A DNA stretch of 64,000 bases from Sphingobium subterraneum (GTDB lineage Bacteria > Pseudomonadota > Alphaproteobacteria > Sphingomonadales > Sphingomonadaceae), in NCBI RefSeq assembly GCF_014199435.1, contig NZ_JACIJP010000006.1, forward strand, positions 62,001-126,000, given 5' to 3'. Shown here in pieces: positions 1-64,000 of this stretch. Position numbers and translations under genes: made by a program. The notes under the pieces are model-generated. The model saw only the letters and a list, made by a program, of their open reading frames with translations. It made no database searches and was not told the origin of the DNA. Position 1 is the first letter of the stretch; each line of letters begins with the position of its first letter.

Positions 1-220
1 ACATCACCGGACATCCCACGCTAAGCGCGCGGTATCATACCGTTTCGCAAGGTTTGCGACTAAAAGTTAGGTCAAATAATGTGCTGAAAGCGGACGTTTA
101 AACCCAAACGCCCTGTTGACAAAACTGATGATGCGCCGCACAAAATTAGTGAAGATTGCAGGGGCAAAAGTGGATACTCAATTGTCGCAAGTCGGGCGCG
201 AAGTTGGTCCAACGGCCAAA

Positions 221-1327
221 ATGTTTTCCATCGGGGCAAAGATCGACGCCAATAACGGCCTTGCTCCGGGTTTCGACATTGTTCGTGTGGTGTTAGCGGT
301 TGCGGTAGTGGCATGGCACTCTGTGCCAATCGCGTCGCGAGACACCGCTTGGTTCGATGATGCCCGGGTCGCTTGGGTTCCTGGATACGCAATACTTGCG
401 GTGTTTTTTGGGCTGAGCGGCTTTCTTATCACAGGTAGCGCTCAACGTTTGAGTCTAGGAAACTTTCTACTCAACCGAGGACTAAGAATATTTCCGGCGC
501 TTATTGTAGAAACAGCGCTATCCGCAATAATATTAGGTACAATATTCACAACATTGTCACTTTCGGAATATTTCAGTCATCATCAGACATGGGAGTATTT
601 TACCAGTTTATTTGGTTATATAAAGTATTATCTTCCCGGCGTATTCAATGACAATCCAATACCACAAGTCAACCTGTCTCTTTGGACTGTACCTTACGAG
701 CTTCTATGTTATTTCATAATGTCGGTATTTATAATATTTGGCGCATTGAAGAGACCGTGGCTTGTTGTGTTGGCCGCTGCAATCTTCGCGTTTGTGAGCA
801 TTGCTCTGTGGATTATTGGGATTCAGCAGGAATCCTCTCTATTTATTGAACGAGGGGCGTATGCCGTGTTTGTGGGGCGAGCTTCCCGGTTATTGATTTG
901 CTTTCTTTTGGGAATTGCCGCCTATCTTTTTCGTTACAAGATCCCTTACAGCAAGACGCTTTTTCTTGGTTGTTGTGTTTATCTCGCGGGATTGTCCTTA
1001 CTCAGTCCTCCTGATCTTGAAAGCTATCCGCTGCTGAACGTAGTTATAGGTCCAGTAGCTGTTTATATTTGTGTTTTTTTGGGAGCCTCGGAAATACCGA
1101 CGGCAGCTTTGTTCCGTAAGGGTGACTATTCCTATGGTATTTATCTTTATGGGGCGCCAATTCAGCAGGCCATGCGAGCGTTGGTGCACAGCGAATCCGC
1201 GTTGATCAATTTCCTGGTATCAATGCCAGCGATTCTGATTTTCGCGGCGTTCTCTTGGCATCTGATTGAAAAGCCGGTCTTGCATATGCGACGGCATTTT
1301 TCGTTCGTCGCTCGCGTGCGAAATTAA
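221..1327 (+). CDS. Acyltransferase 3 family membrane protein
   Basis: This is an integral membrane O-acyltransferase of the acyltransferase-3 (OafA/YrhL-like) family, which usually acetylates surface polysaccharide or other glycans from cytoplasmic acyl-CoA. The translation is about 368 residues, the normal size, with around ten hydrophobic segments. An early FDIVRV...AWHS stretch matches the family's first helix with its conserved His. I chose the ATG at 221 because the fold begins just after it; TTG 116 and ATG 128 are in frame upstream, and none has a good ribosome site. The middle of the gene (about 480-1100) is visibly richer in A+T than everything downstream, which suggests recent transfer. 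It stands alone, with no glycan genes beside it. Family call good, substrate unknown. Confidence 0.8.
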   Translation: MFSIGAKIDANNGLAPGFDIVRVVLAVAVVAWHSVPIASRDTAWFDDARVAWVPGYAILAVFFGLSGFLITGSAQRLSLGNFLLNRGLRIFPALIVETALSAIILGTIFTTLSLSEYFSHHQTWEYFTSLFGYIKYYLPGVFNDNPIPQVNLSLWTVPYELLCYFIMSVFIIFGALKRPWLVVLAAAIFAFVSIALWIIGIQQESSLFIERGAYAVFVGRASRLLICFLLGIAAYLFRYKIPYSKTLFLGCCVYLAGLSLLSPPDLESYPLLNVVIGPVAVYICVFLGASEIPTAALFRKGDYSYGIYLYGAPIQQAMRALVHSESALINFLVSMPAILIFAAFSWHLIEKPVLHMRRHFSFVARVRN

Positions 1328-2045
1328 GTCTTTGATCTAGAAAGTCTGCAAGACCGGTTCTGCTGGTCGCCTTGCGGTGTCCTTACTAAGGCGCGGCCTG
1401 AGGCGCGGCCTGATCTTCTGCTGTACAAAGTGTACAAGTTCCGCGAATATTGTCAACGATCGGTTCCTCTGCGCAAAAGATGCAGATGCCAGCTTCGCGG
1501 CAGCGCTTTTCGTCCGCACGAGTTTCGAAATAAGCTTGCCCCAAATATCTGAGAAAATTCAGAGGTGTATTAAATAACGTCGCAAACTGGCTGATCTTAG
1601 CCCGTCTGCGTAATTTTTAACCCGTTACAAATCTCGCTCTCGCAAGACGTGGGGGGCGCACCGAAAATCAAACTTCAAAGGGCAATCATGACCATTTCCG
1701 ACTGCCAGCGCTGGCTGGTGGCGCCCAGCTCGACGCCGTGGCGTCGGTAGAGAGCGCCGGCGGAGGCTTCCAACCCGACGGCTTGCCCAAGGCGCTTTTT
1801 GAGCGGCATTAATTCTGGAAGCGGCTGCGGGTGAATATCCGGCTGCTGTCCGATCCAACACCGGGCGGCTACGCGACGCAGCCCCTTCCTTCGCCTGCCC
1901 ACGTGGGCAACAACAATGCCGAAGCTCTAATCGCAACTGGATGAAAGTTGGGGGTCACGTCGCTTACCCACTCTGTTTCTCCAGAAAGAGCGCCGGACGC
2001 CCTCTGGTGTGACCATTTTGGAGGCGGGGTCATCCTCTTTCCATT
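1328..2045. other. Gene-poor stretch after the acyltransferase
   Basis: No convincing gene lies here. A 12-bp unit GGCGCGGCCTGA occurs twice in tandem (1390-1413), followed by TGTACA-AAG-TGTACA (1422-1436), a short palindromic spacing of two self-complementary hexamers. From about 1680 to 1930 the composition turns GC-rich and coding-like, but all frames are broken. This could be a decayed gene that I cannot name. Confidence 0.4.
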
Positions 2046-2807
2046 CTAACCGCCATATGCGCGAACGAAGAACACCACCGTTGTCGCTCCGGTTACGAGT
2101 AAGGTCCAAAGACGCACGAGGTTGGGAGACATGCGCCTTCCCAGCAGCGCCCCGAGCCAGCCTCCAGCGATCGAACCCAGCAACATCGGAAAACAGGCCG
2201 ACCACCATACCATCGCGAACGAGATAAACACGGAGGCGGCCGCAAGGTTCGCCGCCGCCAGCATCGCCGTGCGGATCGCGAAAAGCTCTCGCGGGCGGAT
2301 ATTGGCAAGCAGGCCGTAAACGGCCGTCAGGATCAGTCCGACACCCCCACCGAAATAGCCCCCGTAAATGCCGAGCAGCGACTGGGTCGCAAGGAGAGTA
2401 TAGCGGCCGATCGTGACGCGTGCGTGGAGCCAATCGGCAGCGCGTTTACCGAACGCCATCACAACAAATGCAAAAAGCAGCAGCCATGGAATAAGACGGT
2501 CGAACACTTCCGTTGGCGTGACAACGAGCAACAAGCTTCCGATGAGCCCGAACGCAAAGGTTATTGCCGCCAGCAGCCGCACCGACAAATCCGCTACCGG
2601 GCCGAGTTCGTCCCGATAGGTCCAGGCGCTTGCCGCTGCACCCGGCAGCAGGGCGACGTTCGACGTGGCATTGGCAATGTTGGCGGGTAGTCCCAGCGCT
2701 ATCAGCGCCGGCAGGGTTGCGAACGTCCCTCCGCCAGCAAGCGCGTTCATTGCGCCGCCGACCAAGCCTGCCCCGCTCGCGAGGACGATAGCGCCAGAAT
2801 CGATCAT
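2046..2807 (-). CDS. TauE/SafE family sulfite exporter-like permease
   Basis: This is an inner-membrane permease of the TauE/SafE (COG0730) family, whose members export sulfite, sulfoacetate or other small organosulfur anions. The 253-residue product has seven to eight hydrophobic segments in two similar halves. The glycine-rich first half (GLVGGAMNALAGGG, ANATSN) and its echo (GIYGGYFGGGVG, RTAMLAAANLAAA) are the family hallmarks. I start at ATG 2807, where GAGGGAG lies immediately upstream; the frame stays open further upstream only across the opposite-strand DUF72 gene. It is divergent from the DUF72 gene, with about 210 bp between. Nothing nearby shows the substrate. Confidence 0.85.
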   Translation of the reverse strand: MIDSGAIVLASGAGLVGGAMNALAGGGTFATLPALIALGLPANIANATSNVALLPGAAASAWTYRDELGPVADLSVRLLAAITFAFGLIGSLLLVVTPTEVFDRLIPWLLLFAFVVMAFGKRAADWLHARVTIGRYTLLATQSLLGIYGGYFGGGVGLILTAVYGLLANIRPRELFAIRTAMLAAANLAAASVFISFAMVWWSACFPMLLGSIAGGWLGALLGRRMSPNLVRLWTLLVTGATTVVFFVRAYGG

Positions 2808-3017
2808 CTCCCTCGCAAATGGACTATCGGTGCTCTCTTCGCAATGCGGCCCGTGTCGGGCGGGAACGCACCGAGCCATCGCGGAGCTCATCGAGAATAG
2901 GCAGGCGGGAAGAGCGCCCCTTCCGGGCTGCCTCTGGTCCGTGGCGGAAACCCCTCGCCGCATCGCCCTTGAGCCGCTGCCTTGACCCGCTAGAGTGAAG
3001 CCTGGAGGACTGGCACT

Positions 3018-3824
3018 ATGGCGCATATGCGCGGAGACATACGCGTCGGCATCGGCGGCTGGACATTTGAGCCATGGCGCGGGGCCTTTTATCCGGTGGG
3101 GCTGCGGCAGGCAGACGAACTTTCCTATGCCGCCGCGCATCTGACCGCGATCGAGATCAACGGCACCTATTACAGCACGTTCAAGCCGGAGAGCTTCGCC
3201 AAATGGCGCGATGCCGCCCCGCCGGGCTTCCGCTATGCGGTGAAGGCCTCGCGCTTCTGCACCAACCGCAAGGTGCTGGCAGAGGCGGAGGCCAGCGTCG
3301 CGAAGTTCATGTCGCAGGGGTTGACGGAGTTGGGCGACCGGCTGGGGCCGATCCTGTGGCAGTTCGCGCCGACCAAACGGTTTGACCCGGCGGACTTTGC
3401 CGCCTTCCTCGCGCTGTTGCCCGCCCAGCAGGACGGTCTCGCCATGTCCCACGCGGTGGAGGTGCGGCACGCGAGCTTCGCCTGCGCGGAGTTCGTTGCC
3501 CTCGCCCGCAAACATGACGTCGCCATCGTGATCGCCGATCACCCTGAATATCCGCAGATCGGTGATCTCACAGCCGGGTTCGTCTACGCCCGCGTGCAGA
3601 AAAGCCGGGAGGACATACCTGCCGGTTATAGCGAGGCGGAGCTTGAGGACTGGGCGCGGATCGCGAAGAGCTGGGCCGAAGGTCACGCCCCCGATGGTCT
3701 CCACTACGCTGCCGCGCGCGAGAAGACGGCAGCCAAGGGCCGCGACGTCTATATGTTCCTGATTGGCGGGGCGAAGGTCCGCAACCCTGTTGCTGCGCAG
3801 ACGTTAATCGCGCGGCTGGGCTAA
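3018..3824 (+). CDS. DUF72 family protein (YecE-like)
   Basis: This is a 268-residue DUF72/YecE protein, a TIM-barrel-like family found widely in bacteria and without an agreed biochemical role. The N-terminal IGGWTFEPWRGAFYP motif, the EINGTYYS segment, and the later PILWQFAP and VEVRHASF segments are typical and in the right order. ATG 3018 follows a GGAGGA sequence (3003-3008) at good spacing. It is divergent from the TauE/SafE permease, and a small hairpin follows its stop. The length is normal and the gene looks intact. Confidence 0.88.
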   Translation: MAHMRGDIRVGIGGWTFEPWRGAFYPVGLRQADELSYAAAHLTAIEINGTYYSTFKPESFAKWRDAAPPGFRYAVKASRFCTNRKVLAEAEASVAKFMSQGLTELGDRLGPILWQFAPTKRFDPADFAAFLALLPAQQDGLAMSHAVEVRHASFACAEFVALARKHDVAIVIADHPEYPQIGDLTAGFVYARVQKSREDIPAGYSEAELEDWARIAKSWAEGHAPDGLHYAAAREKTAAKGRDVYMFLIGGAKVRNPVAAQTLIARLG

Positions 3825-3825
3825 A

Positions 3826-3841
3826 GCCGCTCAAAAGCGGC
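3826..3841 (+). terminator. Hairpin directly after the DUF72 gene
   Basis: GCCGCT and AGCGGC form a perfect 6-bp stem around a CAAA loop one base after the DUF72 stop codon. No T-run follows, so it is a weak terminator or just an RNA-stabilising hairpin. Confidence 0.35.
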
Positions 3842-4041
3842 CGTGATGGCCTTGCGTGCCCGCAGTCAGTAGTTGCCGTTAGTTTGGTGTGCCAAACGGC
3901 TACCCGCGAAAGCAACCTTCGGTTCATCGGCCGCTCCAGCTGTCGTCGGGTGATCTTTTTTGCCAGCCACTATTCGTTGCTAATAGCGAGATTCCGGTTC
4001 AGGATACTCCCTACTGTAAGACAATATACAGGGAGAGCAGG

Positions 4042-7000
4042 ATGCCACAAATGCTGCCGCTGGCAGTCGCGCTCTTCTATGCCTCTGTTCTGTTTTTATT
4101 CGCGTCTTGGGCGGATGGGGACAGCCACCCAGAACTGAAAAGTCGCCTGCGCCCCCCGGCCTATGCGCTCGCGCTTGCCGTCTATTGCACAAGCTGGACT
4201 TATTATGGAGCGGTGGGCAGCGCCCTGGCCGGTGGCTGGTCGTATCTTCCGATCTATCTTGGCCCCATCCTCGTCTTCATCTTCGGGCACGGTTTTCTAC
4301 GCCGCTTGATTGATGCGGTGAAGGCGGATGGCGCCAACTCCATCTCCGAATTTATCGGCGGGCGGTTCAGTAACAGTCAGGGCGTGGCCGCGCTCGTCAC
4401 CACACTCGCGCTTCTGGGCAGCATTCCCTATCTGGCGCTGCAGTTACGGTCACTCGGCACGACTTATGCCTTGATTGCGGGCACGCAGGTCCGGCCCATA
4501 ACGATCGGACTCGCCGCAACGATGCTTGCGCTGTTTGCGATGATCTATGGCACGCGGCGGTATGAGCCAGGGAGCCGCAATGACGCCATCCTTTTTGCCG
4601 TCAGCTTCGAATCTATCTTCAAGATTGGCGCTTTGGTGTTCGCCGGAATCATTGCGCTCATACTGCTCTTTAATGCGCCCGTTGGTGTCGGAGCTGACGG
4701 TTGGTCGCACCTGGCGGCAAATTTCGCACCCTCCAGGATTGGCATCGACTTCTTCGTTATCACCTCCCTGTCAATGGCCGCCATTGTCTGTTTGCCGCGC
4801 CAATTTTATGTGACCGTAATTGAAGCGAGATCGAGCGCGGATATATCCGCCGCACGCTGGCCATTTGTGGCCTATATGCTGGTCACCCTGCTGATTGTCC
4901 TGCCGATCTCAGCTGTAGGACTAACGCTGCTGCCGGGTGATGACCGGCCCGACCTCTTTGTCTTGCAGCTTCCGCTATCGCATGGCTGGACTGTTGCCGC
5001 GCTGCTGATTTTCCTAGGGGGCTTTTCTGCTGCGACCGCGATGGTGCTGGTGGAAACGATCGCGCTCTCAACGATGATTTCGAACGACCTGATCGCTCCC
5101 TTCCTGGTGCGAAGCAACCGGTTTTCGGGGGAAGGCGATCTGGGTCAGGCGCTCCTTACCACACGTCGGGCGGCGATCGGCTGCATCATGGGTGCCGCGG
5201 TGGCATGGGCGCTCGGCATAGGGGATAATCAGCGGCTCGCCTCGATCGGGCTGGTCGCCTTTGCGGCCATGGCGCAATTCTCACCGGCGCTGGTGTTGGC
5301 GGTCATGGGCGGCAACCGAGATGCGTTGGCAGCAAAGGCTGGTCTTGGTGCTGGCCTGGTTGTCTGGATCTATACACTTGCCTTGCCGCAACTCGCTTCC
5401 GCTGAAATACTGGATTGGCTCGAACAGACGCCGCTCAATCCGCATGCATTGTTCGGGGTCGACGGCCTGAGCCCTATCAGCCACGGCACCTTCTGGAGCC
5501 TGGGCGTCAACATAGCAGCCTTTGTACTGACGACCATGCGCCGCGTGCAGCCCGGGGCCTTTCCAGCCTTGCTGAGGACGCCCAGCAGTGGCGCGGCGGC
5601 GGTTTCAAACATCACCGAACTCAAGGCACTTGTGGCGCGTTTTGTCGGACCGGAGATTACGGCAGAAGCCTTTGCGGGGGTGGGCAAGTCCAAGACCGTC
5701 GATCGCTCCGATCGCCGCAAGGCAGAGCGCCTGATCGCCAGCGTCGTAGGCGTGCCGTCTGCTCGCGCGGTTGTGAGTTCGGCACTTTACGGTTCCAATT
5801 TAACCCACGAAGAGGTTGCGCGAATTCTTGACGATACGGGTCAAAGCCTAAGATTTTCAAAGGGTTTGCTTGCCTCGATCTTGGAAAATATCGATCAGGG
5901 TGTGAGCGTCGTTGACCGTCAGCTCAATCTGGTTGCCTGGAACGGACGATATCTCGAGCTGTTCGATTACCCGCCCGGCATGGTTCGTGTGGGCGCACCT
6001 GTGGCGGACCTTATCCGCTATAATGCGGAGCGCGGCGAATGTGGGCCGGGTGAAGTAGAAGCGCATATCGAACGGCGGCTGAACCATATGCGACACGGCC
6101 AGCCGCATAGCTTCAAGCGGGTGAGGCCGGACGGCCGCATTCTCAAAACGGTCGGCGGCCCGATGCCGAGCGGCGGCTATGTGATGTCGTTTACGGACGT
6201 GACCGTCGAAGAACAGGCGCTCGCCGCGCTCGAAATGGCGCGGACGGAACTCGAAATGCGGATCGAAGAAAGGACCAGCGAACTGCGCGCTGCCAATGTT
6301 GCCCTGGCCGAGGCAGACGAAGACAAGACACGCTTCCTTGCTGCCGCGAGCCATGATCTGCTCCAGCCGCTGCATGCAGCCCGGCTGTTTTCCGCTGCCC
6401 TGGGCCGTGACCTCGTTGGCGCCCCAGTTGAGTTGCTGGGAAAGCTCGATCGTTCGATCCTTTCTGCTGAAACGCTGCTGCGGTCGCTGCTCGACATATC
6501 AAAGCTGGATGCAGGGGGCGTCAGCCCTGAAGCTCAGCCGCTACGGCTTCGCGGGATGCTCGTCGAACTCGTCGAAACGATGCGGCCGCTCGCCGTCGAA
6601 AAGGGGCTGGAAATTCGTATTGGCCCGGGTGATGCGAGTGTCGAAACTGATCCCGGGCTATTACGATCGATCGTTCAGAATTTTCTGTCCAATGCCATCC
6701 GTTATACCCAATCGGGCGGCGTGATCGTGGGGGTTCGACACCGGGGCAGCCGCGCAAGAATTGACGTGATAGACACTGGCCCGGGCATAGCCGAGGAAAA
6801 GCACAAAGTCATTTTTCGTGAGTTTGAGCGCCTGCCCAACGCCAGTGAAGGCGGGATCGGCCTGGGTCTGGCGATTGTCGAACGCACGGCGCGGCTGCTC
6901 GACGGGCGCATTTCCCTGCGATCGAGAGAAGGGAGAGGCAGCCGTTTCAGTATAGCCTTGCCGCTCGGGCGCCCCAGTCTCGCCGCGCCTTCCCCCGTGC

Positions 7001-7392
7001 CGCCGGAACAGGGATATTCCGCCACGCCCCTCTCTATTCTCGTTGCCGACGATGACCCCACCAATTGCGAGGCATTGCAGGGCTGGCTGAGACGTCTGGG
7101 CCATGACGTGAAGAGTGTGACCTCCCCAGCCGCTGCGATGTCCTGTCAGGAGTTGTTCGATGTGGCCTTGATTGATTTCAATCTTGGCGGGGACATGGAC
7201 GGTATTGAACTGATCGAGGCATTACGCCTGAACTCCCCCACGACCCACTTCGCGCTTGTCACCGCCGCCCGCGAAAGCAGCTATGCGGCACGGGCTCAGG
7301 CGCTTGGCATATCGGTAATGCGCAAACCCCTGTCACCCCTGACGCTTGAGCTATGGCTCAGGCAGATCGAGACAAAATCCGCCGCCGAATGA
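4042..7392 (+). CDS. crbS: CrbS-type hybrid sensor histidine kinase with SLC5-like transport domain
   Basis: This is a 1116-residue membrane sensor. The first ~500 residues are a multi-helix sodium/solute-symporter-like domain. A linker is followed by a PAS domain (about 605-725), a kinase dimerisation domain with H-box Ser-His771-Asp, an ATPase domain (N884 in NFLSNAIRYT, then DTGPGIAEE and GIGLGLAIVE), and a C-terminal receiver (acidic D1003-D1005, phospho-acceptor about D1045, K1095). CrbS/MxtR proteins with this order control acetate use, and the convergent LuxR-type regulator and acs gene beside it match that role. ATG 4042 follows GGGAGAGCAGG; a longer frame from 3889 lacks such a site. 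The role is inferred from architecture and neighbourhood. Confidence 0.88.
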   Translation: MPQMLPLAVALFYASVLFLFASWADGDSHPELKSRLRPPAYALALAVYCTSWTYYGAVGSALAGGWSYLPIYLGPILVFIFGHGFLRRLIDAVKADGANSISEFIGGRFSNSQGVAALVTTLALLGSIPYLALQLRSLGTTYALIAGTQVRPITIGLAATMLALFAMIYGTRRYEPGSRNDAILFAVSFESIFKIGALVFAGIIALILLFNAPVGVGADGWSHLAANFAPSRIGIDFFVITSLSMAAIVCLPRQFYVTVIEARSSADISAARWPFVAYMLVTLLIVLPISAVGLTLLPGDDRPDLFVLQLPLSHGWTVAALLIFLGGFSAATAMVLVETIALSTMISNDLIAPFLVRSNRFSGEGDLGQALLTTRRAAIGCIMGAAVAWALGIGDNQRLASIGLVAFAAMAQFSPALVLAVMGGNRDALAAKAGLGAGLVVWIYTLALPQLASAEILDWLEQTPLNPHALFGVDGLSPISHGTFWSLGVNIAAFVLTTMRRVQPGAFPALLRTPSSGAAAVSNITELKALVARFVGPEITAEAFAGVGKSKTVDRSDRRKAERLIASVVGVPSARAVVSSALYGSNLTHEEVARILDDTGQSLRFSKGLLASILENIDQGVSVVDRQLNLVAWNGRYLELFDYPPGMVRVGAPVADLIRYNAERGECGPGEVEAHIERRLNHMRHGQPHSFKRVRPDGRILKTVGGPMPSGGYVMSFTDVTVEEQALAALEMARTELEMRIEERTSELRAANVALAEADEDKTRFLAAASHDLLQPLHAARLFSAALGRDLVGAPVELLGKLDRSILSAETLLRSLLDISKLDAGGVSPEAQPLRLRGMLVELVETMRPLAVEKGLEIRIGPGDASVETDPGLLRSIVQNFLSNAIRYTQSGGVIVGVRHRGSRARIDVIDTGPGIAEEKHKVIFREFERLPNASEGGIGLGLAIVERTARLLDGRISLRSREGRGSRFSIALPLGRPSLAAPSPVPPEQGYSATPLSILVADDDPTNCEALQGWLRRLGHDVKSVTSPAAAMSCQELFDVALIDFNLGGDMDGIELIEALRLNSPTTHFALVTAARESSYAARAQALGISVMRKPLSPLTLELWLRQIETKSAAE

Positions 7393-7434
7393 ACCCGAGT
7401 TTAAACGAAACGGGGGAACCAGTCGATCATGGCT

Positions 7435-8067
7435 TTAAGCGTGAATGAGCGACATCCCAAGAGCCTTAGCTGCAAGCACGGCCTGCGTGCGATTTCGAAC
7501 GTCGAGCTTTTTCAGGATTGCGGTCATATGCGCTTTGACTGTCGCTTCGCTGACACCGAGATCGTAAGCGATCTGCTTGTTGAGCCGTCCCTCCATCACG
7601 CCCAGCATCACTTTAAGCTGGGTCGGGGTCAGCGATGCGATCTGCGCCGCAACGGGATCAATGATGTCGTCCTTTGGCGGCTCCATTCGCTTGCCCGCCA
7701 ACGCGTCTCGTATCGCATCTTCTATTGCGCTGAGGTCAGCGTCCTTGCCGACAAACCCGACCGCGCCGAAGCGCACGGCTTCACGCGCACCCTGCGCGGC
7801 GTCGGCACTCGACACGACGAGGATTGGCACGCCTGGCTTTTCGGCATGGAGAAGCGCGACACCCGAATAACCTTCGGCCCCCGGCATCTTGAGATCGAGC
7901 AAGATCAGGACCAGATCATCCGCTGCCACCGCTTCGGCCAAAGCGGTGGCCAGATTTGCGCTCTCGGCGATACGCGCATCGGGCATCACTGCTTCCGCCG
8001 CCATCGCTAGCGCCTGACGGAACAACGGATGATCGTCGGCGATAAGGATGGTGCCCGACAGTGTCAC
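7435..8067 (-). CDS. crbR: NarL/LuxR-type response regulator (CrbR-like)
   Basis: This is a two-component regulator of about 210 residues: a receiver domain (acidic pair in LIADDHP, phospho-acceptor D58 in LLDLKMPG) and a C-terminal LuxR-type helix-turn-helix (about 143-200; NKQIAYDLGVSEATVKAH). I begin at GTG 8067, one base after the acs stop codon on the same strand, which suggests translational coupling. The frame runs upstream into acs but without a receiver sequence. It converges with the hybrid kinase 42 bp away. In gamma-proteobacteria the CrbS-CrbR pair switches on acs, so this is its likely partner and activator. Confidence 0.87.
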   Translation of the reverse strand: MTLSGTILIADDHPLFRQALAMAAEAVMPDARIAESANLATALAEAVAADDLVLILLDLKMPGAEGYSGVALLHAEKPGVPILVVSSADAAQGAREAVRFGAVGFVGKDADLSAIEDAIRDALAGKRMEPPKDDIIDPVAAQIASLTPTQLKVMLGVMEGRLNKQIAYDLGVSEATVKAHMTAILKKLDVRNRTQAVLAAKALGMSLIHA

Positions 8068-8068
8068 G

Positions 8069-10003
8069 TCACGCGTCCACCGCGCGGGAAGCGATAAGCG
8101 TTTCGACGACTGACGGATCAGCGAGGGTGGAAATGTCTCCGAGGTTGGACACATCATTTTCGGCAATTTTCCGCAGGATGCGCCGCATGATCTTCCCGGA
8201 TCGCGTTTTGGGCAAGCCCGGCGAGAAATGGATCACATCGGGCGTAGCGATGGGACCGATTTCGTGGCGTACCCATTGGACAAGGTCGGCGCGCACCTCT
8301 GCGCTTTCCACCTCATTCGCATTTAAGGTCACATAGGCATAAATGCCCTGCCCCTTGAGGTCATGCGGATATCCGACAACCGCCGCCTCTGCCACCTTGG
8401 CGTGGGCAACAAGCGCGCTTTCAATTTCCGCCGTGCCCATGCGATGGCCCGATACGTTGATGACATCATCGACGCGCCCGGTGATCCAGTAATAGCCATC
8501 CTCGTCGCGTCTGCATCCGTCGCCGGTGAAATATTTGCCCGGATACGCGCTGAAATAGGTTTGGAAAAAGCGTTCATGGTCACCCCAGACCGTCCGCATC
8601 TGCCCTGGCCAGCTATCGGTAATGCACAGATTGCCTTCGGTTGCGCCACCAAGTTCACAACCCTCCGCATCGACGATCACTGGCTTTACTCCGAACATCG
8701 GCATGGATGCCGCACCGGGCTTGAGCGCATGCGCGCCCGGCAAAGGCGTCATCATTGTACCACCCGTTTCCGTCTGCCACCAAGTGTCGACAATCGGGCA
8801 GCGTTCTTCGCCTACCACCCGATAATACCATTCCCATGCTTCCGGGTTGATCGGCTCACCGACGCTGCCCAGCAAGCGCAGCGATTTACGGCTGGTTTTC
8901 TTCACCCATTCGTCGCCCTCCCGCATCAGCGCGCGCAAAGCTGTCGGTGCGCCATAGAAGATGTCGACCTGATATTTGTCGACAATCTGCCAGAAACGGC
9001 TGAAATCCGGATAGTTCAGTACACCTTCATACATCAGCGTTGTCGCGCCATTGGCGAGTGCGCCATAAACGACATAGGTGTGCCCTGTGACCCAGCCGAC
9101 ATCCGCCGCGCACCAGAAAATATCGCCGGGGCGATAATCGAATACATATTCATGCGTCATTGACGCCCAGACGAGATAGCCGCCCGATGTGTGCAGGACA
9201 CCCTTGGGCTTGCCGGTCGAGCCGGAGGTGTAGAGGATGAACAGCGGGTCTTCCGCGTCCATGGCTTCGGGCGGGCAGTCGGCGGAAACGGCCCTGAGCG
9301 CGTCATGATACCAGATGTCGCGGCCGTCCTTCATGCGGACATCGCCACCCGTGCGCTTGACCACGAGCACGCGCGAAACGCTGGTGCAGCGCGCCAGCGC
9401 CTCATCCACATTGGTTTTCAGTGGCACCTTCTTGCCACCGCGCAGGCCCTCATCGGCGGTGATGACGAGGGATGAGTCGCAATCCTGTATCCGGCCCGCC
9501 AGCGCATCGGGCGAGAAGCCCCCGAACACCACAGAATGGATCGCGCCAATTCGCGCGCAAGCGAGCATCGCGAAGGCCGCTTCGGGGATCATCGGCAAGT
9601 AGATCGTTACCCGGTCGCCCTTGCGGACACCATTGGCTTTGAGCGCATTGGCAAGACGGCCCACTTCCTCATGCAGATCGCGATAGGTGATACGGCGCTC
9701 TTCGCCCGGGGAGTCTCCCTCCCACAATATGGCAACGGCGTCAGCGCGCTCGGCCAGATGCCGGTCGATGCAGTTGGCGGCCACATTCAGTGCGCCATCC
9801 TCAAACCATTTGATGCCAAAATCTGTTTCGTCGAAGCTGGTGTTCTTCACCTTCGTGAAGGGGGTCATCCATTCCAGGCGTTGCGCCTCTCGCCGCCAGA
9901 AGCTGTCGGGATCGCTGGCCGCCTCACCATACATCGCCTCATAACGCGCCGCATCGATCTTGGCCTTTGCGGCCCATTTCGACGGCACCGGATAGATGGT
10001 CAT
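8069..10003 (-). CDS. acs: Acetyl-CoA synthetase (acetate-CoA ligase)
   Basis: This cytoplasmic AMP-forming enzyme converts acetate, ATP and CoA to acetyl-CoA. At 644 residues it has the normal length. It has the N-terminal ACAS domain, the P-loop [12 protein letters not shown], the WWQTETGG motif that is specific for acetyl-CoA synthetases, the [10 protein letters not shown] segment, and a C-terminal [11 protein letters not shown] containing the lysine that is acetylated in regulated homologues. ATG 10003 has GGAGCAGGG just upstream. The response regulator follows after one base, and the porin/permease pair is divergent. The cluster looks built for acetate or small-carboxylate uptake and activation. 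Confidence 0.97.
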
Positions 10004-10070
10004 TGCCCTGCTCCTTCACCCACATGCTTATCACCGGCAATCGTATAGCAGCCCCGGAACTTTCACATCC

Positions 10071-10106
10071 TAGACTAAGGTCTAACCGACCCACGACCAA
10101 GGTCTA
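10071..10106. promoter_or_regulatory. Paired palindromic AAGGTCTA repeats between acs and the porin
   Basis: TAGAC-TAAG-GTCTA (10071-10084) is an inverted repeat. GACC-AA-GGTC followed by TA (10095-10106) is a second one. The octamer AAGGTCTA recurs at 10077 and 10099, 22 bp apart, which is about two helical turns. Lying between divergent acs and porin genes, this is a good candidate site for the neighbouring NarL-type regulator. That assignment is inference. Confidence 0.5.
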
Positions 10107-10190
10107 TGTAGTCTTGCTGCGCGGAATGGAGGACCATGGATCCCAACAATGGACAATGAATGGATCCAGAATGAAATAGGGAGAGGGCTG

Positions 10191-11588
10191 ATGCGAAATA
10201 AAAACCGAGCATCAATCGGGCTAATGATTGGTACAGGAGTACTCGCACTTTCGGTTACCGGCGCCCAGGCGGCAACCCAGAAAGAGCAGGAACTTGAAGC
10301 GCGCATCGTGGCGCTGGAAAAGGCTTTCGGAACCCTTACGGTTGAACTGCAAACCACCAAAGCGGAGAACGCTCAGCTTCGTGAAGTCGTCGCCGAGACG
10401 AAAGCCGCAACCGTGCAGGCAACCAAGGCCATTGACGATGCCCGTCCTGCCCTCGCGGCAGCGAGCCAGGACGGTTTTACCGTCGGTAACGGCACCACCC
10501 GCGTGAAGATCGGCGGCTTCCTGAAGTCAGTTGTGACGTTCAGCCATTGGGACGACGGCACGGTTGCCGCCAATTCGCTGGGCCGTGACTTTTATTTGCC
10601 CCAGGCTATCCCGACCGGCGGCAAATCGACCACCAACAACGATTTCTCGGCGAAGCAGACCCGCCTGTGGCTGAACCTCGAAACGAAACTCGCTGGTCAC
10701 ACACTCAAAGGCTATGTCGAAACCGACTTCCAGACATCGGCTGGCACGCAAGGGTCCGAGCGGACCACCAACGGCTATAATCTCGCGCTGCGCCGTGCCT
10801 ATGTCCAGTTCGACAATCTAACGGTCGGACAGGACTGGTCGACGTTCCAGAATGCCTCGGTACTCCCCGAAAGCACGGACTTCGTGGGCCCGACCGAAGG
10901 CACGGTATTCGTGCGGCAACCTCTTGTGCGCTTCAGCAAGAAACTCGGCAAAAACGTCGTGCTTCATCTGGCGGCGGAAAATGCCGAAACGCAATCGGCG
11001 GCGCCCGGTCTGGTGGAAAATGATCAGGACAAGATCCCGGACTTCGCTACGCGGTTGAATGTGTCCGCAGGGCCTGCGGAACTGGCGCTGGCCGGCGTGG
11101 CACGCCAGCTTCGCGTCGATAGCAGCACGGTGAGCGACACGGCATTTGGTTGGGGTGTGAGCGGCTCCGGCAAAATCAGCTTCGGTTCAAACAAACGCCA
11201 TGACCTTAAATTCATGGCGACCTATGGCAAGGGAATTGGCCGCTATGTTGGCCTCAACTTCGCGCCGGACGCAGTCATCAACAGCGCCAATCGACTCGAA
11301 ATGCCGGAAGTCTTTGCTGCGTTCACCGCGCTCAAGATCGGCCTGACACCCACTGTCCGCACGACACTCATGGCAAGCTATCAGGACGTAAACTATCCGA
11401 GCGGGTTCGCGCCGGGATATTTTAATGGCTTTAATGCCAGCGCCCTGAGTGTTGCCGGCAACATCTTTTGGTCGCCGGCCAAAGGTTTCGATCTCGGTGC
11501 CGAATATCGCCATGGCCAGCGCGAGCTGGGCAGCGGCGCCAAAGGCCAGCTCGACCGGCTGGAATTCGCCGCCAAATATTCATTCTGA
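10191..11588 (+). CDS. DcaP-like trimeric porin
   Basis: This is an outer-membrane porin of about 465 residues. It has a signal peptide ending near AQA (residue ~27), then a heptad-rich coiled coil (about 30-85, KEQELEARIVALEKAF). A beta-barrel ends in an aromatic residue (KYSF), as outer-membrane proteins require. The coiled coil before the barrel is typical of DcaP-like porins, which admit small dicarboxylic and other carboxylic acids. ATG 10191 follows GGGAGAGGG; an in-frame ATG at 10149 has no such site. The MHS permease begins 23 bp downstream, so the two form an operon moving a solute across both membranes, probably an acetate-type acid. Confidence 0.85.
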   Translation: MRNKNRASIGLMIGTGVLALSVTGAQAATQKEQELEARIVALEKAFGTLTVELQTTKAENAQLREVVAETKAATVQATKAIDDARPALAAASQDGFTVGNGTTRVKIGGFLKSVVTFSHWDDGTVAANSLGRDFYLPQAIPTGGKSTTNNDFSAKQTRLWLNLETKLAGHTLKGYVETDFQTSAGTQGSERTTNGYNLALRRAYVQFDNLTVGQDWSTFQNASVLPESTDFVGPTEGTVFVRQPLVRFSKKLGKNVVLHLAAENAETQSAAPGLVENDQDKIPDFATRLNVSAGPAELALAGVARQLRVDSSTVSDTAFGWGVSGSGKISFGSNKRHDLKFMATYGKGIGRYVGLNFAPDAVINSANRLEMPEVFAAFTALKIGLTPTVRTTLMASYQDVNYPSGFAPGYFNGFNASALSVAGNIFWSPAKGFDLGAEYRHGQRELGSGAKGQLDRLEFAAKYSF

Positions 11589-11611
11589 TAACATGAGAAA
11601 GGAGAGGGCAA

Positions 11612-13279
11612 ATGGCTACTGCGTATGACACAATGCCAAAGCATCACACCGCGACCCAGAACGAAAAGCTCGTAATCGGCGCATCATCGCTTGGCACCGT
11701 ATTTGAATGGTATGATTTCTATCTCTACGGACTGCTGGCGACATATATCTCGGCACAGTTCTTTTCCGGGGTGAACGAAACGACCGGTTTCATCTTCGCG
11801 CTGGCGGCCTTTGCCGCCGGCTTTGCCGTGCGTCCGTTCGGTGCACTGGTTTTCGGGCGTATCGGCGACATTGTCGGCCGCAAGAATACATTTTTGGTCA
11901 CTATGGGTATCATGGGCCTCTCGACCTTCTCCGTCGGTCTGCTGCCCAGCTATGCATCGATCGGCGTCACGGCGCCGATCATCCTGATCGTCATGCGGCT
12001 GTTGCAGGGTCTCGCGCTGGGGGGCGAATATGGCGGCGCTGCAACCTATGTCGCGGAACATGCGCCTGATAATAAGCGCGGGCTCTACACCAGTTGGATT
12101 CAGATCACCGCGACCTTCGGTTTGTTTGCCGCGCTTCTGGTCGTCATCGGCTTGCGCACGGCAATCGGTGAAGAGAGCTTTGCGGCGTGGGGCTGGCGGG
12201 TGCCGTTCCTGATTTCCATCGTTCTACTCGCCGTGTCGATGTGGATCCGCATGCAGCTGAACGAAAGCCCTGTATTCCAGAAGATGAAGGACGAAGGCAC
12301 CACCTCAAAAGCACCCCTTACCGAAGCCTTTGCGAAATGGGGAAATCTGCGTTGGGTCATCATCGCGCTGGTAGGTGCGGTCGCGGGGCAAGCCGTCGTC
12401 TGGTATACCGGGCAATTCTACGCCTTGTTCTTCCTAGAAAAAACGATGAAGGTCGATGGCGCCACAGCAAACATCCTGATCGCCATTGCTTTGGCCCTGG
12501 GAACGCCGTTCTTCGTCTTCTTCGGGTGGTTATCGGACAAGATCGGCCGCAAGCCGATCATATTGGGCGGTTGCGCGATCGCAGCGGTCACGTATTTCCC
12601 GTTGTTCGCTGCTCTCACCACCGCCGCCAACCCGGTATTGGCACGAGCGCAGGCATCGGCGCCGGTAACGATTACAGCCAATCAGGACGAGTGTTCGTTC
12701 CAGTTCGATCCGGTCGGCAAGAACAAGTTCGACACCAACAGCTGCGACGTCGCCAAGGCCTTTATGGCCAAGACTGGCATCAACTATGCGAACGTCGATG
12801 CTCCGGCCGGGACACAGGCTCAGGTGAAAGTCGGGTCCACCGTCTTCACCGCGCCGAACCCCGTCGGGCTTTCCAAAGATGACAAAAAGGCCGCGATCAC
12901 GGGCTTTCAGGATACGTTGAAAGCGGGATTGGCTGATGCTGGTTATCCGGCAAAGGCGGACCCGGCCCAGATCAACAAGCCGAAGGTGGTCGCCATTTTG
13001 TTCGCGCTGGTGCTGCTGGTGACGGCGGTATATGGGCCGATTGCGGCGATGTTGGTCGAACTGTTCCCAAGCCGGATTCGCTACACCTCGATGTCACTGC
13101 CCTACCATATCGGCAACGGCTGGTTCGGTGGTTTCCTTCCGACAACGGCCTTCGCAATGGTCGCGGCCACCGGCAACATCTATTACGGCCTCTGGTATCC
13201 CGTGGTGGTTGCCGCGGCAACGGCAATCCTCGGACTGATATTCCTGCCGGAAACGTTCCGCAGAAACATCGACCAGTAA
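11612..13279 (+). CDS. MHS-family MFS transporter with a large loop insertion
   Basis: This is an inner-membrane proton symporter of the metabolite:H+ symporter branch of the major facilitator superfamily, shown by FEWYDFYLYG, GRIGDIVGRK and LLQGLALGGEYGG. At 555 residues it is longer than the usual ~430-450. The excess is a hydrophilic stretch of roughly 115 residues (about 350-465, with Asp/Lys-rich segments and two Cys) between late membrane helices, after which helices resume (VVAILFALVLLVTAVYGPI). An AAAGGAGAGGG ribosome site precedes ATG 11612. It is co-transcribed with the porin and ends at a strong terminator. The likely substrate is acetate or a related acid, judged from acs next door. 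Confidence 0.9.
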   Translation: MATAYDTMPKHHTATQNEKLVIGASSLGTVFEWYDFYLYGLLATYISAQFFSGVNETTGFIFALAAFAAGFAVRPFGALVFGRIGDIVGRKNTFLVTMGIMGLSTFSVGLLPSYASIGVTAPIILIVMRLLQGLALGGEYGGAATYVAEHAPDNKRGLYTSWIQITATFGLFAALLVVIGLRTAIGEESFAAWGWRVPFLISIVLLAVSMWIRMQLNESPVFQKMKDEGTTSKAPLTEAFAKWGNLRWVIIALVGAVAGQAVVWYTGQFYALFFLEKTMKVDGATANILIAIALALGTPFFVFFGWLSDKIGRKPIILGGCAIAAVTYFPLFAALTTAANPVLARAQASAPVTITANQDECSFQFDPVGKNKFDTNSCDVAKAFMAKTGINYANVDAPAGTQAQVKVGSTVFTAPNPVGLSKDDKKAAITGFQDTLKAGLADAGYPAKADPAQINKPKVVAILFALVLLVTAVYGPIAAMLVELFPSRIRYTSMSLPYHIGNGWFGGFLPTTAFAMVAATGNIYYGLWYPVVVAAATAILGLIFLPETFRRNIDQ

Positions 13280-13286
13280 ACAGGAG

Positions 13287-13324
13287 AAAAACGCTGGTGA
13301 AGACGTCCCTTCACCAGCGTTTTT
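13287..13324 (+). terminator. Strong rho-independent terminator after the porin-permease operon
   Basis: AAAAACGCTGGTGAA and TTCACCAGCGTTTTT form a perfect 15-bp stem around an 8-base loop, 7 bp after the permease stop. The A-run on one side and the T-run on the other would let it work in both directions. Confidence 0.93.
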
Positions 13325-13490
13325 GCTTTGTGAGTGGCCGTAAGAACGAACAGCCCAAATTCCCCTGGTAGCCGTCCCGGAATAGTTCGCTCTAGCACAG
13401 GGTCCCCGTTTTCGCGCATCAAGGCTTGAGAACAAAATGGCGGCAATGAGGGCGCACAGCGGTCGTCAAAGAATCTCGATTACCCCCCCC

Positions 13491-13720
13491 TCACCTAGCC
13501 GGTCTTTCTAAAGGCAGATGAGGTATCAAAGTTGAACTGCCGGATTTTGCAGTCTCTATTTCGCCAGAGCCAATCAACTCGCCGGTCAACTTGACGGCCA
13601 TCAGCATTGCGATGCGCAAGCCCATCGCCGAGCCATACCCAGCTCCGAACCTGTCGCTGAGCAGGCCGGTCAACATGGGTCCGCCGCCCAGGCCAATTGA
13701 GTTACAAATCCGGGACTTCT
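13491..13720 (-). pseudogene. C-terminal fragment of an MFS transporter
   Basis: The frame reads CNSIGLGGGPMLTGLLSDRFG and then a hydrophobic helix. This matches the second-last helices and LSD loop of MFS transporters such as the one at 18872-20152, which has LAPLAVGALSD at the same place. A stop codon lies just upstream (near 13720), and the rest of the transporter is absent, so this is a remnant of roughly 70 codons. It hints at a deletion or an insertion-excision event at this junction. Confidence 0.5.
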
Positions 13721-13760
13721 AATTAGCAGGTCGCTGGTTTGAATCTACCAGGGATCACCA
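13712..13760 (+). other. Degenerate tRNA 3' end (possible attachment-site remnant)
   Basis: The last ~49 bases resemble an anticodon loop, a variable-loop AGGTCG, a T-arm (CTGGTTTGAATC) and an acceptor strand ending GGGATCACCA. The stems do not pair well, and no matching 5' half is present, so it is not a working tRNA. Phage and island integrases often leave such tRNA 3' ends at one border. Confidence 0.38.
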
Positions 13761-14243
13761 TACTTTTCAATCAGTTAGTGGCGGCGTTCCGAAAAATAGA
13801 ATTGGGCGGGTTGTTAAACGGTAGGATTCTCTTCCCGCCACAATACGCCCCTTGCCTCCATCCTCTCGACTCTACGGCCGTGCCGTTCCTTGCCCACTCC
13901 CTTTCCGCTTTTGCGTAAAGTGCGTGCCGGCTTTGCTTTGGCGGTGAAGAACCAAGAGGGTGTTTGGCCGCCCGTCATGGAGAAAACCCTTGACCGACAT
14001 CGAGACACTGAAAGAGCCGCCGAGGCGCGAAGCCGTTACACGATGGATGTAAACCGGGACCATAGGATGGGCGGATGTCGTCAGAATGGTTCAGAATAGC
14101 ATAGATTTTGAACCAATCAGAAGAAAGCTAAATGCTTCTCAATCATCGTCACTCGATGGGTAACGAGGGAGCGTAGGAGAGCGACGTCTTTCTGAACACG
14201 CCGCGGGCAGCTTTCCAGTATGCTCGGTGCACTTTCGAGACCG

Positions 14244-15614
14244 CTATTCGGTGACCGTACGCACCAGCTTCGCCTTGCCCGTTGCGCCATACTCCATGGC
14301 GAAATCTTCCGCATTGACGAGGCGCACGCGGGAGCGGAAGCGCAGGCGGTTCTGGATGGCAGCTTCCAGAAGGATGGTGAGTTCGGCATGCTGCTCCGCG
14401 CCGACGCCCGGTTTCAGGCCTATTTCCACATCGACAGGAGCTTCAACCACCGCCGAAGACGAATAGCGCAGAATCTGGATATCCCCGCTCACAAGGTCGG
14501 AGCTGGCCGCCACGACATCCCGCACGGCATTGGGAAAGACATTCACACCCTTGACGAGCAGCATGTCGTCGATACGCCCGCGAAACTCGATGCGCGCGCC
14601 CGGCCTGCCGCAGGCGCAAGGATCGGTGAAGACACGGATTAGATCCTTGTCGCGCCAACGGATCAGCGGCTGGCATTCCTTGACCAGTCCAGTGAACACA
14701 ACTTCCCCTTCGACCCCATTTTCCAGGGGCATGGGCATGAGATCCTCGTCCAAAATTTCCATCAGCGCATTGTCGCTGGCGAACATGTGTATCCCGCCGT
14801 GCGCTTCGCAGGACAGGCCGAGGGGATTGTTGCAGCCCGTCCCCCCGGACATATCGTATATTTCCGCCCCCCCGAAACCGGCAGATAGCTTCGCACAGAT
14901 TTCCGGAATGCCCCCACCCGGTTCGCCGAAGACGATCAGCTTGCGGATACCGAAGTCCTCGGTACGCCAGCGCGTCTTTTCCGGCACCGATTTGATAAGG
15001 TGCAGGCCATAAGAGGGCGTGCACATCAGCATATCCGGGCGCGTGTCTATCGCCGTCTGGGCAAAGCGCTCGGTCGTGGCAAGGCCCCCGATCGGAATGA
15101 CGCCGAAGCCGAGATTGAGCAACGCATCGACCGCGGGAATGCCGACGATCCACATACTCATCACCCCCGCAAACAGCACCCTGTCCCCGCGCACCAGGCC
15201 CGCTCGCGCCATCATACGCGCGACATGATCCTGCGAAACGGCCCGGTCGTTGGCCGTATAGCCGATGTAGGTGGGCGCGCCGGTCGTTCCCGAGGAGGCA
15301 CTGACGCGGTTGATGTCCCGAACGTCACAAGTCACATGCATGCCGAAAGGGTGCTCCAGTTCCTCGCGGGAGCGTTCTTGACTGAGCCTTTCTTCCTCCT
15401 TGTCGAAAAAAGGGTAGCGAACATAATCTTCCCAGCCGCGAAACTGCAACGGATCGACTCCGGACGCCCGGAATTTATCCCGATAATAGAGGGAGCTTTC
15501 GTAAACGCGGACAAGCTGCTTTCGCAGCTTCAGCAGTTGCAGATCCCGCAGTGTCTCGCCACTCAACTGTTCCAGATGCGGTTGGTGCAGAAATCGTGCC
15601 ATTACATCCACCAT
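14244..15614 (-). CDS. Phenylacetate-CoA ligase (PaaK)-like acyl-CoA ligase
   Basis: This is a 456-residue adenylate-forming ligase of the PaaK type, which makes an aryl- or alkyl-CoA thioester from acid, ATP and CoA. It shows the N-terminal LRDLQLLKLRKQLVRVYE helix, the phosphate loop SASSGTTGAPT, the YDMSGGTG segment, a CACGRPG turn, and the C-terminal subdomain RIDDMLLVKGVNVFP. Length is normal. ATG 15614 is used, with ATG 15602 an alternative. The enoyl-CoA hydratase ends 33 bp upstream on the same strand, so the pair probably activates and then hydrates or cleaves a carboxylic acid. No other paa genes are nearby, so phenylacetate itself is unlikely. Confidence 0.88.
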   Translation of the reverse strand: MVDVMARFLHQPHLEQLSGETLRDLQLLKLRKQLVRVYESSLYYRDKFRASGVDPLQFRGWEDYVRYPFFDKEEERLSQERSREELEHPFGMHVTCDVRDINRVSASSGTTGAPTYIGYTANDRAVSQDHVARMMARAGLVRGDRVLFAGVMSMWIVGIPAVDALLNLGFGVIPIGGLATTERFAQTAIDTRPDMLMCTPSYGLHLIKSVPEKTRWRTEDFGIRKLIVFGEPGGGIPEICAKLSAGFGGAEIYDMSGGTGCNNPLGLSCEAHGGIHMFASDNALMEILDEDLMPMPLENGVEGEVVFTGLVKECQPLIRWRDKDLIRVFTDPCACGRPGARIEFRGRIDDMLLVKGVNVFPNAVRDVVAASSDLVSGDIQILRYSSSAVVEAPVDVEIGLKPGVGAEQHAELTILLEAAIQNRLRFRSRVRLVNAEDFAMEYGATGKAKLVRTVTE

Positions 15615-15647
15615 TACGGCCGCCCATGCAGCCCTGTCGTTATTCTG

Positions 15648-16382
15648 TCAGCCTTGCAAACCGCGACGCAAGCGGGAACGGCGCTCGGCACCGCTGGCTC
15701 GGAGCGCGGCAGGGTCAACGCTCGCCCGCGCTTCATAGACGAGCGACTTGACCAGTGCGACGACGGGTGCGGGCGAACCGGCAATTTTCCGTGCCAGCGC
15801 AGAGACCTCCTGCGCCACGTTACCGTCATCCACAACCCGGTTGACGAGCCCCACTTTTTCCGCCCAGTCTGGACCCATCCAGTCGCCGGAAAGCAGGGCT
15901 TCAAGGATATGGTTGGCCCCGAGCCTGCGCGCGGCCAACAACGGAATATCCACAGGGGCAATGCCTAGCCCCACTTCCGGCAGCGCAAATCGCGCCGAGC
16001 GGCCACAGATCACTATATCGCTTGCCAACATCATCGCCACCCCCTCGCCCACGCAAGGACCGATGGCGCCACACACGATCGGCTTGGTCACCGTTCCCGG
16101 GATGAAAAAATCGAGATCGAGCGTGTCCGCGTCCACCTCCCCCAGATTGGCCTTATCGATCATTTGCAGATCGCCACCCGCGCAGAACGCCGGACCTTCG
16201 GCCATTATCTGGATCGCCCGCACATCGGGGTTGGATTGATGTGCACGCATGGCCGCGTTGAACAGGGCAAACATCTCCGGCATCATCGCATTGCGCTTTT
16301 CCGGGCGATTGAGTGTGATGGTGCCCACCCCGTCGCGGACATCATGCAAGATCGGCGGCGGGAGGGGGCTCTCGAGGATCAT
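15648..16382 (-). CDS. Enoyl-CoA hydratase/isomerase family protein
   Basis: This is a 244-residue crotonase-fold enzyme acting on acyl-CoA. The oxyanion-hole segments (CAGGDL and GAIGPCVGEG) and LPEVGLGIAP are present. Of the two catalytic Glu residues of classical hydratases, the one in the PE motif is kept, but the first reads GEGVAMML rather than GGGxEL, so the reaction may differ from simple hydration. It is the first gene of a minus-strand pair with the PaaK-like ligase and is divergent from the aspartoacylase-like gene across a 418-bp regulatory region. Confidence 0.85.
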   Translation of the reverse strand: MILESPLPPPILHDVRDGVGTITLNRPEKRNAMMPEMFALFNAAMRAHQSNPDVRAIQIMAEGPAFCAGGDLQMIDKANLGEVDADTLDLDFFIPGTVTKPIVCGAIGPCVGEGVAMMLASDIVICGRSARFALPEVGLGIAPVDIPLLAARRLGANHILEALLSGDWMGPDWAEKVGLVNRVVDDGNVAQEVSALARKIAGSPAPVVALVKSLVYEARASVDPAALRASGAERRSRLRRGLQG

Positions 16383-16800
16383 GATACAGCCTTGAGACGA
16401 AACCCGACCATATCCGCGCTGGGACTCACAAAATCCGCCTGCCTTACCTCAACATTCTTGCATCCGCTAAGCACTGTGAACGTCCTCATTCGCCATGTCT
16501 CATCTGACATTTTTTTATATGGTTATTGACATTTCATATAGAGTTCAAGTGGAAATTACCGGTAATCCACGTTCCATCTTGCATCTGTGCGGCACACCGA
16601 AACGTTCGCCAATCTTGCCTAGCGTTGCATCGGAAGGCCGTTAATCGCCATTTATCCGTATCCCGCCGCACGCAGGGTTGCGAGATATTGACATTTTAAA
16701 TATGAACATATGATATTTTAGCGAACCGCAGTTGGCCGATCAGGCTTGAAACATTCCCGCCGCCGCAAGCCATATCGGTTGCATATAGGTAGATAGAACG
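16383..16800. promoter_or_regulatory. Divergent regulatory region (hydratase / aspartoacylase-like gene)
   Basis: This 418-bp AT-richer spacer has TGACAT at 16505, 16527 and 16689, and a perfect 12-bp palindrome ATTACCGGTAAT at 16555-16566. It carries at least one plausible promoter (next entry). It contains no gene. The palindrome may be an operator; the nearest regulator of the same half of the island is the GntR protein at 23867, but I cannot link them. Confidence 0.5.
16688..16714 (+). promoter_or_regulatory. Sigma-70-like promoter for the aspartoacylase-like gene
   Basis: A consensus -35 TTGACA (16688-16693) lies 15 bases before TATGAT (16709-16714). The spacing is short but both boxes are good, about 87 bp upstream of ATG 16801. 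Confidence 0.45.
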
Positions 16801-17859
16801 ATGCACGACTCCATCGACACCAAGACCGGAACGATCGCCGGGTTAATCGCCAAGGCGCCCCGCGGCACGACCCAGCGGGGCCGCATCCTGATCGGCACCA
16901 GAGCGACCGGAGCCGAAATTGCCATCAGCTATATTGTTGTGCACGGCAGCGAACCCGGGCCAACCTTGTGGATCAACGGGCAGGTCCACGGCACGGAAGT
17001 CTGCGCGATTGTGGCCGGCATCGAATTCTGCCGCGGGCTGGACCCCACCGGGCTGGCGGGCACCATAGTGTTCACCGCCAGCGGAAACCCCCTTGCGCTC
17101 GAAAGCCGGACCTGGGCAACGCAGCAGGATTTCGGGCAGAATATGGATACATCGTTCCCCGGCCGCGCGGAGGGCTTCATTACCGAGCGCATGGCACACA
17201 GGCTGTTCAATGAAATCCTCGCCGTCCGACCAGCCCTGCTGCTCAGTATGCACGCGCAGGGAACCGATTTCGCAAGCAAGGTCTATGGCGTTTACAAGCT
17301 GCCGCCGAACTGCACGGTGGAAGCGCGCCAGCTCTATCCCTTCCTGCGCGCGTTCGAACCATTCGCGGTCTGCCTCATGCGCGTCGATCCCGGTGCGGGC
17401 GAGCATCCGGGAAACCATGCCGGAGCGCTCGATTATCAGGCAATGGCCCATGGCATTCCCGCGTTCATGGTCGAATTCGGCGTCGCGCAGAGATCGACGA
17501 CAGACGAGGTACAACGCGGCGTTGCCTGCTATCGCGGGGTATGCGCGGAACTGGGCATGTTGCCTGCCACAAAGCGCGCGGCCTGGGCGACATCATCTCA
17601 TCTTGTGACAGCGCGCGGCCACTGCAACACGGATGTGGGAGGCATGTGGCAATCGCCGCTCCAACCCGGAGCGTTCGTGAAGGCGGGCGATCCCATTGGT
17701 ACGATCATCGATTTCACCGGCGAGACCCTGTCTACCGTGACCATGCCGATGGATGTGCTCGTGATCGCCATTCGGCAGGACCCTGTCGTCCATTGCGGCG
17801 ATAGCGTCGCCTATCTCGCGCGACAATGGACCGAGCTCGACATGAGCGGGATCGAATAG
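16801..17859 (+). CDS. Succinylglutamate desuccinylase/aspartoacylase-family zinc deacylase
   Basis: This 352-residue protein of the AstE/aspartoacylase family (M14-like fold) would hydrolyse an amide-linked acyl group with zinc. The metal ligands are visible as H63 and E66 in VHGTE and H151 in LLSMHAQG. N114-M-D-T-SFPG corresponds to the family's substrate-binding DxNRxFPG, altered at the Arg. FMVEFG holds the likely catalytic Glu. A C-terminal beta domain (FVKAGDPIGTI) follows. It converges on the oxidoreductase at 17864 with four bases between. With an amidase and RidA proteins in the same region, it fits catabolism of an amide-containing compound; the substrate is unknown. Confidence 0.82.
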   Translation: MHDSIDTKTGTIAGLIAKAPRGTTQRGRILIGTRATGAEIAISYIVVHGSEPGPTLWINGQVHGTEVCAIVAGIEFCRGLDPTGLAGTIVFTASGNPLALESRTWATQQDFGQNMDTSFPGRAEGFITERMAHRLFNEILAVRPALLLSMHAQGTDFASKVYGVYKLPPNCTVEARQLYPFLRAFEPFAVCLMRVDPGAGEHPGNHAGALDYQAMAHGIPAFMVEFGVAQRSTTDEVQRGVACYRGVCAELGMLPATKRAAWATSSHLVTARGHCNTDVGGMWQSPLQPGAFVKAGDPIGTIIDFTGETLSTVTMPMDVLVIAIRQDPVVHCGDSVAYLARQWTELDMSGIE

Positions 17860-17863
17860 CCGC

Positions 17864-18862
17864 TCAGGGACAGACAACCAGCTTGCCGATCGCCGAGCGC
17901 GCCGCCAGCTGCGCAATCGCCTGCCCTCCTTCGGCCAAGGCATAGACGGTATCAACACGCGGCCGGATCCGGCCCTGCGCCCACCAGTCGAGCAGCTGCG
18001 CAACATGGCGAAGATGCCCTTCCGGGTCGCGCTCCATAAATGCGCCCCAGAATACGCCGCAGACATCGCAGGACTTGAGCAGCGGAATATTGAGCGGCAA
18101 GCGGGGAATGCCGGCGGGAAAGCCGACGACCAGATGCCGCCCTTCCCATGCGATGGCGCGCAGCGCCGCTTCGCTGTAATCGCCGCCCACCGGATCGTAG
18201 ATGACATGCGCGCCCTCTGGCCCCACCGCCTCTTTGAACGAGGCGGCCAGCGCGCGCTGCCCATCCTTGTCGAAGGGACCGCGCGAATAGATCATGACAT
18301 GATCGGCCCCAGCATCACCTGCCGCCGCAGCCTTCGCATTGTCCGATACAGCCGCGATAACCTTTGCCCCCATCGCTTTGCCGATCTCGACGGCAGCAAG
18401 GCCCACGCCGCCCGCCGCTCCCAGCACGAGCAATGTCTGGCCGGGTTGGAGACGTCCGCGGTCGACCAGCGCGTGGATCGTCGTGGCATAGGTCAACATC
18501 AGTGCGGCACCCTCCACGGGATCGAACCCTTCCGGCAACCGGATGGCCGTATTGGCCTTCACCACGGCCTGCTCTGCCAGGCCGCCACCATCACGGAGCA
18601 GCGCAATCAGCCGGTCGCCAGGGCGCCAATCGCCTGCCCCTTCGCCAACTTCCTCGACTTCGCCGGTGATCTCGCTGCCAGGGGCAAAGGGGCGCGGGGG
18701 TTTGAATTGATATTTGTCCTCGATGATCAGGACGTCAGGGTAATTGATACCACACGCCAGCACCCGTACGCACAGCTCACCGGGAGCGGGCCGGGGCATT
18801 TCAATGTCGGACAGCTGGAGCGTATCCGGGCCACCGGGTCGAACGGACAGCAGAGCTTTCAT
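17864..18862 (-). CDS. Zinc-free quinone oxidoreductase-like dehydrogenase
   Basis: This is a 332-residue medium-chain dehydrogenase/reductase of the NADPH:quinone oxidoreductase type. It has GSEITGEVEEVGEG in the catalytic domain and the nucleotide-binding turn GAAGGVGLAAVEIG, and no structural-zinc cysteine cluster. Such enzymes reduce quinones or enones (enoyl-CoA included) with NADPH. It is the last gene of a four-gene operon: receptor (23641), triple RidA (21343), MFS (20152), then this gene, with 75-, 15- and 9-bp gaps. Its neighbours suggest it acts on the imported compound rather than in stress defence. Confidence 0.87.
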   Translation of the reverse strand: MKALLSVRPGGPDTLQLSDIEMPRPAPGELCVRVLACGINYPDVLIIEDKYQFKPPRPFAPGSEITGEVEEVGEGAGDWRPGDRLIALLRDGGGLAEQAVVKANTAIRLPEGFDPVEGAALMLTYATTIHALVDRGRLQPGQTLLVLGAAGGVGLAAVEIGKAMGAKVIAAVSDNAKAAAAGDAGADHVMIYSRGPFDKDGQRALAASFKEAVGPEGAHVIYDPVGGDYSEAALRAIAWEGRHLVVGFPAGIPRLPLNIPLLKSCDVCGVFWGAFMERDPEGHLRHVAQLLDWWAQGRIRPRVDTVYALAEGGQAIAQLAARSAIGKLVVCP

Positions 18863-18871
18863 AATTTTCCT

Positions 18872-20152
18872 TTAAACGAGTATCGCGGTGGGCCGCGTGT
18901 TCATGCGCGAGCCCATGAACACCAGCACGGCAGAAATGACCAGCGAAGGCGCCGTCAGATAGAGCAGCGCCAGCTGCAAGCCGTTCTCCGCGCCTTGATG
19001 TTCCGTGAGATAATCGCTGAGCGCGCCAACGGCCAGAGGGGCAAGGCCAAAGCCCAGAATATTGAAGACCAAAAAAATGGATGCCGTCACCATCGCATGG
19101 ACATTGGAGGGTGTAATCTGCTGCGAATAGCTTATCACTGGAGCGCCGCAGGCGGTAATCAGGCACGCCGCAATAGCGAAACAGCCAAGCAGTACGGGCA
19201 CGGACTGACTGAGGAAAGCAAGGGCAGCGAAGGGCGCGCTGAGCGCGAACAGGATGGCGGGGAGCCACAGGTTCCACCGCGCCTCACGCTGCGCCAGACG
19301 ATCCGCCAGAATACCAACGACAATGGTGAGGATGAGGCCACCAACACCGTTGATCGCGCCGATCGTCCCGCCCGCCTCTGTGCGCGTCATGCCATAGGAG
19401 CGGATCATGAGCGTGGGCAGCCAGGTCATCATCCCGGCCGAAGCGAACACGGCAAATCCGCTCCCCGCCACGTACCAGCGTACGGATCGGATGCTGATGA
19501 TCGTGCGCATGGTGGCGCGAAAGCCCAGTCTGACGTTCTGGACCCGCACGCCGCGCACCGGATCGCGTAACCACAGCAGCACCCCCACGCCAAGCAGTAG
19601 CGGCAGCGAACCGATGGCGAAAAAAGCCGTGCGCCAGCCAAAATCCGTCGCGATCCACCCACACACCCAAAGGCCTATGAACGAACCCACGAAAAAGCCG
19701 GATTCCGTGATTGATAATGCCGTCGTCCGCTGGGTGGGGGGGTAGAGATCCGCGATGATGGAGTGCGCTGCCGGGACGCAAGGCGACGCGCTGATGCCAA
19801 GGCCGCAGCGGGCAACGATGAGTTGCAGAAAATTCTGTGCCATACCGCACAACATCGTCATGCCGCCCATCGCCGTGAGGGCAAGGCCGATCATCCGGCT
19901 GCGGTTCGAACGATCCGACAGAAAGGCCATGGGAATGCCCGCGACAACGTAGAGGGCGACGAACGCAAAGCCGGACAACACTCCGAGCTGCGCATCGCTC
20001 AGCGCCAAGTCATGTTTTATGTCTTCCAACAGGATGACAATCGCCAACCGATCCACCGCATGGATAATGATGATGAGCGTGAGTGCCAGCAAAACGCCGT
20101 GCCTGCGGATCAGCCCCTGAACGACCGGGATCATACGGCGGTGCCGCGCCAT
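18872..20152 (-). CDS. MFS transporter
   Basis: This 426-residue, twelve-helix major facilitator sits in the inner membrane. It has the DRLAIVILLEDIKHDLALSD first-loop pattern common in MFS transporters of sphingomonad aromatic and terpenoid clusters, LSDRSNRSRMIG as the intracellular loop signature, and LAPLAVGALSD near the C-terminus. It lies between the RidA gene and the quinone oxidoreductase in the receptor-led operon. It probably moves across the inner membrane the compound that the receptor brings through the outer one. Confidence 0.9.
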   Translation of the reverse strand: MARHRRMIPVVQGLIRRHGVLLALTLIIIIHAVDRLAIVILLEDIKHDLALSDAQLGVLSGFAFVALYVVAGIPMAFLSDRSNRSRMIGLALTAMGGMTMLCGMAQNFLQLIVARCGLGISASPCVPAAHSIIADLYPPTQRTTALSITESGFFVGSFIGLWVCGWIATDFGWRTAFFAIGSLPLLLGVGVLLWLRDPVRGVRVQNVRLGFRATMRTIISIRSVRWYVAGSGFAVFASAGMMTWLPTLMIRSYGMTRTEAGGTIGAINGVGGLILTIVVGILADRLAQREARWNLWLPAILFALSAPFAALAFLSQSVPVLLGCFAIAACLITACGAPVISYSQQITPSNVHAMVTASIFLVFNILGFGLAPLAVGALSDYLTEHQGAENGLQLALLYLTAPSLVISAVLVFMGSRMNTRPTAILV

Positions 20153-20167
20153 GGCATACGGCGCTCC

Positions 20168-21343
20168 TTATGCACCCGTCGTGCCATCGAGCACCGCTAT
20201 TCCATCGACGGAAAGCAACGCCCCTTCCCGTACGGGCGGCAACCCTTCTATTCCCGAGGACGCAGGGCCGGGATCGCTCAGCCGCTCCATGCGCGCACGC
20301 AGATTGTCGAACCAGTTGTCCTTATCCCACGCGCCCACATAGTAGGTTTTGATCTTTGCCAGGTCCGCCATGCTCGCCCCGGCCTCATGGAGCGCATCTT
20401 CCAGCCGGGCCATCACGGTGCGGGCCTGATCAGCAATCTTGCCTCGATGCGCGATCGCTCCGGCCTCGTCGAGTGGAAACTGGCCACTCGCGAAAATCAC
20501 TTCTGCGCAACACAATGCCCGTGCGAAAGGCCAGTCAAGGCCGATCGTGCCCGGTTCGATCCGGCCATATCCGCGCTTCTGCTGCTCGCCGTTACGGTGG
20601 GCGATGACCTCAAGCTCGACCGAGGAGGTCCGCATTGCGTCCGCCGGCAACAGCGTCGCATGGAAGGCCGGTGGCGCATCGGCGAAGACGTGGGCCAGCT
20701 CTCGCTCTGTCCTGACGCACTCTTCCCGGCTTAGGTCTTCCGGGTAATACACATACAGGCGGCATATGTCCGGCAGGCCACAACCCAGTTCTGACAAAGT
20801 GGATTGCAGACCCGCGACAAGCCCGCCCACGCCGGCCGTCACCCGGTCGCTCGCGAAGACCCAATCACCGCGTCGAACAGCTTTTACCACGCCCGCAGCA
20901 TCATTTGCGACGGCGCGCGTGCCCTTTACGCCGATCGCATCAATCTCGACTTCGCTGCCGACGGTCGCGAAACTGGGCACCGGGGTCATGATCATCAGCA
21001 CATCACTACACTCGGGAAATTCGTCGAGAATCCGTTGCCGATAGGCCGCCTCATCGTCCACCGAACCCGCGAGATAGAAAATCTGAAGTTGTGCCAGCTC
21101 CGCGAGGCTGCAATCGGCCTTCGCGAAGACCTCGTAAACGCTGCGCATGCAGGTGACCGTCTGCGCCATAAGGTCATCGGGGTTGAGCACTTTCCCTCCA
21201 TCACCCATGTCCATCTGGCCATTGGTCAACAGCCAGTCGCCCGCGCGAACGGCACGGCTGATCTTGAAGCCTGCCAGCGCCTTTTTGACCATGGGCGAAA
21301 CGCTGATATGCAGCCGCCTTGTGCCGATTGTCGTGTCGTTCAT
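20168..21343 (-). CDS. Triple-domain RidA/YjgF-like protein
   Basis: This 391-residue protein appears to contain three RidA-like domains in a row (about 1-140, 141-255 and 256-391), each with the AGDWLLTNGQ/RGDWVFAS/CAEVIFASGQ strand and a SLAELAQL/GLPDICRL/SMADLAKI helix. RidA proteins are normally ~130 residues and form trimers that hydrolyse reactive enamines or imines. A triple fusion would pre-assemble that trimer in one chain. The arginine that binds the substrate carboxylate before the LP motif is not apparent in any of the three, so true deaminase activity is doubtful. ATG 21343 has GGAGAA upstream. It sits directly behind a TonB receptor gene. Confidence 0.8.
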   Translation of the reverse strand: MNDTTIGTRRLHISVSPMVKKALAGFKISRAVRAGDWLLTNGQMDMGDGGKVLNPDDLMAQTVTCMRSVYEVFAKADCSLAELAQLQIFYLAGSVDDEAAYRQRILDEFPECSDVLMIMTPVPSFATVGSEVEIDAIGVKGTRAVANDAAGVVKAVRRGDWVFASDRVTAGVGGLVAGLQSTLSELGCGLPDICRLYVYYPEDLSREECVRTERELAHVFADAPPAFHATLLPADAMRTSSVELEVIAHRNGEQQKRGYGRIEPGTIGLDWPFARALCCAEVIFASGQFPLDEAGAIAHRGKIADQARTVMARLEDALHEAGASMADLAKIKTYYVGAWDKDNWFDNLRARMERLSDPGPASSGIEGLPPVREGALLSVDGIAVLDGTTGA

Positions 21344-21418
21344 TTCATATTCTCCGACAATCCAGCCCGTGCGACCGCACACCCAGCCGCCCACAGAAGG
21401 ACAGCCGGCCGCGCGCCT

Positions 21419-23641
21419 TTAAAAATCCATGCCGACGCGTACGCCCCATGTCCGTGGTTTGCCCCACCAGATATAGCGCGTATCGAAGCCGCCGGGTGTA
21501 ACGACATAAGAGGCATAGGCGGTGTTCGTCGCATTCTCAACGAACGCCTGCACGCTGAAGCGATCACTTGGATTACGCCAGAACAGCCGGAAGTTCACTA
21601 TCCCATAGGCGTCCTGCGCATCGCGATCATTGTTGTCGAGCTGGAAATATTGATGGCCCGTATAGGTGAAATCCGTTTGCACAGCGAAACTACCGACAGA
21701 TGACGGCGCGAAATCGTAGCGCAGCAACCCGTTGATCTTGTAGTGCGGGGTCGCCGTCAATTGCTTGCCGTCCACCGGTGTTTCGATGGCCGCCGGGCCG
21801 GATCGGAAGGTCGTCGTTGCCGGTGCGCTAATCTTGGAATCGAGCAGTGACAAACCAAGCTGCGTCGTCAGCCGGTCCGTCACCTTACCTGTCAGCTCAA
21901 ACTCCGCTCCATACAGTTTCACATCCCCGAAGTTGAAAAGGCGCGACACCGGAAGGCCATTGACGAGCTGTGCAACGGTCGATTGTTTGTTCTCGACCTT
22001 GTTGCGGAAACCGGCGACGGAAAAGAGCAACCGCCCCCCATTCAGGCGCAATTTCGCGCCTGCTTCGAGCGAGAAGCTTGTTTCCGGATCGGTGGGTGCC
22101 GCTGCCGAGGCATCGCCGAACAGCAGCGTCGTGTTAAAATCGGGGGATTTATACCCGGTGGCAGCATTGGCATAGAGAAACAGGGCATCATCCGGCCGCC
22201 AGTTGACGCCCGCCCGCCATGTGAACTCATCAACCGACACTTTGTAATCAGCGCTGGGCGCGGTTGCAAAGACGAGGTCGAGTTTCTTGGTTTCCTTAGT
22301 ATAGCGCCCACCCAACTCGACACCGACCGTTTCGCCCAGCGGGAGATCGACATTGCCGAACAGCGCCCCGGCTTCCGTGCGCACGCGACCGGTTGTGTCG
22401 ATCGCGGTGCCGAAGAATTCGGGCACCGTGCTGGTCGCTGTCCGGCGGTCATTGTAATAGAAACCGCCGAGCACCCAGTTTAGAGCGCCCTCGTTGCCGC
22501 CGCGAAGTTGCACTTCCTGGCTGAACTGCCGCGCATCGAGCGTATAAATTGCCGCAGCATTGCCGAGGAAGCCGCCCACGGCGCTTCCGTCCGCGTCTTC
22601 CGAGAAAATGCGATCATAATCGAGATAGCCGGTGATCGCGACCAGCTCGATCGACGGCGAAAGCTTCCAGTTCAGCCGGGCACTATATTCCGCGAAATCG
22701 AGATGGTTCGGCATCCCGTCATATTCGCTGAAGATCTTTTTCGGACTGGGCTTGCCGAAATTGAAGCCGGTGCCGTTCACGCATTCATTGGCTAGAATGC
22801 GGCCGGTGCTGCACGGATCGCCCGTAACAGGATCGAGCGCACCCTGACTGCCGGAGGACGGCGCCACGCTGCGGTCTCGGGTAAAACCGGCCTTGAGCAC
22901 CATCGTGGCATCTGCGCCAAGGTCAAAGCCCAGTTGGGCGCGTCCGGACAGCACATCCCGCGCAGACCAGCGCTTGCCATCGGGAATGGCGACGTTGCGC
23001 TGGAAACCATCATCCTCATCATAATAAAAGGATACGCGGCCGCGGATGCCTTCGGCGAGAGGAATGTTGGCTGCGCCCTCGATCTGGCGTTGCCAGAAGG
23101 AACCGAGCTGCCCCTGCACATAGCCGCCGAATTCGGCGCCGGGCTTGTTGGTTGTGACCTGCACCAGTCCCGCGGTCGTGTTACGCCCAAAGAGCGTGCC
23201 TTGCGGACCGCGAAGAACCTCCACGCGCTGGACATCATAGAGCGGAACCCGCTGCAACGCGCCTGCACCATAGAATATATCGTCCACCGCAAAGCCGACT
23301 GGCGAATCGGATGTGTCGTTAAACACCTGCAGCCCATCGCCACGAATGCGGTAGCGCGGGATCAGCCCTGTATCGACATAGCTGAAGTTGGGAGTCTGCG
23401 TCGCCAGATCGTCTAGCGTGCCGATGCCCGCATTCTGCAATTGCTCGCCGCTGAAAGCCGTGGCCGAAACCGCCGTTCTGCTAAGAACCGTCTCCCGTCG
23501 CTGCGCGGTCACGACGATCTCGTCAGGTCGCTCTTCCGCTGCATTGGCATTATCGGTCGGTACGGACTGGGCGTACGATGGTGAAACAATCGCAACAGCC
23601 GACGTCATAACGGAAATCAGGAGCCTATTTCGCCAATGCAT
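21419..23641 (-). CDS. TonB-dependent outer-membrane receptor
   Basis: This is a 740-residue TonB-dependent receptor. It has a signal peptide (MHWRNRLLISVMTS... to SYAQ), EIVVTAQRR near the N-terminus, a plug domain (QTPNFSYVD, VEVLRGPQGTLFGRNTTAG), and a 22-strand-type barrel ending in GVRVGMDF. Receptors of this sphingomonad type take up diverse organic substrates as well as iron complexes; the catabolic operon behind it favours an organic one. I start at ATG 23641, with AAGGGG upstream; the frame continues to 23815 but without a signal-like sequence. It leads the RidA-MFS-oxidoreductase operon and is divergent from the GntR regulator. Confidence 0.93.
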   Translation of the reverse strand: MHWRNRLLISVMTSAVAIVSPSYAQSVPTDNANAAEERPDEIVVTAQRRETVLSRTAVSATAFSGEQLQNAGIGTLDDLATQTPNFSYVDTGLIPRYRIRGDGLQVFNDTSDSPVGFAVDDIFYGAGALQRVPLYDVQRVEVLRGPQGTLFGRNTTAGLVQVTTNKPGAEFGGYVQGQLGSFWQRQIEGAANIPLAEGIRGRVSFYYDEDDGFQRNVAIPDGKRWSARDVLSGRAQLGFDLGADATMVLKAGFTRDRSVAPSSGSQGALDPVTGDPCSTGRILANECVNGTGFNFGKPSPKKIFSEYDGMPNHLDFAEYSARLNWKLSPSIELVAITGYLDYDRIFSEDADGSAVGGFLGNAAAIYTLDARQFSQEVQLRGGNEGALNWVLGGFYYNDRRTATSTVPEFFGTAIDTTGRVRTEAGALFGNVDLPLGETVGVELGGRYTKETKKLDLVFATAPSADYKVSVDEFTWRAGVNWRPDDALFLYANAATGYKSPDFNTTLLFGDASAAAPTDPETSFSLEAGAKLRLNGGRLLFSVAGFRNKVENKQSTVAQLVNGLPVSRLFNFGDVKLYGAEFELTGKVTDRLTTQLGLSLLDSKISAPATTTFRSGPAAIETPVDGKQLTATPHYKINGLLRYDFAPSSVGSFAVQTDFTYTGHQYFQLDNNDRDAQDAYGIVNFRLFWRNPSDRFSVQAFVENATNTAYASYVVTPGGFDTRYIWWGKPRTWGVRVGMDF

Positions 23642-23672
23642 GTTCACAACCCCTTTTGTTCGCCTTATGACA

Positions 23673-23738
23673 TTTTTATTCTGCATTGTTTGGATGTCAA
23701 TGACCATTTTTGACATTTCACAACAGAAGCAGGATAAG
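23673..23738. promoter_or_regulatory. Back-to-back promoters for the receptor operon and GntR gene
   Basis: ATGTCAA (23694-23700) and TTGACAT (23710-23716) form an inverted repeat that places a consensus -35 TTGACA on each strand. Rightward, TTGACA is followed after 17 bases by GATAAG (23733-23738). Leftward, TTGACA is followed after 16 bases by TAAAAA (23678-23673). A regulator binding between them would control both directions. Confidence 0.5.
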
Positions 23739-23866
23739 TGCGGTGCCGATGAACGCAGGGGAACGGCTTTGACGCGGACCGGGCAACCTTCTATTCTGGC
23801 CCCGAACGAAGCCAACGAACCTGTCCTTTCGGCGGTTCGGTTTCACCCCAACGTTAAGGGAGCGAA

Positions 23867-24595
23867 ATGCACAAAGTCAGAGTCGCCCATCCGGAAGAAG
23901 AGAGATCAGATCTCGGTGAGCAGGCGTATCGACTTCTGTACGGCGAGATCATTCGGTGTCGGATATTGCCGGGACAGGACATTACCGAGGCGCAGATGTG
24001 CGACACTTACGGGCTTAGTCGTAGCCCGGTGCGCCGCGCGCTGGCGCTACTCGCTCACGATGGGCTGATAATGCCTATCCCCCGGCTCGGATTTCATATT
24101 TCCGATATCAGCCTCGTGTCCATACGGCAGACATTTGAAATGCGCGCTTCCCTGGAAGGCGTCGCTGCCCGCGCCTGTATGGGGCGGGTCGATGTCGCGG
24201 CGCTGCGGAACCTTAATCAGCGCTATGTAACGGGCGCCAATGCGGGCGAACATGGTATGATGGCCGTGCACAACCAGATGCACCACATCATCTATGCTGC
24301 GAGCAACAATCCCATCATGGAAAAGGTCCTGAACCAGCTTCTCGATCAGTCCAACCGCATCGCCTATTTCGTTGCCAAGGTTGGCGGCAAGGGAAACTCC
24401 GGAAGCGATGTGACAATGGACGATCACGAGGCGCTGTTCGAAGCGCTGGACACCGGGGATGTGGAAGCGGCAGCGGCCCTTTCGCAAGAGCATGTGCGCG
24501 ACAGCGAAAAGCGCGTTATCGACGCCCTGCTGTCCTCCCGCCACTTCAGCGACCTGCCGATCCGCATTAGCCGGGATGCGCCCTCCGATAGCTGA
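23867..24595 (+). CDS. GntR-family (FadR/FCD) transcriptional regulator
   Basis: This 242-residue repressor-type regulator has a winged helix-turn-helix (residues ~15-80: LYGEIIRCRILPGQDITEAQMCD is partly cited here as positions, then SRSPVRRALALL) and an all-helical FCD ligand domain (~90-225) with the His-rich HNQMHHIIYAAS segment. FCD regulators usually respond to carboxylic acids from the pathway they control. AAGGGAGCG precedes ATG 23867. It is divergent from the receptor-RidA-MFS-oxidoreductase operon and is the likely regulator of it. Confidence 0.9.
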   Translation: MHKVRVAHPEEERSDLGEQAYRLLYGEIIRCRILPGQDITEAQMCDTYGLSRSPVRRALALLAHDGLIMPIPRLGFHISDISLVSIRQTFEMRASLEGVAARACMGRVDVAALRNLNQRYVTGANAGEHGMMAVHNQMHHIIYAASNNPIMEKVLNQLLDQSNRIAYFVAKVGGKGNSGSDVTMDDHEALFEALDTGDVEAAAALSQEHVRDSEKRVIDALLSSRHFSDLPIRISRDAPSDS

Positions 24596-24624
24596 TCGCC
24601 AGACACGCCACGAGGCATCAGGAT

Positions 24625-25239
24625 CTACATCACCGCACGCGCGCCCTTTTCGGCCAGCTTGAGCCGCACCAGTTCATAGACGGAGAGCGTTAGGATACCG
24701 CACCAGAGCATGAGCGACCAGTTGCGGACCATCACTGCAAACGTGGTCCAGAGAGTGAAGCCCACGGCAAAAGTGATCACGGTCAGCCACGAGAGATCCT
24801 TCGTCTGCCGGGTTCTGCGCGTCACCAGCACCTGCGGGATAAATGTCGTTGCTGCGATGATACCCCACAGGAAGGCGACCTGTTCGTGATAGCGTGTCGT
24901 CAATATGTCGGCCGCGAGCCCCGGCGCAAGAAGAGTCGTCCCGGCAATTGCGGCGATGACCGCAGCCCCGGTTGCCAGCGCGGCTCGAGGGGAGACGAGA
25001 TGGAGCATCACGGACTGGATGATAAGCGACAGGATCATGATCGCCAGGGTCAGCCCAAGAGAATATTGCACGCCGATCAGGATAGCGAGGCAATTGCCCA
25101 TGACGAGCGCTACACAGGTGAGAACCGACAGCCCCGCAACCGAGCGGGTTCGCAAGATGTGGAGCACCTGAAGCCCCGGCGCGATCGTACACAGGATGGA
25201 TGCCACCAGAGAGACAGCCTGAGCGAAATTCATCAACAT
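24625..25239 (-). CDS. SWEET-like two-repeat PQ-loop membrane transporter
   Basis: This 204-residue membrane protein has about seven hydrophobic segments and two PQ-loop-like repeats, at APGLQVLHILRTRSVAGLS (residues ~20-38) and IPQVLVTRRTRQTKDLSW (~133-150). SemiSWEET sugar transporters in bacteria usually have one three-helix repeat and ~90 residues; two repeats in one chain is the SWEET arrangement. It is the last gene of a receptor-amidase-transporter operon, 25 bp after the amidase, so its cargo may be an amidase product rather than a sugar. Family call fair, substrate unknown. Confidence 0.72.
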   Translation of the reverse strand: MLMNFAQAVSLVASILCTIAPGLQVLHILRTRSVAGLSVLTCVALVMGNCLAILIGVQYSLGLTLAIMILSLIIQSVMLHLVSPRAALATGAAVIAAIAGTTLLAPGLAADILTTRYHEQVAFLWGIIAATTFIPQVLVTRRTRQTKDLSWLTVITFAVGFTLWTTFAVMVRNWSLMLWCGILTLSVYELVRLKLAEKGARAVM

Positions 25240-25264
25240 TCTCCCGGTCCTGTTATCAGGCCAC

Positions 25265-26797
25265 TCAGCGGCGGTTGGTGTTCGGTTGCAGATCGAGGTT
25301 CAGGTGCTTTTCGAGTGCTCGCGCCGCGCGGTAGAGGGTCGGCTCGTCATAATGCTTGCCGATCATCATCAACCCGATCGGCAAGCCATCGCCGAAGCCG
25401 ACCGGCATGCTGAGCGCTGGATGGCCGGTGGCATCGAAAATGGCTGTGTTGGGATGGGTGCCAAACGCGCGATCCAGGACCAGCTCGATGGAAGCGTCCT
25501 CGGGCGGCAACGTCGGTGCCTTGTTGGGGATCGTTGGCATGACAAGGATGTCATACTGCTCCAGCGCCGCGTTGTAGGCCGCTCTTGCCTTGCGCTGGAG
25601 GTTCTGCGCCTTGGCGTAATAGCGCCCCTTGTACCGCGCATTGACATGCTCGGCCATCAGCAGCACCGCCTTCACATTGGCAGGCATCTCGGTCACCAGA
25701 TCGTCCCACCGGGCGGTCTGCTCCAGAAAGTCCACGGCGTAGAAGCCGCGCGGCATTGATCCGAAGCCATGGGCTTCAAAGACGGTACGCAGCGCTCCCT
25801 CAGCGGTGATCGGCATCCACACGATCGCGTTGTTGGTATGCATCGGGATGGACACCTCTTCAACAACGGCACCGAGCGCGCGCATCTCGTCCGCGGCGGC
25901 GCGCACGCAGACATCGACATCCGCCTCAGATGTCGACTGCCCGAAGCCTTCGCCCACGATTCCCACACGCAGCCCCGCAACACCGGCATCGATGTTTGCC
26001 AGATAATCCCTCACCTCGGGCGCATATTGGCGCGGATCTAGGCCATCCGCGCCCGCAATCACGCTAAGCAGCAAGGCGTTGTCCGTGACGGTCGCCGTCA
26101 TCGGCCCGGCATGGTCGAGAGTAGGATCGACTGGGGCAATCCCGGTATAGGGAACCAGACCGTGCGTAGGTTTGAGTCCCACAATTCCCGAAAAGCTCGC
26201 AGGGATGCGAATGGAGCCGCCCTGATCGCCGCCGATCGCCATATCGACATCGCCCGCCGCGACCAGGACCGCGCAGCCGGAGGAGGACCCCCCCGCCATA
26301 TGCGCGGGGTTGTGCGGGTTGCGGACAGGCCCCCAGGCGCAGGTATGGCTTCCGCCCGATCCGCTGATAAATTCGCAATGAGCCTTGCCGACGATCGTGC
26401 CCCCCGCGTCGAGAATACGGGTAACCACCGTCGCATCACTCCGGGGGATATAGCCTTCAAGGACTTTGGTGCCGTTGAGCAGAGGAACCCCGGCCAGCGC
26501 GATGTTATCCTTGAGCACGATGGTCCGGCCCGAAAGCGGTCCGCTGGGCGCGCCCTTGACCTCGGCCTTCGTGGCCCAGCCGTTGTAGATATTGTCCTCC
26601 GGCGCCGGACGATACCACGTACCACGGGGATAGGAAGGCGCGAGGATTTCGTCCTCGATCTCGTCGAGCGCCCGATACACGTCGAGGCTGCCATCCATCA
26701 GGACCCGGTATATTTCCAGATCCGCATCGCTAAGATGGAGGCGGAGCACCGCCGCATGTTCCCTCATGTCATCGAGCGTGGGTGGGGGAAGCGTCAT
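25265..26797 (-). CDS. Amidase signature family hydrolase
   Basis: This 510-residue amidase hydrolyses a carboxamide to acid plus ammonia or amine. The Ser-cisSer-Lys triad is visible as K96 (TIVLKDN), S171 (AGGSSSG) and S195 (DQGGSIRIPA), and the 75- and 24-residue spacings match the family. It has no signal peptide, so it is cytoplasmic. I start at ATG 26797, which has GGAGACC upstream; the frame continues upstream over the receptor's end. It lies between a TonB receptor (59 bp, with a hairpin) and the SWEET-like gene in one operon. This is the clearest sign that the imported compound contains an amide. Confidence 0.92.
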   Translation of the reverse strand: MTLPPPTLDDMREHAAVLRLHLSDADLEIYRVLMDGSLDVYRALDEIEDEILAPSYPRGTWYRPAPEDNIYNGWATKAEVKGAPSGPLSGRTIVLKDNIALAGVPLLNGTKVLEGYIPRSDATVVTRILDAGGTIVGKAHCEFISGSGGSHTCAWGPVRNPHNPAHMAGGSSSGCAVLVAAGDVDMAIGGDQGGSIRIPASFSGIVGLKPTHGLVPYTGIAPVDPTLDHAGPMTATVTDNALLLSVIAGADGLDPRQYAPEVRDYLANIDAGVAGLRVGIVGEGFGQSTSEADVDVCVRAAADEMRALGAVVEEVSIPMHTNNAIVWMPITAEGALRTVFEAHGFGSMPRGFYAVDFLEQTARWDDLVTEMPANVKAVLLMAEHVNARYKGRYYAKAQNLQRKARAAYNAALEQYDILVMPTIPNKAPTLPPEDASIELVLDRAFGTHPNTAIFDATGHPALSMPVGFGDGLPIGLMMIGKHYDEPTLYRAARALEKHLNLDLQPNTNRR

Positions 26798-26825
26798 GGA
26801 GGTCTCCGCAATAAGGGAAAATGGG

Positions 26826-26848
26826 GCACCGGCCGGTCGAGCCGGTGC
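26826..26848 (-). terminator. Hairpin between receptor and amidase genes
   Basis: GCACCGGC and GCCGGTGC form a perfect 8-bp stem with a 7-base loop in the 59-bp gap between the receptor stop and the amidase start. On the transcribed strand it is followed by CCCATTTTCCC, so it could partly terminate transcription and keep amidase expression below that of the receptor. Confidence 0.5.
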
Positions 26849-26856
26849 TATCGATG

Positions 26857-29217
26857 TCAGAATTCCACGGCGACCTTGGCGCCATAGGTGACCGGATCGT
26901 TGAACCACACCAGATCATAGCCGAATGCACGCAACGGCACGATGTCGACTGGCTGGACATGATTGAACACGTTTCGGCCCCAGATTTCAAATCGTACCTT
27001 GGTGTTTGCAATCTTGGTGAGGACCGCAGCCGCCAGATCGACCCGCGTGTCAGACGGAATGCGGAAGGCGCGCAGATTGCTCTGATCCGTATAATGCGCA
27101 GACAGGTACGAGATATCGCCCCTCAGCTCGACGTCAGTTGTTTCACTGACCGGCGCCTTGTAGACAAAGCCGGTGCTGATATCCCATGTGGGCGCGTTAA
27201 CCAGCCTGTTGCCGCTGAAATCATCCCCGGCGATCGTATCGATATAGTCCTTGTACCGCGCGTGGGTATAGCCGGCGCCGACGTTCAGCGTCAGGCGCTC
27301 CCCGATGCGCGCATTCACTTCCAGCTCGACGCCATAGACTTCCGCCTTGGCAGCGTTGGTCGTCTGCTGCACAGAGCCCGGCACCCCGTTGAAATCCGCA
27401 GGACGGAACACGAAGACCTGAAGATCCTTATAGTCGTAATAGAATGCACCGAGATTGACCGTCAGTTTTCGGTCGAGCCAGCTTGTCTTCGTACCCACTT
27501 CATAAGCGGTGATGAATTCGGGCTTATACGGGACCAGCGCCTGTACGTTGAACAGTTCGCCACCGGTAACCCCACCGCCCCGGAAACCGCGCGCGATGCT
27601 GGCATAGACCATGGCATCCCGGTTGAACTTATAGTCCACCGCCAGACGCCCGGACCAAACCTTGTCCTTGCTGTCGAGATAGGTGGGCGGAATGACGGTG
27701 CCGATGTCGGGCCCGGGGTTCAATACGGATGTGCCAGCTGTAAAATTGTTCGTCTGGAAGAAATCTTTCTTCGAGATGGTGTAACGCCCACCCGCCGTAA
27801 CGGTCAGCTGCTCCGTCACGTCATAACCGACTTGTCCGAAAATGGCGAAGTCCTTGGTCTTGTCGATGTAATGCTGGCGAATGGTGAAGCCCTGATCGCC
27901 CAACAGGTTGAAGTAGTTGTTCGCATTGAGATTGCGGCGGAGATAATAGGCGCCGAGCACCGCCTTGAGGGGGCCATTACCGTTGGTCGACAGGCGCACT
28001 TCCTGGGTAAAGGACTTATCGGTGTGGTGGCGGGTCAGCGAGACGACATTGTCGCCGGTGAAGTCCGCATCTTCGTTGCAGAAATACTTCTCGTAAATAT
28101 AGGAGCTGATACCGGTCAGCGTCATCCAGCCCAGATCATAATCGACCCGGAATGAGCCGACCCAATCATTGATCCGATCCTTGAGGTTGGGATAGTCTGC
28201 GGGATTGCGGAACGGATCGGGATCAGTATCAGCGCCACCCCCCACGGTCGTAAGCCCATCGATCTGGAAGGGTGCGCCGGGACGCTCATACAAGGCGCTG
28301 CAATCGGCCGTACCACCCGGATTGCTGGCATCCAGCGGCGTACAGCCCGATCCCGGCGCGTGGCTGAACCGGTTCTGGGTGTCGAAAATCGTCCGCCCGG
28401 TCCCCGTCCCGAAATCGGCGTCCCGCTGGCGGGTCGATACGCTGGCGAGGATCGATAGCGTTTCCGTAGGCTTCAGCAACAACTGGCCCCGAGCACCAAA
28501 CTCGTTCCGGTTGTTGATCGGCATCGCGTTGAACGTATTGAATGAGGTCCCGTCCCGCACATTAGAAATGAAGGCCACTCGGACACCGGCCTTGTCCTCC
28601 GCCAGCGGCATGCCAACAGCGCCCTCGATCAGCCGTTCGTTAAACCGCCCGTAGCTCGCGGAAAAATAGCCGTTGATATCACCCGTCACCGATGGCTTTT
28701 TCGAGACATAGTTGAGCGCGCCACCGGACGTATTTGCGCCATAAAGCGTTCCCTGCGGCCCCTTGAGCACTTCGACGCGTTCCAGATCATAAACCGGCAA
28801 GCCCTGCTGAATGGGCGATGCGATGAACACTTCGTCCACATAGGTCCCTACCGAAGTGGCGGTATTCTGATTGAAGTCCGAATTGCCGACACCCCGGATA
28901 AAGACATGGGCGACGGGGATGCCCACGTTTCGAACATTAAGGTTCGGCACACTCCGGGACAGGTCGACACTGTCAAACGGGCGACTGTTTTTCAGCGTCT
29001 GGTCGCTCAATGCGCTGATCGAAATGGGAACATCCTGAAGATTTTCATTGCGGCGCTGCGCGGTGACGATGATCTCTCCGGCATTTGTCGGCTCTTCTGC
29101 CGACTGCACCGCTTCCTGCCCATAAACGGGTTGACCCATGACAGCGGCGGCAACCACCAATGTATGGACTGTACAGTTGCGCAAAACGGCGTTGCGGTAT
29201 TTCGGATATATTTTCAT
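26857..29217 (-). CDS. TonB-dependent outer-membrane receptor
   Basis: This 786-residue receptor has a signal peptide ending near VYGQ, GEIIVTAQRRNENLQDVPISIS at the start of the plug (given here as its position, residues ~48-70), VEVLKGPQGTLYGANTSGG, and a barrel whose last strand ends GAKVAVEF. ATG 29217 has a GGGGA sequence upstream; the frame from 29424 lacks a signal peptide. It leads the amidase/SWEET-like operon. A 14-bp palindrome 92 bp upstream marks it as a target of the TetR protein at 33026. It is divergent from the FadB-like gene. Confidence 0.93.
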   Translation of the reverse strand: MKIYPKYRNAVLRNCTVHTLVVAAAVMGQPVYGQEAVQSAEEPTNAGEIIVTAQRRNENLQDVPISISALSDQTLKNSRPFDSVDLSRSVPNLNVRNVGIPVAHVFIRGVGNSDFNQNTATSVGTYVDEVFIASPIQQGLPVYDLERVEVLKGPQGTLYGANTSGGALNYVSKKPSVTGDINGYFSASYGRFNERLIEGAVGMPLAEDKAGVRVAFISNVRDGTSFNTFNAMPINNRNEFGARGQLLLKPTETLSILASVSTRQRDADFGTGTGRTIFDTQNRFSHAPGSGCTPLDASNPGGTADCSALYERPGAPFQIDGLTTVGGGADTDPDPFRNPADYPNLKDRINDWVGSFRVDYDLGWMTLTGISSYIYEKYFCNEDADFTGDNVVSLTRHHTDKSFTQEVRLSTNGNGPLKAVLGAYYLRRNLNANNYFNLLGDQGFTIRQHYIDKTKDFAIFGQVGYDVTEQLTVTAGGRYTISKKDFFQTNNFTAGTSVLNPGPDIGTVIPPTYLDSKDKVWSGRLAVDYKFNRDAMVYASIARGFRGGGVTGGELFNVQALVPYKPEFITAYEVGTKTSWLDRKLTVNLGAFYYDYKDLQVFVFRPADFNGVPGSVQQTTNAAKAEVYGVELEVNARIGERLTLNVGAGYTHARYKDYIDTIAGDDFSGNRLVNAPTWDISTGFVYKAPVSETTDVELRGDISYLSAHYTDQSNLRAFRIPSDTRVDLAAAVLTKIANTKVRFEIWGRNVFNHVQPVDIVPLRAFGYDLVWFNDPVTYGAKVAVEF

Positions 29218-29635
29218 CTTCAGTCCCCTTTTTCCCTGACCGGAATGAGCGTCCAAATTCTCCTTAAGCGCGCTTCGGGAGTGTGGTTTTGCACCAGACT
29301 CCAAAATCGATACGATCGTATCATTACGGTTATTTGTGTCAATATATGGAATAAATTTATATATAGAAATTTTTTCGGGAAGTGCTAAAGGACGATGCAG
29401 CAGCCACTCTCTGATATTATCCAATTAATTCATATATTTATGAGTAATTTCTTTTACGGGATTGAGCGGACCCTCTTGGCAATGGACGGTAGCCATATGA
29501 TTGTCGACGCTGGGGCACGCGACGGAGGAGTTACCCTCTCCCTGCTGCTTTGCCTTCGCGCCTAACCCGCGTTCGCATGCCCGTTCATGCTTTCCTACCG
29601 GCGCGATCCATTCAGACCTTACCCAAGAGGGTGCC
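29218..29635. promoter_or_regulatory. Divergent regulatory region (receptor / FadB-like gene)
   Basis: This 418-bp spacer is AT-rich around 29320-29450. It contains the TetR operator at 29309-29322 and no other gene. The operator could act on both divergent genes. Confidence 0.55.
29309..29322. promoter_or_regulatory. TetR operator, perfect palindrome GATACGATCGTATC
   Basis: A perfect 14-bp palindrome. Near-identical copies lie at 33000, 33907 and 33930, all next to genes around the TetR gene at 33026-33829. This copy would control the receptor-amidase operon and perhaps the divergent FadB-like gene. Confidence 0.75.
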
Positions 29636-31665
29636 ATGATCACGACCCATCTCCACGACGATGTCTTTGAAATCATTCTCTCTCATCCACCCGTCAATGC
29701 CCTGGGCGGAGCGCTGCGGCGCCATCTGGCAGAGGCGATGGACGCGGCCGAAAACGATCCAGCCGTCCACGCGATCGTGATCCGTGGAAGCGGCAAGCTA
29801 TTTTCGGGAGGGGCCGATATTACCGAACTCGACAAGCCGTTCCTCGAGCCGAATTTGCCCGAGCTGGTCAACCGGGTCGAAGCATGCGCAAAACCTGTTA
29901 CCGCCGCGATCCACGGCATGGCGCTCGGCGGCGGTCTCGAACTGGCGCTGGGCTGTCACTACCGAATCGCGACACCTTCGGCCAAACTCGCGTTGCCCGA
30001 AGTGAAACTGGGCATCATCCCCGGCGCCGGCGGAACCCAGCGGCTGCCGCGCCTCGTCGGTGTGGACGGCGCGCTGGAAATGATCGTGTTCGGTGAACCG
30101 GTAACGGGGACAAAAGGTCTAGAGCTAGGGCTGGTGGATGCTCTGGTCGACGAAAGCCAGTGGGTCGAAAAGGCGATTACCTTTGCCCGTGCCCAAACTC
30201 AGGTTCGTCGCACCGGTGAACGAACCGCCCAGGCCGACAACGCCGTGTTCGAGACGTTCATGGACCACAATGCCCGCCTGATCGACATGGTGGAGGCCCC
30301 GCTCGCCTGCATCGATGCAGTGCGGGCATCTACGATGCTGCCGCTGCAGGAGGGCCTGCGGAAAGAGTGGGGGCTGTTCATGGAGCTGATGAACGGCAAT
30401 CCTCGAAAGCACTGCGCCATGCCTTCTTCGCCGAGCGCGCTGCGGCCAGGATCGACGACCTGCCGAAGGACACGAAACCCCGCACTATTGGACGCGTTGG
30501 CGTGATCGGTGCGGGCACCATGGGTGGGGGCATTGCGATGAACTTTCTGTCCGCGGGCATTCCCGTCACCCTGTTCGAGCAGACCCGGGAGGCTCTGGAT
30601 CGCGGCACCGGCGTCATGCGCCGCAATTACGAGGCATCCGCCATCAGGGGTCGCATCACCGACGCGCAGGTGGAAAGCGCTATGGCGTTGCTCGCCCCGA
30701 CCCTCGATTTCGGGGCACTGGTTGACTGCGACCTCATCATTGAGGCGGTCTACGAGAACATGGACGTCAAGAAGGATATCTTCATCCGGCTGGACACCGT
30801 GGCCAAGCCCGGCGCGATACTGGCGTCCAACACATCTTATCTCGATCTCGATGAGATCGCCTCGGTCACGGCGCGTCCGCAAGATGTCGTGGGCATGCAC
30901 TTTTTCTCACCCGCCAACGTTGTGAAGCTGCTCGAAGTCGTGCGCGGAGCCAAGACCGCAGCGGATGTGCTCGTCACAGCCATGTTGATCGGCCGCAAGA
31001 TCGGCAAGGTGCCGGTCGTGGCGGGCGTTTGCTACGGCTTTATCGGTAACCGCATGCTCCTTCCGCAGCAGGGGGAAGCCACAACACTGCTCCTCGAAGG
31101 TGCAACACCGGCGCAGGTCGACCAGGTGCACACCGATTTCGGTATGCCCATGGGCCCGTTCCAGATGGCCGATCTGGCGGGCGTGGACATCGGCTGGCAC
31201 CGCGACCCGGCCCGTGTCGAAAGCATCCGCGATGCGCTCTGCGCGCGGGAGCGCTGGGGCCAGAAGGCAAAGGCGGGCTTTTACGACTATGACGAAGAAC
31301 GCAAACCCCACCCCTCGCCGGTCACACAACAGATCATCGAAGACTTCCGCAACAGGCAGGGCCGTGCCCCCCGCGCGATCAGCGAGGAGGAGATCACCGT
31401 TCGCACGCTCTATACGGTGATCAATGAAGGCGCGCTCATCCTAGAGGAAGGCATCGCCCAACGCGCTTCGGATATCGATTTGGTCTGGCTCTACGGCTAT
31501 GGCTGGCCCCGTTCGACGGGCGGTCCCATGCACTGGGCGGATGCGATCGGCCTCAAGACTATCGTCGACGGCCTGACCGCCTATCGGAACCGCCTGGGCA
31601 AGGATTTCCGGTTGTCCCCGATCCTGGCGGATTGCGCAGCAAGCGGCAAATCAATAGGCAACTGA
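29636..31665 (+). pseudogene. FadB-like enoyl-CoA hydratase/3-hydroxyacyl-CoA dehydrogenase, frameshifted
   Basis: Bifunctional beta-oxidation protein in two frames. The first part (from ATG 29636, GAGGG upstream) is a full crotonase domain with both catalytic Glu (GGGLELALG and LPEVKLG...GGTQRL). The second part, in the next frame from about 30400, has the NAD-binding [27 protein letters not shown] with the catalytic His, and C-terminal dehydrogenase domains to 31665. The text around 30395-30405 reads through smoothly (MNG then [13 protein letters not shown]) if one base were added near 30400, so a single-base deletion splits a ~676-residue protein. It could be a real inactivation or a sequence error. 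It is divergent from the receptor and shares its operator region. Confidence 0.85.
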
Positions 31666-31784
31666 TCTTGCCTGGAGCCTTCGGGTCAGGCGCAGGGGAC
31701 GGCCTGTACGATGCCGTTCCGGTTCCAAGAGACCGGAGTGGCATGATCGAATGTTGAGCCCCCAGCCGAAATCATGGATCTGAA

Positions 31785-32918
31785 TTAAGGGACGATCAGA
31801 TATTTATCGCCAGTCTTGCGGGCATTGTAGTGCGCAATCGCCTGTGGATCGAGCACCTGAGCCAGCGAAATCTCATGGCTGTAGGTGCTGGCGAACGTGG
31901 TCGTAAGCTCGGCCAGGATCCGATTGCGCATGCGCTTTTCGGTTTCCGGGCCAAATGTCGGCAGGACCTGGGTGAGCAGCCAGCCGGAAACCGACCAGCG
32001 AAACCCGAAGGTGCGGTTCAACACAATGGGTGCCAGATCAAGAGCACCGTAGATATAGACTTGCTTGAACTCGTTAGAGCCATAACGATTATATTCGGTC
32101 ATCCGGCTGACCGCGACGCTTTCCATCGCCGCCAGTATGTACGACGCCATCTTGCCACCGCCGATAGCATCAAAGGCGATCGACGCCCCTGTCCGCTGGA
32201 TCGCTTCGATCAGGTCATCCATGAACGATGGCACCGTGGAATTCAGAACAATGGCTGCACCCTGCCCCTTGAGAATCGCCACCTGCTCCTCACTTCGTAC
32301 GATATTGACCAGTGGAATGCCGTCATCAATGCAAATGCGGTTGAGCATCTGGCCCAGATTGGACGCAGCCGCGGTATGGATGATGGCAGAATGCTTCTCG
32401 TGCTTCGCGGTTTCGACAAAGCCCAGTGCTGTCAACGGATTGACGAAACAGGACGCGGCATCGCGCGGATCAGTCCCTCCGGGCAGGATCATGCAAATCG
32501 ACGCGGGCACACGACGATATTCCGCATACATGCCCCCTGCAACCACCGCTACCGCTTTGCCGAGAAGCGCCTGAGCTTCCGGTGAGGCACCCGCCTTGAC
32601 AACAACACCACTGCCTTCGTTGCCCACCGACATCGGCTGGCCGAACCGCCCGGACAGCGACTTGAGGGCATTGTTTGCGATGGGCGCTGTCAGCACGGGC
32701 AAGCCGCCCCGCTCCGAATAGACCACCTGCTCCATATCTGCGCCCGGCAAAAGCAGAAACAGGTCCGACGGGTTGATCGGCGCGGCCTGAACCTTGATGA
32801 GCACTTCATGGTCGCGCAGGACTGGCATCTGCGCAGAAACAAGCGAAACTTCCAGTTCGCCATGCTCCATGACCAGGGATGATATTGCCTTGTTCGTCTC
32901 GGGGACGGAAGCGGACAT
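31785..32918 (-). CDS. Zinc-free medium-chain alcohol dehydrogenase/enoyl reductase-like protein
   Basis: This 377-residue MDR-superfamily protein has a GroES-like N-terminal domain (INPSDLFLL, GNEGSGVVV where zinc enzymes have GHE) and a nucleotide-binding domain in which the usual glycine motif reads AAASNLGQM, so cofactor binding may be unusual. It has no zinc ligands. ATG 32918 has GGAG 6 bases upstream; an ATG at 32930 is in frame. A TetR operator lies at 33000-33013, 82 bp upstream, between this gene and the end of the TetR gene, so it is very likely a regulon member. The substrate is unknown. Confidence 0.82.
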   Translation of the reverse strand: MSASVPETNKAISSLVMEHGELEVSLVSAQMPVLRDHEVLIKVQAAPINPSDLFLLLPGADMEQVVYSERGGLPVLTAPIANNALKSLSGRFGQPMSVGNEGSGVVVKAGASPEAQALLGKAVAVVAGGMYAEYRRVPASICMILPGGTDPRDAASCFVNPLTALGFVETAKHEKHSAIIHTAAASNLGQMLNRICIDDGIPLVNIVRSEEQVAILKGQGAAIVLNSTVPSFMDDLIEAIQRTGASIAFDAIGGGKMASYILAAMESVAVSRMTEYNRYGSNEFKQVYIYGALDLAPIVLNRTFGFRWSVSGWLLTQVLPTFGPETEKRMRNRILAELTTTFASTYSHEISLAQVLDPQAIAHYNARKTGDKYLIVP

Positions 32919-32999
32919 CAGATTCTCCATGCTGGCTATGGCTCGATTCTTGCCATTCCGCGCGCTTATACCCTTGAAAGATGAGTAGGCAACAAAAAT

Positions 33000-33013
33000 G
33001 ATACGGTCGTATC
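33000..33013. promoter_or_regulatory. TetR operator GATACGGTCGTATC
   Basis: Six-base arms GATACG/CGTATC around a GT centre, between the TetR gene and the dehydrogenase gene it would control. It matches the site at 29309 at 13 of 14 positions. Confidence 0.75.
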
Positions 33014-33025
33014 TTTTTTGACAAG

Positions 33026-33829
33026 TTAGCCCATGACGAGCTTTGCGACGCCAGCGACGATAAAATCCCTTGTCAGCTGCGCCAGGAGCCCGATGTCATC
33101 GGACGAAAATGCCGGCTTTACAAAGGTTTCCACGCGGCCGGTGCGCGCCAGAGTGTACATCGTCGAGGCAGTGAGCATCAGAAAGGCCTGCTGGATATTC
33201 GCGTCCGACGCCGCCGGAAACTTCGTATGGAGGGAAGCCATGAACTTTTCTGCGGGTTCGTTGTAAAAGGATCCCCAGTGATCAGGCCACAGCCGAGAAT
33301 AAGCGACATGCCCGATTAGGCGCAGATAGTGGCTCCACCCTGGGTCCTGCGTTTCCAGCAGGCGTAACGGGGGGTCGAGATAGGCGTTCACCCAAGCCTC
33401 GATATAGGCCTGCCCCTCCAGTTTCTGATCATCATATTTGCCAAGTTCGGCCAGCCGCGCTTCGCCAAGGGGAGCGGCGCGACGGCGCAGGACCTCGAAA
33501 TAGAGGTTCTGTTTGCTCCCGAAATAATAGGTGACGTCGGCGAGGCGCCGTTCCGCAAGGTCGGTGACATCGCGGACGGAAACACCAGTATAGCCCCATT
33601 TCGCAAAGAGCTGTTCTGCTGCGTCTAGGATATGCCTGCGGATGGGTTCGGCGCGGCCGGAACGCTGCGGAATTTCGGTGACGGTGCCGACGAGTTCAGG
33701 ACCTTCGGGAACATGTGCGACGTTCAAGCCATCGTCCGGTGCGGGACGCCCCACCAGCCGCATATTCCGCCGAGATGCGATCCGCGCCTCCGCTTCGGCG
33801 CTCTTCGCGATGGTTTTCTTCGCCGCCAC
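33026..33829 (-). CDS. TetR-family repressor with N-terminal extension
   Basis: This 267-residue TetR regulator has its DNA-binding helix-turn-helix at residues ~63-110 (ILDAAEQLFAKWGYTGVSV, then TYYFGSKQNLYFEVL) and an alpha-helical ligand domain after it. About 60 basic, low-complexity residues come before the HTH, unusual for the family. GTG 33829 is supported by GGGGAG eight bases upstream; ATG 33763 is an alternative. Four copies of one palindrome flank its own promoter, the dehydrogenase and the receptor at 29217, so it probably represses them until an acyl-CoA or related pathway ligand binds. Confidence 0.9.
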   Translation of the reverse strand: MAAKKTIAKSAEAEARIASRRNMRLVGRPAPDDGLNVAHVPEGPELVGTVTEIPQRSGRAEPIRRHILDAAEQLFAKWGYTGVSVRDVTDLAERRLADVTYYFGSKQNLYFEVLRRRAAPLGEARLAELGKYDDQKLEGQAYIEAWVNAYLDPPLRLLETQDPGWSHYLRLIGHVAYSRLWPDHWGSFYNEPAEKFMASLHTKFPAASDANIQQAFLMLTASTMYTLARTGRVETFVKPAFSSDDIGLLAQLTRDFIVAGVAKLVMG

Positions 33830-33906
33830 GTTTTGGCTCCCCGAGTGACTACCGGCGTGCCGCTATCGTGCCGGATATGGAAGACCATATAGCTTGGACC
33901 ACTTTT

Positions 33907-33920
33907 GATACAATCGCATC
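33907..33920. promoter_or_regulatory. TetR operator variant GATACAATCGCATC
   Basis: An imperfect copy of the 14-bp palindrome in the 172-bp space between the divergent TetR and hydrolase genes. Its centre is 23 bp from the next copy, about two helical turns. Confidence 0.6.
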
Positions 33921-33929
33921 ATTATTATT

Positions 33930-33943
33930 GGCACGGTCGTATC
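33930..33943. promoter_or_regulatory. TetR operator variant GGCACGGTCGTATC
   Basis: The second copy in the same divergent space. Its right arm CGTATC is identical to the perfect sites. Paired sites here suggest auto-repression and control of the hydrolase-ligase operon. Confidence 0.6.
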
Positions 33944-34001
33944 AGCACGATATAGATGGATGCACCGATGCAACAAGATGCATTGGTAATGGAGAGCCAG
34001 A

Positions 34002-34817
34002 ATGACGTTCGCAGAGAAGTATATCGACTTGCCCCGGGCGCGTCTGGCCTATTACGAGACAGGCCGAGCCGATGGAGAGACGCTGGTTCTCGCCCACTCT
34101 CTGTTTCTCAACAAGGATATGTTCAAGCCGTTGATGGGTGCCCTGGCCGACGATTTCCGGCTGGTCGCATATGATTCGCGGGGTCACGGTGCCAGTTCGA
34201 CCGCAACTGACGATCGTTACGACATGGAGGCCTATTATGATGAGGCCGCACAATTTGTGGAACGCCTCGATGTTGGTCCGGTGCATTTCGCAGGCAATTC
34301 GATGGGAGGCTGGGTAGCACTGCGCATGGCGGCGCGGCGCCCTGACCTCATCCGCTCGGCCATTGCCATGGGTTCCACGGGCGATGACGAGGATGATGTC
34401 CACGCCTTCGACCCGGTACTCGAACAATTGCGAGCACGTGGCGGCGAAGGGTTCGAAGACGGATTTTCGTTTATTTTCTTTGGCGACGCGTCCCTCACCA
34501 GCGAGAGCTTCGCGCCCTTGCGAAACTATTGGCTCAACCATCTTACCAGCCTTTCGACCTTTTACGCCCTTCCGGGAGCGGCGGTAGCGCACCGAAGCGC
34601 CGTCAATCCCGAACTGCGTCATTGCAATGTTCCAGTCCTCGCCATTGCTGGTGCGCAGGACCATGTTTTCCCCCCGTCTCTTTCGGAAAATATCGCGCGC
34701 GCCGCGCGACACGGAAAGGCGGTTGTCATTCCCGAAGCTGGCCACTCCGTATCGATTGAGGCACCAGAACAGGTTGCAGCTGCCATCCGCGCTTTCGTGT
34801 CGGACTATTGCGCCTGA
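34002..34817 (+). CDS. Alpha/beta hydrolase
   Basis: This is a 271-residue cytoplasmic alpha/beta hydrolase resembling enol-lactonases and ring-cleavage-product hydrolases. The catalytic triad can be read as S100 (AGNSMGG), D220 (AGAQDHVF) and H248 (EAGHSVS). The oxyanion segment is AHSLFLNKDMF and YDSRGHG precedes the nucleophile. GGAGAGCCAG precedes ATG 34002. The acyl-CoA ligase follows 36 bp later, so ester or lactone opening may feed directly into CoA activation. The promoter lies among two TetR operators. Confidence 0.9.
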   Translation: MTFAEKYIDLPRARLAYYETGRADGETLVLAHSLFLNKDMFKPLMGALADDFRLVAYDSRGHGASSTATDDRYDMEAYYDEAAQFVERLDVGPVHFAGNSMGGWVALRMAARRPDLIRSAIAMGSTGDDEDDVHAFDPVLEQLRARGGEGFEDGFSFIFFGDASLTSESFAPLRNYWLNHLTSLSTFYALPGAAVAHRSAVNPELRHCNVPVLAIAGAQDHVFPPSLSENIARAARHGKAVVIPEAGHSVSIEAPEQVAAAIRAFVSDYCA

Positions 34818-34853
34818 CCAAGGCGTCTGGCGCGACGAGGACATCCAAACACC

Positions 34854-36545
34854 ATGACCGTCATTCTCCCGCAACCCGCTTGCACGCTTGAGGAAGCGAA
34901 CCGCCTGCTAGCCCGTGAAGAGCGGTTTCAAACCGAGCATTGCCAATGGGGAAGCCGCAGCTTTCTGGCATGGAAAAGCGGGCCAAAAAGCCTCGTTGAT
35001 ATCTTCAAAATGAGCCAGACTCATCCGGAGAATGAATATCTGGTGATCGATGATGTGCGCGTGACGTTTGGGGCGTTCGGCAACGCGGTTCGGCATCTGG
35101 CTGAAAAGTTACGCACTTCCGGTCTCCGCAAGGGAGATCGCGTTGCGCTTCTGATGCATAACAGGCCGGAATGGCCGGTCGTTTTCTTTGCGACTGTGGC
35201 CGCTGGCGGCGTGATCGTGCCGATCAATGCATGGGCGAGCGACCCTTACAAGCGCACCGCTTTCGCTAACGCGGAGCCCCGCTTTCTCATACATGATCGG
35301 CGGGATGAAACGCTCGCCTTCGCTCAGGCTGAAACCGTCTGGAGCATTTCCGAGCCCAGCTACCGCGGAACGGTTCCCTTACCGCCTCATGACAGGTGGG
35401 ATACCCTTGCTGTCCCGAGCATGAAGCTCGCTGCGCCCGATCCTGATGATCTGGCAGCCATATTCTACACTTCGGGTACGACCGGGGAGCCCAAGGGGGC
35501 CATGCTATCCCACAGGTCTATGGCAAACGCCGTACGCAATGCCGATTTTCAGATCAGCCGGATGCAGTTACGCTACCCCACCTTCCCTTCGATCATCGGC
35601 ATGAACGCGGCGGGGCAGCAGGTGGGATTATACCCTATCCCTTTCTTTCATGTCACGGGCGCCGTTGCGGGTGTCGTCCTGTTTGCGGGAATGGGAGACA
35701 AGCTGGTTCTGATGCACAAATGGGATCCCGCACAGGCGCTGGACATCATCGAAAAAGAGCGCGCGACGAGCCTGGGCGGTGTTCCCACTTTACCGCTGCA
35801 GCTTCTTCAACAAGGCGATCTTGATACACGCGACCTCGCGTCATTGTGCGGGGTACTCTATGGAGGCGCCCCACCGCCCACCCATTTGCCGGAGAGCATT
35901 CGTTCACGCCTCGGCGCGATCGCGGCGACGGGTTGGGGAATGACCGAGACATCCGCGACATTCCTGTACAATGGCGGCGCAGACTATCTTCGTAATCCGA
36001 CCAGTTGCGGCGTGGCGTCCCTCGTCAATGGTGCGCGCGTTGTTGATCGGGATGGCAAGGCACTGCCACCAGGCGAACCCGGAGAGTTACAAGTCTCCGG
36101 CTCCAACATCACGCTGGGATATTGGCGCAACCCGGAAGCGACCAAAGCCGCCTTCGATGGCAATTGGTTCCGCACAGGTGACGTCGCCATCAGGGATGCA
36201 GACGGTTTCGTCACGATCGTCGACCGCCTCAAGGACATCATTATCCGGGGAGGCGAAAACCTCTCGAGCGTTGAAATCGAAGACGCGCTTCTTGCGCATC
36301 CCGACGTGCTTGACTGTGCGGTCATCGGACGCACCCACCCCAGTCTGGGTGAAGAACCGATCGCGATCCTCGTACTGAGGGATGGGATAACCAACGTCGA
36401 CGGCGTCGCCCTGTATATGCATTCGACGGTCGGTCGCCAGAAAGCACCCGCCGCCTATCATGTTGCACTGGCCCCGCTCCCTCGCAACGCCGGGGGGAAG
36501 ATCCTGAAGCATGAGTTGAGAACCGCGTATGCGAACGCCGAATAG
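34854..36545 (+). CDS. AMP-dependent acyl-CoA ligase
   Basis: This is a 563-residue ANL-superfamily acyl-CoA synthetase, of normal length. It has the phosphate-binding loop FYTSGTTGEPKGAMLS, GWGMTETSATF, the RTGDVAIRDADGF hinge region, and a C-terminal lysine in NAGGKILKHEL. It would activate a medium- or long-chain or cyclic carboxylic acid. It is co-transcribed with the alpha/beta hydrolase and shares its TetR control. Substrate class not readable. Confidence 0.92.
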   Translation: MTVILPQPACTLEEANRLLAREERFQTEHCQWGSRSFLAWKSGPKSLVDIFKMSQTHPENEYLVIDDVRVTFGAFGNAVRHLAEKLRTSGLRKGDRVALLMHNRPEWPVVFFATVAAGGVIVPINAWASDPYKRTAFANAEPRFLIHDRRDETLAFAQAETVWSISEPSYRGTVPLPPHDRWDTLAVPSMKLAAPDPDDLAAIFYTSGTTGEPKGAMLSHRSMANAVRNADFQISRMQLRYPTFPSIIGMNAAGQQVGLYPIPFFHVTGAVAGVVLFAGMGDKLVLMHKWDPAQALDIIEKERATSLGGVPTLPLQLLQQGDLDTRDLASLCGVLYGGAPPPTHLPESIRSRLGAIAATGWGMTETSATFLYNGGADYLRNPTSCGVASLVNGARVVDRDGKALPPGEPGELQVSGSNITLGYWRNPEATKAAFDGNWFRTGDVAIRDADGFVTIVDRLKDIIIRGGENLSSVEIEDALLAHPDVLDCAVIGRTHPSLGEEPIAILVLRDGITNVDGVALYMHSTVGRQKAPAAYHVALAPLPRNAGGKILKHELRTAYANAE

Positions 36546-36548
36546 AGT

Positions 36549-36571
36549 GGCAGGCGGCTGCCTCTTGTTTG
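36549..36571 (+). terminator. Weak terminator after the acyl-CoA ligase
   Basis: GGCAG-GCGG-CTGCC forms a 5-bp stem followed by TCTTGTTTG, four bases after the ligase stop. Short, but well placed. Confidence 0.35.
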
Positions 36572-36776
36572 CGCGAAGGCCTATCTTACCGCCTGTCGAT
36601 GGCATACCCCATCGGCTCGTGACCGCGGCCGCTGGAATCCCCATCCGCCCGATCAACGCTTCTGCATCTCGTCATTCCGACAGGGGATTGAAGAACCGCC
36701 AGCGCGACGCCCTCCGGCAATGGTCAGATTATTCCGTGGGCTCGCTTCAACGGCCACTGCTTTCCCAAGAGCACGA

Positions 36777-38006
36777 TTAACCCGATAACGCTCCGTACGT
36801 CAGCTTTTGGTAGACGGGCAGCGCCATGCGTCCGGCCATTCCCTGGCCACCGGCGATTACATCGCCCGCGTCGGGACTCAATGGCATTTCATGCTGGATC
36901 ATATAGACCATCGCAAGGTCGTTGGCGGGATCGCTCTGCCACCACGTGCCCCATGCACCCGGCCAGCCGAACGCCCCCCGGCTCCCATAGCCCAGCAGGC
37001 TCTTTTCAGGGATGTCGACGACCCCCAGCCCCAGCCCAAATCCCATGCCGTCCCAGATCGGTCTGCCGATGAAGGGATATGTGCGCTGCTGTGCCGTCAA
37101 GTGATTGGATGCCATAGTGCGCACCGTCTCCGGGCGCAGCACGCGCACCTTGTCCAGTGTGCCCTCGTTCAGAAGCATCCGCGCCAGTCTGGCGTAATCG
37201 GGCGCGGATGAAACAAGCCCGGTGCCTCCTGCATCGAAAACCGGAGGAGTAGCCGACACCGGCATAGCGGAAGGGACAAGCTTTCCGGCTGCCTTGTCGA
37301 ACCCATAGGTTGTTGCGATCCGGCCTTGCGCGCCTTCCGGCACGAAAAAGCCAGTGTCCTTCATTCCCAGCGGTGCAAAAATGCGCTCGTTCAAAATCAC
37401 GCCCAGCCGCTTGCCCTCGATGCGCTCCAGCAGGACGCCCAGGACGTCGGTCGAATGGCCATAGTTCATGCGCTCTCCCGGCTGATAACTCAGGGGTAGC
37501 GTGCCGAGCGCGGCAATCCACTTGTCCGATGGCAGTCCCATGACCCGGGGATCGCCCAGCGCAGCGAAATAGGCGCCCGCGATCGGGCCTTGGGAAAAAA
37601 TGCCGTAGGCGAGGCCCGACCGGTGGGTCAGCAAATCATCGATGGTGATATCCCGGTTGGCGGGCACCGTGTCATCCACCGGACCTTCGGCGTTCCGCAG
37701 GACCTGCCGGTTCGCCAATTCGGGAAGCCAGCGCTTGACCGGGTCCTGCAGCGCCAGTTTGCCCTCTTCGACCAGCATCATGACGGCAACGGAGGTGGGC
37801 ACGCGGGACATCGACGCGATGCGGAACAGCGTGTCCGATGTCATCGGCGTTTGGGTTTCCAGATTGCGGAAACCGAGATTTTCGGCCTGCACCAGCTCGC
37901 CGCGATGCCATGTCTGGAGGACAATTCCGGCAAGCTCTCGCCTGTCGATGAACGGTTGAAGGGCAGCAGGAATCTGAGCAAGTCTCGTTTTATCGATGGT
38001 TTTCAT
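36777..38006 (-). CDS. Beta-lactamase-fold serine hydrolase with altered SxxK motif
   Basis: This 409-residue protein of the class C beta-lactamase/penicillin-binding esterase family usually hydrolyses esters or amides with Ser-Lys-Tyr. The nucleophile segment reads IASM-S-R-V-P, that is S65-M-S-R68, so the normally essential Lys of SxxK is Arg. The MNYGHSTDVLG segment supplies the Tyr, and the C-terminal GFGWPGAWGTWW segment takes the place of the KTG strand. ATG 38006 has AGGAGCG upstream; the frame extends to 38156. There is no clear signal peptide from this start. The Lys-to-Arg change may lower or alter activity. Confidence 0.85.
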   Translation of the reverse strand: MKTIDKTRLAQIPAALQPFIDRRELAGIVLQTWHRGELVQAENLGFRNLETQTPMTSDTLFRIASMSRVPTSVAVMMLVEEGKLALQDPVKRWLPELANRQVLRNAEGPVDDTVPANRDITIDDLLTHRSGLAYGIFSQGPIAGAYFAALGDPRVMGLPSDKWIAALGTLPLSYQPGERMNYGHSTDVLGVLLERIEGKRLGVILNERIFAPLGMKDTGFFVPEGAQGRIATTYGFDKAAGKLVPSAMPVSATPPVFDAGGTGLVSSAPDYARLARMLLNEGTLDKVRVLRPETVRTMASNHLTAQQRTYPFIGRPIWDGMGFGLGLGVVDIPEKSLLGYGSRGAFGWPGAWGTWWQSDPANDLAMVYMIQHEMPLSPDAGDVIAGGQGMAGRMALPVYQKLTYGALSG

Positions 38007-38145
38007 CTGAGTAGCGCTCCTGGCGACGTGGGAGATCATCATCGAGAACGGCAGAGATGCAACCCCTGCCAGGGTAGTTCTTCTGTCAAAATAAGGCACC
38101 CGATTTTCTCCGTCCTTCAATACTAACCGCCCCAGAGCACCAATA

Positions 38146-38175
38146 AAATGGGCCACCCAGACGGGTGACCCATTT
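38146..38175 (-). terminator. Terminator after the receptor at 38196
   Basis: AAATGGGCCACCC and GGGTGACCCATTT pair over 13 bp with one mismatch around an AGAC-type loop. On the transcribed (minus) strand it is followed by TTATTGG after ATTT. It sits 20 bp after the receptor stop. Confidence 0.7.
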
Positions 38176-38195
38176 CCGTTTTCACAGCGACCGGT

Positions 38196-40433
38196 TTAGA
38201 AATTAAACCCGACCGACACACCGTAGGTCCGCGGTGCCCCTGCGATGTAGGGACTGCCCGCCGCGCCCGCTTGCGTGCCGGAGTAGACCGCATATTTCTT
38301 GTCGTTCAGGTTCTTGCCCCAAACCGCGACAGAAACATTTTCAGTCGGGGCATACTTAATCTGGCCGTTCAGCAGGCCATATTTAGGCTGCCTGATGATA
38401 TTGTCCGGCTCGAAATAGTAACCGTCGTTATAGTAATAATCGCCAGACAGAGTGAGTTTTCCGTCCCCAACAGGAATGACATAGTCAATTCCGATATTGC
38501 CCGAGAATTTCGGCGCGCGCGTGGTGTAGTTTCCAGCCGCATCGATGCCTAGCAACGGAGATTGCGCACCAAATTGCGGGCCAAAAAGCGGCGGACCGCT
38601 CGGCGCGCAGTTCACAGCCTGCGCTGTACCACAATTTTCTCCATATTTGCTGTACTTCGAATCCAGGAAGGTTCCGCTTGCCCGGAGGGTCAGGCCTTCC
38701 GTGAGGACGGCCGTGAAGTCGACGTCCAGACCATATACGCGCGCGCTGTCAGCGTTGGACAAAACGATGGATCCGACACGGAGCAGCTGAATCTGCGGAT
38801 CGGTGATATCATAATAGAAGCCTGAGAGGTTGAGGCGAACGCGACGATCGAAGAGGTCGCTCTTGATGCCGATTTCATAAGCATCGATAACCTCAGGCTT
38901 GTTTGCAATGCCACTGTAAACCAGCAAGTTGAATGATTGCGATTTGTAGCCGCGGCTGAAGGAGCCGTAGGCCAGCACGTCGTCCGTCACCTTGTAGTCC
39001 AGCGCCGCCTTGAAGGTCAGCTTGTCACCTGACTTAGACTGGGGGTTTCGTGGAGCAATAACCACCGCGGCATTACCCGGCAACGTCAGGAAACCATCCG
39101 CAGATACCTTGTCGTGCGAAAACCGCAGGCCGCCGGTAAAGGTCAGTTTCGGCAAGAATTCATAGCTCGCCTGGCCATAAGCTGCGTAGGATTTCGGCTT
39201 CTGCTGGAAATAGCCATCAAAGCCGCCACCCACGGCCGGGCCGCGGAATTTGACGCTCTCGTAAGTCTGCTTCACATCATAATAGAAAGCACCCACGACC
39301 CAATCAACCGAACTTCCTTTCAAGGACGTCAGCTGAAATTCTTGCGTGAACTGCTTGATCTTGGCGGGCTGAAGCACATAAAAATCGTCGAACTCGGTGA
39401 AATCGACGTCAATGGAAGCATAAGAGTTGGTCGTGGAATATGCCGTTATGCTGGAGAGAGTTGCAAACGGAAGTTCCTGGTCGATCCGTAGCGACGTACC
39501 CCAGAGGCTGTACTGGGTGTAGCTATCGCGATTATTGCGGGAATCGTAAAAGCCGGCAGGGGCGACCTGAACGGTGCGTGGGTTCGTCCCAACAGGCGTA
39601 CCGACGGGCGTGTTGAACACATAGCTACGCGTTGTACCAGGATAGATGTTGGCCTGCACACTGGCCTTTGACCAGCCATAAGTCCCCGACAAGGTAACCT
39701 TGGTCAGATCACTCGGCTCATACACCAGCTTCGCCCGAGCCGTGAAATAGTCGTTATAACTGTGGCGATGACCGTTGGTGATCGACCTGCCGTAGCCATT
39801 GCCCTGACGACGACCGTTAAGCGAAACGCCAACAGCCAAGTTGTCGCCAAGACCGGTGTGGCCATAGACCGACCCTTCCTTGATGTCGTAATTTCCATAG
39901 GAGAAATTGCCTTCGAACCCAGGGTCCTTGCCGGGATCCTTGGTGATGATATGGATCACACCACCGCTGGAATTACGGCCGAACAGAGTGCCCTGCGGCC
40001 CCTTGAGCACCTCGACCCGGTCAACATTGCCCATGGAAAAGAAGCCAGACGCCACAGTGGCGTAATACACCCCGTCGATATAGGTTGCGACGCTCGGTTC
40101 ATTGCCCACGGCCACAGAGGCGTTGCCAATGCCGCGAAGAAACGGCGTGGCGATGCCATTCTGGTTGCCGATCTGAAGGCCCGGAGTGATCTTCGTGAGA
40201 TCAGCGATTTCCTTGATTCCCCTGTCAGCCAGATCTTCGCCGCTGAACGCCGAGATAGCCAGTGGAATGTCCTGCAAATTCTGTGCGCGCTTTTGCGCGG
40301 TCACGACGATGTCCTCGATCTGGTAGCCATCGTCCGCTGCCGTAGAGGCCGCGGCGGCCTGTTGCGCGTGAACCGGCGTCACTGAAATCAGACAGCTGCC
40401 TGAAGCCATGAGTGCCATTACTATTTTTTTCAT
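38196..40433 (-). CDS. TonB-dependent outer-membrane receptor
   Basis: This 745-residue receptor has a signal peptide (MKKIVMALMASGS... to VHAQ), DIVVTAQKRAQNLQDIPLAI at the plug start, VEVLKGPQGTLFGRNSSGG, and a last strand ending SVGFNF. ATG 40433 is preceded by GGGGAGGAC. It closely resembles the receptor at 60827-63070 in order and wording of motifs (RGYKSQSFN..., DRRVRLNLSGFYY versus DRRVRLNGAAFFY), so the two are probably paralogues. It stands alone, with a terminator behind it. The gene before it on the other strand is the zinc alcohol dehydrogenase. Confidence 0.93.
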   Translation of the reverse strand: MKKIVMALMASGSCLISVTPVHAQQAAAASTAADDGYQIEDIVVTAQKRAQNLQDIPLAISAFSGEDLADRGIKEIADLTKITPGLQIGNQNGIATPFLRGIGNASVAVGNEPSVATYIDGVYYATVASGFFSMGNVDRVEVLKGPQGTLFGRNSSGGVIHIITKDPGKDPGFEGNFSYGNYDIKEGSVYGHTGLGDNLAVGVSLNGRRQGNGYGRSITNGHRHSYNDYFTARAKLVYEPSDLTKVTLSGTYGWSKASVQANIYPGTTRSYVFNTPVGTPVGTNPRTVQVAPAGFYDSRNNRDSYTQYSLWGTSLRIDQELPFATLSSITAYSTTNSYASIDVDFTEFDDFYVLQPAKIKQFTQEFQLTSLKGSSVDWVVGAFYYDVKQTYESVKFRGPAVGGGFDGYFQQKPKSYAAYGQASYEFLPKLTFTGGLRFSHDKVSADGFLTLPGNAAVVIAPRNPQSKSGDKLTFKAALDYKVTDDVLAYGSFSRGYKSQSFNLLVYSGIANKPEVIDAYEIGIKSDLFDRRVRLNLSGFYYDITDPQIQLLRVGSIVLSNADSARVYGLDVDFTAVLTEGLTLRASGTFLDSKYSKYGENCGTAQAVNCAPSGPPLFGPQFGAQSPLLGIDAAGNYTTRAPKFSGNIGIDYVIPVGDGKLTLSGDYYYNDGYYFEPDNIIRQPKYGLLNGQIKYAPTENVSVAVWGKNLNDKKYAVYSGTQAGAAGSPYIAGAPRTYGVSVGFNF

Positions 40434-40710
40434 TTCGTTAGTCCTCCCCTTACGTTGTTTTCGGTTGTGATAGGCGCCAAACGGATAGAGCGCGCCCAAA
40501 GCGATGCTCAGGATCTACCACGAGGTAACCCTGAACATAATAGACGGGCGCATTCTCAAAACGATCACTTCATCCACGAAACTGATCGCGCCACGCCGGA
40601 AAATGCGCTTTTCGGGGCGTCGGATCGCAGCGCTTTGGCGTTGGAGCGCGTTGCGGGCACAATGACGACCCACATCCGGGATATTTCTGATCCGCGAATG
40701 CGGACCTTAT

Positions 40711-40729
40711 GCGTTCGATAAACGAACGC
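40711..40729. promoter_or_regulatory. Inverted repeat GCGTTCG-ATAAA-CGAACGC
   Basis: Perfect 7-bp arms with a 5-bp spacer, 160 bp upstream of the alcohol dehydrogenase. The size suits a TetR- or MarR-type operator. No second copy was noticed. Confidence 0.45.
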
Positions 40730-40794
40730 CATATAATCTATGTGAGCAAGGCGACTGACGCTGCTATAGCTTCTTGCTAAATAAAAGGCCGGAT

Positions 40795-40807
40795 TGAAAC
40801 GGTTTCA
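40795..40807. promoter_or_regulatory. LacI-family-type operator TGAAACGGTTTCA
   Basis: A 13-bp palindrome (TGAAAC-G-GTTTCA) of the form bound by LacI/GalR-family proteins, 82 bp upstream of the alcohol dehydrogenase. No LacI-type gene lies in the window. Confidence 0.5.
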
Positions 40808-40888
40808 GGGCTTCGAAGAGGCCTGCGCACAGCTGCGGTTAGGACGATAGCGCTGCGCAGGGTCGTCGGCGGCGCAAATGGAGAGTGT

Positions 40889-41989
40889 ATGTCAATTAAG
40901 AGTATGGCCGCGGTCGCCTTCCAACCCCATGAGGCGCTCAAAATAGAACTGATTGATGTCGATGCACCGCAGGCTGGGGAAGTGTTGGTCGAGATGAAGG
41001 CGACCGGCCTTTGTCACACGGATCTTCACGCCATGGAGGGGAAATCTACCGCCGGGATCGCGTTTCCGGGCATACCTGGTCATGAGGGCGCCGGCATTGT
41101 GCGCGAAGTCGGGCCGGGCGTGACAAGTGTTGCACCGGGCGACCATGTCGTCTCGTTTCTCGCGGAATGCAAAGTCTGCCCCACCTGCCTGTCGGGCAAA
41201 AGCAACCTGTGTGATCAGGTCGTGATAGATGACTTTGTCGCGCGGTCGCGATTTTCGGTAAACGGTCAGCGAGCATTCCCTTTTCAGGGTCTCGGCACCT
41301 ACACCCAATATTCCGTCATCCGGGAAGTGTGCCTGGCCAAAGTGCGCAAAGATGCACCGTTTGACCAGTTGTCTTATTTTGGCTGCGCGGCGAGCACCGG
41401 AATCGGCGCGGCATTATTCACGGCGAAAGTGGAGCCGGGCAGCAGCGTCATCGTGTTTGGTATGGGTGGCGTGGGACTGAATATTGTCCAGGGCGCGCGC
41501 CTCGCGGGTGCGCGGCAAATCATCGCCGTCGATATCAACGACGACAAGAAGTCGATCGCCATGCTCATGGGCGCCACCCATTTCGTCAATCCCAAGACAA
41601 TAGCCGGCGACATCGTCGGACATCTCAATGAACTGACGGGCGGCGGGGCCGATTTCACGTTCGAAGCCGTGGGAAGCACCGCCCTGATGCGGCAGGCATT
41701 CGAAGCCGCGCGCTACGGATGGGGCGTCTGTACCGTGGTGGGTCTCGCCGAAGACGGAGCGTCTGTGGAAGTCCCCGCTTACAGCCTCTTGGCCGGGCGC
41801 AAGATCCAGGGATCTCCGGCGGGCGATGTAAAGGGCCGCACCCAGATCCCCCAGCTGGTCGACTGGATGATGGACGGCAAAATCAACGTGAGGGATCTTA
41901 TCTCGTCCCACCTTACCCTCGAGAATATCAACACCGGCTTCGACATGATGCGGCGCCACGAAGGAATCCGCTCGGTCGTAACCTTCTGA
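40889..41989 (+). CDS. Zinc-dependent class III-type alcohol dehydrogenase
   Basis: This is a 366-residue NAD-dependent alcohol dehydrogenase. Catalytic zinc ligands C42 (GLCHTD) and H65-E66 (GHEGAG) are present, as are structural zinc cysteines C94, C97, C100 and C108 (CKVCPTCLSGKSNLC). The NAD-binding turn is FGMGGVGLN. It resembles the glutathione-dependent formaldehyde and aryl/terpenyl alcohol dehydrogenase branch. The start follows GGAGAG. It is followed by the SDR-TetR pair after a further promoter, so it is probably its own unit. It probably oxidises a primary alcohol group of the compound handled here. Confidence 0.9.
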   Translation: MSIKSMAAVAFQPHEALKIELIDVDAPQAGEVLVEMKATGLCHTDLHAMEGKSTAGIAFPGIPGHEGAGIVREVGPGVTSVAPGDHVVSFLAECKVCPTCLSGKSNLCDQVVIDDFVARSRFSVNGQRAFPFQGLGTYTQYSVIREVCLAKVRKDAPFDQLSYFGCAASTGIGAALFTAKVEPGSSVIVFGMGGVGLNIVQGARLAGARQIIAVDINDDKKSIAMLMGATHFVNPKTIAGDIVGHLNELTGGGADFTFEAVGSTALMRQAFEAARYGWGVCTVVGLAEDGASVEVPAYSLLAGRKIQGSPAGDVKGRTQIPQLVDWMMDGKINVRDLISSHLTLENINTGFDMMRRHEGIRSVVTF

Positions 41990-42099
41990 GATCGTGGTTC
42001 CTGCGCGCTGGCGGAGCTTCCTGCTTCGCGTGCGTTGGTGATCGCCTTCATGAAACCCTCCCCGCCCTGCGAATGGCGTCCCGCCCGACAACCCTAGAC

Positions 42100-42116
42100 A
42101 ATGACCAATAGTCATT
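42100..42116. promoter_or_regulatory. Upstream TetR operator AATGAC-N5-GTCATT
   Basis: Perfect 6-bp arms. Its centre is 20 bp from that of the next copy, placing both on the same helix face upstream of the SDR-TetR operon. Confidence 0.7.
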
Positions 42117-42120
42117 ATAT

Positions 42121-42135
42121 ATGACCATTGGTCAT
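42121..42135. promoter_or_regulatory. Downstream TetR operator ATGACC-ATT-GGTCAT
   Basis: Perfect 6-bp arms around ATT, ending 15 bp before the SDR start. It is the second half of a tandem operator; the regulator is most likely the TetR protein encoded at 42933 in the same operon. Confidence 0.75.
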
Positions 42136-42150
42136 TTAGGAGTACGGACG

Positions 42151-42936
42151 ATGAGACGCGATTATGCTGTGGTGACGGGCGCTTCGAGCGGACTGGGGGT
42201 ATCGCTGGCGACGGAGCTGGCACGGCGCGGTTATGATCTGGTGATGGTCGCCCGCCGGGAAAAGCCCATGCAGGAGCTGGCGGATCGGCTGCGCGATACC
42301 TTCGGAACGTCCAGCGTGATCGAGGCCTTGGACCTGGCCCAGATCGGCAGTGCGGCGGAGTTGCATGCCCGCCTCGGGAAGCAGGGCATTTCGCCCAAGG
42401 TGCTGGTCAATAATGCCGGGTTCGGCCTGAACCATCCCTTTCTGGACGAAGATCCGGCCCGTCTTCAATCCATGTTGCAACTCGATATCGTCGCCCTGAC
42501 GGAACTCACGCAGATCTTCGGTCGGGACATGCGCGAACAGGGCAGCGGGCATATTTTGCTCGTGGGGAGCCTTGCCTCCTACCAACCCGCTCCCCTCATG
42601 GCGGCCTATGCTGCGGCCAAGGCGTATGTATTGTCGCTGGGCGAAGCACTGAACGTCGAACTCGCACCCAAAGTGGGAGTGACGGTGCTGTCGCCCGGTC
42701 TGATGGAGACGGAATTCAACGACGTATCGGGATATCAGACTCCGGCTTCGCTTCGGGCAACCATTCTCAGCACGGACAGGGTGGCGGAGATAGGCCTCGA
42801 TGCCTTGTTTGCCGGAAAACCGACCGTCATTGCGGGCCGAATGAACAAGGCCATCGTGTTCAGCAGCCGCTTGCTTCCGCGTCACGTGTCAGCCAAAGGT
42901 ACGTACAGAATGGCACAAAAATCGCTGAATACATGA
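42151..42936 (+). CDS. Short-chain dehydrogenase/reductase
   Basis: This is a 261-residue classical SDR. The NADP(H)-type turn is TGASSGLG followed by RR (MVARREKP), NNAG is at ~90, and the active-site YxxxK reads AAYAAAK. It would interconvert an alcohol and a ketone or aldehyde. I start at ATG 42151, after TTAGGAGT; an ATG at 42121 is in frame but lies inside the operator. The stop overlaps the TetR start (ATGA), so the two are coupled. Substrate unknown. Confidence 0.9.
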   Translation: MRRDYAVVTGASSGLGVSLATELARRGYDLVMVARREKPMQELADRLRDTFGTSSVIEALDLAQIGSAAELHARLGKQGISPKVLVNNAGFGLNHPFLDEDPARLQSMLQLDIVALTELTQIFGRDMREQGSGHILLVGSLASYQPAPLMAAYAAAKAYVLSLGEALNVELAPKVGVTVLSPGLMETEFNDVSGYQTPASLRATILSTDRVAEIGLDALFAGKPTVIAGRMNKAIVFSSRLLPRHVSAKGTYRMAQKSLNT

Positions 42937-43610
42937 CGAAATGGGCGTATGGCAACGAGGACAAATTGGCGCGTCGCCAGACTATTCTGGCGGCGGCCGC
43001 GCGCCTTTTTGAAGAAAGCGGCGCCCTGCCGACCGCAAAGGAAATAGCGGAGGCCGCCGGGCTCGCCAAAGGGACGGTCTACCTGTATTTCGAGACCAAG
43101 GAAGAAATATTCGCCACCCTCCTGCTAAACGGATGGACGAGCGTCGCGGACGAAATCGATGCCGCCTGGAGTAAGGCGGCGGGGTCCCGGCAGGATAAGA
43201 TAGACGTATTTCTGCGAGCCTGGATCGGTGCCTTGAGCGAGCGCAGAAAGCTTCTGGAACTGGATGCCCTCGGCTATGGAATGCTCGATCGGAATTTGGA
43301 CCGGGAGATCTCTGAGCGCCTCAAGCACACGTTTCTGCAGCGACTGGGGCAGTCTGGAGCGCTGATCGACAGCGCTTTTTCTCTCGTTTCCCCACGCGGA
43401 CTACAGATATTGATGCGTTCCTACGCGCTGATGCGCGGGTTATGGCAATCGGGCGTGGGCATTCGATCGGCCGATATGTCGGACCATTGCACCTGGAGCG
43501 GTGCCGACCCCGGACTTTTCGACCAGGAGTTATACGACGCGCTTGTCGAATATTGGGGCGGCGCTCTGAGCCGCCCGGCACATTTCGCCTCCGAGGCGCA
43601 GAACCGCTAG
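42933..43610 (+). CDS. TetR-family transcriptional regulator
   Basis: This is a 225-residue TetR regulator. The helix-turn-helix lies at residues ~15-60 (AARLFEESGALPTAKEIAEA, then KGTVYLYFETKEEIF). The ligand domain is all-helical with aromatic residues (WSGADPGLFDQELY) near the end. It overlaps the SDR gene by four bases and converges on the acyl-CoA ligase with a four-base overlap of the two ends. The two palindromes at 42100-42135 are its probable auto-regulatory sites. Confidence 0.9.
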   Translation: MTKWAYGNEDKLARRQTILAAAARLFEESGALPTAKEIAEAAGLAKGTVYLYFETKEEIFATLLLNGWTSVADEIDAAWSKAAGSRQDKIDVFLRAWIGALSERRKLLELDALGYGMLDRNLDREISERLKHTFLQRLGQSGALIDSAFSLVSPRGLQILMRSYALMRGLWQSGVGIRSADMSDHCTWSGADPGLFDQELYDALVEYWGGALSRPAHFASEAQNR

Positions 43611-45139
43611 CCGATGCTGCGCGAATGCCCCTCCCAGAAAGGCTTGCGCAGTTCCGTTTTCAGAATCTTGCCGACCGGCGACAGAGGCAACGACGTATAG
43701 CGGAACTCGCACGACTTGGGCCTCTTGTAATTCGCAATAAGAGGCGCGCAGTGGCTCACAAGCTCGGCATCGGTCAGGACGCTGCCCTCTCTTAGCTGCA
43801 CGATGGCGTGCACCTTCTCGCCCCATACCGGATCGGGCACCCCAATAACCGCGCATTGCACGACATTTTCATGGCGCATGATCGCATTTTCGACTTCGAC
43901 CGAATAGATGTTCTCGCCACCCGAAACGATCATGTCCTTTACGCGATCGACGAGAAACAAATAGCCGTTTGCATCCAGATATCCGGCATCGCCCGTCCGT
44001 ATCCAGCCGTTCACCAATACTTCGCTGGTCAGCTCCGGCTTGCCCCAATAGCCCTTCATGACGCATGGGCCGCGTGCAACGATCTCTCCGACCTGGCCCG
44101 CTTCGAGCTCCATTCCGTCTGCGTCGGCAATCTTCAGATCGACGCCAGGCAATTGCCGCCCGGCCGACCGCAACAGTCCTTTCATATGGTCGGCGTGGTC
44201 CAGCACCGTGACACAGGGCGATAGCTCCGTCTGCCCGTAGCTCTGGCACAGCGTGGCGTTGGGGAAGGCTGCCAGCGCCTGCTTGAGAAGCGTGTCGGAA
44301 ATCGGCGAGGCACCATAGGTCAGTCTGCGAATGCCCGCGAGATTGGTTTTCCGCTCCCGCAGTTTCTCGCAGATCATGCCAATCATGGTCGGCACCAACA
44401 CGAGCGCCGTCACATTATATGTTTCCATGGCATCAATGGCCGCGTCCGGATCAAAGCTCGGAAGTACGGCATGGGTCGCGCCTATCAGGCTCATCCCGAA
44501 GATATGAAAAGCATCCGCCAGATGGAACATGGGGGGGATGTGCAGGAAAACGGCATTGGTACCATAGGGCTCCGCGGCGTTTACCAGCAGGAAGTTGGTC
44601 AGAAGATTGGTGTGGCTGAGCATGACCCCCTTCGATTGCCCCGTCGTTCCGCCCGTATAGAAGATGGCGGCGAGATCGTCTCCGTGACCACATGCGTCTT
44701 CGATAGCCTCATGCGTGCCGAGGAGCGACGTGACGGAGGGAAACTCCAGATCGTCTTCCAGGCCGATGACCGTCATTCCCGTGGCAGCCAGCATCCTGCC
44801 CTGTTCGGCGAAAACCCGATCCACTATTATGATGGACGGAAGACTGTCGCGAATGGCTTCATCGAGTTCTGCTGGTGCCCAGCGGGTGTTGAACGGCACC
44901 GCCACACAGCCGGCCCAGGCAATGGCGTAATAAGCTAGGATATAGCGGTCACTGTTCAGAGCAAGGATAGCGATACGGTCGCCTTTTTTGGCTCCCTTGG
45001 CCCGCAAGGCCCCCGCTAGGGGGGCCACTTGCTGCGCCAGTTCGCTCCAGGATGTTGTGCGTTCGCCAAAGATGGTCGCTGGCCGCTCACCATAAAGGCG
45101 CGCACTTCGGCGCAATCCCTGTGTCAATTGCATCGCCAT
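43607..45139 (-). CDS. AMP-dependent acyl-CoA ligase (last gene of the branched-acid operon)
   Basis: This is a 510-residue ANL-family CoA ligase with the phosphate loop FYTGGTTGQSKGVMLS, QSYGQTELSP, RTGDAGYLDANGYLF, and a C-terminal PVGKILKTEL lysine. It would load the imported acid onto CoA, the entry step for the enzymes encoded upstream. It is the final gene of the minus-strand operon that starts with the acyl-CoA dehydrogenase at 52006, 50 bp after the crotonase gene. Confidence 0.92.
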   Translation of the reverse strand: MAMQLTQGLRRSARLYGERPATIFGERTTSWSELAQQVAPLAGALRAKGAKKGDRIAILALNSDRYILAYYAIAWAGCVAVPFNTRWAPAELDEAIRDSLPSIIIVDRVFAEQGRMLAATGMTVIGLEDDLEFPSVTSLLGTHEAIEDACGHGDDLAAIFYTGGTTGQSKGVMLSHTNLLTNFLLVNAAEPYGTNAVFLHIPPMFHLADAFHIFGMSLIGATHAVLPSFDPDAAIDAMETYNVTALVLVPTMIGMICEKLRERKTNLAGIRRLTYGASPISDTLLKQALAAFPNATLCQSYGQTELSPCVTVLDHADHMKGLLRSAGRQLPGVDLKIADADGMELEAGQVGEIVARGPCVMKGYWGKPELTSEVLVNGWIRTGDAGYLDANGYLFLVDRVKDMIVSGGENIYSVEVENAIMRHENVVQCAVIGVPDPVWGEKVHAIVQLREGSVLTDAELVSHCAPLIANYKRPKSCEFRYTSLPLSPVGKILKTELRKPFWEGHSRSIG

Positions 45140-45189
45140 CTCCTTTGTCTTATCCGCCGTGTTCGTGTCGTAAGCGTAACCAGATCACT

Positions 45190-46002
45190 TCATGGCCGGG
45201 CGGAACGAAATGCTTGCGCCGCCGCCCTGAATTCCTCGCTGGCAAAAGCCTCGCTTTGCAATCGAGCTTCAAGGGACATCAGGTCGCCCACGCTCAACAA
45301 TGCGGCTTGCCCGACAGCCTGTTTCGCAAAGGCCACTCCCCGCCACGGCTTGTCGGCGAGATTGCGCGCGCGCTCCCTGGCGGCTTTCGACAGCTCGTCG
45401 GGGGCCACAACCGCATTTACGAGACCCAAAGCATGGCACTCTTGCGCAGTTATGCGCTGACCGCCGGTCAAGATATCGAACGCCCTCTTACGGCCTATCT
45501 GCCGGACGAGGTGCCAGCTCGTTCCCCCATCCGGCGCAAGCCCGAGGCCAGCAAAGGCAAACAGAAAAAATCCATCGGACGCCATGAGCGTGAGGTCACA
45601 TGCCATCGCAAGCCCGCAGCCGACGCCCACGGCACCCCCGTTTACCGCCGCTATATATGGCTTTGGCGCGTTCATAATTGCCATGAAGGTCGGCTTTATC
45701 CGCTCTTCAATTTCCCGGCCGGCATCGAAATCCTCGGGCAGGTCTTCTAATAAATCGGCGCCCGCCGAGAAACCCGCACCTGCTGCCTCGATGATGACCA
45801 CGCGGGTATCGGCATCGTCATTGGCCCGGTTGACCGCGTCGGCGAGCTGGTGACGAAAACGGGCTCCGAACGCATTTCGTGCATGAGGCCGGTTGAGTCG
45901 GATGATCGAGAGATCGCCCTCCGTAAGGAGGAGAACGTCATCGTGCGCCGTCCGGTCCGCGCCGTCGTTATGATGTGTGGACTGGGCACCCTTGCCGCTC
46001 AT
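45190..46002 (-). CDS. PaaG-like enoyl-CoA isomerase/hydratase
   Basis: This is a 270-residue crotonase-fold protein. The oxyanion segments FSAGADL and NGGAVGVG are present. Both catalytic Glu of classical hydratases are missing (GCGLAM and FLFAFAGLG), while the Asp in LAPDGGTSW is the residue used by PaaG-type enoyl- and epoxy-acyl-CoA isomerases. An isomerase role (shifting a double bond during branched or ring-acid oxidation) is therefore more likely than hydration. ATG 46002 overlaps the racemase stop (ATGA), which fixes the start; the frame runs up to 46101. Confidence 0.83.
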   Translation of the reverse strand: MSGKGAQSTHHNDGADRTAHDDVLLLTEGDLSIIRLNRPHARNAFGARFRHQLADAVNRANDDADTRVVIIEAAGAGFSAGADLLEDLPEDFDAGREIEERIKPTFMAIMNAPKPYIAAVNGGAVGVGCGLAMACDLTLMASDGFFLFAFAGLGLAPDGGTSWHLVRQIGRKRAFDILTGGQRITAQECHALGLVNAVVAPDELSKAARERARNLADKPWRGVAFAKQAVGQAALLSVGDLMSLEARLQSEAFASEEFRAAAQAFRSARP

Positions 46003-47096
46003 CCCTGGCTCCACTTCTGCAAAAGCTTTTCGCCATCGCCGGCTTTGCCGATCGCACCGGGCGTTCGGGAAAATCGCGGGACCGGTGCGTTCTGGGTGCA
46101 AGGACCGACATCCCTATACCCACCACGAGACACAATATGCGGATCAACCATGGCCTCTCCCACCGTCAGCACGGGCGTAAAACAGACGTCGTGATCGTCC
46201 AGCAACTCCTGCCATTCGGCTCGCGTTCGCTGGAGAAAAATCGCTTCCAGAATTTGGCAGTGCGCTCCCCATTTCTCCGTTGCGCCCTGTTCATCTACAA
46301 GGTGCGACGGCGCTCCCATGCGGCGGATCAGTTCGGCATAGAAGGGCGGCTCGATTGCACCGATGGCCACGTCCTTGCCGTCCGCACAACGATAACAGCG
46401 GTAGAAGGGAGCCACTCCGGCAAGCAGGTTGCGATCGCGTTCCAGCGAGATGGCACCGGCAGCATGGGCACCGACCAACAACGCCATCAGCGAAGATGTC
46501 CCGTCGATGATCGCGGCATCGATAACCTGGCCCAGGCCCGATCGCTCGCGTTCCCACAGAGCCGCCATGATGCCGAAGGCGAGCATCATCGATCCGCCTC
46601 CGAAATCGCCCACCAGGTTCAAGGGCGGCAACGGCGGTTCGTCGGCTTTCCCCATGGCCGCAAGAGCGCCCGTCAGGGCAATGAAGTTGATATCATGCCC
46701 CACTCTGGCGGACCGGGGGCCAGTCTGTCCCCAGCCGGTCATTCGTCCGTAAACGAGTTTGGGATTACGGGCGAGCACGACATCCGGCCCCAGCCCGAGC
46801 CGTTCCATGACACAGGGGCGATAGCCTTCGATCAGTATGTCGGCCTTATCCAGAGCGGCAAGGCATCGCTCCCGGCCAGCCGGGGCATGGAGATCCAGTT
46901 CAATGGAATGCCGTCCCCTGTCGACAACCGGGTTCGGCCATCCATTGCCGCCCGGACGGTCGATCCTGAGAACCTCGGCACCGAGATCGGCAAGCAGCAT
47001 TGCGCAATGCGGACCCGGCCCGATTCCGGTCAACTCCACAACGCGCAAACCGGTGAGGGGTCCAGCGCTGCTATCGGAGGACGCCGCGAAGGTCAT
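45999..47096 (-). CDS. Alpha-methylacyl-CoA racemase (CaiB/BaiF family)
   Basis: This 365-residue family III CoA-transferase-fold protein carries the racemase signature. H134 (VGHDINF) and D164 (NLVGDFGGG) are 30 residues apart, as the catalytic His and Asp are in alpha-methylacyl-CoA racemase; the Asp used by CoA transferases in this family is not at its place. The enzyme converts (2R)- to (2S)-2-methylacyl-CoA so that acyl-CoA dehydrogenase can act. It overlaps the SDR stop upstream and the crotonase start downstream by four bases each, so translation is tightly coupled. Confidence 0.87.
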   Translation of the reverse strand: MTFAASSDSSAGPLTGLRVVELTGIGPGPHCAMLLADLGAEVLRIDRPGGNGWPNPVVDRGRHSIELDLHAPAGRERCLAALDKADILIEGYRPCVMERLGLGPDVVLARNPKLVYGRMTGWGQTGPRSARVGHDINFIALTGALAAMGKADEPPLPPLNLVGDFGGGSMMLAFGIMAALWERERSGLGQVIDAAIIDGTSSLMALLVGAHAAGAISLERDRNLLAGVAPFYRCYRCADGKDVAIGAIEPPFYAELIRRMGAPSHLVDEQGATEKWGAHCQILEAIFLQRTRAEWQELLDDHDVCFTPVLTVGEAMVDPHIVSRGGYRDVGPCTQNAPVPRFSRTPGAIGKAGDGEKLLQKWSQG

Positions 47097-47878
47097 GAGA
47101 GCCTCGCCGCATCGCCGACGCCGCCAAAGGCGGTCCAGCCGCCATCAACCGGCAGGACCGCTCCGGTAATGTAGGCCGCGAAATCCGAGCACAAAAAGGC
47201 GACCGCGTTCGCAATATCCTCCGGCTTCCCAACCCGCCCCAGCGGCACGCGCGCCGCAACACTGTCGGTTGTGCCGCCTGATCCGGTCATATGCCCCAGC
47301 ATCGGCGCTTCAATCACCCCTGGCGCAACAGCGTTGACGCGCACGGTGTAGCGGGCAAGTTCACAAGCCAAAGTCTTGGTCAACATGATGAGAGCTGCCT
47401 TCGAAACGCCGTAGGCGTGCGAGCCAGGAAAACCTGTCATCCCGGCGATCGACGCTATGTTGACAATATTCCCCGACCGCCGCTTTTTGAAACTTTCCGC
47501 TGCGGCCCGGCTCATGAGATACGCCCCTTTGAGATTGACATCCATCACGCGTTGCCAGTCTTGAGGGTTTTGTCGTGTGATGGCCATAAGAGGCTCGGGA
47601 ATGCCTGCATTGTTAATCAGGCAATCGAGACCATGAGAGCGCTCGATCCGCCCCATCATTTCCGCCACGCTTGCTTCGGACGTAACGTCACCGGGCAGCG
47701 CGAACGCTCGGTCGCCCAGTTCTTCCGCCCGCGCCTCGGCGGACTCGACGACGATATCGTTGATCGCGACCGTAGCACCCGCCGCCAGTAATCCACGCGC
47801 AATACCAAGTCCGATGCCACTGCCCGCGCCGGTGACAAGCGCGACCTTTCCCTTCAGGTCGATCGTCATCCCCGGCAT
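47093..47878 (-). CDS. Short-chain dehydrogenase (3-hydroxyacyl-CoA dehydrogenase candidate)
   Basis: This is a ~261-residue SDR with TGAGSGIGLGIARG, NNAG, SIAGMTG with the catalytic Ser, and YGVSK. It resembles 3-hydroxyacyl-CoA/3-oxoacyl reductases. The start could be ATG 47878 or 47869; neither has a strong ribosome site, and an upstream frame to 47944 runs into the previous gene. It lies between a second SDR (40-bp gap) and the racemase (four-base overlap). One of the two SDRs probably oxidises the 3-hydroxy intermediate; the other may act on a ring hydroxyl. Confidence 0.87.
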   Translation of the reverse strand: MPGMTIDLKGKVALVTGAGSGIGLGIARGLLAAGATVAINDIVVESAEARAEELGDRAFALPGDVTSEASVAEMMGRIERSHGLDCLINNAGIPEPLMAITRQNPQDWQRVMDVNLKGAYLMSRAAAESFKKRRSGNIVNIASIAGMTGFPGSHAYGVSKAALIMLTKTLACELARYTVRVNAVAPGVIEAPMLGHMTGSGGTTDSVAARVPLGRVGKPEDIANAVAFLCSDFAAYITGAVLPVDGGWTAFGGVGDAARLS

Positions 47879-47918
47879 GGAGTACACAGCCGGACGTCTC
47901 TGCCGGGCCGCACAGCCG

Positions 47919-48746
47919 TCATATGCTGATGCCGCCGCCAACAATGAGGACCTGACCGCTGATGTAATCGCTTTCCGGGATACACATCAGATAGACGCCG
48001 CCCGCCGCCTCCTCTGCATGGCCAGCCCTGCCCAGCGGAACCATGTGCTTGAGATTTTCGAGAACAGCCCCCGGTACGCCTGCCTGAATGGCCTTGCCCT
48101 CGATCTCGATTTTTGTTTCGGGATTATCCATCGCCTTGGTGAGCCGGGTCTCGATGAACCCGAAGGCCACGCAATTCACGCAGACCTTGTAGCGCCCCCA
48201 CTCCTTCGACATGGTCTTGGTCATGCCGACAAGTGCTGCCTTCGCAGACGAATAGTTGATCTGGCCCGCATTGCCATGGGTGCCCGCCATTGAAGAGATG
48301 TTGACGACCTTGCGGATAACCTCTCGCCCCTCAGCGGCCTCCACTTTGGCTTGTACGCGAAGATATTCGGACGCCGCGCGCAGTATTCGGAAGGGAGCCA
48401 CGACATGCACATCGAGCATGGCCTGAAACTGCTCGTCGGTCTGCTTCTGGATCACGCCATCACGCGTATACCCGGCGTTATTGACAATGATGTCGAGTCC
48501 CCCGAACGTGTCCAATGCCGTCTGAACGAAGCGCTCGCCAAAGTCCGGTGCGGTGACATTGCCGACACACGCGACCGCATCGCCGCCCGCAGCCTTGATC
48601 GCGGCAACGACCTCGGCAGCCGGGGCGTCATCCAGATCATTCACCACAATCTTCGCACCATCTGACGCCAGCTTGAGCGCAAGCGCTCTGCCGATCCCCC
48701 GGCCCGAACCCGATATCAGCGCCACTTTCTTGTCGAGCTTACCCAT
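47919..48746 (-). CDS. Short-chain dehydrogenase resembling the D-bifunctional-protein dehydrogenase domain
   Basis: This is a 275-residue SDR with GSGRGIGRALALKLASDGA, VVNDLDD, NNAGYTRDG, NISSMAGTHGNAGQINYSSAK and a SGQVLIVGGG end. The VVNDL turn and the NxGQxNYSSAK segment are shared with the dehydrogenase domain of MFE-2/D-bifunctional protein, which oxidises (3R)-hydroxyacyl-CoA. That stereochemistry matches the MaoC-type hydratase encoded just upstream. ATG 48746 is preceded by GAGG; the frame extends to 48809. Confidence 0.88.
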   Translation of the reverse strand: MGKLDKKVALISGSGRGIGRALALKLASDGAKIVVNDLDDAPAAEVVAAIKAAGGDAVACVGNVTAPDFGERFVQTALDTFGGLDIIVNNAGYTRDGVIQKQTDEQFQAMLDVHVVAPFRILRAASEYLRVQAKVEAAEGREVIRKVVNISSMAGTHGNAGQINYSSAKAALVGMTKTMSKEWGRYKVCVNCVAFGFIETRLTKAMDNPETKIEIEGKAIQAGVPGAVLENLKHMVPLGRAGHAEEAAGGVYLMCIPESDYISGQVLIVGGGISI

Positions 48747-48759
48747 TTTTATCCTCGTA

Positions 48760-49191
48760 TTAATCCAGAGCAATGATGGCTTCGCCGCCCAGCGTTTGCG
48801 TGGCGTCATCGATCCAGGAGCCTATCGACAGGCGCGCGAGCCGCTCGCCATTGTCGGTAAATATCTCCGTCACCTCGCCGCGACATATGACCGTGGCATA
48901 CAGCGGCGTGATGGCCATGAAGCGCACATTCCACGTTCGGAGGCGCTCCTGCGGTACCCAGTGCGTGATCATCTGGGCAAGGTACGCCATCGAGAGCATT
49001 CCGTGCCCGAACACATCGGGCATCCCGGCGGCTTTTGCGAAGTCGCTGTCGATATGCAGCGGCACATGATCGTTCGAGGCACCGGCGAAGAGCGCCAAGG
49101 TTCCACGGTTGAGAGGCCCCATCGCATGGTCGGGCAAACGATCACCGACTGCCAACGCGGCCGTGTCGACATATTGAACGGGGCTAACCAT
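48760..49191 (-). CDS. MaoC-type (R)-specific enoyl-CoA hydratase, catalytic subunit
   Basis: This is a 143-residue single hotdog-fold MaoC protein with the hydratase-2 motif: D41 and H46 in SNDHVPLHID, followed by FGHGMLSM. These are the catalytic Asp and His of (R)-specific enoyl-CoA hydratases. It overlaps the next MaoC gene upstream by eight bases and precedes the SDR by 13 bp. With its partner it would form an unequal heterodimer, as ChsH1-ChsH2 does in steroid side-chain degradation. Confidence 0.88.
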   Translation of the reverse strand: MVSPVQYVDTAALAVGDRLPDHAMGPLNRGTLALFAGASNDHVPLHIDSDFAKAAGMPDVFGHGMLSMAYLAQMITHWVPQERLRTWNVRFMAITPLYATVICRGEVTEIFTDNGERLARLSIGSWIDDATQTLGGEAIIALD

Positions 49192-49642
49192 TGCGCACCA
49201 CCGTCACGACCTGCATTTCCACGCATAATTGACCCGCAGCATTCACGCCCTGCGTCTTTTGCGTGATGAACTCCAGCGCCCCGCCCTTCTTGTCGTAAAT
49301 GTCGGTGGTCGTGGTCGTAAGCGTCATCCGATCCCCAGCGTAGATGGGCCGGTGATAGGTAAAGCGCTGCTCGCCGTGCAGAATGCGACGGACATCGACG
49401 CCAATCCCGTTTTCGGGGTCAAAGATATCGCCTCGCTTGGCGGGTGCGCCAAGCTGCAACGAAAAGAGAAACGTCGGTGGAGCGGGGATGGTCGGATGAC
49501 CGGCGGCACGAGCGGCCTCTTCATCGAAATAAACGGGGTTAATTTCGCCCGTCGCCTTCGCGAAGAAGCGTAGCTGCCCTTTCTCCACATCGATTTCCCT
49601 CGGCTCCGACACCACGCCGATATGGCTGCGATCGATGGCCAT
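49184..49642 (-). CDS. MaoC N-terminal-type (FAS1-DH-like) hydratase partner subunit
   Basis: This is a 152-residue hotdog-fold protein. It has FAKATGEINPVYFDEEAARAAG, matching the first lines of MaoC-like dehydratase domains, but the catalytic Asp-His pair is replaced (GEINPVYFD), so it is probably the non-catalytic half that shapes the pocket for a bulky acyl group. ATG 49642 lies two bases after the thiolase stop. The gene overlaps the catalytic subunit gene. The coupled synthesis fits a fixed 1:1 complex. Confidence 0.85.
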   Translation of the reverse strand: MAIDRSHIGVVSEPREIDVEKGQLRFFAKATGEINPVYFDEEAARAAGHPTIPAPPTFLFSLQLGAPAKRGDIFDPENGIGVDVRRILHGEQRFTYHRPIYAGDRMTLTTTTTDIYDKKGGALEFITQKTQGVNAAGQLCVEMQVVTVVRNG

Positions 49643-49644
49643 GG

Positions 49645-50832
49645 TCAGTTCGCTTTGCCGTACATAGTGACGACGCACGCGCCGCCCAAGCCCAGATTAT
49701 GCTGAAGCGCATGCTGTACTTTGTCGACCTGCCGCTTGTCCGCCGAGCCGCGAAGCTGATGAGTCAGTTCATAGCATTGCGCCAGTCCGGTCGCGCCAAG
49801 CGGATGCCCCTTGGACAGTAGGCCGCCGGAGGGGTTGGTGACGTGTTTCCCACCATAGGTATTCTGCCCGTCGAGGATGTAGGCTTCCGCTCCACCCTCG
49901 GGGCAAAGGCCGAGCGACTCATAGGTGATCAGCTCGTTCGCCGTGAAGCAGTCATGAAGCTCAACGACCTGAACATCATCGGGACCGACGCCCGCTTCCT
50001 CATACACCTGCCGCGCGGCTTCCTTGGCCATGTCGAACCCGATGACGCTCATCATGGAGCGGCCCTCGAATGTCTGCGCATAGTCGGTCGTCATCGACTG
50101 GGCGACGATCTCCACCGACGCATCCAGCCCATGCTTCTTGGCGAAGGCGGGCGACACCAGTACGGCCGCCGCCGCGCCACATGTCGGCGGGCACGCCTGA
50201 AAGCGGGTCAGCGGCCCATAAAGCGGCTTGGATTCCATCACCTCTTCCAGCGTCAGCGGATCGCGAAAGATGGCCAACGGGTTGTTGGCGGCATGCCTGC
50301 GGGCCTTGACCGAAATCATGCCAAAGGTTTCGTTCTTCGTTCCATAGCGTTGCTGGTGATCCACCCCACCGCCGCCGAACTGCTGCGCCGCCATCGGCGC
50401 CGCATCGTCCCACCCCTGAATTTCCGTTTGCTTCGTCAGATGGAAATCGAGCGTGCGCTTCCGGTCATTGAAAATCATGCCCAGTGCTCCAGGCACCATC
50501 TGCTCGAAACCCAGCGCCAGCACACAGTCCGCAACACCGGCAGCCACCATCTGGCGGGCCAGATACAGGGCGGTCGATCCCGTCGAGCAGTTGTTGTTGA
50601 CATTGACGATCGGAATGCCCGTGATCCCGACACGATAAAGGGCAGACTGGCCCGCTGTAGAATCGCCGTACACATAGCCGACATAGGCCTGTTGGATCTG
50701 GTCGTAGGACAAGCCTGCATCTTCCAGCGCGAGCCGTGTGGCTTTTTCGGCCATGACATCCCAGTCTTCGCACTGGCCGGGTTTCTTGAAGGGTATCATG
50801 CCGACACCCGCTACTCTGGCTTTGATATTCAC
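49645..50832 (-). CDS. SCP-x-type thiolase / lipid-transfer thiolase
   Basis: This is a 395-residue thiolase-fold protein of the SCP-x/lipid-transfer group rather than the FadA group. The nucleophile is C82 (NNNCSTGS), with HDCFTANE and GHPLGATG as the other active-site segments. SCP-x thiolases cleave 3-oxo-2-methylacyl-CoA; relatives called Ltp2 act as aldolases with a DUF35 partner. No DUF35 gene is seen here and the active-site Cys is intact, so thiolysis is more likely. It lies between the acyl-CoA dehydrogenase (22 bp) and the MaoC pair (2 bp). Confidence 0.9.
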   Translation of the reverse strand: MNIKARVAGVGMIPFKKPGQCEDWDVMAEKATRLALEDAGLSYDQIQQAYVGYVYGDSTAGQSALYRVGITGIPIVNVNNNCSTGSTALYLARQMVAAGVADCVLALGFEQMVPGALGMIFNDRKRTLDFHLTKQTEIQGWDDAAPMAAQQFGGGGVDHQQRYGTKNETFGMISVKARRHAANNPLAIFRDPLTLEEVMESKPLYGPLTRFQACPPTCGAAAAVLVSPAFAKKHGLDASVEIVAQSMTTDYAQTFEGRSMMSVIGFDMAKEAARQVYEEAGVGPDDVQVVELHDCFTANELITYESLGLCPEGGAEAYILDGQNTYGGKHVTNPSGGLLSKGHPLGATGLAQCYELTHQLRGSADKRQVDKVQHALQHNLGLGGACVVTMYGKAN

Positions 50833-50854
50833 GACTTTCTCCTTGCCGCCCCGC

Positions 50855-52006
50855 TCAGAGGGAGCGCCCGATGATCCGTTTCATGATTTCATTGGCACCG
50901 CCGTAAATGCGGGCCACACGTGCGTCGGCGAACAGCCGCGCGATGGGATATTCCTGCATATATCCATATCCGCCGAACATCTGCTGACAGCCGTCGATCA
51001 CCCGGAACGCCGTGTCGGTGGTCCAGAGCTTCGCCATCGCCGCCGTCGTTGCGTCCAGCTCGCCGTCGAGCAGCCGCACCATGAGCGCGTCCACGAATTC
51101 ACGCCCCACCGCGGCCTGTGTCTTGGCATCCGCAAGCACAAACTGCGTGTTCTGCTGGTCCATCAGCCGCCCGCCAAAAACGCTGCGATCCTTGACATAT
51201 TCGATCGTCAATTCGACTGCCCGCTCCATATTGGTCTGGGCATTCAGCGCGATCATCAGCCGCTCCCACGCCAGCTGGGACATGAGTTGTCCGAAGCCCT
51301 GCCCCGGCTCTCCGCCCAGCAGATTGTCGGCGGGGACGAACACGTCATCGAAGAACAGCTCCGATGTGTCCTGACCGTGCAACCCCAGCTTTTCCAGATT
51401 GCGCCCGCGCCGAAATCCGTCGACCTTGTCCGCCTCGACCATGAGCAGAGACATGCTCCCGGTACCCTTGGCATTGTCCGTCTTCGCGACGACGCAGATG
51501 AGATTCGCCGTCTGACCGTTACTGATGAAGGTCTTCTGCCCGTTCAGGCGATAGCCATTGCCTTCGGCCACCGCCTTCGTGCGGATCGCTTGCAGATCCG
51601 ACCCCGCGCCGGGTTCCGTCATCGCGATGGCGGCGACGCTGCGCCCGCTTGCCATATCGGGCAGCCAGCGCTCCTTTTGCGCCGGGGTAGCGTAACTCAG
51701 AATATAATGGGCCACGATGGCCGAATGGATGCCATGCGCGATCCCGAAACTGCCCGCCAGACCGGCCCGGGCGAGCTCATGCTGGATCACCGCTTCATGC
51801 GCCAGCGTACCGCCACTTCCCCCAAATTCTTCGGGGATACTGGCGCCCAGAAGGCCCGCCTGCCCCGCCTTTGCCCAGGACGCCCTGTCTATTTGCCGCT
51901 CACGCTCCCACTGCTCCGCCTTTGGCAGAAGCTCGGTCGCGATAAATCGCGCGACGCTGTCTTGTAGCATGACAAGATCTTCGCCAATCCATGAGACTTT
52001 TGACAA
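50855..52006 (-). CDS. Acyl-CoA dehydrogenase, first gene of the branched-acid operon
   Basis: This is a ~383-residue FAD-dependent acyl-CoA dehydrogenase. MTEPGAGSDL binds FAD, GQKTFISNG follows, and the C-terminal GGYGYMQEYP...YGGANEI replaces the Y-E-G-T of medium-chain enzymes. The usual C-terminal catalytic Glu is thus Gly, as in the long-chain and isovaleryl types that use a Glu elsewhere. The start is uncertain: TTG 52006 (SKVSWIGEDL) or ATG 51970. The longer frame from 52045 would place the operator at 52024 inside the gene, so I reject it. It leads a ten-gene operon (52006 to 43607). Confidence 0.88.
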   Translation of the reverse strand: MSKVSWIGEDLVMLQDSVARFIATELLPKAEQWERERQIDRASWAKAGQAGLLGASIPEEFGGSGGTLAHEAVIQHELARAGLAGSFGIAHGIHSAIVAHYILSYATPAQKERWLPDMASGRSVAAIAMTEPGAGSDLQAIRTKAVAEGNGYRLNGQKTFISNGQTANLICVVAKTDNAKGTGSMSLLMVEADKVDGFRRGRNLEKLGLHGQDTSELFFDDVFVPADNLLGGEPGQGFGQLMSQLAWERLMIALNAQTNMERAVELTIEYVKDRSVFGGRLMDQQNTQFVLADAKTQAAVGREFVDALMVRLLDGELDATTAAMAKLWTTDTAFRVIDGCQQMFGGYGYMQEYPIARLFADARVARIYGGANEIMKRIIGRSL

Positions 52007-52023
52007 ATACAGAACCCTATATC

Positions 52024-52035
52024 TACCGTTCGGTA
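52024..52035. promoter_or_regulatory. TetR operator TACCGTTCGGTA at the head of the branched-acid operon
   Basis: Perfect 5-bp arms TACCG/CGGTA, extended by C/G to 7 bp on each side. It lies between the acyl-CoA dehydrogenase and the TetR gene on the same strand. Related copies are at 52872 and 54156. Confidence 0.75.
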
Positions 52036-52135
52036 GGGTCTTCAATAAATGCGCGAACTGGGGCTGTCAACCGATTCCGATTGTCGTAATCAGCGCTTAT
52101 ACCGCCGCACGTGAGCCTATACTGACGGCGAAGAG

Positions 52136-52774
52136 CTAGCTTCGTTGAAGGCCGCGCAAAACAATGTCGAGATAGGCCTCTGCCACTTCGCGTGGACGAA
52201 GAGACCCTTCGTTGTTGAACCACCGCGGTATTCCGTTGAACGCTCCGAACAGCGCCCTTGCAGCCAAGAGCGGATCACACGGTGCGACCGACCCATCCGT
52301 GTGTCCTTCGCTGATCATGTCCGCCACCGCCCGCTCGATCTTGCGCAGCATTGTAACCACCTTGGCACCCGTATCGGGGCTCAGCGCCTTATGATCAACC
52401 AACGCGACGCAACGGCCAAAATCCCCGCACATCACTTCCGTATAGGACACGAAAAAGCTCGCAATCCTGCCAACCGCACTCATCTTTGTGCGGCGCGCAC
52501 TTTCGATAACCTCCATCAGCTCGACATGGGTAACCATCATGCACTGAAACAGCAGGTCATCTTTGTTTTTAGCATAATAATAGAGGACAGGCTTCGAAAC
52601 GCCGATCCGCTCTGCGAGGCTGTTGACGGACGTCTGGTGGTAACCATCCGCAGCAAATGCGAGTGCGACCTTGTGCAGAATTTGCATCCTTTTGGCCTCG
52701 AAGGCTGGGCGGTCTAAAGTTGCAATCTCCGTGGGGGCTGCCTTGGGCATTGGGGTCCATTCATTCCCTGACAT
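52136..52774 (-). CDS. TetR-family regulator of the branched-acid genes
   Basis: This is a 212-residue TetR regulator with its helix-turn-helix at ~30-78 (FAADGYHQTSVNSLAERIGV, then LYYYAKNKDDLLF) and an all-helical ligand domain (VMCGDFGRCVAL, RWFNNEG). It lies directly upstream of the acyl-CoA dehydrogenase operon on the same strand, separated by 129 bp that hold an operator. Three TACCnnnnGGTA palindromes near its gene define its probable targets. Start 52774 or 52750. A branched acyl-CoA is the likely inducer (inference). Confidence 0.9.
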   Translation of the reverse strand: MSGNEWTPMPKAAPTEIATLDRPAFEAKRMQILHKVALAFAADGYHQTSVNSLAERIGVSKPVLYYYAKNKDDLLFQCMMVTHVELMEVIESARRTKMSAVGRIASFFVSYTEVMCGDFGRCVALVDHKALSPDTGAKVVTMLRKIERAVADMISEGHTDGSVAPCDPLLAARALFGAFNGIPRWFNNEGSLRPREVAEAYLDIVLRGLQRS

Positions 52775-52871
52775 GGTCGCATCCCGGCCAAACCGAGCGA
52801 GCAGGATGGAACATCTCTTTACGCAACAAAATCTCCTTTTAAAGCGAAAAGACGATTTGACTGTGTGATTT

Positions 52872-52883
52872 TACCGTTTGGTA
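52872..52883. promoter_or_regulatory. TetR operator TACCGTTTGGTA
   Basis: Arms TACC/GGTA with matching spacing, 29 bp upstream of the crotonase start. It lies between the divergent TetR and crotonase genes, so it could serve both. Confidence 0.72.
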
Positions 52884-52912
52884 TACATTCGATCACAACG
52901 AAAGGCATCACC

Positions 52913-53704
52913 ATGAATTTTGATACGCTGCTGATGACCCGGCGCGACCGGACGCTGACGATCACGCTCAACCGGCCAGACCGTCTGAATGCGTTCGATG
53001 CGCAGATGCATACGGAGCTCCCACACGCAATCTCGCTGGCCACCCATGACGCGGAAAGCGATCTGATCATCCTGACGGGCGCCGGGCGGGCATTCAGCGC
53101 GGGCGGCGACCTTGATTGGCAGGAAGACGCCGCCCGTCGGCCCTTCATGTTCGAGCAAACGGTACGGGAAGCGAAGCAGATCGTCTATGGAATGATTGAT
53201 TGCGAAAAGCCGATCATCGCCAAGATAAATGGTCCGGCCGTTGGCCTCGGAGCGACAATTGCCGTGTTATCCGACATCAGCTTTATCGCCGATGACACCT
53301 ATATCGCCGACCCGCATGTGAACATCGGCATGGTCGCTGGCGATGGCGCCGCCCTGATCTGGCCCCAATTGATCGGTTTCGCCCGCGCAAAGGAATATTT
53401 GTTTACCGGCGACCGGATCGGGGCGGCGGAAGCGGCCCGCATCGGCCTGGTAAACCACGCCGTTGCGCGCACGGAACTCGATGCATCGGTAGACGCCTTC
53501 GCAGACCGCTTGGCCAAAGCTCCGCAACAGGCCCTACGCTACACCAAAATGACGATCAATGTCGCGCTGCGCGCCATGGCCGGAGCGGTAATGGACGTAG
53601 GGCTAGGCTATGAAAGCGTCACCAATATGTCGGCGGACCATCTGGAAGCCCTCCGAGCCTTCCGCGAGAAGCGCAAGCCGACCTTTCAAACCCAAAAGGA
53701 ATAA
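52913..53704 (+). CDS. Enoyl-CoA hydratase/isomerase family protein
   Basis: This is a 263-residue crotonase-fold protein. FSAGGDLDWQE and NGPAVGLGATIA form the oxyanion hole. The classical catalytic Glu pair is not conserved (ATIAVL and ADPHVNIGMVAGDG), while the DG in the latter segment may supply another acid, so the exact reaction is uncertain. AAGG precedes ATG 52913; the frame opens at 52865, within the operator. It is divergent from the TetR gene and shares its operator. It probably works with the minus-strand operon. Confidence 0.87.
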   Translation: MNFDTLLMTRRDRTLTITLNRPDRLNAFDAQMHTELPHAISLATHDAESDLIILTGAGRAFSAGGDLDWQEDAARRPFMFEQTVREAKQIVYGMIDCEKPIIAKINGPAVGLGATIAVLSDISFIADDTYIADPHVNIGMVAGDGAALIWPQLIGFARAKEYLFTGDRIGAAEAARIGLVNHAVARTELDASVDAFADRLAKAPQQALRYTKMTINVALRAMAGAVMDVGLGYESVTNMSADHLEALRAFREKRKPTFQTQKE

Positions 53705-54362
53705 GCCGGACGGCTCTTGAAGCCAGACCCAGTCATGGTCCATCCGGCCCTTGTCGCCCGCCTCCACCCGGCTTGAGGTCAGCCTAACGGAAAGCGAAGG
53801 CCGTTGCATAATACTTACCAGTCGGTTTTCTTAAGAAATAAATCGCCGGGTCCGAGGGAGTAATCGCGGATCCAGTCGCTCCGACTAGCCTGCAGATCAA
53901 GCTGCGCCGAAACCGCCCACTTCTCCGGGCTGTGACACCATACAAAGCAAGCTGCCGAGATCGTCACGCGCTCGCTGAGAGCCAAAGATCAAAGAGCATA
54001 AAATGCCCGCAAGTCTAAGGCATTCAGATGCCTTCTGCCCCGGGGCCCGCTCCACGGAACAACCTGAATCCCAGCCCTTACCTCAAACCACCCCCACAAT
54101 AAGACAAGGAAGCCCACCGAAGCAGCCGCGAGTAAGTTCGGGATTGATAGACATATACCAAATGGTATATTTTGCGGATAAGTTGTCGCTTTATCTTCAG
54201 AACAAAAAATTACTCAAAACAACTTTTTGAACGAAAAATGCTGATATTCCTAGGGTGGAGCTTTCATTTTGGCCGAAATGCGCCTTCATGAAAGGATCCA
54301 TCGGAGCGGCCTGAACGCTCAAGCCTACCAATAAGTAAGCAACGGAATCATGGGAGGGGTTA
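53705..54362. promoter_or_regulatory. Non-coding stretch before the fourth receptor, with operator
   Basis: This 658-bp stretch has no convincing gene; a 75-codon frame at 54003-54230 has no ribosome site and a composition unlike the neighbours. From about 54150 it becomes AT-rich and holds the TetR operator at 54156-54167 and presumably the receptor promoter. Confidence 0.5.
54156..54167. promoter_or_regulatory. TetR operator TACCAAATGGTA upstream of the fourth receptor
   Basis: Embedded in ATATACCAAATGGTATAT (54153-54170), with perfect 7-bp arms. It is 195 bp upstream of the receptor start and connects the receptor-esterase pair to the TetR gene at 52136. Confidence 0.72.
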
Positions 54363-56744
54363 ATGGAAAACGGATGGAAGGGACAATGGAAGCTGGCGAC
54401 CCGGCTGCTACTGGGGGCCATATTAGCCGAGCAATGCGCGATGCAGTCCGGATGGGCTCAGTCTACGCCAAGCAGCGGCACAGTTGCGGAGCGCAATGGC
54501 GAAACGGACGAATGGATCCCGGATATCATCGTCCAGGCTCGCAGGACTTCCGAGAACCAGCAGGCTGTACCGCTGGCCGTCTCCACGGTGGAGGGTGACA
54601 GGCTCAGACAGGCGGCCGCCTCATCGGTGAGCGATATTCAAAGGCTCGTGCCGTCGCTCCAAATTCAGCAGGGCGCCACAGGGCAGCAGGACTTTACCAT
54701 CCGTGGTTCTTTTGGCGGCTTCGGCGTCGACCCCGCGGTGATCACCTATATAGACGAAGTTCCGATAGACGCCCGTACCCTCGTATATGGGCTGTTTGAT
54801 CTGCAATCATTGCAGCAACTAAAGGGTCCACAAGGTACATTGTTTGGCCGCAACAGCACCGGAGGCGCGGTCCTGTTTTTCTCTTCACGCCCGGATCCTG
54901 AAAATCTGGGTGGTTACGCGACACTCCGTTATGGCAATTTGGACGAACGGCGCGCGGAAGGTGCGCTCAATATTCCGGTGACGCCGCATCTGGCAGTGCG
55001 CGTGGCGGGCCAGCTTGAACGACGCGACGGCTATATCAGAAGCGTGACGGTGCCGTCGCTCGACTTTGAGAACCGCCATAACGGCGCGCTCCGTGCCAGC
55101 GTTCTCTGGGAGCCCAGTTCCGTCGTCGAAAATTATACGCAGTTCACGCATTACAGGGTTCGCGAGAATCGCAACCCTCAGCGCATCACGGCGCTCGCGA
55201 CGCCGTGCACCGGTCCGACGACGCCGGCTCCGACCTGCCTCTATCAGCCGCCGTTCAGCACGATCCTGGGTACAGACAACATCCTGCCCTATTTTCTGCA
55301 GCAGCAGGCGTTGTCTTCACACCGCACGGTCGCGGACGATCCGCACCGCGACGACGTAGACCGCGACTCCATCACGAATTCGCTGACCCTGAAACTGGGC
55401 GGCATCAATCTGCGCAACATTCTCTATTATGGAGATGTCAATGTGGGGTGGAACCGCGACTATGACGGTACTCCCGCCCGCGTCATTGACTCCTTCTACG
55501 ACGATCATATCCAGACAACCTACGTCGAGACGCAGATTTACGGCACGCTGTTCTCCGATCGGTTGAACTGGCGGATCGGCGGCGTTTACAGCAAGGACAA
55601 GGGCAATCAGTCGCAGACGACGACGCTGTTTCCCCTCCCCCTGTCGCTATCAACACCCAAGACCACCCGCGCCCGCACGAATTTCGTGTCCAAGGCACTG
55701 TTCGCGCAGGCAAGTTATGATCTCTCCGATCTGTTGCGCGGCGTGACGGTCACAGCAGGATATCGCTATACGTGGGACGACAGGTCGATCAAAACCACTG
55801 TATTTCAGGGGGCACCCGTTCAGCAATGCGGGCTGCAGACTTTGCCGGTTCCGACTACAGGACCTGTTCCGTATCCCAATACCGATCTAACAACATGCAC
55901 GCGCTTCCTGAAAAAAAGCTTCAAGGATTATAATATCAATGCTTCGGTGGATTGGAAAATCACAGACCGAATTCTGACCTATGTTGCCACGCGCCGGGGT
56001 TACAAGACCGGGAGTTTCAACAATTTTGAATCGAACCCGGCTCTGGCCTCCTATTCTCCGGAAATCGTGACAGATATTGAAGGCGGGCTTAAGGCGGACT
56101 GGAAGGTCGGCTCGATGCCCGTTCGAACCAATATCGCGGTGTTCCGCTCCAAATACGACAATATTCAGACATCGACGGTGTCGATCAACCCATCGTCCGG
56201 TGACGTGACGGTCATCGTGCTCAATACAGATCCGTTGACGGGATTGTCGAGCAAGGCAACCATCAAGGGTTTTGAAATCGAGGTCAACGCCGCGCCGACA
56301 CGCTGGCTTCAGCTCTCGGGCTTCTACAGCAAGATTCGCGCAAAATATGACCGGTTTGTCGTACCGGGCGTCAATCTCGATATCAGTGGTCAGAACGTGG
56401 CTGGCGTTTTTCCCGAAACCTATGGCGCGACGGCGCAGCTCGATATTCCGGTCAACGGACCGGTGGAATCGATCGGTGCAACCGTCAGCTATTATTATCG
56501 GGCAAAGCCCCTCACAAATGCGACGACGACCGTGGATACGGGACATAGCAGTTCGATTGACGCGCGGGTTTCCGCCCGCAACCTGTTTGGATCCGGTGTG
56601 GATGTCGCTATCTTCGGCAAAAACCTTGGCGACAAGATTGCGTGCGCGACCAACACCCTTGTTGCCGGGGCATTGACCGACACCTGCTCCGAACCACGCA
56701 CTTACGGTATCGAGCTGGGTATCCGCTTTGGCGGCAAGCGCTAA
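54363..56744 (+). CDS. TonB-dependent outer-membrane receptor
   Basis: This is a 793-residue receptor. The signal peptide ends near GWAQ, DIIVQARRTSENQQAVPLAV begins the plug, LQQLKGPQGTLFGRNSTGG is the plug hallmark, and the last strand ends GIELGIRFGGKR. GGGAGGGG precedes ATG 54363. The tannase-family gene starts 28 bp after it, so uptake and ester cleavage are encoded together. The operator at 54156 ties it to the branched-acid TetR regulator; the receptor would import the esterified or conjugated substrate. Confidence 0.93.
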   Translation: MENGWKGQWKLATRLLLGAILAEQCAMQSGWAQSTPSSGTVAERNGETDEWIPDIIVQARRTSENQQAVPLAVSTVEGDRLRQAAASSVSDIQRLVPSLQIQQGATGQQDFTIRGSFGGFGVDPAVITYIDEVPIDARTLVYGLFDLQSLQQLKGPQGTLFGRNSTGGAVLFFSSRPDPENLGGYATLRYGNLDERRAEGALNIPVTPHLAVRVAGQLERRDGYIRSVTVPSLDFENRHNGALRASVLWEPSSVVENYTQFTHYRVRENRNPQRITALATPCTGPTTPAPTCLYQPPFSTILGTDNILPYFLQQQALSSHRTVADDPHRDDVDRDSITNSLTLKLGGINLRNILYYGDVNVGWNRDYDGTPARVIDSFYDDHIQTTYVETQIYGTLFSDRLNWRIGGVYSKDKGNQSQTTTLFPLPLSLSTPKTTRARTNFVSKALFAQASYDLSDLLRGVTVTAGYRYTWDDRSIKTTVFQGAPVQQCGLQTLPVPTTGPVPYPNTDLTTCTRFLKKSFKDYNINASVDWKITDRILTYVATRRGYKTGSFNNFESNPALASYSPEIVTDIEGGLKADWKVGSMPVRTNIAVFRSKYDNIQTSTVSINPSSGDVTVIVLNTDPLTGLSSKATIKGFEIEVNAAPTRWLQLSGFYSKIRAKYDRFVVPGVNLDISGQNVAGVFPETYGATAQLDIPVNGPVESIGATVSYYYRAKPLTNATTTVDTGHSSSIDARVSARNLFGSGVDVAIFGKNLGDKIACATNTLVAGALTDTCSEPRTYGIELGIRFGGKR

Positions 56745-56772
56745 GGTCGAAACTATGGAGAGGATTGTGGCG

Positions 56773-58479
56773 ATGCGCCATTGGAGGCTAACACATATAC
56801 GGGCGGCATGGGTTTTCATTGCCGCCGCCTGGGCCGCCGTTCCTCTCCCATCGGCGGCACAAAACATTGCTTCCCTTGCCGCCGACGGCTGTGAGCGGTT
56901 GAGAGGCGTGAGCGTGCCAGCCGATCGTATCGGGTTGCCGACATCGGGAGCCAAGGTTGTCGGCACGGCCGTCGTCGACGCGGACGGACCCGGATCGGCG
57001 ACCAGCAAATATTGTCTTGTGAACGCCAGGATCATGCCGGTCGATCCACAAGCTCCCAATATTGAAGTCAAGCTGGCCCTGCCGTGGGTCTGGAACGGCA
57101 AGGCAGCGATGATGGGCGGCGCCGGATATGGTGGGACCATTTATGAGGTTGCGGGCAACCTGTTAAATGCTGCCCCAGGTTCGCTATCCCCGCTTGCTCG
57201 TGGCTATGCCGTGTTCGCGGACGATTCCGGACACCAATCCTCCTATCCGGGTGCAGCAGCCGATGGTGCGTTCCTCGTCAACGACGAAGCCCGGCACAAC
57301 TGGATGGGCGATTCGATCAAGAAAACCCGGGACGTCGCCGTGGCCGTGATGCAGGCAGCCTATGGCAGGAAGCCGCTCCGCTCCTATTTCCTGGGCAGTT
57401 CCACTGGCGGCCGTCAGGCGTTGCAGGCGGCGGGACGCTGGCCCGCCGATTGGGATGGCGTGGTCTCGCTCTATCCCGCGCGCAATGTCACGACATCCCT
57501 ACTCGGAATGCTCGCAGCGACACAGGCCCTATCCGGCCCGGGCCACTTCCTTACTCCGGAAAAGCGCGGAGTGTTGCGCCGTGCGGCGCTGGCTGCATGC
57601 GACTCGCTCGACGGAGCAAAGGACGGCATCATATCCAACGTCAAAGGGTGCTCCACCCGGTTCGATCCGGCGACAGCGACGCTCAACGGTATCCCCGTGC
57701 GGTGTCCGGATGGTCAGGATACCGGCGACACGTGTCTCTCGAACGCCCAGATCGCGACGCTCAAGTCCATTGATGCACCGCTCCGTTTTCAGTTTAGCCT
57801 TGCCAGCGGATCGACCGGATTTCCGGGCTTCAATATCCTCCTTTCCGACAGCGGAGTTCCTGATGGCTCACCGCTACAGCCGATGATGTCCGCCATGTCT
57901 GTCGGTGCGGAGCAACCTGCGACACCGTTATCGCCCAGCATGGCGATGATGGCGCATATGAGCGCAAGCTATATCCGCTACGCCGTTACCAACAGCCCCG
58001 GTTACGATCCGCTCACGTTCGACGTCGTGCACGGTGGCGGCTATGCGCTGCGCCTGTCGGAATTATCGGTTGCAGACAGCAGCGACAATGATCTTGCCCC
58101 CTTCGCCGCGAAGGGAGGGAAGGTGTTGATGCTCCACGGTACGGAAGACCTGCTCGTTTCATCGCGCGGCACGGCAGCCTATTATGATGCGCTCGTGAAA
58201 ACAATGGGCGCCACTAAGCTCTCGTCTTTCCTGCGCTATTATCAGGTGCCCGGTTTTGGTCATTCCATCAGCCCGACCTTCAACCTTGGTTGGGACCAGC
58301 TTTCCGCGCTCGAAAACTGGGTGGAAAAGGGCATCGATCCCGCCGGAAACCAGATAGGGGTGGATACGATCGGCGTTCCCGGACGCACCCGCCCGTTATG
58401 CATTTATCCCGGCTGGCCCCGCTACACGGGCAAGGGAGATATCAACAATGCGTCGTCCTTCCGGTGCGTGACGCGGTAG
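56773..58479 (+). CDS. Tannase/feruloyl esterase-family secreted hydrolase
   Basis: This is a 568-residue serine esterase with a signal peptide (to SAAQ, residue 30), so it acts in the periplasm or outside. The triad reads S210 (GSSTGGRQ), D459 (HGTEDLLVS) and H497 (GFGHSIS). Tannases and MHETase have Cys beside both Ser and His (CS-D-HC) that form a disulfide; here both are Ser, so the bridge is lost at both ends. ATG 56773 has GGAGAGG upstream; in-frame starts at 56755 and 56728 overlap or abut the receptor. It forms an operon with the receptor at 54363 and probably frees an acid from an ester. Confidence 0.88.
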   Translation: MRHWRLTHIRAAWVFIAAAWAAVPLPSAAQNIASLAADGCERLRGVSVPADRIGLPTSGAKVVGTAVVDADGPGSATSKYCLVNARIMPVDPQAPNIEVKLALPWVWNGKAAMMGGAGYGGTIYEVAGNLLNAAPGSLSPLARGYAVFADDSGHQSSYPGAAADGAFLVNDEARHNWMGDSIKKTRDVAVAVMQAAYGRKPLRSYFLGSSTGGRQALQAAGRWPADWDGVVSLYPARNVTTSLLGMLAATQALSGPGHFLTPEKRGVLRRAALAACDSLDGAKDGIISNVKGCSTRFDPATATLNGIPVRCPDGQDTGDTCLSNAQIATLKSIDAPLRFQFSLASGSTGFPGFNILLSDSGVPDGSPLQPMMSAMSVGAEQPATPLSPSMAMMAHMSASYIRYAVTNSPGYDPLTFDVVHGGGYALRLSELSVADSSDNDLAPFAAKGGKVLMLHGTEDLLVSSRGTAAYYDALVKTMGATKLSSFLRYYQVPGFGHSISPTFNLGWDQLSALENWVEKGIDPAGNQIGVDTIGVPGRTRPLCIYPGWPRYTGKGDINNASSFRCVTR

Positions 58480-58536
58480 GGGGCCGAGCAGACAGCGCCT
58501 CTGCCTACCGCTCGCGTCCCGTGGACAACGCATCCG

Positions 58537-60681
58537 TCACGAGAGGCCGGATTTTGATATAGTGACCACAATACCGGTCTGCACGGGCATATGATTGATT
58601 GCCTCCACGTCTTCCTCCAGAGAAACCAACCGCCCCGTAAAACTACCGGTCCTTTGATCCGGGTCTCGCTCAAGGTCACTCTCACCGAAGCATTGCGCCA
58701 TCGATATGGTGCCCCGCCCCAGGTCTCGGTCTTCCCTGACAGTCCCCTGCAACGAGCCGTGCCGCGACGCGATGACGATGCGATCGCCGGGCTGCAGCCC
58801 CTCGTCTTTCATATCGTCCGGGTTCATAAAGGCGGGATTGACCGGAAAGTTGCGTTCTGCGGCCTGGGTAGAACGATACATGCTATTTAGCGTTTCGCGG
58901 ATACGGCGTGTCGCGAGCCTGTAGGACCCTTTTGTATCTGGCTGTTCGGCATGAACTTGCGCCAGCTCGCAGGCGATATCGTCCGGGCAAAGATCCATCC
59001 GGACACCATCGTCAGGACTGGCGGCAACCGCCTGCCCCGGCACATCGACGAGCAGACCGCCGGGGCTGGCGCGCAATTCATCAAAATCCACAGGTGTGTC
59101 CCTTACCCACCAGCGGGCAAGGTCCTCCGGATGCGGGGGACTGGTCATGTCCAAAGGGAACCCGGGCGCGGCATCGCGATATAGGCCCAATAAACCGATC
59201 TTGCGATATTCCAGTTGGAGACCCATCCGACCGGCCACATGCCAGAAAAAGCGGGACTCATCGACAACATGGGGCGGCGGGGCCGTAATCGGTTCGGCAT
59301 ATTGCAGGAACGGCTTCGTCGACCAACCGATGCCATCGAGCACATAGTTCAGATCGTGGCGCTCATACGGCAAGGGCGGCGGCACCACGTAGTGCGACAG
59401 CCGGGATGTATCGCTCATGCGGGGGTCAAGGCTGACGAGAAGATCGAGCTCGCGAAATGCCCGCATCGTCTTTTCCGGCTGGCCGAGCGCCTTGAGCGGG
59501 TTGCCTCCCAGGACGACAAGCGCGCGTATGCGATTTTCTCCGGGGGTCAGTATCTCATCCGGCAATGCGCCCGTCGGCATTTCCCCCTGAACCAGTCCGG
59601 TCGGTGCGCTGTGGCACTGGATGCCGGACTCCCAGGGCCTGGACGGCGCTATGACCGTGTCGGAAAAGGTGCGGGAAAGAAGGACCCCCGGATTGCTGAC
59701 CCAGTCCCCCGGCCTCCTCCAGCCCCCGCACAGCGCATTGAGCGTGTCGGCCATATGCATCGCGAGATTGGATCGGGGCGCCATCGCTATGCCCGTTCCT
59801 GTAATCAACAACGACTTCCCGCTACACGCGAAGATCCGCGCCGCTTCGACAAGTTTGTCCGGCGTGACCTGTGTTCGCCGATGCACATAATCCAATGTGT
59901 AAGGTTCAACCGCCGTGCGCAGTTGTTCCAGACGTCCGGCATAGCGATCACAAAAGTCCCGATCCTGCCAGCCGTTTTCCAGCACGATCCGGACAAGGCC
60001 CGCGAACAAAGTGACGTCCTCTCCCGGCCGAAGAGGAAGGTGAAGGTCCGCTAGCTTCGCAGTCTCGGTGTACCGCGGATCAACGACGATTGTCCGGGTG
60101 CCCTTTCGCGACCACTCACGCAGCCGCTTGGCCGGATTGAATGCCGGAAGCCAGTGGGAGATGAGCGGGTTGGCGCCCACAAGCATCAGCGCATCCACGT
60201 CCGCTGGGTTGGGCTTTCCTGATGCAAGGAAGCCCATCCGCATCATCGAAACCCATCGCGCGGACTGGTCCACCGAGGCCGACGAAAAGAAATTGGGACT
60301 GCCAATTTCGTGAAGCAACGCCTTGGCCAGCGGATGCGCTAACGAGTTGTAGAAGCCACCGGTCCCCATATACACAGCCACGGACCGAGGGCCATGTTTC
60401 TCGACAATGGCTTTCAGTCGGTCTCCGATTTCGTCGAGCGCCTGCGACGTATCCAGTCTCGTCCAGTCGTCGTGACCACTGCGCTTCAGGCATTCCGTGA
60501 CACGCCCGTCGCCGCCTTCATGCAGCTCCAGACTGGCGCGCGCCTTGATGCAGAAATATCCTTCCGTCACCGGGTGATCGTGATCGGGTTTAACAGTGGT
60601 GGCCCGGCCGTTCTCCACGGTAACAACTACGCCGCAGCTGTGCGTACAGTTACGGCAGAAGCTCTTATGCGTACTTTGCAT
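58537..60681 (-). CDS. Molybdopterin-dependent oxidoreductase
   Basis: This is a 714-residue member of the DMSO reductase/formate dehydrogenase superfamily. A [4Fe-4S] site is formed by C9, C12, C16 and C44. The molybdopterin-guanine-dinucleotide domains follow (VGANPLISHW, TRTIVVDPRYTETA, VVLGGNPLKALGQPE, LDPRMSDTSRLSHYVVPPPLPYE), and a C-terminal barrel domain ends the protein (GDRIVIASRHG). There is no Tat signal, so it is cytoplasmic. No electron-transfer subunit or cofactor gene is adjacent, and it cannot be assigned to formate or nitrate from motifs alone. Beside receptor and esterase genes it may hydroxylate or dehydroxylate a catabolic intermediate; that is a guess. Confidence 0.82.
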   Translation of the reverse strand: MQSTHKSFCRNCTHSCGVVVTVENGRATTVKPDHDHPVTEGYFCIKARASLELHEGGDGRVTECLKRSGHDDWTRLDTSQALDEIGDRLKAIVEKHGPRSVAVYMGTGGFYNSLAHPLAKALLHEIGSPNFFSSASVDQSARWVSMMRMGFLASGKPNPADVDALMLVGANPLISHWLPAFNPAKRLREWSRKGTRTIVVDPRYTETAKLADLHLPLRPGEDVTLFAGLVRIVLENGWQDRDFCDRYAGRLEQLRTAVEPYTLDYVHRRTQVTPDKLVEAARIFACSGKSLLITGTGIAMAPRSNLAMHMADTLNALCGGWRRPGDWVSNPGVLLSRTFSDTVIAPSRPWESGIQCHSAPTGLVQGEMPTGALPDEILTPGENRIRALVVLGGNPLKALGQPEKTMRAFRELDLLVSLDPRMSDTSRLSHYVVPPPLPYERHDLNYVLDGIGWSTKPFLQYAEPITAPPPHVVDESRFFWHVAGRMGLQLEYRKIGLLGLYRDAAPGFPLDMTSPPHPEDLARWWVRDTPVDFDELRASPGGLLVDVPGQAVAASPDDGVRMDLCPDDIACELAQVHAEQPDTKGSYRLATRRIRETLNSMYRSTQAAERNFPVNPAFMNPDDMKDEGLQPGDRIVIASRHGSLQGTVREDRDLGRGTISMAQCFGESDLERDPDQRTGSFTGRLVSLEEDVEAINHMPVQTGIVVTISKSGLS

Positions 60682-60797
60682 GGCGCAGGCCTCCTTGATG
60701 CTATTGATTGCGAAGCCCGACCGACACCTTGACGAACTCAGCCTTGGACAAAGGACGAAATCAATTTTCCATAGCTGCGCTATTTTCGCGCACGAAA

Positions 60798-60820
60798 AAG
60801 GGGGGCATCGTGCCCCCCTT
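60798..60820 (-). terminator. Terminator after the fifth receptor
   Basis: AAGGGGGGCA-TCG-TGCCCCCCTT is a perfect 10-bp stem with a 3-base loop, 7 bp after the receptor stop. Read on the minus strand it is followed by TTT and CGTG, a proper terminator. Confidence 0.88.
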
Positions 60821-60826
60821 CATAAT

Positions 60827-63070
60827 TCAAAAGGAGAAGGACAGGTCCACTCCGTATGTGCGGGGCGCACCCGGCATCGCCGACGTGCCACGCGCCCCGC
60901 TGCTTTGCACTTGCGCCGCATAATATTTTTCCTTGGTCAAATTCTTGACCCAGAATTTGATTGCGGCGCCATCCAGCGGTCCGGACAACCCATATTTGAC
61001 CTGCGCATCGACCAGGGAATAGGCTTTCTGATGGGAAACATTATCAGCGTCCCACGCAAACCCGTCGTTATATGCCCAGTTCATATCGAAGTTGAAGTCC
61101 CCGGCACCCGTCTTCAAGGTATAGTTGAGACCCAACGACAACGTCCAGTCCGGCACGCGGATCATGCGATTTCCCGAAGCGTCGAAGGGAACCAAGGCCG
61201 GGCCATAACCGCCGACCGGTCCTACAAGCGGGTTCGTATTGGTGTTCGGCGTGGGGGTCTGCGCGTTGGGGAAACTCTTGTATTTGGAATGAAGATAGGT
61301 CGCGCCAAAACGCAACTCGAGATTATTGGCGACAAGGGCCTGCCCTTCCATCTCCGCGCCATAGATTTCAGATTTGGGCGCGTTGACATAGATGACCGTG
61401 GGGCCATTGAACTGCTGGAACTGCGCATTCTTGAAATTATAAAAGAAAGCGGCCCCATTCAGACGCACCCGCCGGTCAGCCACCTGCGATTTGAAACCGA
61501 TTTCGCTGGCGTCGACGACCTCGGGCTTTGCGGCTAGCGGCGCATAAGGGAGCGTGTTGTAAAGACCCGCCTTGTACCCGCGACTTTGCGACGCATAGAC
61601 CATGAGATCTCGCGAAAAGTTATGGTCTAACGAAACCTTGTACGTGAATTTTTTAAACGTTTCGCTGGCGGAGGGTGTCGGCGTTACCGGAAGAATGACA
61701 GGGCCGCCTGGCACGTAGAGCGTACTGCTGCCGCGGCCAGAAATCTTGTCATGGGTATAGCGGGCTCCTACCGTCACATTGGTGTCCACTCCCAACGGAA
61801 CGGTTGCTTGCGCATAGGCCGCATAGGACTTATTTTGCGTGATACCTACGCCGTCGAAATACAACCCTCCGAAGCTTCCGCCGCGGAACCGCCCAGGGTC
61901 ATAACCGGCTTTCCAGTTGAGGTAGTAAAGTCCCAGGATCCACTGCACCTTGCTGGACGACAACGACGCCAGCTGGAACTCTTGCGAGAATTGTTTGACC
62001 TTGCCAAAAAGATCGGCAGCCAGATTGTCCTGTTCGCTGAAATCCGCATCGAAGACGATCAGGCTGTCGTCCTTGCGATAAGCGGTGATGCTCGAAAACT
62101 GCGCGAATGGCAGCTCCTGCATCAGCTTGCCCGACAAGCCCCACGCCTTTTCCTTGGCGAGCGGCCGGTCATTGGTCGAGATATCGTAGAACGGCAGTAT
62201 CGGCTGCAGACCATAAGGGGGCAGATCATATCCCCGGCGCACACCGCCGGGCAGATATTGGCTGTGCGCCAGAAAATCATGGTGCGTTGAACTGTAATCG
62301 GCGGTCAGGTCCAGCGAAGTGCCGTCCCCTTGCCAATGCAGTTTCCCGCGAACGGCCTTCGTATTTTGCTTACCCCAATCTTCACCGGTGAACCGGTTGG
62401 TGCCCCAGCCGTCCCGCTGGTAAAGCGTTACGCCCGCGACATCCAACGCCAAACCTTCGGCAAGTCCCAGGGACGCATAGGCACTGGCCCGAAGCGTATC
62501 GTAATTGCCATAGCCCACGGAGAATTTGCCCGACGGCTCCCCAGTGGGAGTACGGGTTACGATATGGACCAGCCCGCCACTGGCGTTTCGCCCGAACAAA
62601 GTGCCCTGCGGCCCCTTCAGCACTTCGACGCGTTCGATATTCGTCAGTTCCAGCAGAGCCGGATGGACGCGAACCATATAGACCCCGTCGATATAGGTCG
62701 CGACACTGTTTTCCGCTCCGACCAGGGAAATGGGCGAACCCACGCCCCGCAGGAATGGCTGAACCGCGCCACTGGTGTTGAAAAAGCTGATCGATGGAAC
62801 GAGCCGGCTGATATCAGTGGCGTTGGTCACATTCGCTGACTCAAGCATGGCGCTACTGACCGCGCTTACTGCGACAGGCACGTCCTGAAGATTCTGGCTG
62901 CGCTTCTGCGCCGTAACGACGATGTCCTCCAGCACAGTCCGGTCAGCATCCGATCCGGGAGCCGATTGCGCGATGGCAGGTTGGACGGTAAGTGCGGACG
63001 ACACCAAAAACCCATGCATGAGCATGCGTATCGTATTGGACCGATTCCGGCACGAATATGCCATTTTCAT
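60827..63070 (-). CDS. TonB-dependent outer-membrane receptor
   Basis: This is a 747-residue receptor. The signal peptide ends near AIAQ, DIVVTAQKRSQNLQDVPVAV starts the plug, VEVLKGPQGTLFGRNASGG is the plug hallmark, and the last strand ends DLSFSF. GAGAGGG precedes ATG 63070; the frame continues to 63106. It strongly resembles the receptor at 38196-40433, so an ancestral duplication is likely. It has its own terminator. The Mo-oxidoreductase is downstream on the same strand and the partial ADC-family gene is upstream. Confidence 0.93.
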   Translation of the reverse strand: MKMAYSCRNRSNTIRMLMHGFLVSSALTVQPAIAQSAPGSDADRTVLEDIVVTAQKRSQNLQDVPVAVSAVSSAMLESANVTNATDISRLVPSISFFNTSGAVQPFLRGVGSPISLVGAENSVATYIDGVYMVRVHPALLELTNIERVEVLKGPQGTLFGRNASGGLVHIVTRTPTGEPSGKFSVGYGNYDTLRASAYASLGLAEGLALDVAGVTLYQRDGWGTNRFTGEDWGKQNTKAVRGKLHWQGDGTSLDLTADYSSTHHDFLAHSQYLPGGVRRGYDLPPYGLQPILPFYDISTNDRPLAKEKAWGLSGKLMQELPFAQFSSITAYRKDDSLIVFDADFSEQDNLAADLFGKVKQFSQEFQLASLSSSKVQWILGLYYLNWKAGYDPGRFRGGSFGGLYFDGVGITQNKSYAAYAQATVPLGVDTNVTVGARYTHDKISGRGSSTLYVPGGPVILPVTPTPSASETFKKFTYKVSLDHNFSRDLMVYASQSRGYKAGLYNTLPYAPLAAKPEVVDASEIGFKSQVADRRVRLNGAAFFYNFKNAQFQQFNGPTVIYVNAPKSEIYGAEMEGQALVANNLELRFGATYLHSKYKSFPNAQTPTPNTNTNPLVGPVGGYGPALVPFDASGNRMIRVPDWTLSLGLNYTLKTGAGDFNFDMNWAYNDGFAWDADNVSHQKAYSLVDAQVKYGLSGPLDGAAIKFWVKNLTKEKYYAAQVQSSGARGTSAMPGAPRTYGVDLSFSF

Positions 63071-63326
63071 GTACCCTCTCCCCAATATAGGATCTCTCAG
63101 GCGCAACCAATGGCAACGCTGGACCCGCTTATTAAGAAGGGCAGTTTAGCTTCCAACGGTCGATGGCAGACTCTTTGGAACGCATAATTTCTGTGCATTT
63201 TATTCTGTATGCGCTTATTCACCCACGCGGTTATCAATATGCTGGCCTTTCCGCATCCTGCTCATGCGGCTCCGCCCAGCGCCGGGGTTTCTGATCGTCG
63301 GTCGAGATGGCGCTTCGTTCTAAGGC

Positions 63327-64000
63327 TCAGCCATTCAGAGGCAACGCGGCCAACACTTTCATCTTTGTAAATGTATCAAGCGACGCCGTCCCTTTCAGGG
63401 CAATAGCCTGCGGGCTGCTGTTCACGGCAATCTCGTCAAGAGGGTCTAGCTCCAGATGCCCAAAATTGATGGACGCGTCATGCGCTTCCCAGGCTCTCAC
63501 GATCGCGTTGCTGCCCTTGGTTGGAGAGAGACAGACGCTCCGATCAACGAAACCGGTATAGGTGACGTCGGGCACCTCGCGTACCGTGAGCGTATCATAG
63601 CCCCCTTCCTCGTTCATACGAGCGACCGCATCCTCCGCCAGTTCGGCGCCAATACGCATGCGCATTGTGATGAGACGTACTCCGCGGCGGTCCACGGTGA
63701 TTTCGACTTCATCGATGCTGCGGGGCGTAACCCTTATGTCCGCCAGTTTCTTGAGCATTCCGAAATAGACGCCCCAGGGGCCCATGATATCGACTTTGGT
63801 TTTGTCGCCATCCAACGCGTCAATATATTCCCACCCGGCGGCACCCTTCACGCCGTCATAGCTTGTACGGGCACGAAACTGCACCCCGTGATAATCCAGG
63901 GGCCGACCGTCCATCGGCAGAGTATCGTGGCTTGAAAAATACCAGATCTGAATGTCCGGCGGCAAGTCGCGATCGGCCTTGAGCGGCGGCGGTAAGATAA
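63327..64000 (-). CDS. Acetoacetate decarboxylase-family protein (5' end beyond window)
   Basis: The frame stays open to the right edge, so the beginning of this gene is missing; about 224 residues are visible. The edge text (ILPPPLKADRD), GAAGWEYIDALDGDK, and NFGHLELDPLDEIAV near the end match the ADC family, whose members decarboxylate acetoacetate or act on related 3-oxo acids. The catalytic Lys region of true decarboxylases (EExGxPK) is not seen in the visible part, so other members (hydratase/aldolase-like) are possible. The gene lies 256 bp upstream of the receptor start on the same strand. Confidence 0.68.
   Translation of the reverse strand, partial: ILPPPLKADRDLPPDIQIWYFSSHDTLPMDGRPLDYHGVQFRARTSYDGVKGAAGWEYIDALDGDKTKVDIMGPWGVYFGMLKKLADIRVTPRSIDEVEITVDRRGVRLITMRMRIGAELAEDAVARMNEEGGYDTLTVREVPDVTYTGFVDRSVCLSPTKGSNAIVRAWEAHDASINFGHLELDPLDEIAVNSSPQAIALKGTASLDTFTKMKVLAALPLNG

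Follow-up and report, generated by a model that had tools for sequence, protein, structure and literature searches.

Whether a single bacterial operon could carry out the oxidation of alpha-branched acids that peroxisomes perform is the question raised by a run of minus-strand genes in Sphingobium subterraneum. The stretch analysed, hereafter the window, comprises 64,000 nucleotides of contig NZ_JACIJP010000006.1 (positions 62,001 to 126,000), and a preliminary description of it had drawn the peroxisomal parallel. From the proteins encoded there, we consider it probable that the operon provides one complete beta-oxidation cycle for acids substituted on carbon 2 by methyl or another alkyl group. 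Family membership and catalytic residues give good support to the functional parallel with alpha-methyl-acid oxidation in peroxisomes, and every enzyme family in the operon is already known.

Layout of the operon and its probable regulator

Nine catabolic genes make up the minus-strand run at 43607-52006, and a tenth, encoding a TetR-family regulator with TetR_N and TetR_C_24 domains (52136-52774, also minus), lies just outside that span as the first gene of the run. Ten genes had previously been assigned to the span, a count that has to be corrected, but the ligase, racemase, acyl-CoA dehydrogenase, MaoC pair, short-chain dehydrogenase (SDR) and thiolase named there were all confirmed in place by open reading frames and domain matches. 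The far end of the run holds an AMP-binding acyl-CoA ligase (43607-45139; PF00501, 278.5 bits) and a crotonase-family enoyl-CoA hydratase/isomerase (45190-46101; PF00378, 172.4 bits), and a second SDR, SDR2, is encoded at 47093-47944. On the plus strand, a divergent crotonase occupies 52865-53704, with a likely ATG at 52913. In Sphingopyxis sp. JAI128 (locus L013), a 69% relative of this crotonase has a racemase and a relative of SDR2 as neighbours. SDR2 relatives at 57-58% identity occur in L013 and in locus L199.

The TetR protein is probably a repressor; its best NCBIfam match is Bacillus FadR at 47.8 bits, below the cut-off of 200. Upstream of the operon, the palindrome TACCGTTCGGTA (52024-52035) matches TACCGNNCGGTA exactly, as does just one other site in the genome, and a second copy with one mismatch, TACCGTTTGGTA, stands at 52872-52883 between the TetR gene and the divergent crotonase. 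The palindrome at 52024-52035 is probably the TetR operator, and the divergent crotonase probably shares a regulon with the operon; the predicted regulation is that TetR would repress both through the common palindrome. Matches with at most one mismatch number three in the window against a chance expectation of 1.03, and 8 of 100 shuffled windows contained at least three. Across 36 cassette loci from the comparison described below, ACCGNNCGGT was not found at a consistent place, and the operator is not conserved there. Promoter-like sites (2) were fewer than the shuffle mean of 3.6 and terminator-like sites (11) lay within one standard deviation of theirs (8.6), so both scans were uninformative.

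Enzymes of the predicted cycle

Gene order, family membership and catalytic residues were read directly, while the order and stereochemistry of the reactions are predicted. The ligase would convert the acid to its CoA ester, and the racemase (45999-47096) would convert the 2R and 2S forms into each other and so let the entire substrate pool enter the cycle. The racemase is 51.2% identical over 336 positions to the methylacyl-CoA racemase of M. tuberculosis (MtMCR), whose H-D-E residues form the active-site triad, and its H134, D164 and E249 align with MtMCR H126, D156 and E241. The first two residues had been named correctly in the preliminary description, and E249 is conserved as well. Against solved structures, the protein scored 360 bits with 1x74 (328-360 with 1x74 and its relatives) and 127 with the best CoA-transferase. 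A CoA-transferase reading was rejected on the triad and these scores, and the earlier assignment to the racemase type appears sound.

The alternative that survives best, although we think it unlikely, is that the operon serves the beta-oxidation of straight-chain or aryl acids, its CaiB/BaiF protein being a CoA-transferase or incidental. Ligases and dehydrogenases of the operon's families act mostly on unbranched acids. SCP2-type thiolases and MaoC/SDR pairs serve straight chains too, so the racemase alone is direct evidence for the predicted alpha-branching of the substrate. What argues against this alternative is that the eight CaiB/BaiF paralogues examined, of nine in the genome, are 23-29% identical to MtMCR as against 51% for the window racemase, and none has the His or the Glu of the triad.

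For the first oxidation, the acyl-CoA dehydrogenase (50855 to about 52006; TTG start, with the mechanical open reading frame beginning at 52045) would form 2-enoyl-CoA. This step had been likened to that of ACOX, a comparison that does not hold: the 396-residue protein has three acyl-CoA dehydrogenase domains, ACOX_C_alpha1 reaches just 37.6 bits, and the nearest solved relatives are 2pg0 and human LCAD, marking a dehydrogenase and not an oxidase. The catalytic Glu lies in its WERL motif (residue 260, counted from the TTG at 52045), the position used in LCAD and isovaleryl-CoA dehydrogenase; Gly occupies the MCAD position.

The MaoC hydratase subunit (48760-49191; PF01575, 57.2 bits), whose nearest solved structures are HadB-type proteins, carries the catalytic Asp and His (D41, H46), and these are replaced by E45 and Y50 in the FAS1-like subunit (49184-49678; PF13452, 139.9 bits; PF22622, 36.6 bits), a probable inert partner. 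The residues of the pair match the arrangement in the hydratase 2 of MFE-2, where an active hot-dog half is paired with an inert one. Together the subunits would hydrate 2-enoyl-CoA to the 3R-hydroxy form, which SDR1 (47919-48809), a probable (3R)-hydroxyacyl-CoA dehydrogenase with a YSSAK motif at 186, would oxidize to 2-alkyl-3-oxoacyl-CoA. Among solved structures SDR1 scored highest, at 222 bits, against 2et6, a yeast-type multifunctional enzyme, with 155 against the best FabG and 106 against 1gz6 (17beta-HSD4), the last being lower than most FabG entries among the matches listed. Unlike the single-chain D-bifunctional protein (MFE-2), hydratase and dehydrogenase are encoded by separate genes. 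SDR2 and the two crotonases may deal with an additional hydroxyl, double bond or branch.

Cleavage of 2-alkyl-3-oxoacyl-CoA to a shortened acyl-CoA and propionyl-CoA, or a homologue set by the branch, would fall to the SCP2-type thiolase (49645-50832). It scored 673.9 bits against NCBIfam PRK08256 (cut-off 436) and 456 bits against the SCP2-thiolase type 1 structure 6hsj, with the next class at 203, and it keeps the catalytic C82, an HDCF motif with H293 and C295, and GHP at 342-344 with H343. By these scores and motifs, no placement outside the SCP2 group was found. The earlier label of SCP-x type thus appears right as to thiolase class but not as to a full SCPx, since the 395-residue protein has thiolase domains only and the fused sterol-carrier domain is absent. 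Steroid aldolases of the Sal/Ltp2 kind are marked by a lost thiolase Cys and a DUF35-bearing partner, and Sal1, Sal2 and Ltp2 are without that Cys (PMC8399759). We rejected an aldolase reading because the Cys is present; the ten operon proteins also contain no DUF35 domain.

Recurrence of the gene set in other genomes

Recurrence was observed directly: the thiolase-MaoC-MaoC-SDR block is found in further genomes of the same class and phylum, on replicons of Cupriavidus, Caballeronia and Variovorax, and on plasmids of Rhodococcus and Tsukamurella. The gene set is not peculiar to the window genome, and its core is a recurrent cassette. A description of it was not found among the matches listed from the open-access literature.

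Twenty loci from 19 genomes, retrieved through the FAS1-like MaoC subunit as stretches of 13-20 kb, contained MaoC in 20 cases, SDR1 in 18, an SCP2 thiolase (at least 50% identity) in 13, the dehydrogenase in 11, the ligase in 8 and a racemase in 5. The lack of a racemase within the retrieved stretch at 15 of the 20 loci favours the straight-chain or aryl alternative, but racemases are enriched beside the cassette, with 0.17 loci expected from the family density in these genomes, where 95.1 Mb contained 41 matches (Poisson P about 1e-6). All five of these racemases carry the H-D-E triad.

The same thiolase-MaoC-MaoC-SDR-dehydrogenase-racemase-ligase set is present in R. pyridinivorans YC-JH2 (pRJH3), Rhodococcus sp. 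AQ5-07, R. qingshengii RL1 and Cupriavidus oxalaticus T2, with plasmid locations in both Rhodococcus and C. oxalaticus. Gene order and regulators vary among these four, and their racemases are 45-51% identical to that of the window. Racemases outside cassettes come nearer to it (up to 65%), so the window racemase may have joined the cassette separately. No thiolase relative above 39% was found at the best 80 out of 147 named loci with a racemase, although contig ends truncate some of them.

In YC-JH2 the cassette stands on two plasmids, and the pRJH3 copy has a Tn3 transposase 2.3 kb away, with lipase-family and recombinase genes near. We tentatively suggest that the block, together with the dehydrogenase, the ligase and often the racemase, could be a self-sufficient cassette for alpha-branched acids that moves horizontally, equivalent in unfused, bacterial form to D-bifunctional protein and SCPx. 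It would be common to Pseudomonadota and Actinomycetota, and some hosts would have turned it to synthetic branched acids, for example 2-ethylhexanoate.

AtuA-domain genes offer a weak lead toward acyclic terpenes. In L199 such a gene ends about 2.8 kb ahead of the cassette, and in Roseovarius one is annotated at a distance of 4.6 kb from a thiolase-SDR1 pair. A single AtuA relative, with 50% identity to that of L199, is encoded in the window genome; it is not beside the operon and adjoins DUF4387, aminotransferase, ligase and citrate-transporter genes.

Candidate substrates and known pathways

With the peroxisomal oxidation of pristanic and bile acids (AMACR, ACOX, D-bifunctional protein, SCPx), the operon has in common the racemase, hydratase 2 and SCP2-type thiolase families and probably that of the 3R-dehydrogenase. 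It differs in its dehydrogenase in place of an oxidase, its unfused hydratase and dehydrogenase, the lack of a sterol-carrier domain, an SDR1 nearer to the yeast-type than to the mammalian dehydrogenase, and its arrangement as one operon with its own ligase.

Steroids had been put forward among the likely substrates, and an operon for the side chains of sterol 26-oic or bile acids is a second alternative, which we judge quite improbable. Mcr belongs to actinobacterial cholesterol side-chain breakdown, in which MtMCR serves in mycobacteria, and DUF1302/DUF1329 proteins, often seen in steroid degraders, adjoin the close cassette L164 and have relatives in L205 and L211. A 3-ketosteroid-dehydrogenase-like (KstD-like) protein, encoded on this contig about 44 kb outside the window, points the same way. 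The cholesterol route (ChsE, ChsH1/ChsH2, Hsd4A, FadA5) is also alike in alpha-methyl acyl-CoA beta-oxidation, paired MaoC hydratase and SDR; it combines the MaoC hydratase ChsH1-ChsH2 with a proposed dehydrogenase, Hsd4A, and a thiolase, but FadA5 is trifunctional-enzyme-like (PMC6678751), whereas the window thiolase is SCP2-type. Two steroid-nucleus markers were searched for, and neither HsaA nor KstD rose above its curated cut-offs in the genome. The HsaA model peaked at 250 bits (cut-off 450), its best match lying two genes from an intradiol-dioxygenase-like gene, and the KstD-like protein reached 470 of 789, 418 of 788 and 344 of 793 with three steroid-dehydrogenase models, its best model being an unassigned FAD oxidoreductase (662 of 758). 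These shortfalls, the lack of DUF35 in the operon and the Cys retained by the thiolase disfavour a steroid. Proteobacterial bile-acid clusters (Scd, Shy, Sal, Sad) have ligase, dehydrogenase and MaoC hydratase in common with the operon, but Sal is a Cys-less aldolase (PMC8399759), whereas the window enzyme is a true thiolase. The estrogen edc/OpA cluster of another sphingomonad, Novosphingobium tardaugens, has a lipid-transfer protein, MaoC hydratases and dehydrogenases, but also P450 and EdcC genes absent from the window operon, and the word racemase is absent from the main text of its description (PMC7793797).

Least probable of all is a pathway for acids of the 2-ethylhexanoate kind, freed from plasticiser or phosphate esters. 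The alpha-ethyl branch would call for the same enzymes, and YC-JH2, which has the cassette on two plasmids, belongs to a two-member consortium that degrades 2-ethylhexyl diphenyl phosphate, hydrolysis giving 2-ethylhexanol (PMC13418517). Against this, nothing connects the window organism with such compounds, the identity of the YC-JH2 strain rests on its name, and the 2-ethylhexanol user could be either consortium member, the other being a Sphingopyxis.

If the operon does encode a beta-oxidation cycle for alpha-branched acids, this compact gene set would mark organisms that degrade such acids and could serve as a search marker for genomes and plasmids. Breakdown of alpha-branched acids fails in human AMACR, D-bifunctional-protein and SCPx deficiencies, and the same chemistry matters for isoprenoids, fossil hydrocarbons and plasticiser alcohols. 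A bacterial version in one operon would make every step of the route tractable to study.

Enzymes of the operon

Between 52774 and 43607 on the minus strand, in reading order, the operon encodes TetR, an acyl-CoA dehydrogenase, an SCP2-type thiolase, a FAS1-like MaoC protein, a MaoC hydratase, SDR1, SDR2, a racemase, a crotonase, and a ligase. The preliminary description placed ten genes at 43607-52006; the gene set stands, but only nine lie within that span, the tenth being TetR. By mechanically assigned starts, adjacent genes either overlap or are separated by no more than 50 bases; the exception is a gap of about 130 bases from TetR to the likely start of the dehydrogenase.

The racemase matched racemase entries best among solved structures, led by the M. 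tuberculosis methylacyl-CoA racemase MtMCR (1x74, 360 bits; top CoA-transferase, 127), to which it is 51.2% identical across 336 positions. H126, D156, and E241 of MtMCR align with H134, D164, and E249, bearing out the proposed alpha-methylacyl-CoA racemase with H134 and D164 and adding E249. Neither the His nor the Glu of this triad was found in any of the eight weaker in-genome paralogues aligned (23-29% identity to MtMCR; a ninth, a short open frame, was omitted). The whole family alignment, these eight included, has the His-Asp-Glu triad in 125 of 138 members, a count that says little because most rows were fetched for racemase likeness.

The thiolase clears the PRK08256 cut-off of 436 with 673.9 bits, scores 456 bits against SCP2-thiolase type 1 versus 203 for the next class, and retains C82 and the HDCF and GHP motifs. 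Sal1, Sal2, and Ltp2 are described in passages of PMC8399759 as same-superfamily aldolases without the thiolase Cys. The operon's thiolase had been called SCP-x-type; the SCP2-type thiolase assignment holds, but a domain search of the protein found no sterol-carrier domain. The MaoC hydratase subunit has D41 and H46 where its FAS1-like partner has E45 and Y50, which, from the nearest solved structures, we take to be an active/inert pairing as in HadAB, ChsH1/ChsH2, and MFE-2. The nearest solved relatives of the acyl-CoA dehydrogenase are 2pg0 and human LCAD. Its alignments retain the ERL-motif Glu, presumably the LCAD/IVD catalytic site (one LCAD entry, 8w0z, has Gln), and it has Gly at the Glu of 5ol2, presumably the MCAD site. 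SDR1 is nearest to the (3R)-hydroxyacyl-CoA dehydrogenase 2et6 (222 bits; top FabG, 155), but 1gz6, the 17beta-HSD4 entry, reaches just 106 bits, under most FabG entries listed, which counts against a simple peroxisomal reading.

Recurrence and mobility of the cassette

The FAS1-like subunit, used as a probe at E 1e-20, had matches in 13 of 397 other genomes of the phylum and 17 of 323 of the class, overlapping draws that together give 30 distinct places. We examined 23: three fetched earlier (L164, L168, L172) and the 20 loci L199-L218. In these 20, counted within 6 kb (racemase within 12 kb or as far as the 13-20 kb fetched extended), relatives were present of MaoC in 20, SDR1 in 18 (at least 50% identity), thiolase in 13 (50%), dehydrogenase in 11 (42%), ligase in 8 (40%), racemase in 5 (35%), and SDR2 in 1 (40%). 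Sixteen further loci, reached via thiolase or plasmids and picked for cassette presence rather than as a fair sample, all have thiolase and MaoC; 15 have SDR1, 9 the dehydrogenase, 8 the ligase, and 8 the racemase. Loci L177 and L184 appear by annotation to be near copies. The closest core cassette, L164 (SDR1 75%, thiolase 67%, MaoC subunits 58-59%, ligase 55%), had no relative of the dehydrogenase or the racemase within reach.

Across 95.1 Mb, the 19 genomes that supplied L199-L218 contain 41 matches to the racemase family at E 1e-40, giving 0.17 expected in the fetched 393 kb versus five observed (Poisson P ~1e-6), an estimate that is conservative if the 41 include CoA-transferase-type proteins, as they may. 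These five come from five taxonomic families, and all have the triad. Against an association, the fetched stretches of the other 15 loci have no racemase, and the window racemase is nearer to racemases outside cassettes (up to 65%). The 80 best-ranked of 147 named racemase loci, some of them truncated, yielded no thiolase relative above 39% at E 1e-20.

R. pyridinivorans YC-JH2 carries the cassette on two plasmids, pRJH3, with a Tn3 transposase 2.3 kb away, and pRJH1 (L228), a second copy for which PLSDB gives the AMP-binding gene in two pieces and leaves several genes unlisted. PLSDB also has the cassette on further replicons of Rhodococcus, Tsukamurella, Cupriavidus, Caballeronia, and Variovorax. 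At E 1e-100 the thiolase occurs in 12 of 248 other genomes of the family, and the four listed genomes of the same genus have no match; gain by transfer is the likely explanation.

Putative operator and neighboring genes

Upstream of the likely dehydrogenase start lies TACCGTTCGGTA (52024-52035). The pattern TACCGNNCGGTA has just one other place genome-wide; its reversed, uncomplemented control occurs ten times per strand. A one-mismatch copy (52872-52883) sits 29 bases upstream of the likely start (ATG 52913) of a further crotonase (52865-53704), divergent from TetR. Three window matches with at most one mismatch were equalled in 8 of 100 shuffles, so the evidence is placement, not number. No conservation of TACCGNNCGGTA was seen across other cassette loci.

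In Sphingopyxis sp. JAI128, a racemase, a crotonase (69% to that at 52865-53704), and an SDR (58% to SDR2) are direct neighbors (L013:9998-12722), within a run that includes two DUF2817 and two thiolase-fold proteins. Convergent with the operon, a plus-strand trio (40889-43610) of class III-type alcohol dehydrogenase (385 bits, short of the 544 cut-off), SDR, and TetR could supply acid from an alcohol. Five TonB-dependent receptors (21419-23815, 26857-29424, 38196-40499, 54363-56744, 60827-63106) lie in about 42 kb, interspersed with amidase, esterase, tannase, and beta-oxidation genes; Pfam recognised three, and those at 38196 and 54363 were called by sequence reading alone. This region, 21419-63106, is a broad catabolic island. 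A molybdopterin oxidoreductase (58537-60681), flanked by tannase and a TonB receptor, weakly resembles formate dehydrogenase alpha (184 bits against a cut-off of 666).

Substrate and significance

A steroid had been suggested as a likely substrate, but neither of two steroid-nucleus markers tested in the genome passes its cut-off. In the sphingomonad Caenibius tardaugens, deletion of an igr-like operon is reported in part of PMC12882949 not to have stopped cholate growth. About 44 kb past the window, L220:9831-11543 encodes a FAD dehydrogenase of the 3-ketosteroid-dehydrogenase superfamily, scoring under the cut-off in each of the ten models listed; it adjoins genes for an alpha/beta hydrolase and a protein of the cyclase family. 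On another contig of this genome, L226:5497-13120 is a catabolic cluster with an AtuA-type gene (~10612-11520), DUF4387, two class V aminotransferase genes, a ligase, and a citrate-type transporter.

Hydrolase genes accompany some of the related loci: one of the lipase family near the pRJH3 cassette, one for an alpha/beta hydrolase in AQ5-07, DUF3089 genes (which we take to be lipase-like) near the pRJH3 cassette and in L154, and an esterase in L155, the last two loci sharing only thiolase and SDR1 with the operon core. The window itself has beta-lactamase-family and tannase-type esterase genes nearby, and together these suggest acids or alcohols released from esters. Since passages of PMC13418517 link a consortium with YC-JH2 to 2-ethylhexyl diphenyl phosphate, 2-ethylhexanoate is a candidate worth testing. 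In Mycolicibacterium MBM, acrylic-acid inhibition supports 2-ethylhexanoate beta-oxidation, according to part of PMC10134610, whose main text lacks the word "racemase".

No description of the cassette was found in the open-access literature searched, where its arrangement seems undescribed. Each step is already known in other organisms. The operon as first observed is confirmed, and its functional parallel with peroxisomal alpha-methyl-acid oxidation, as predicted from sequence, is sound. The gene set is well formed, draws on known enzyme families, and has an arrangement that recurs.
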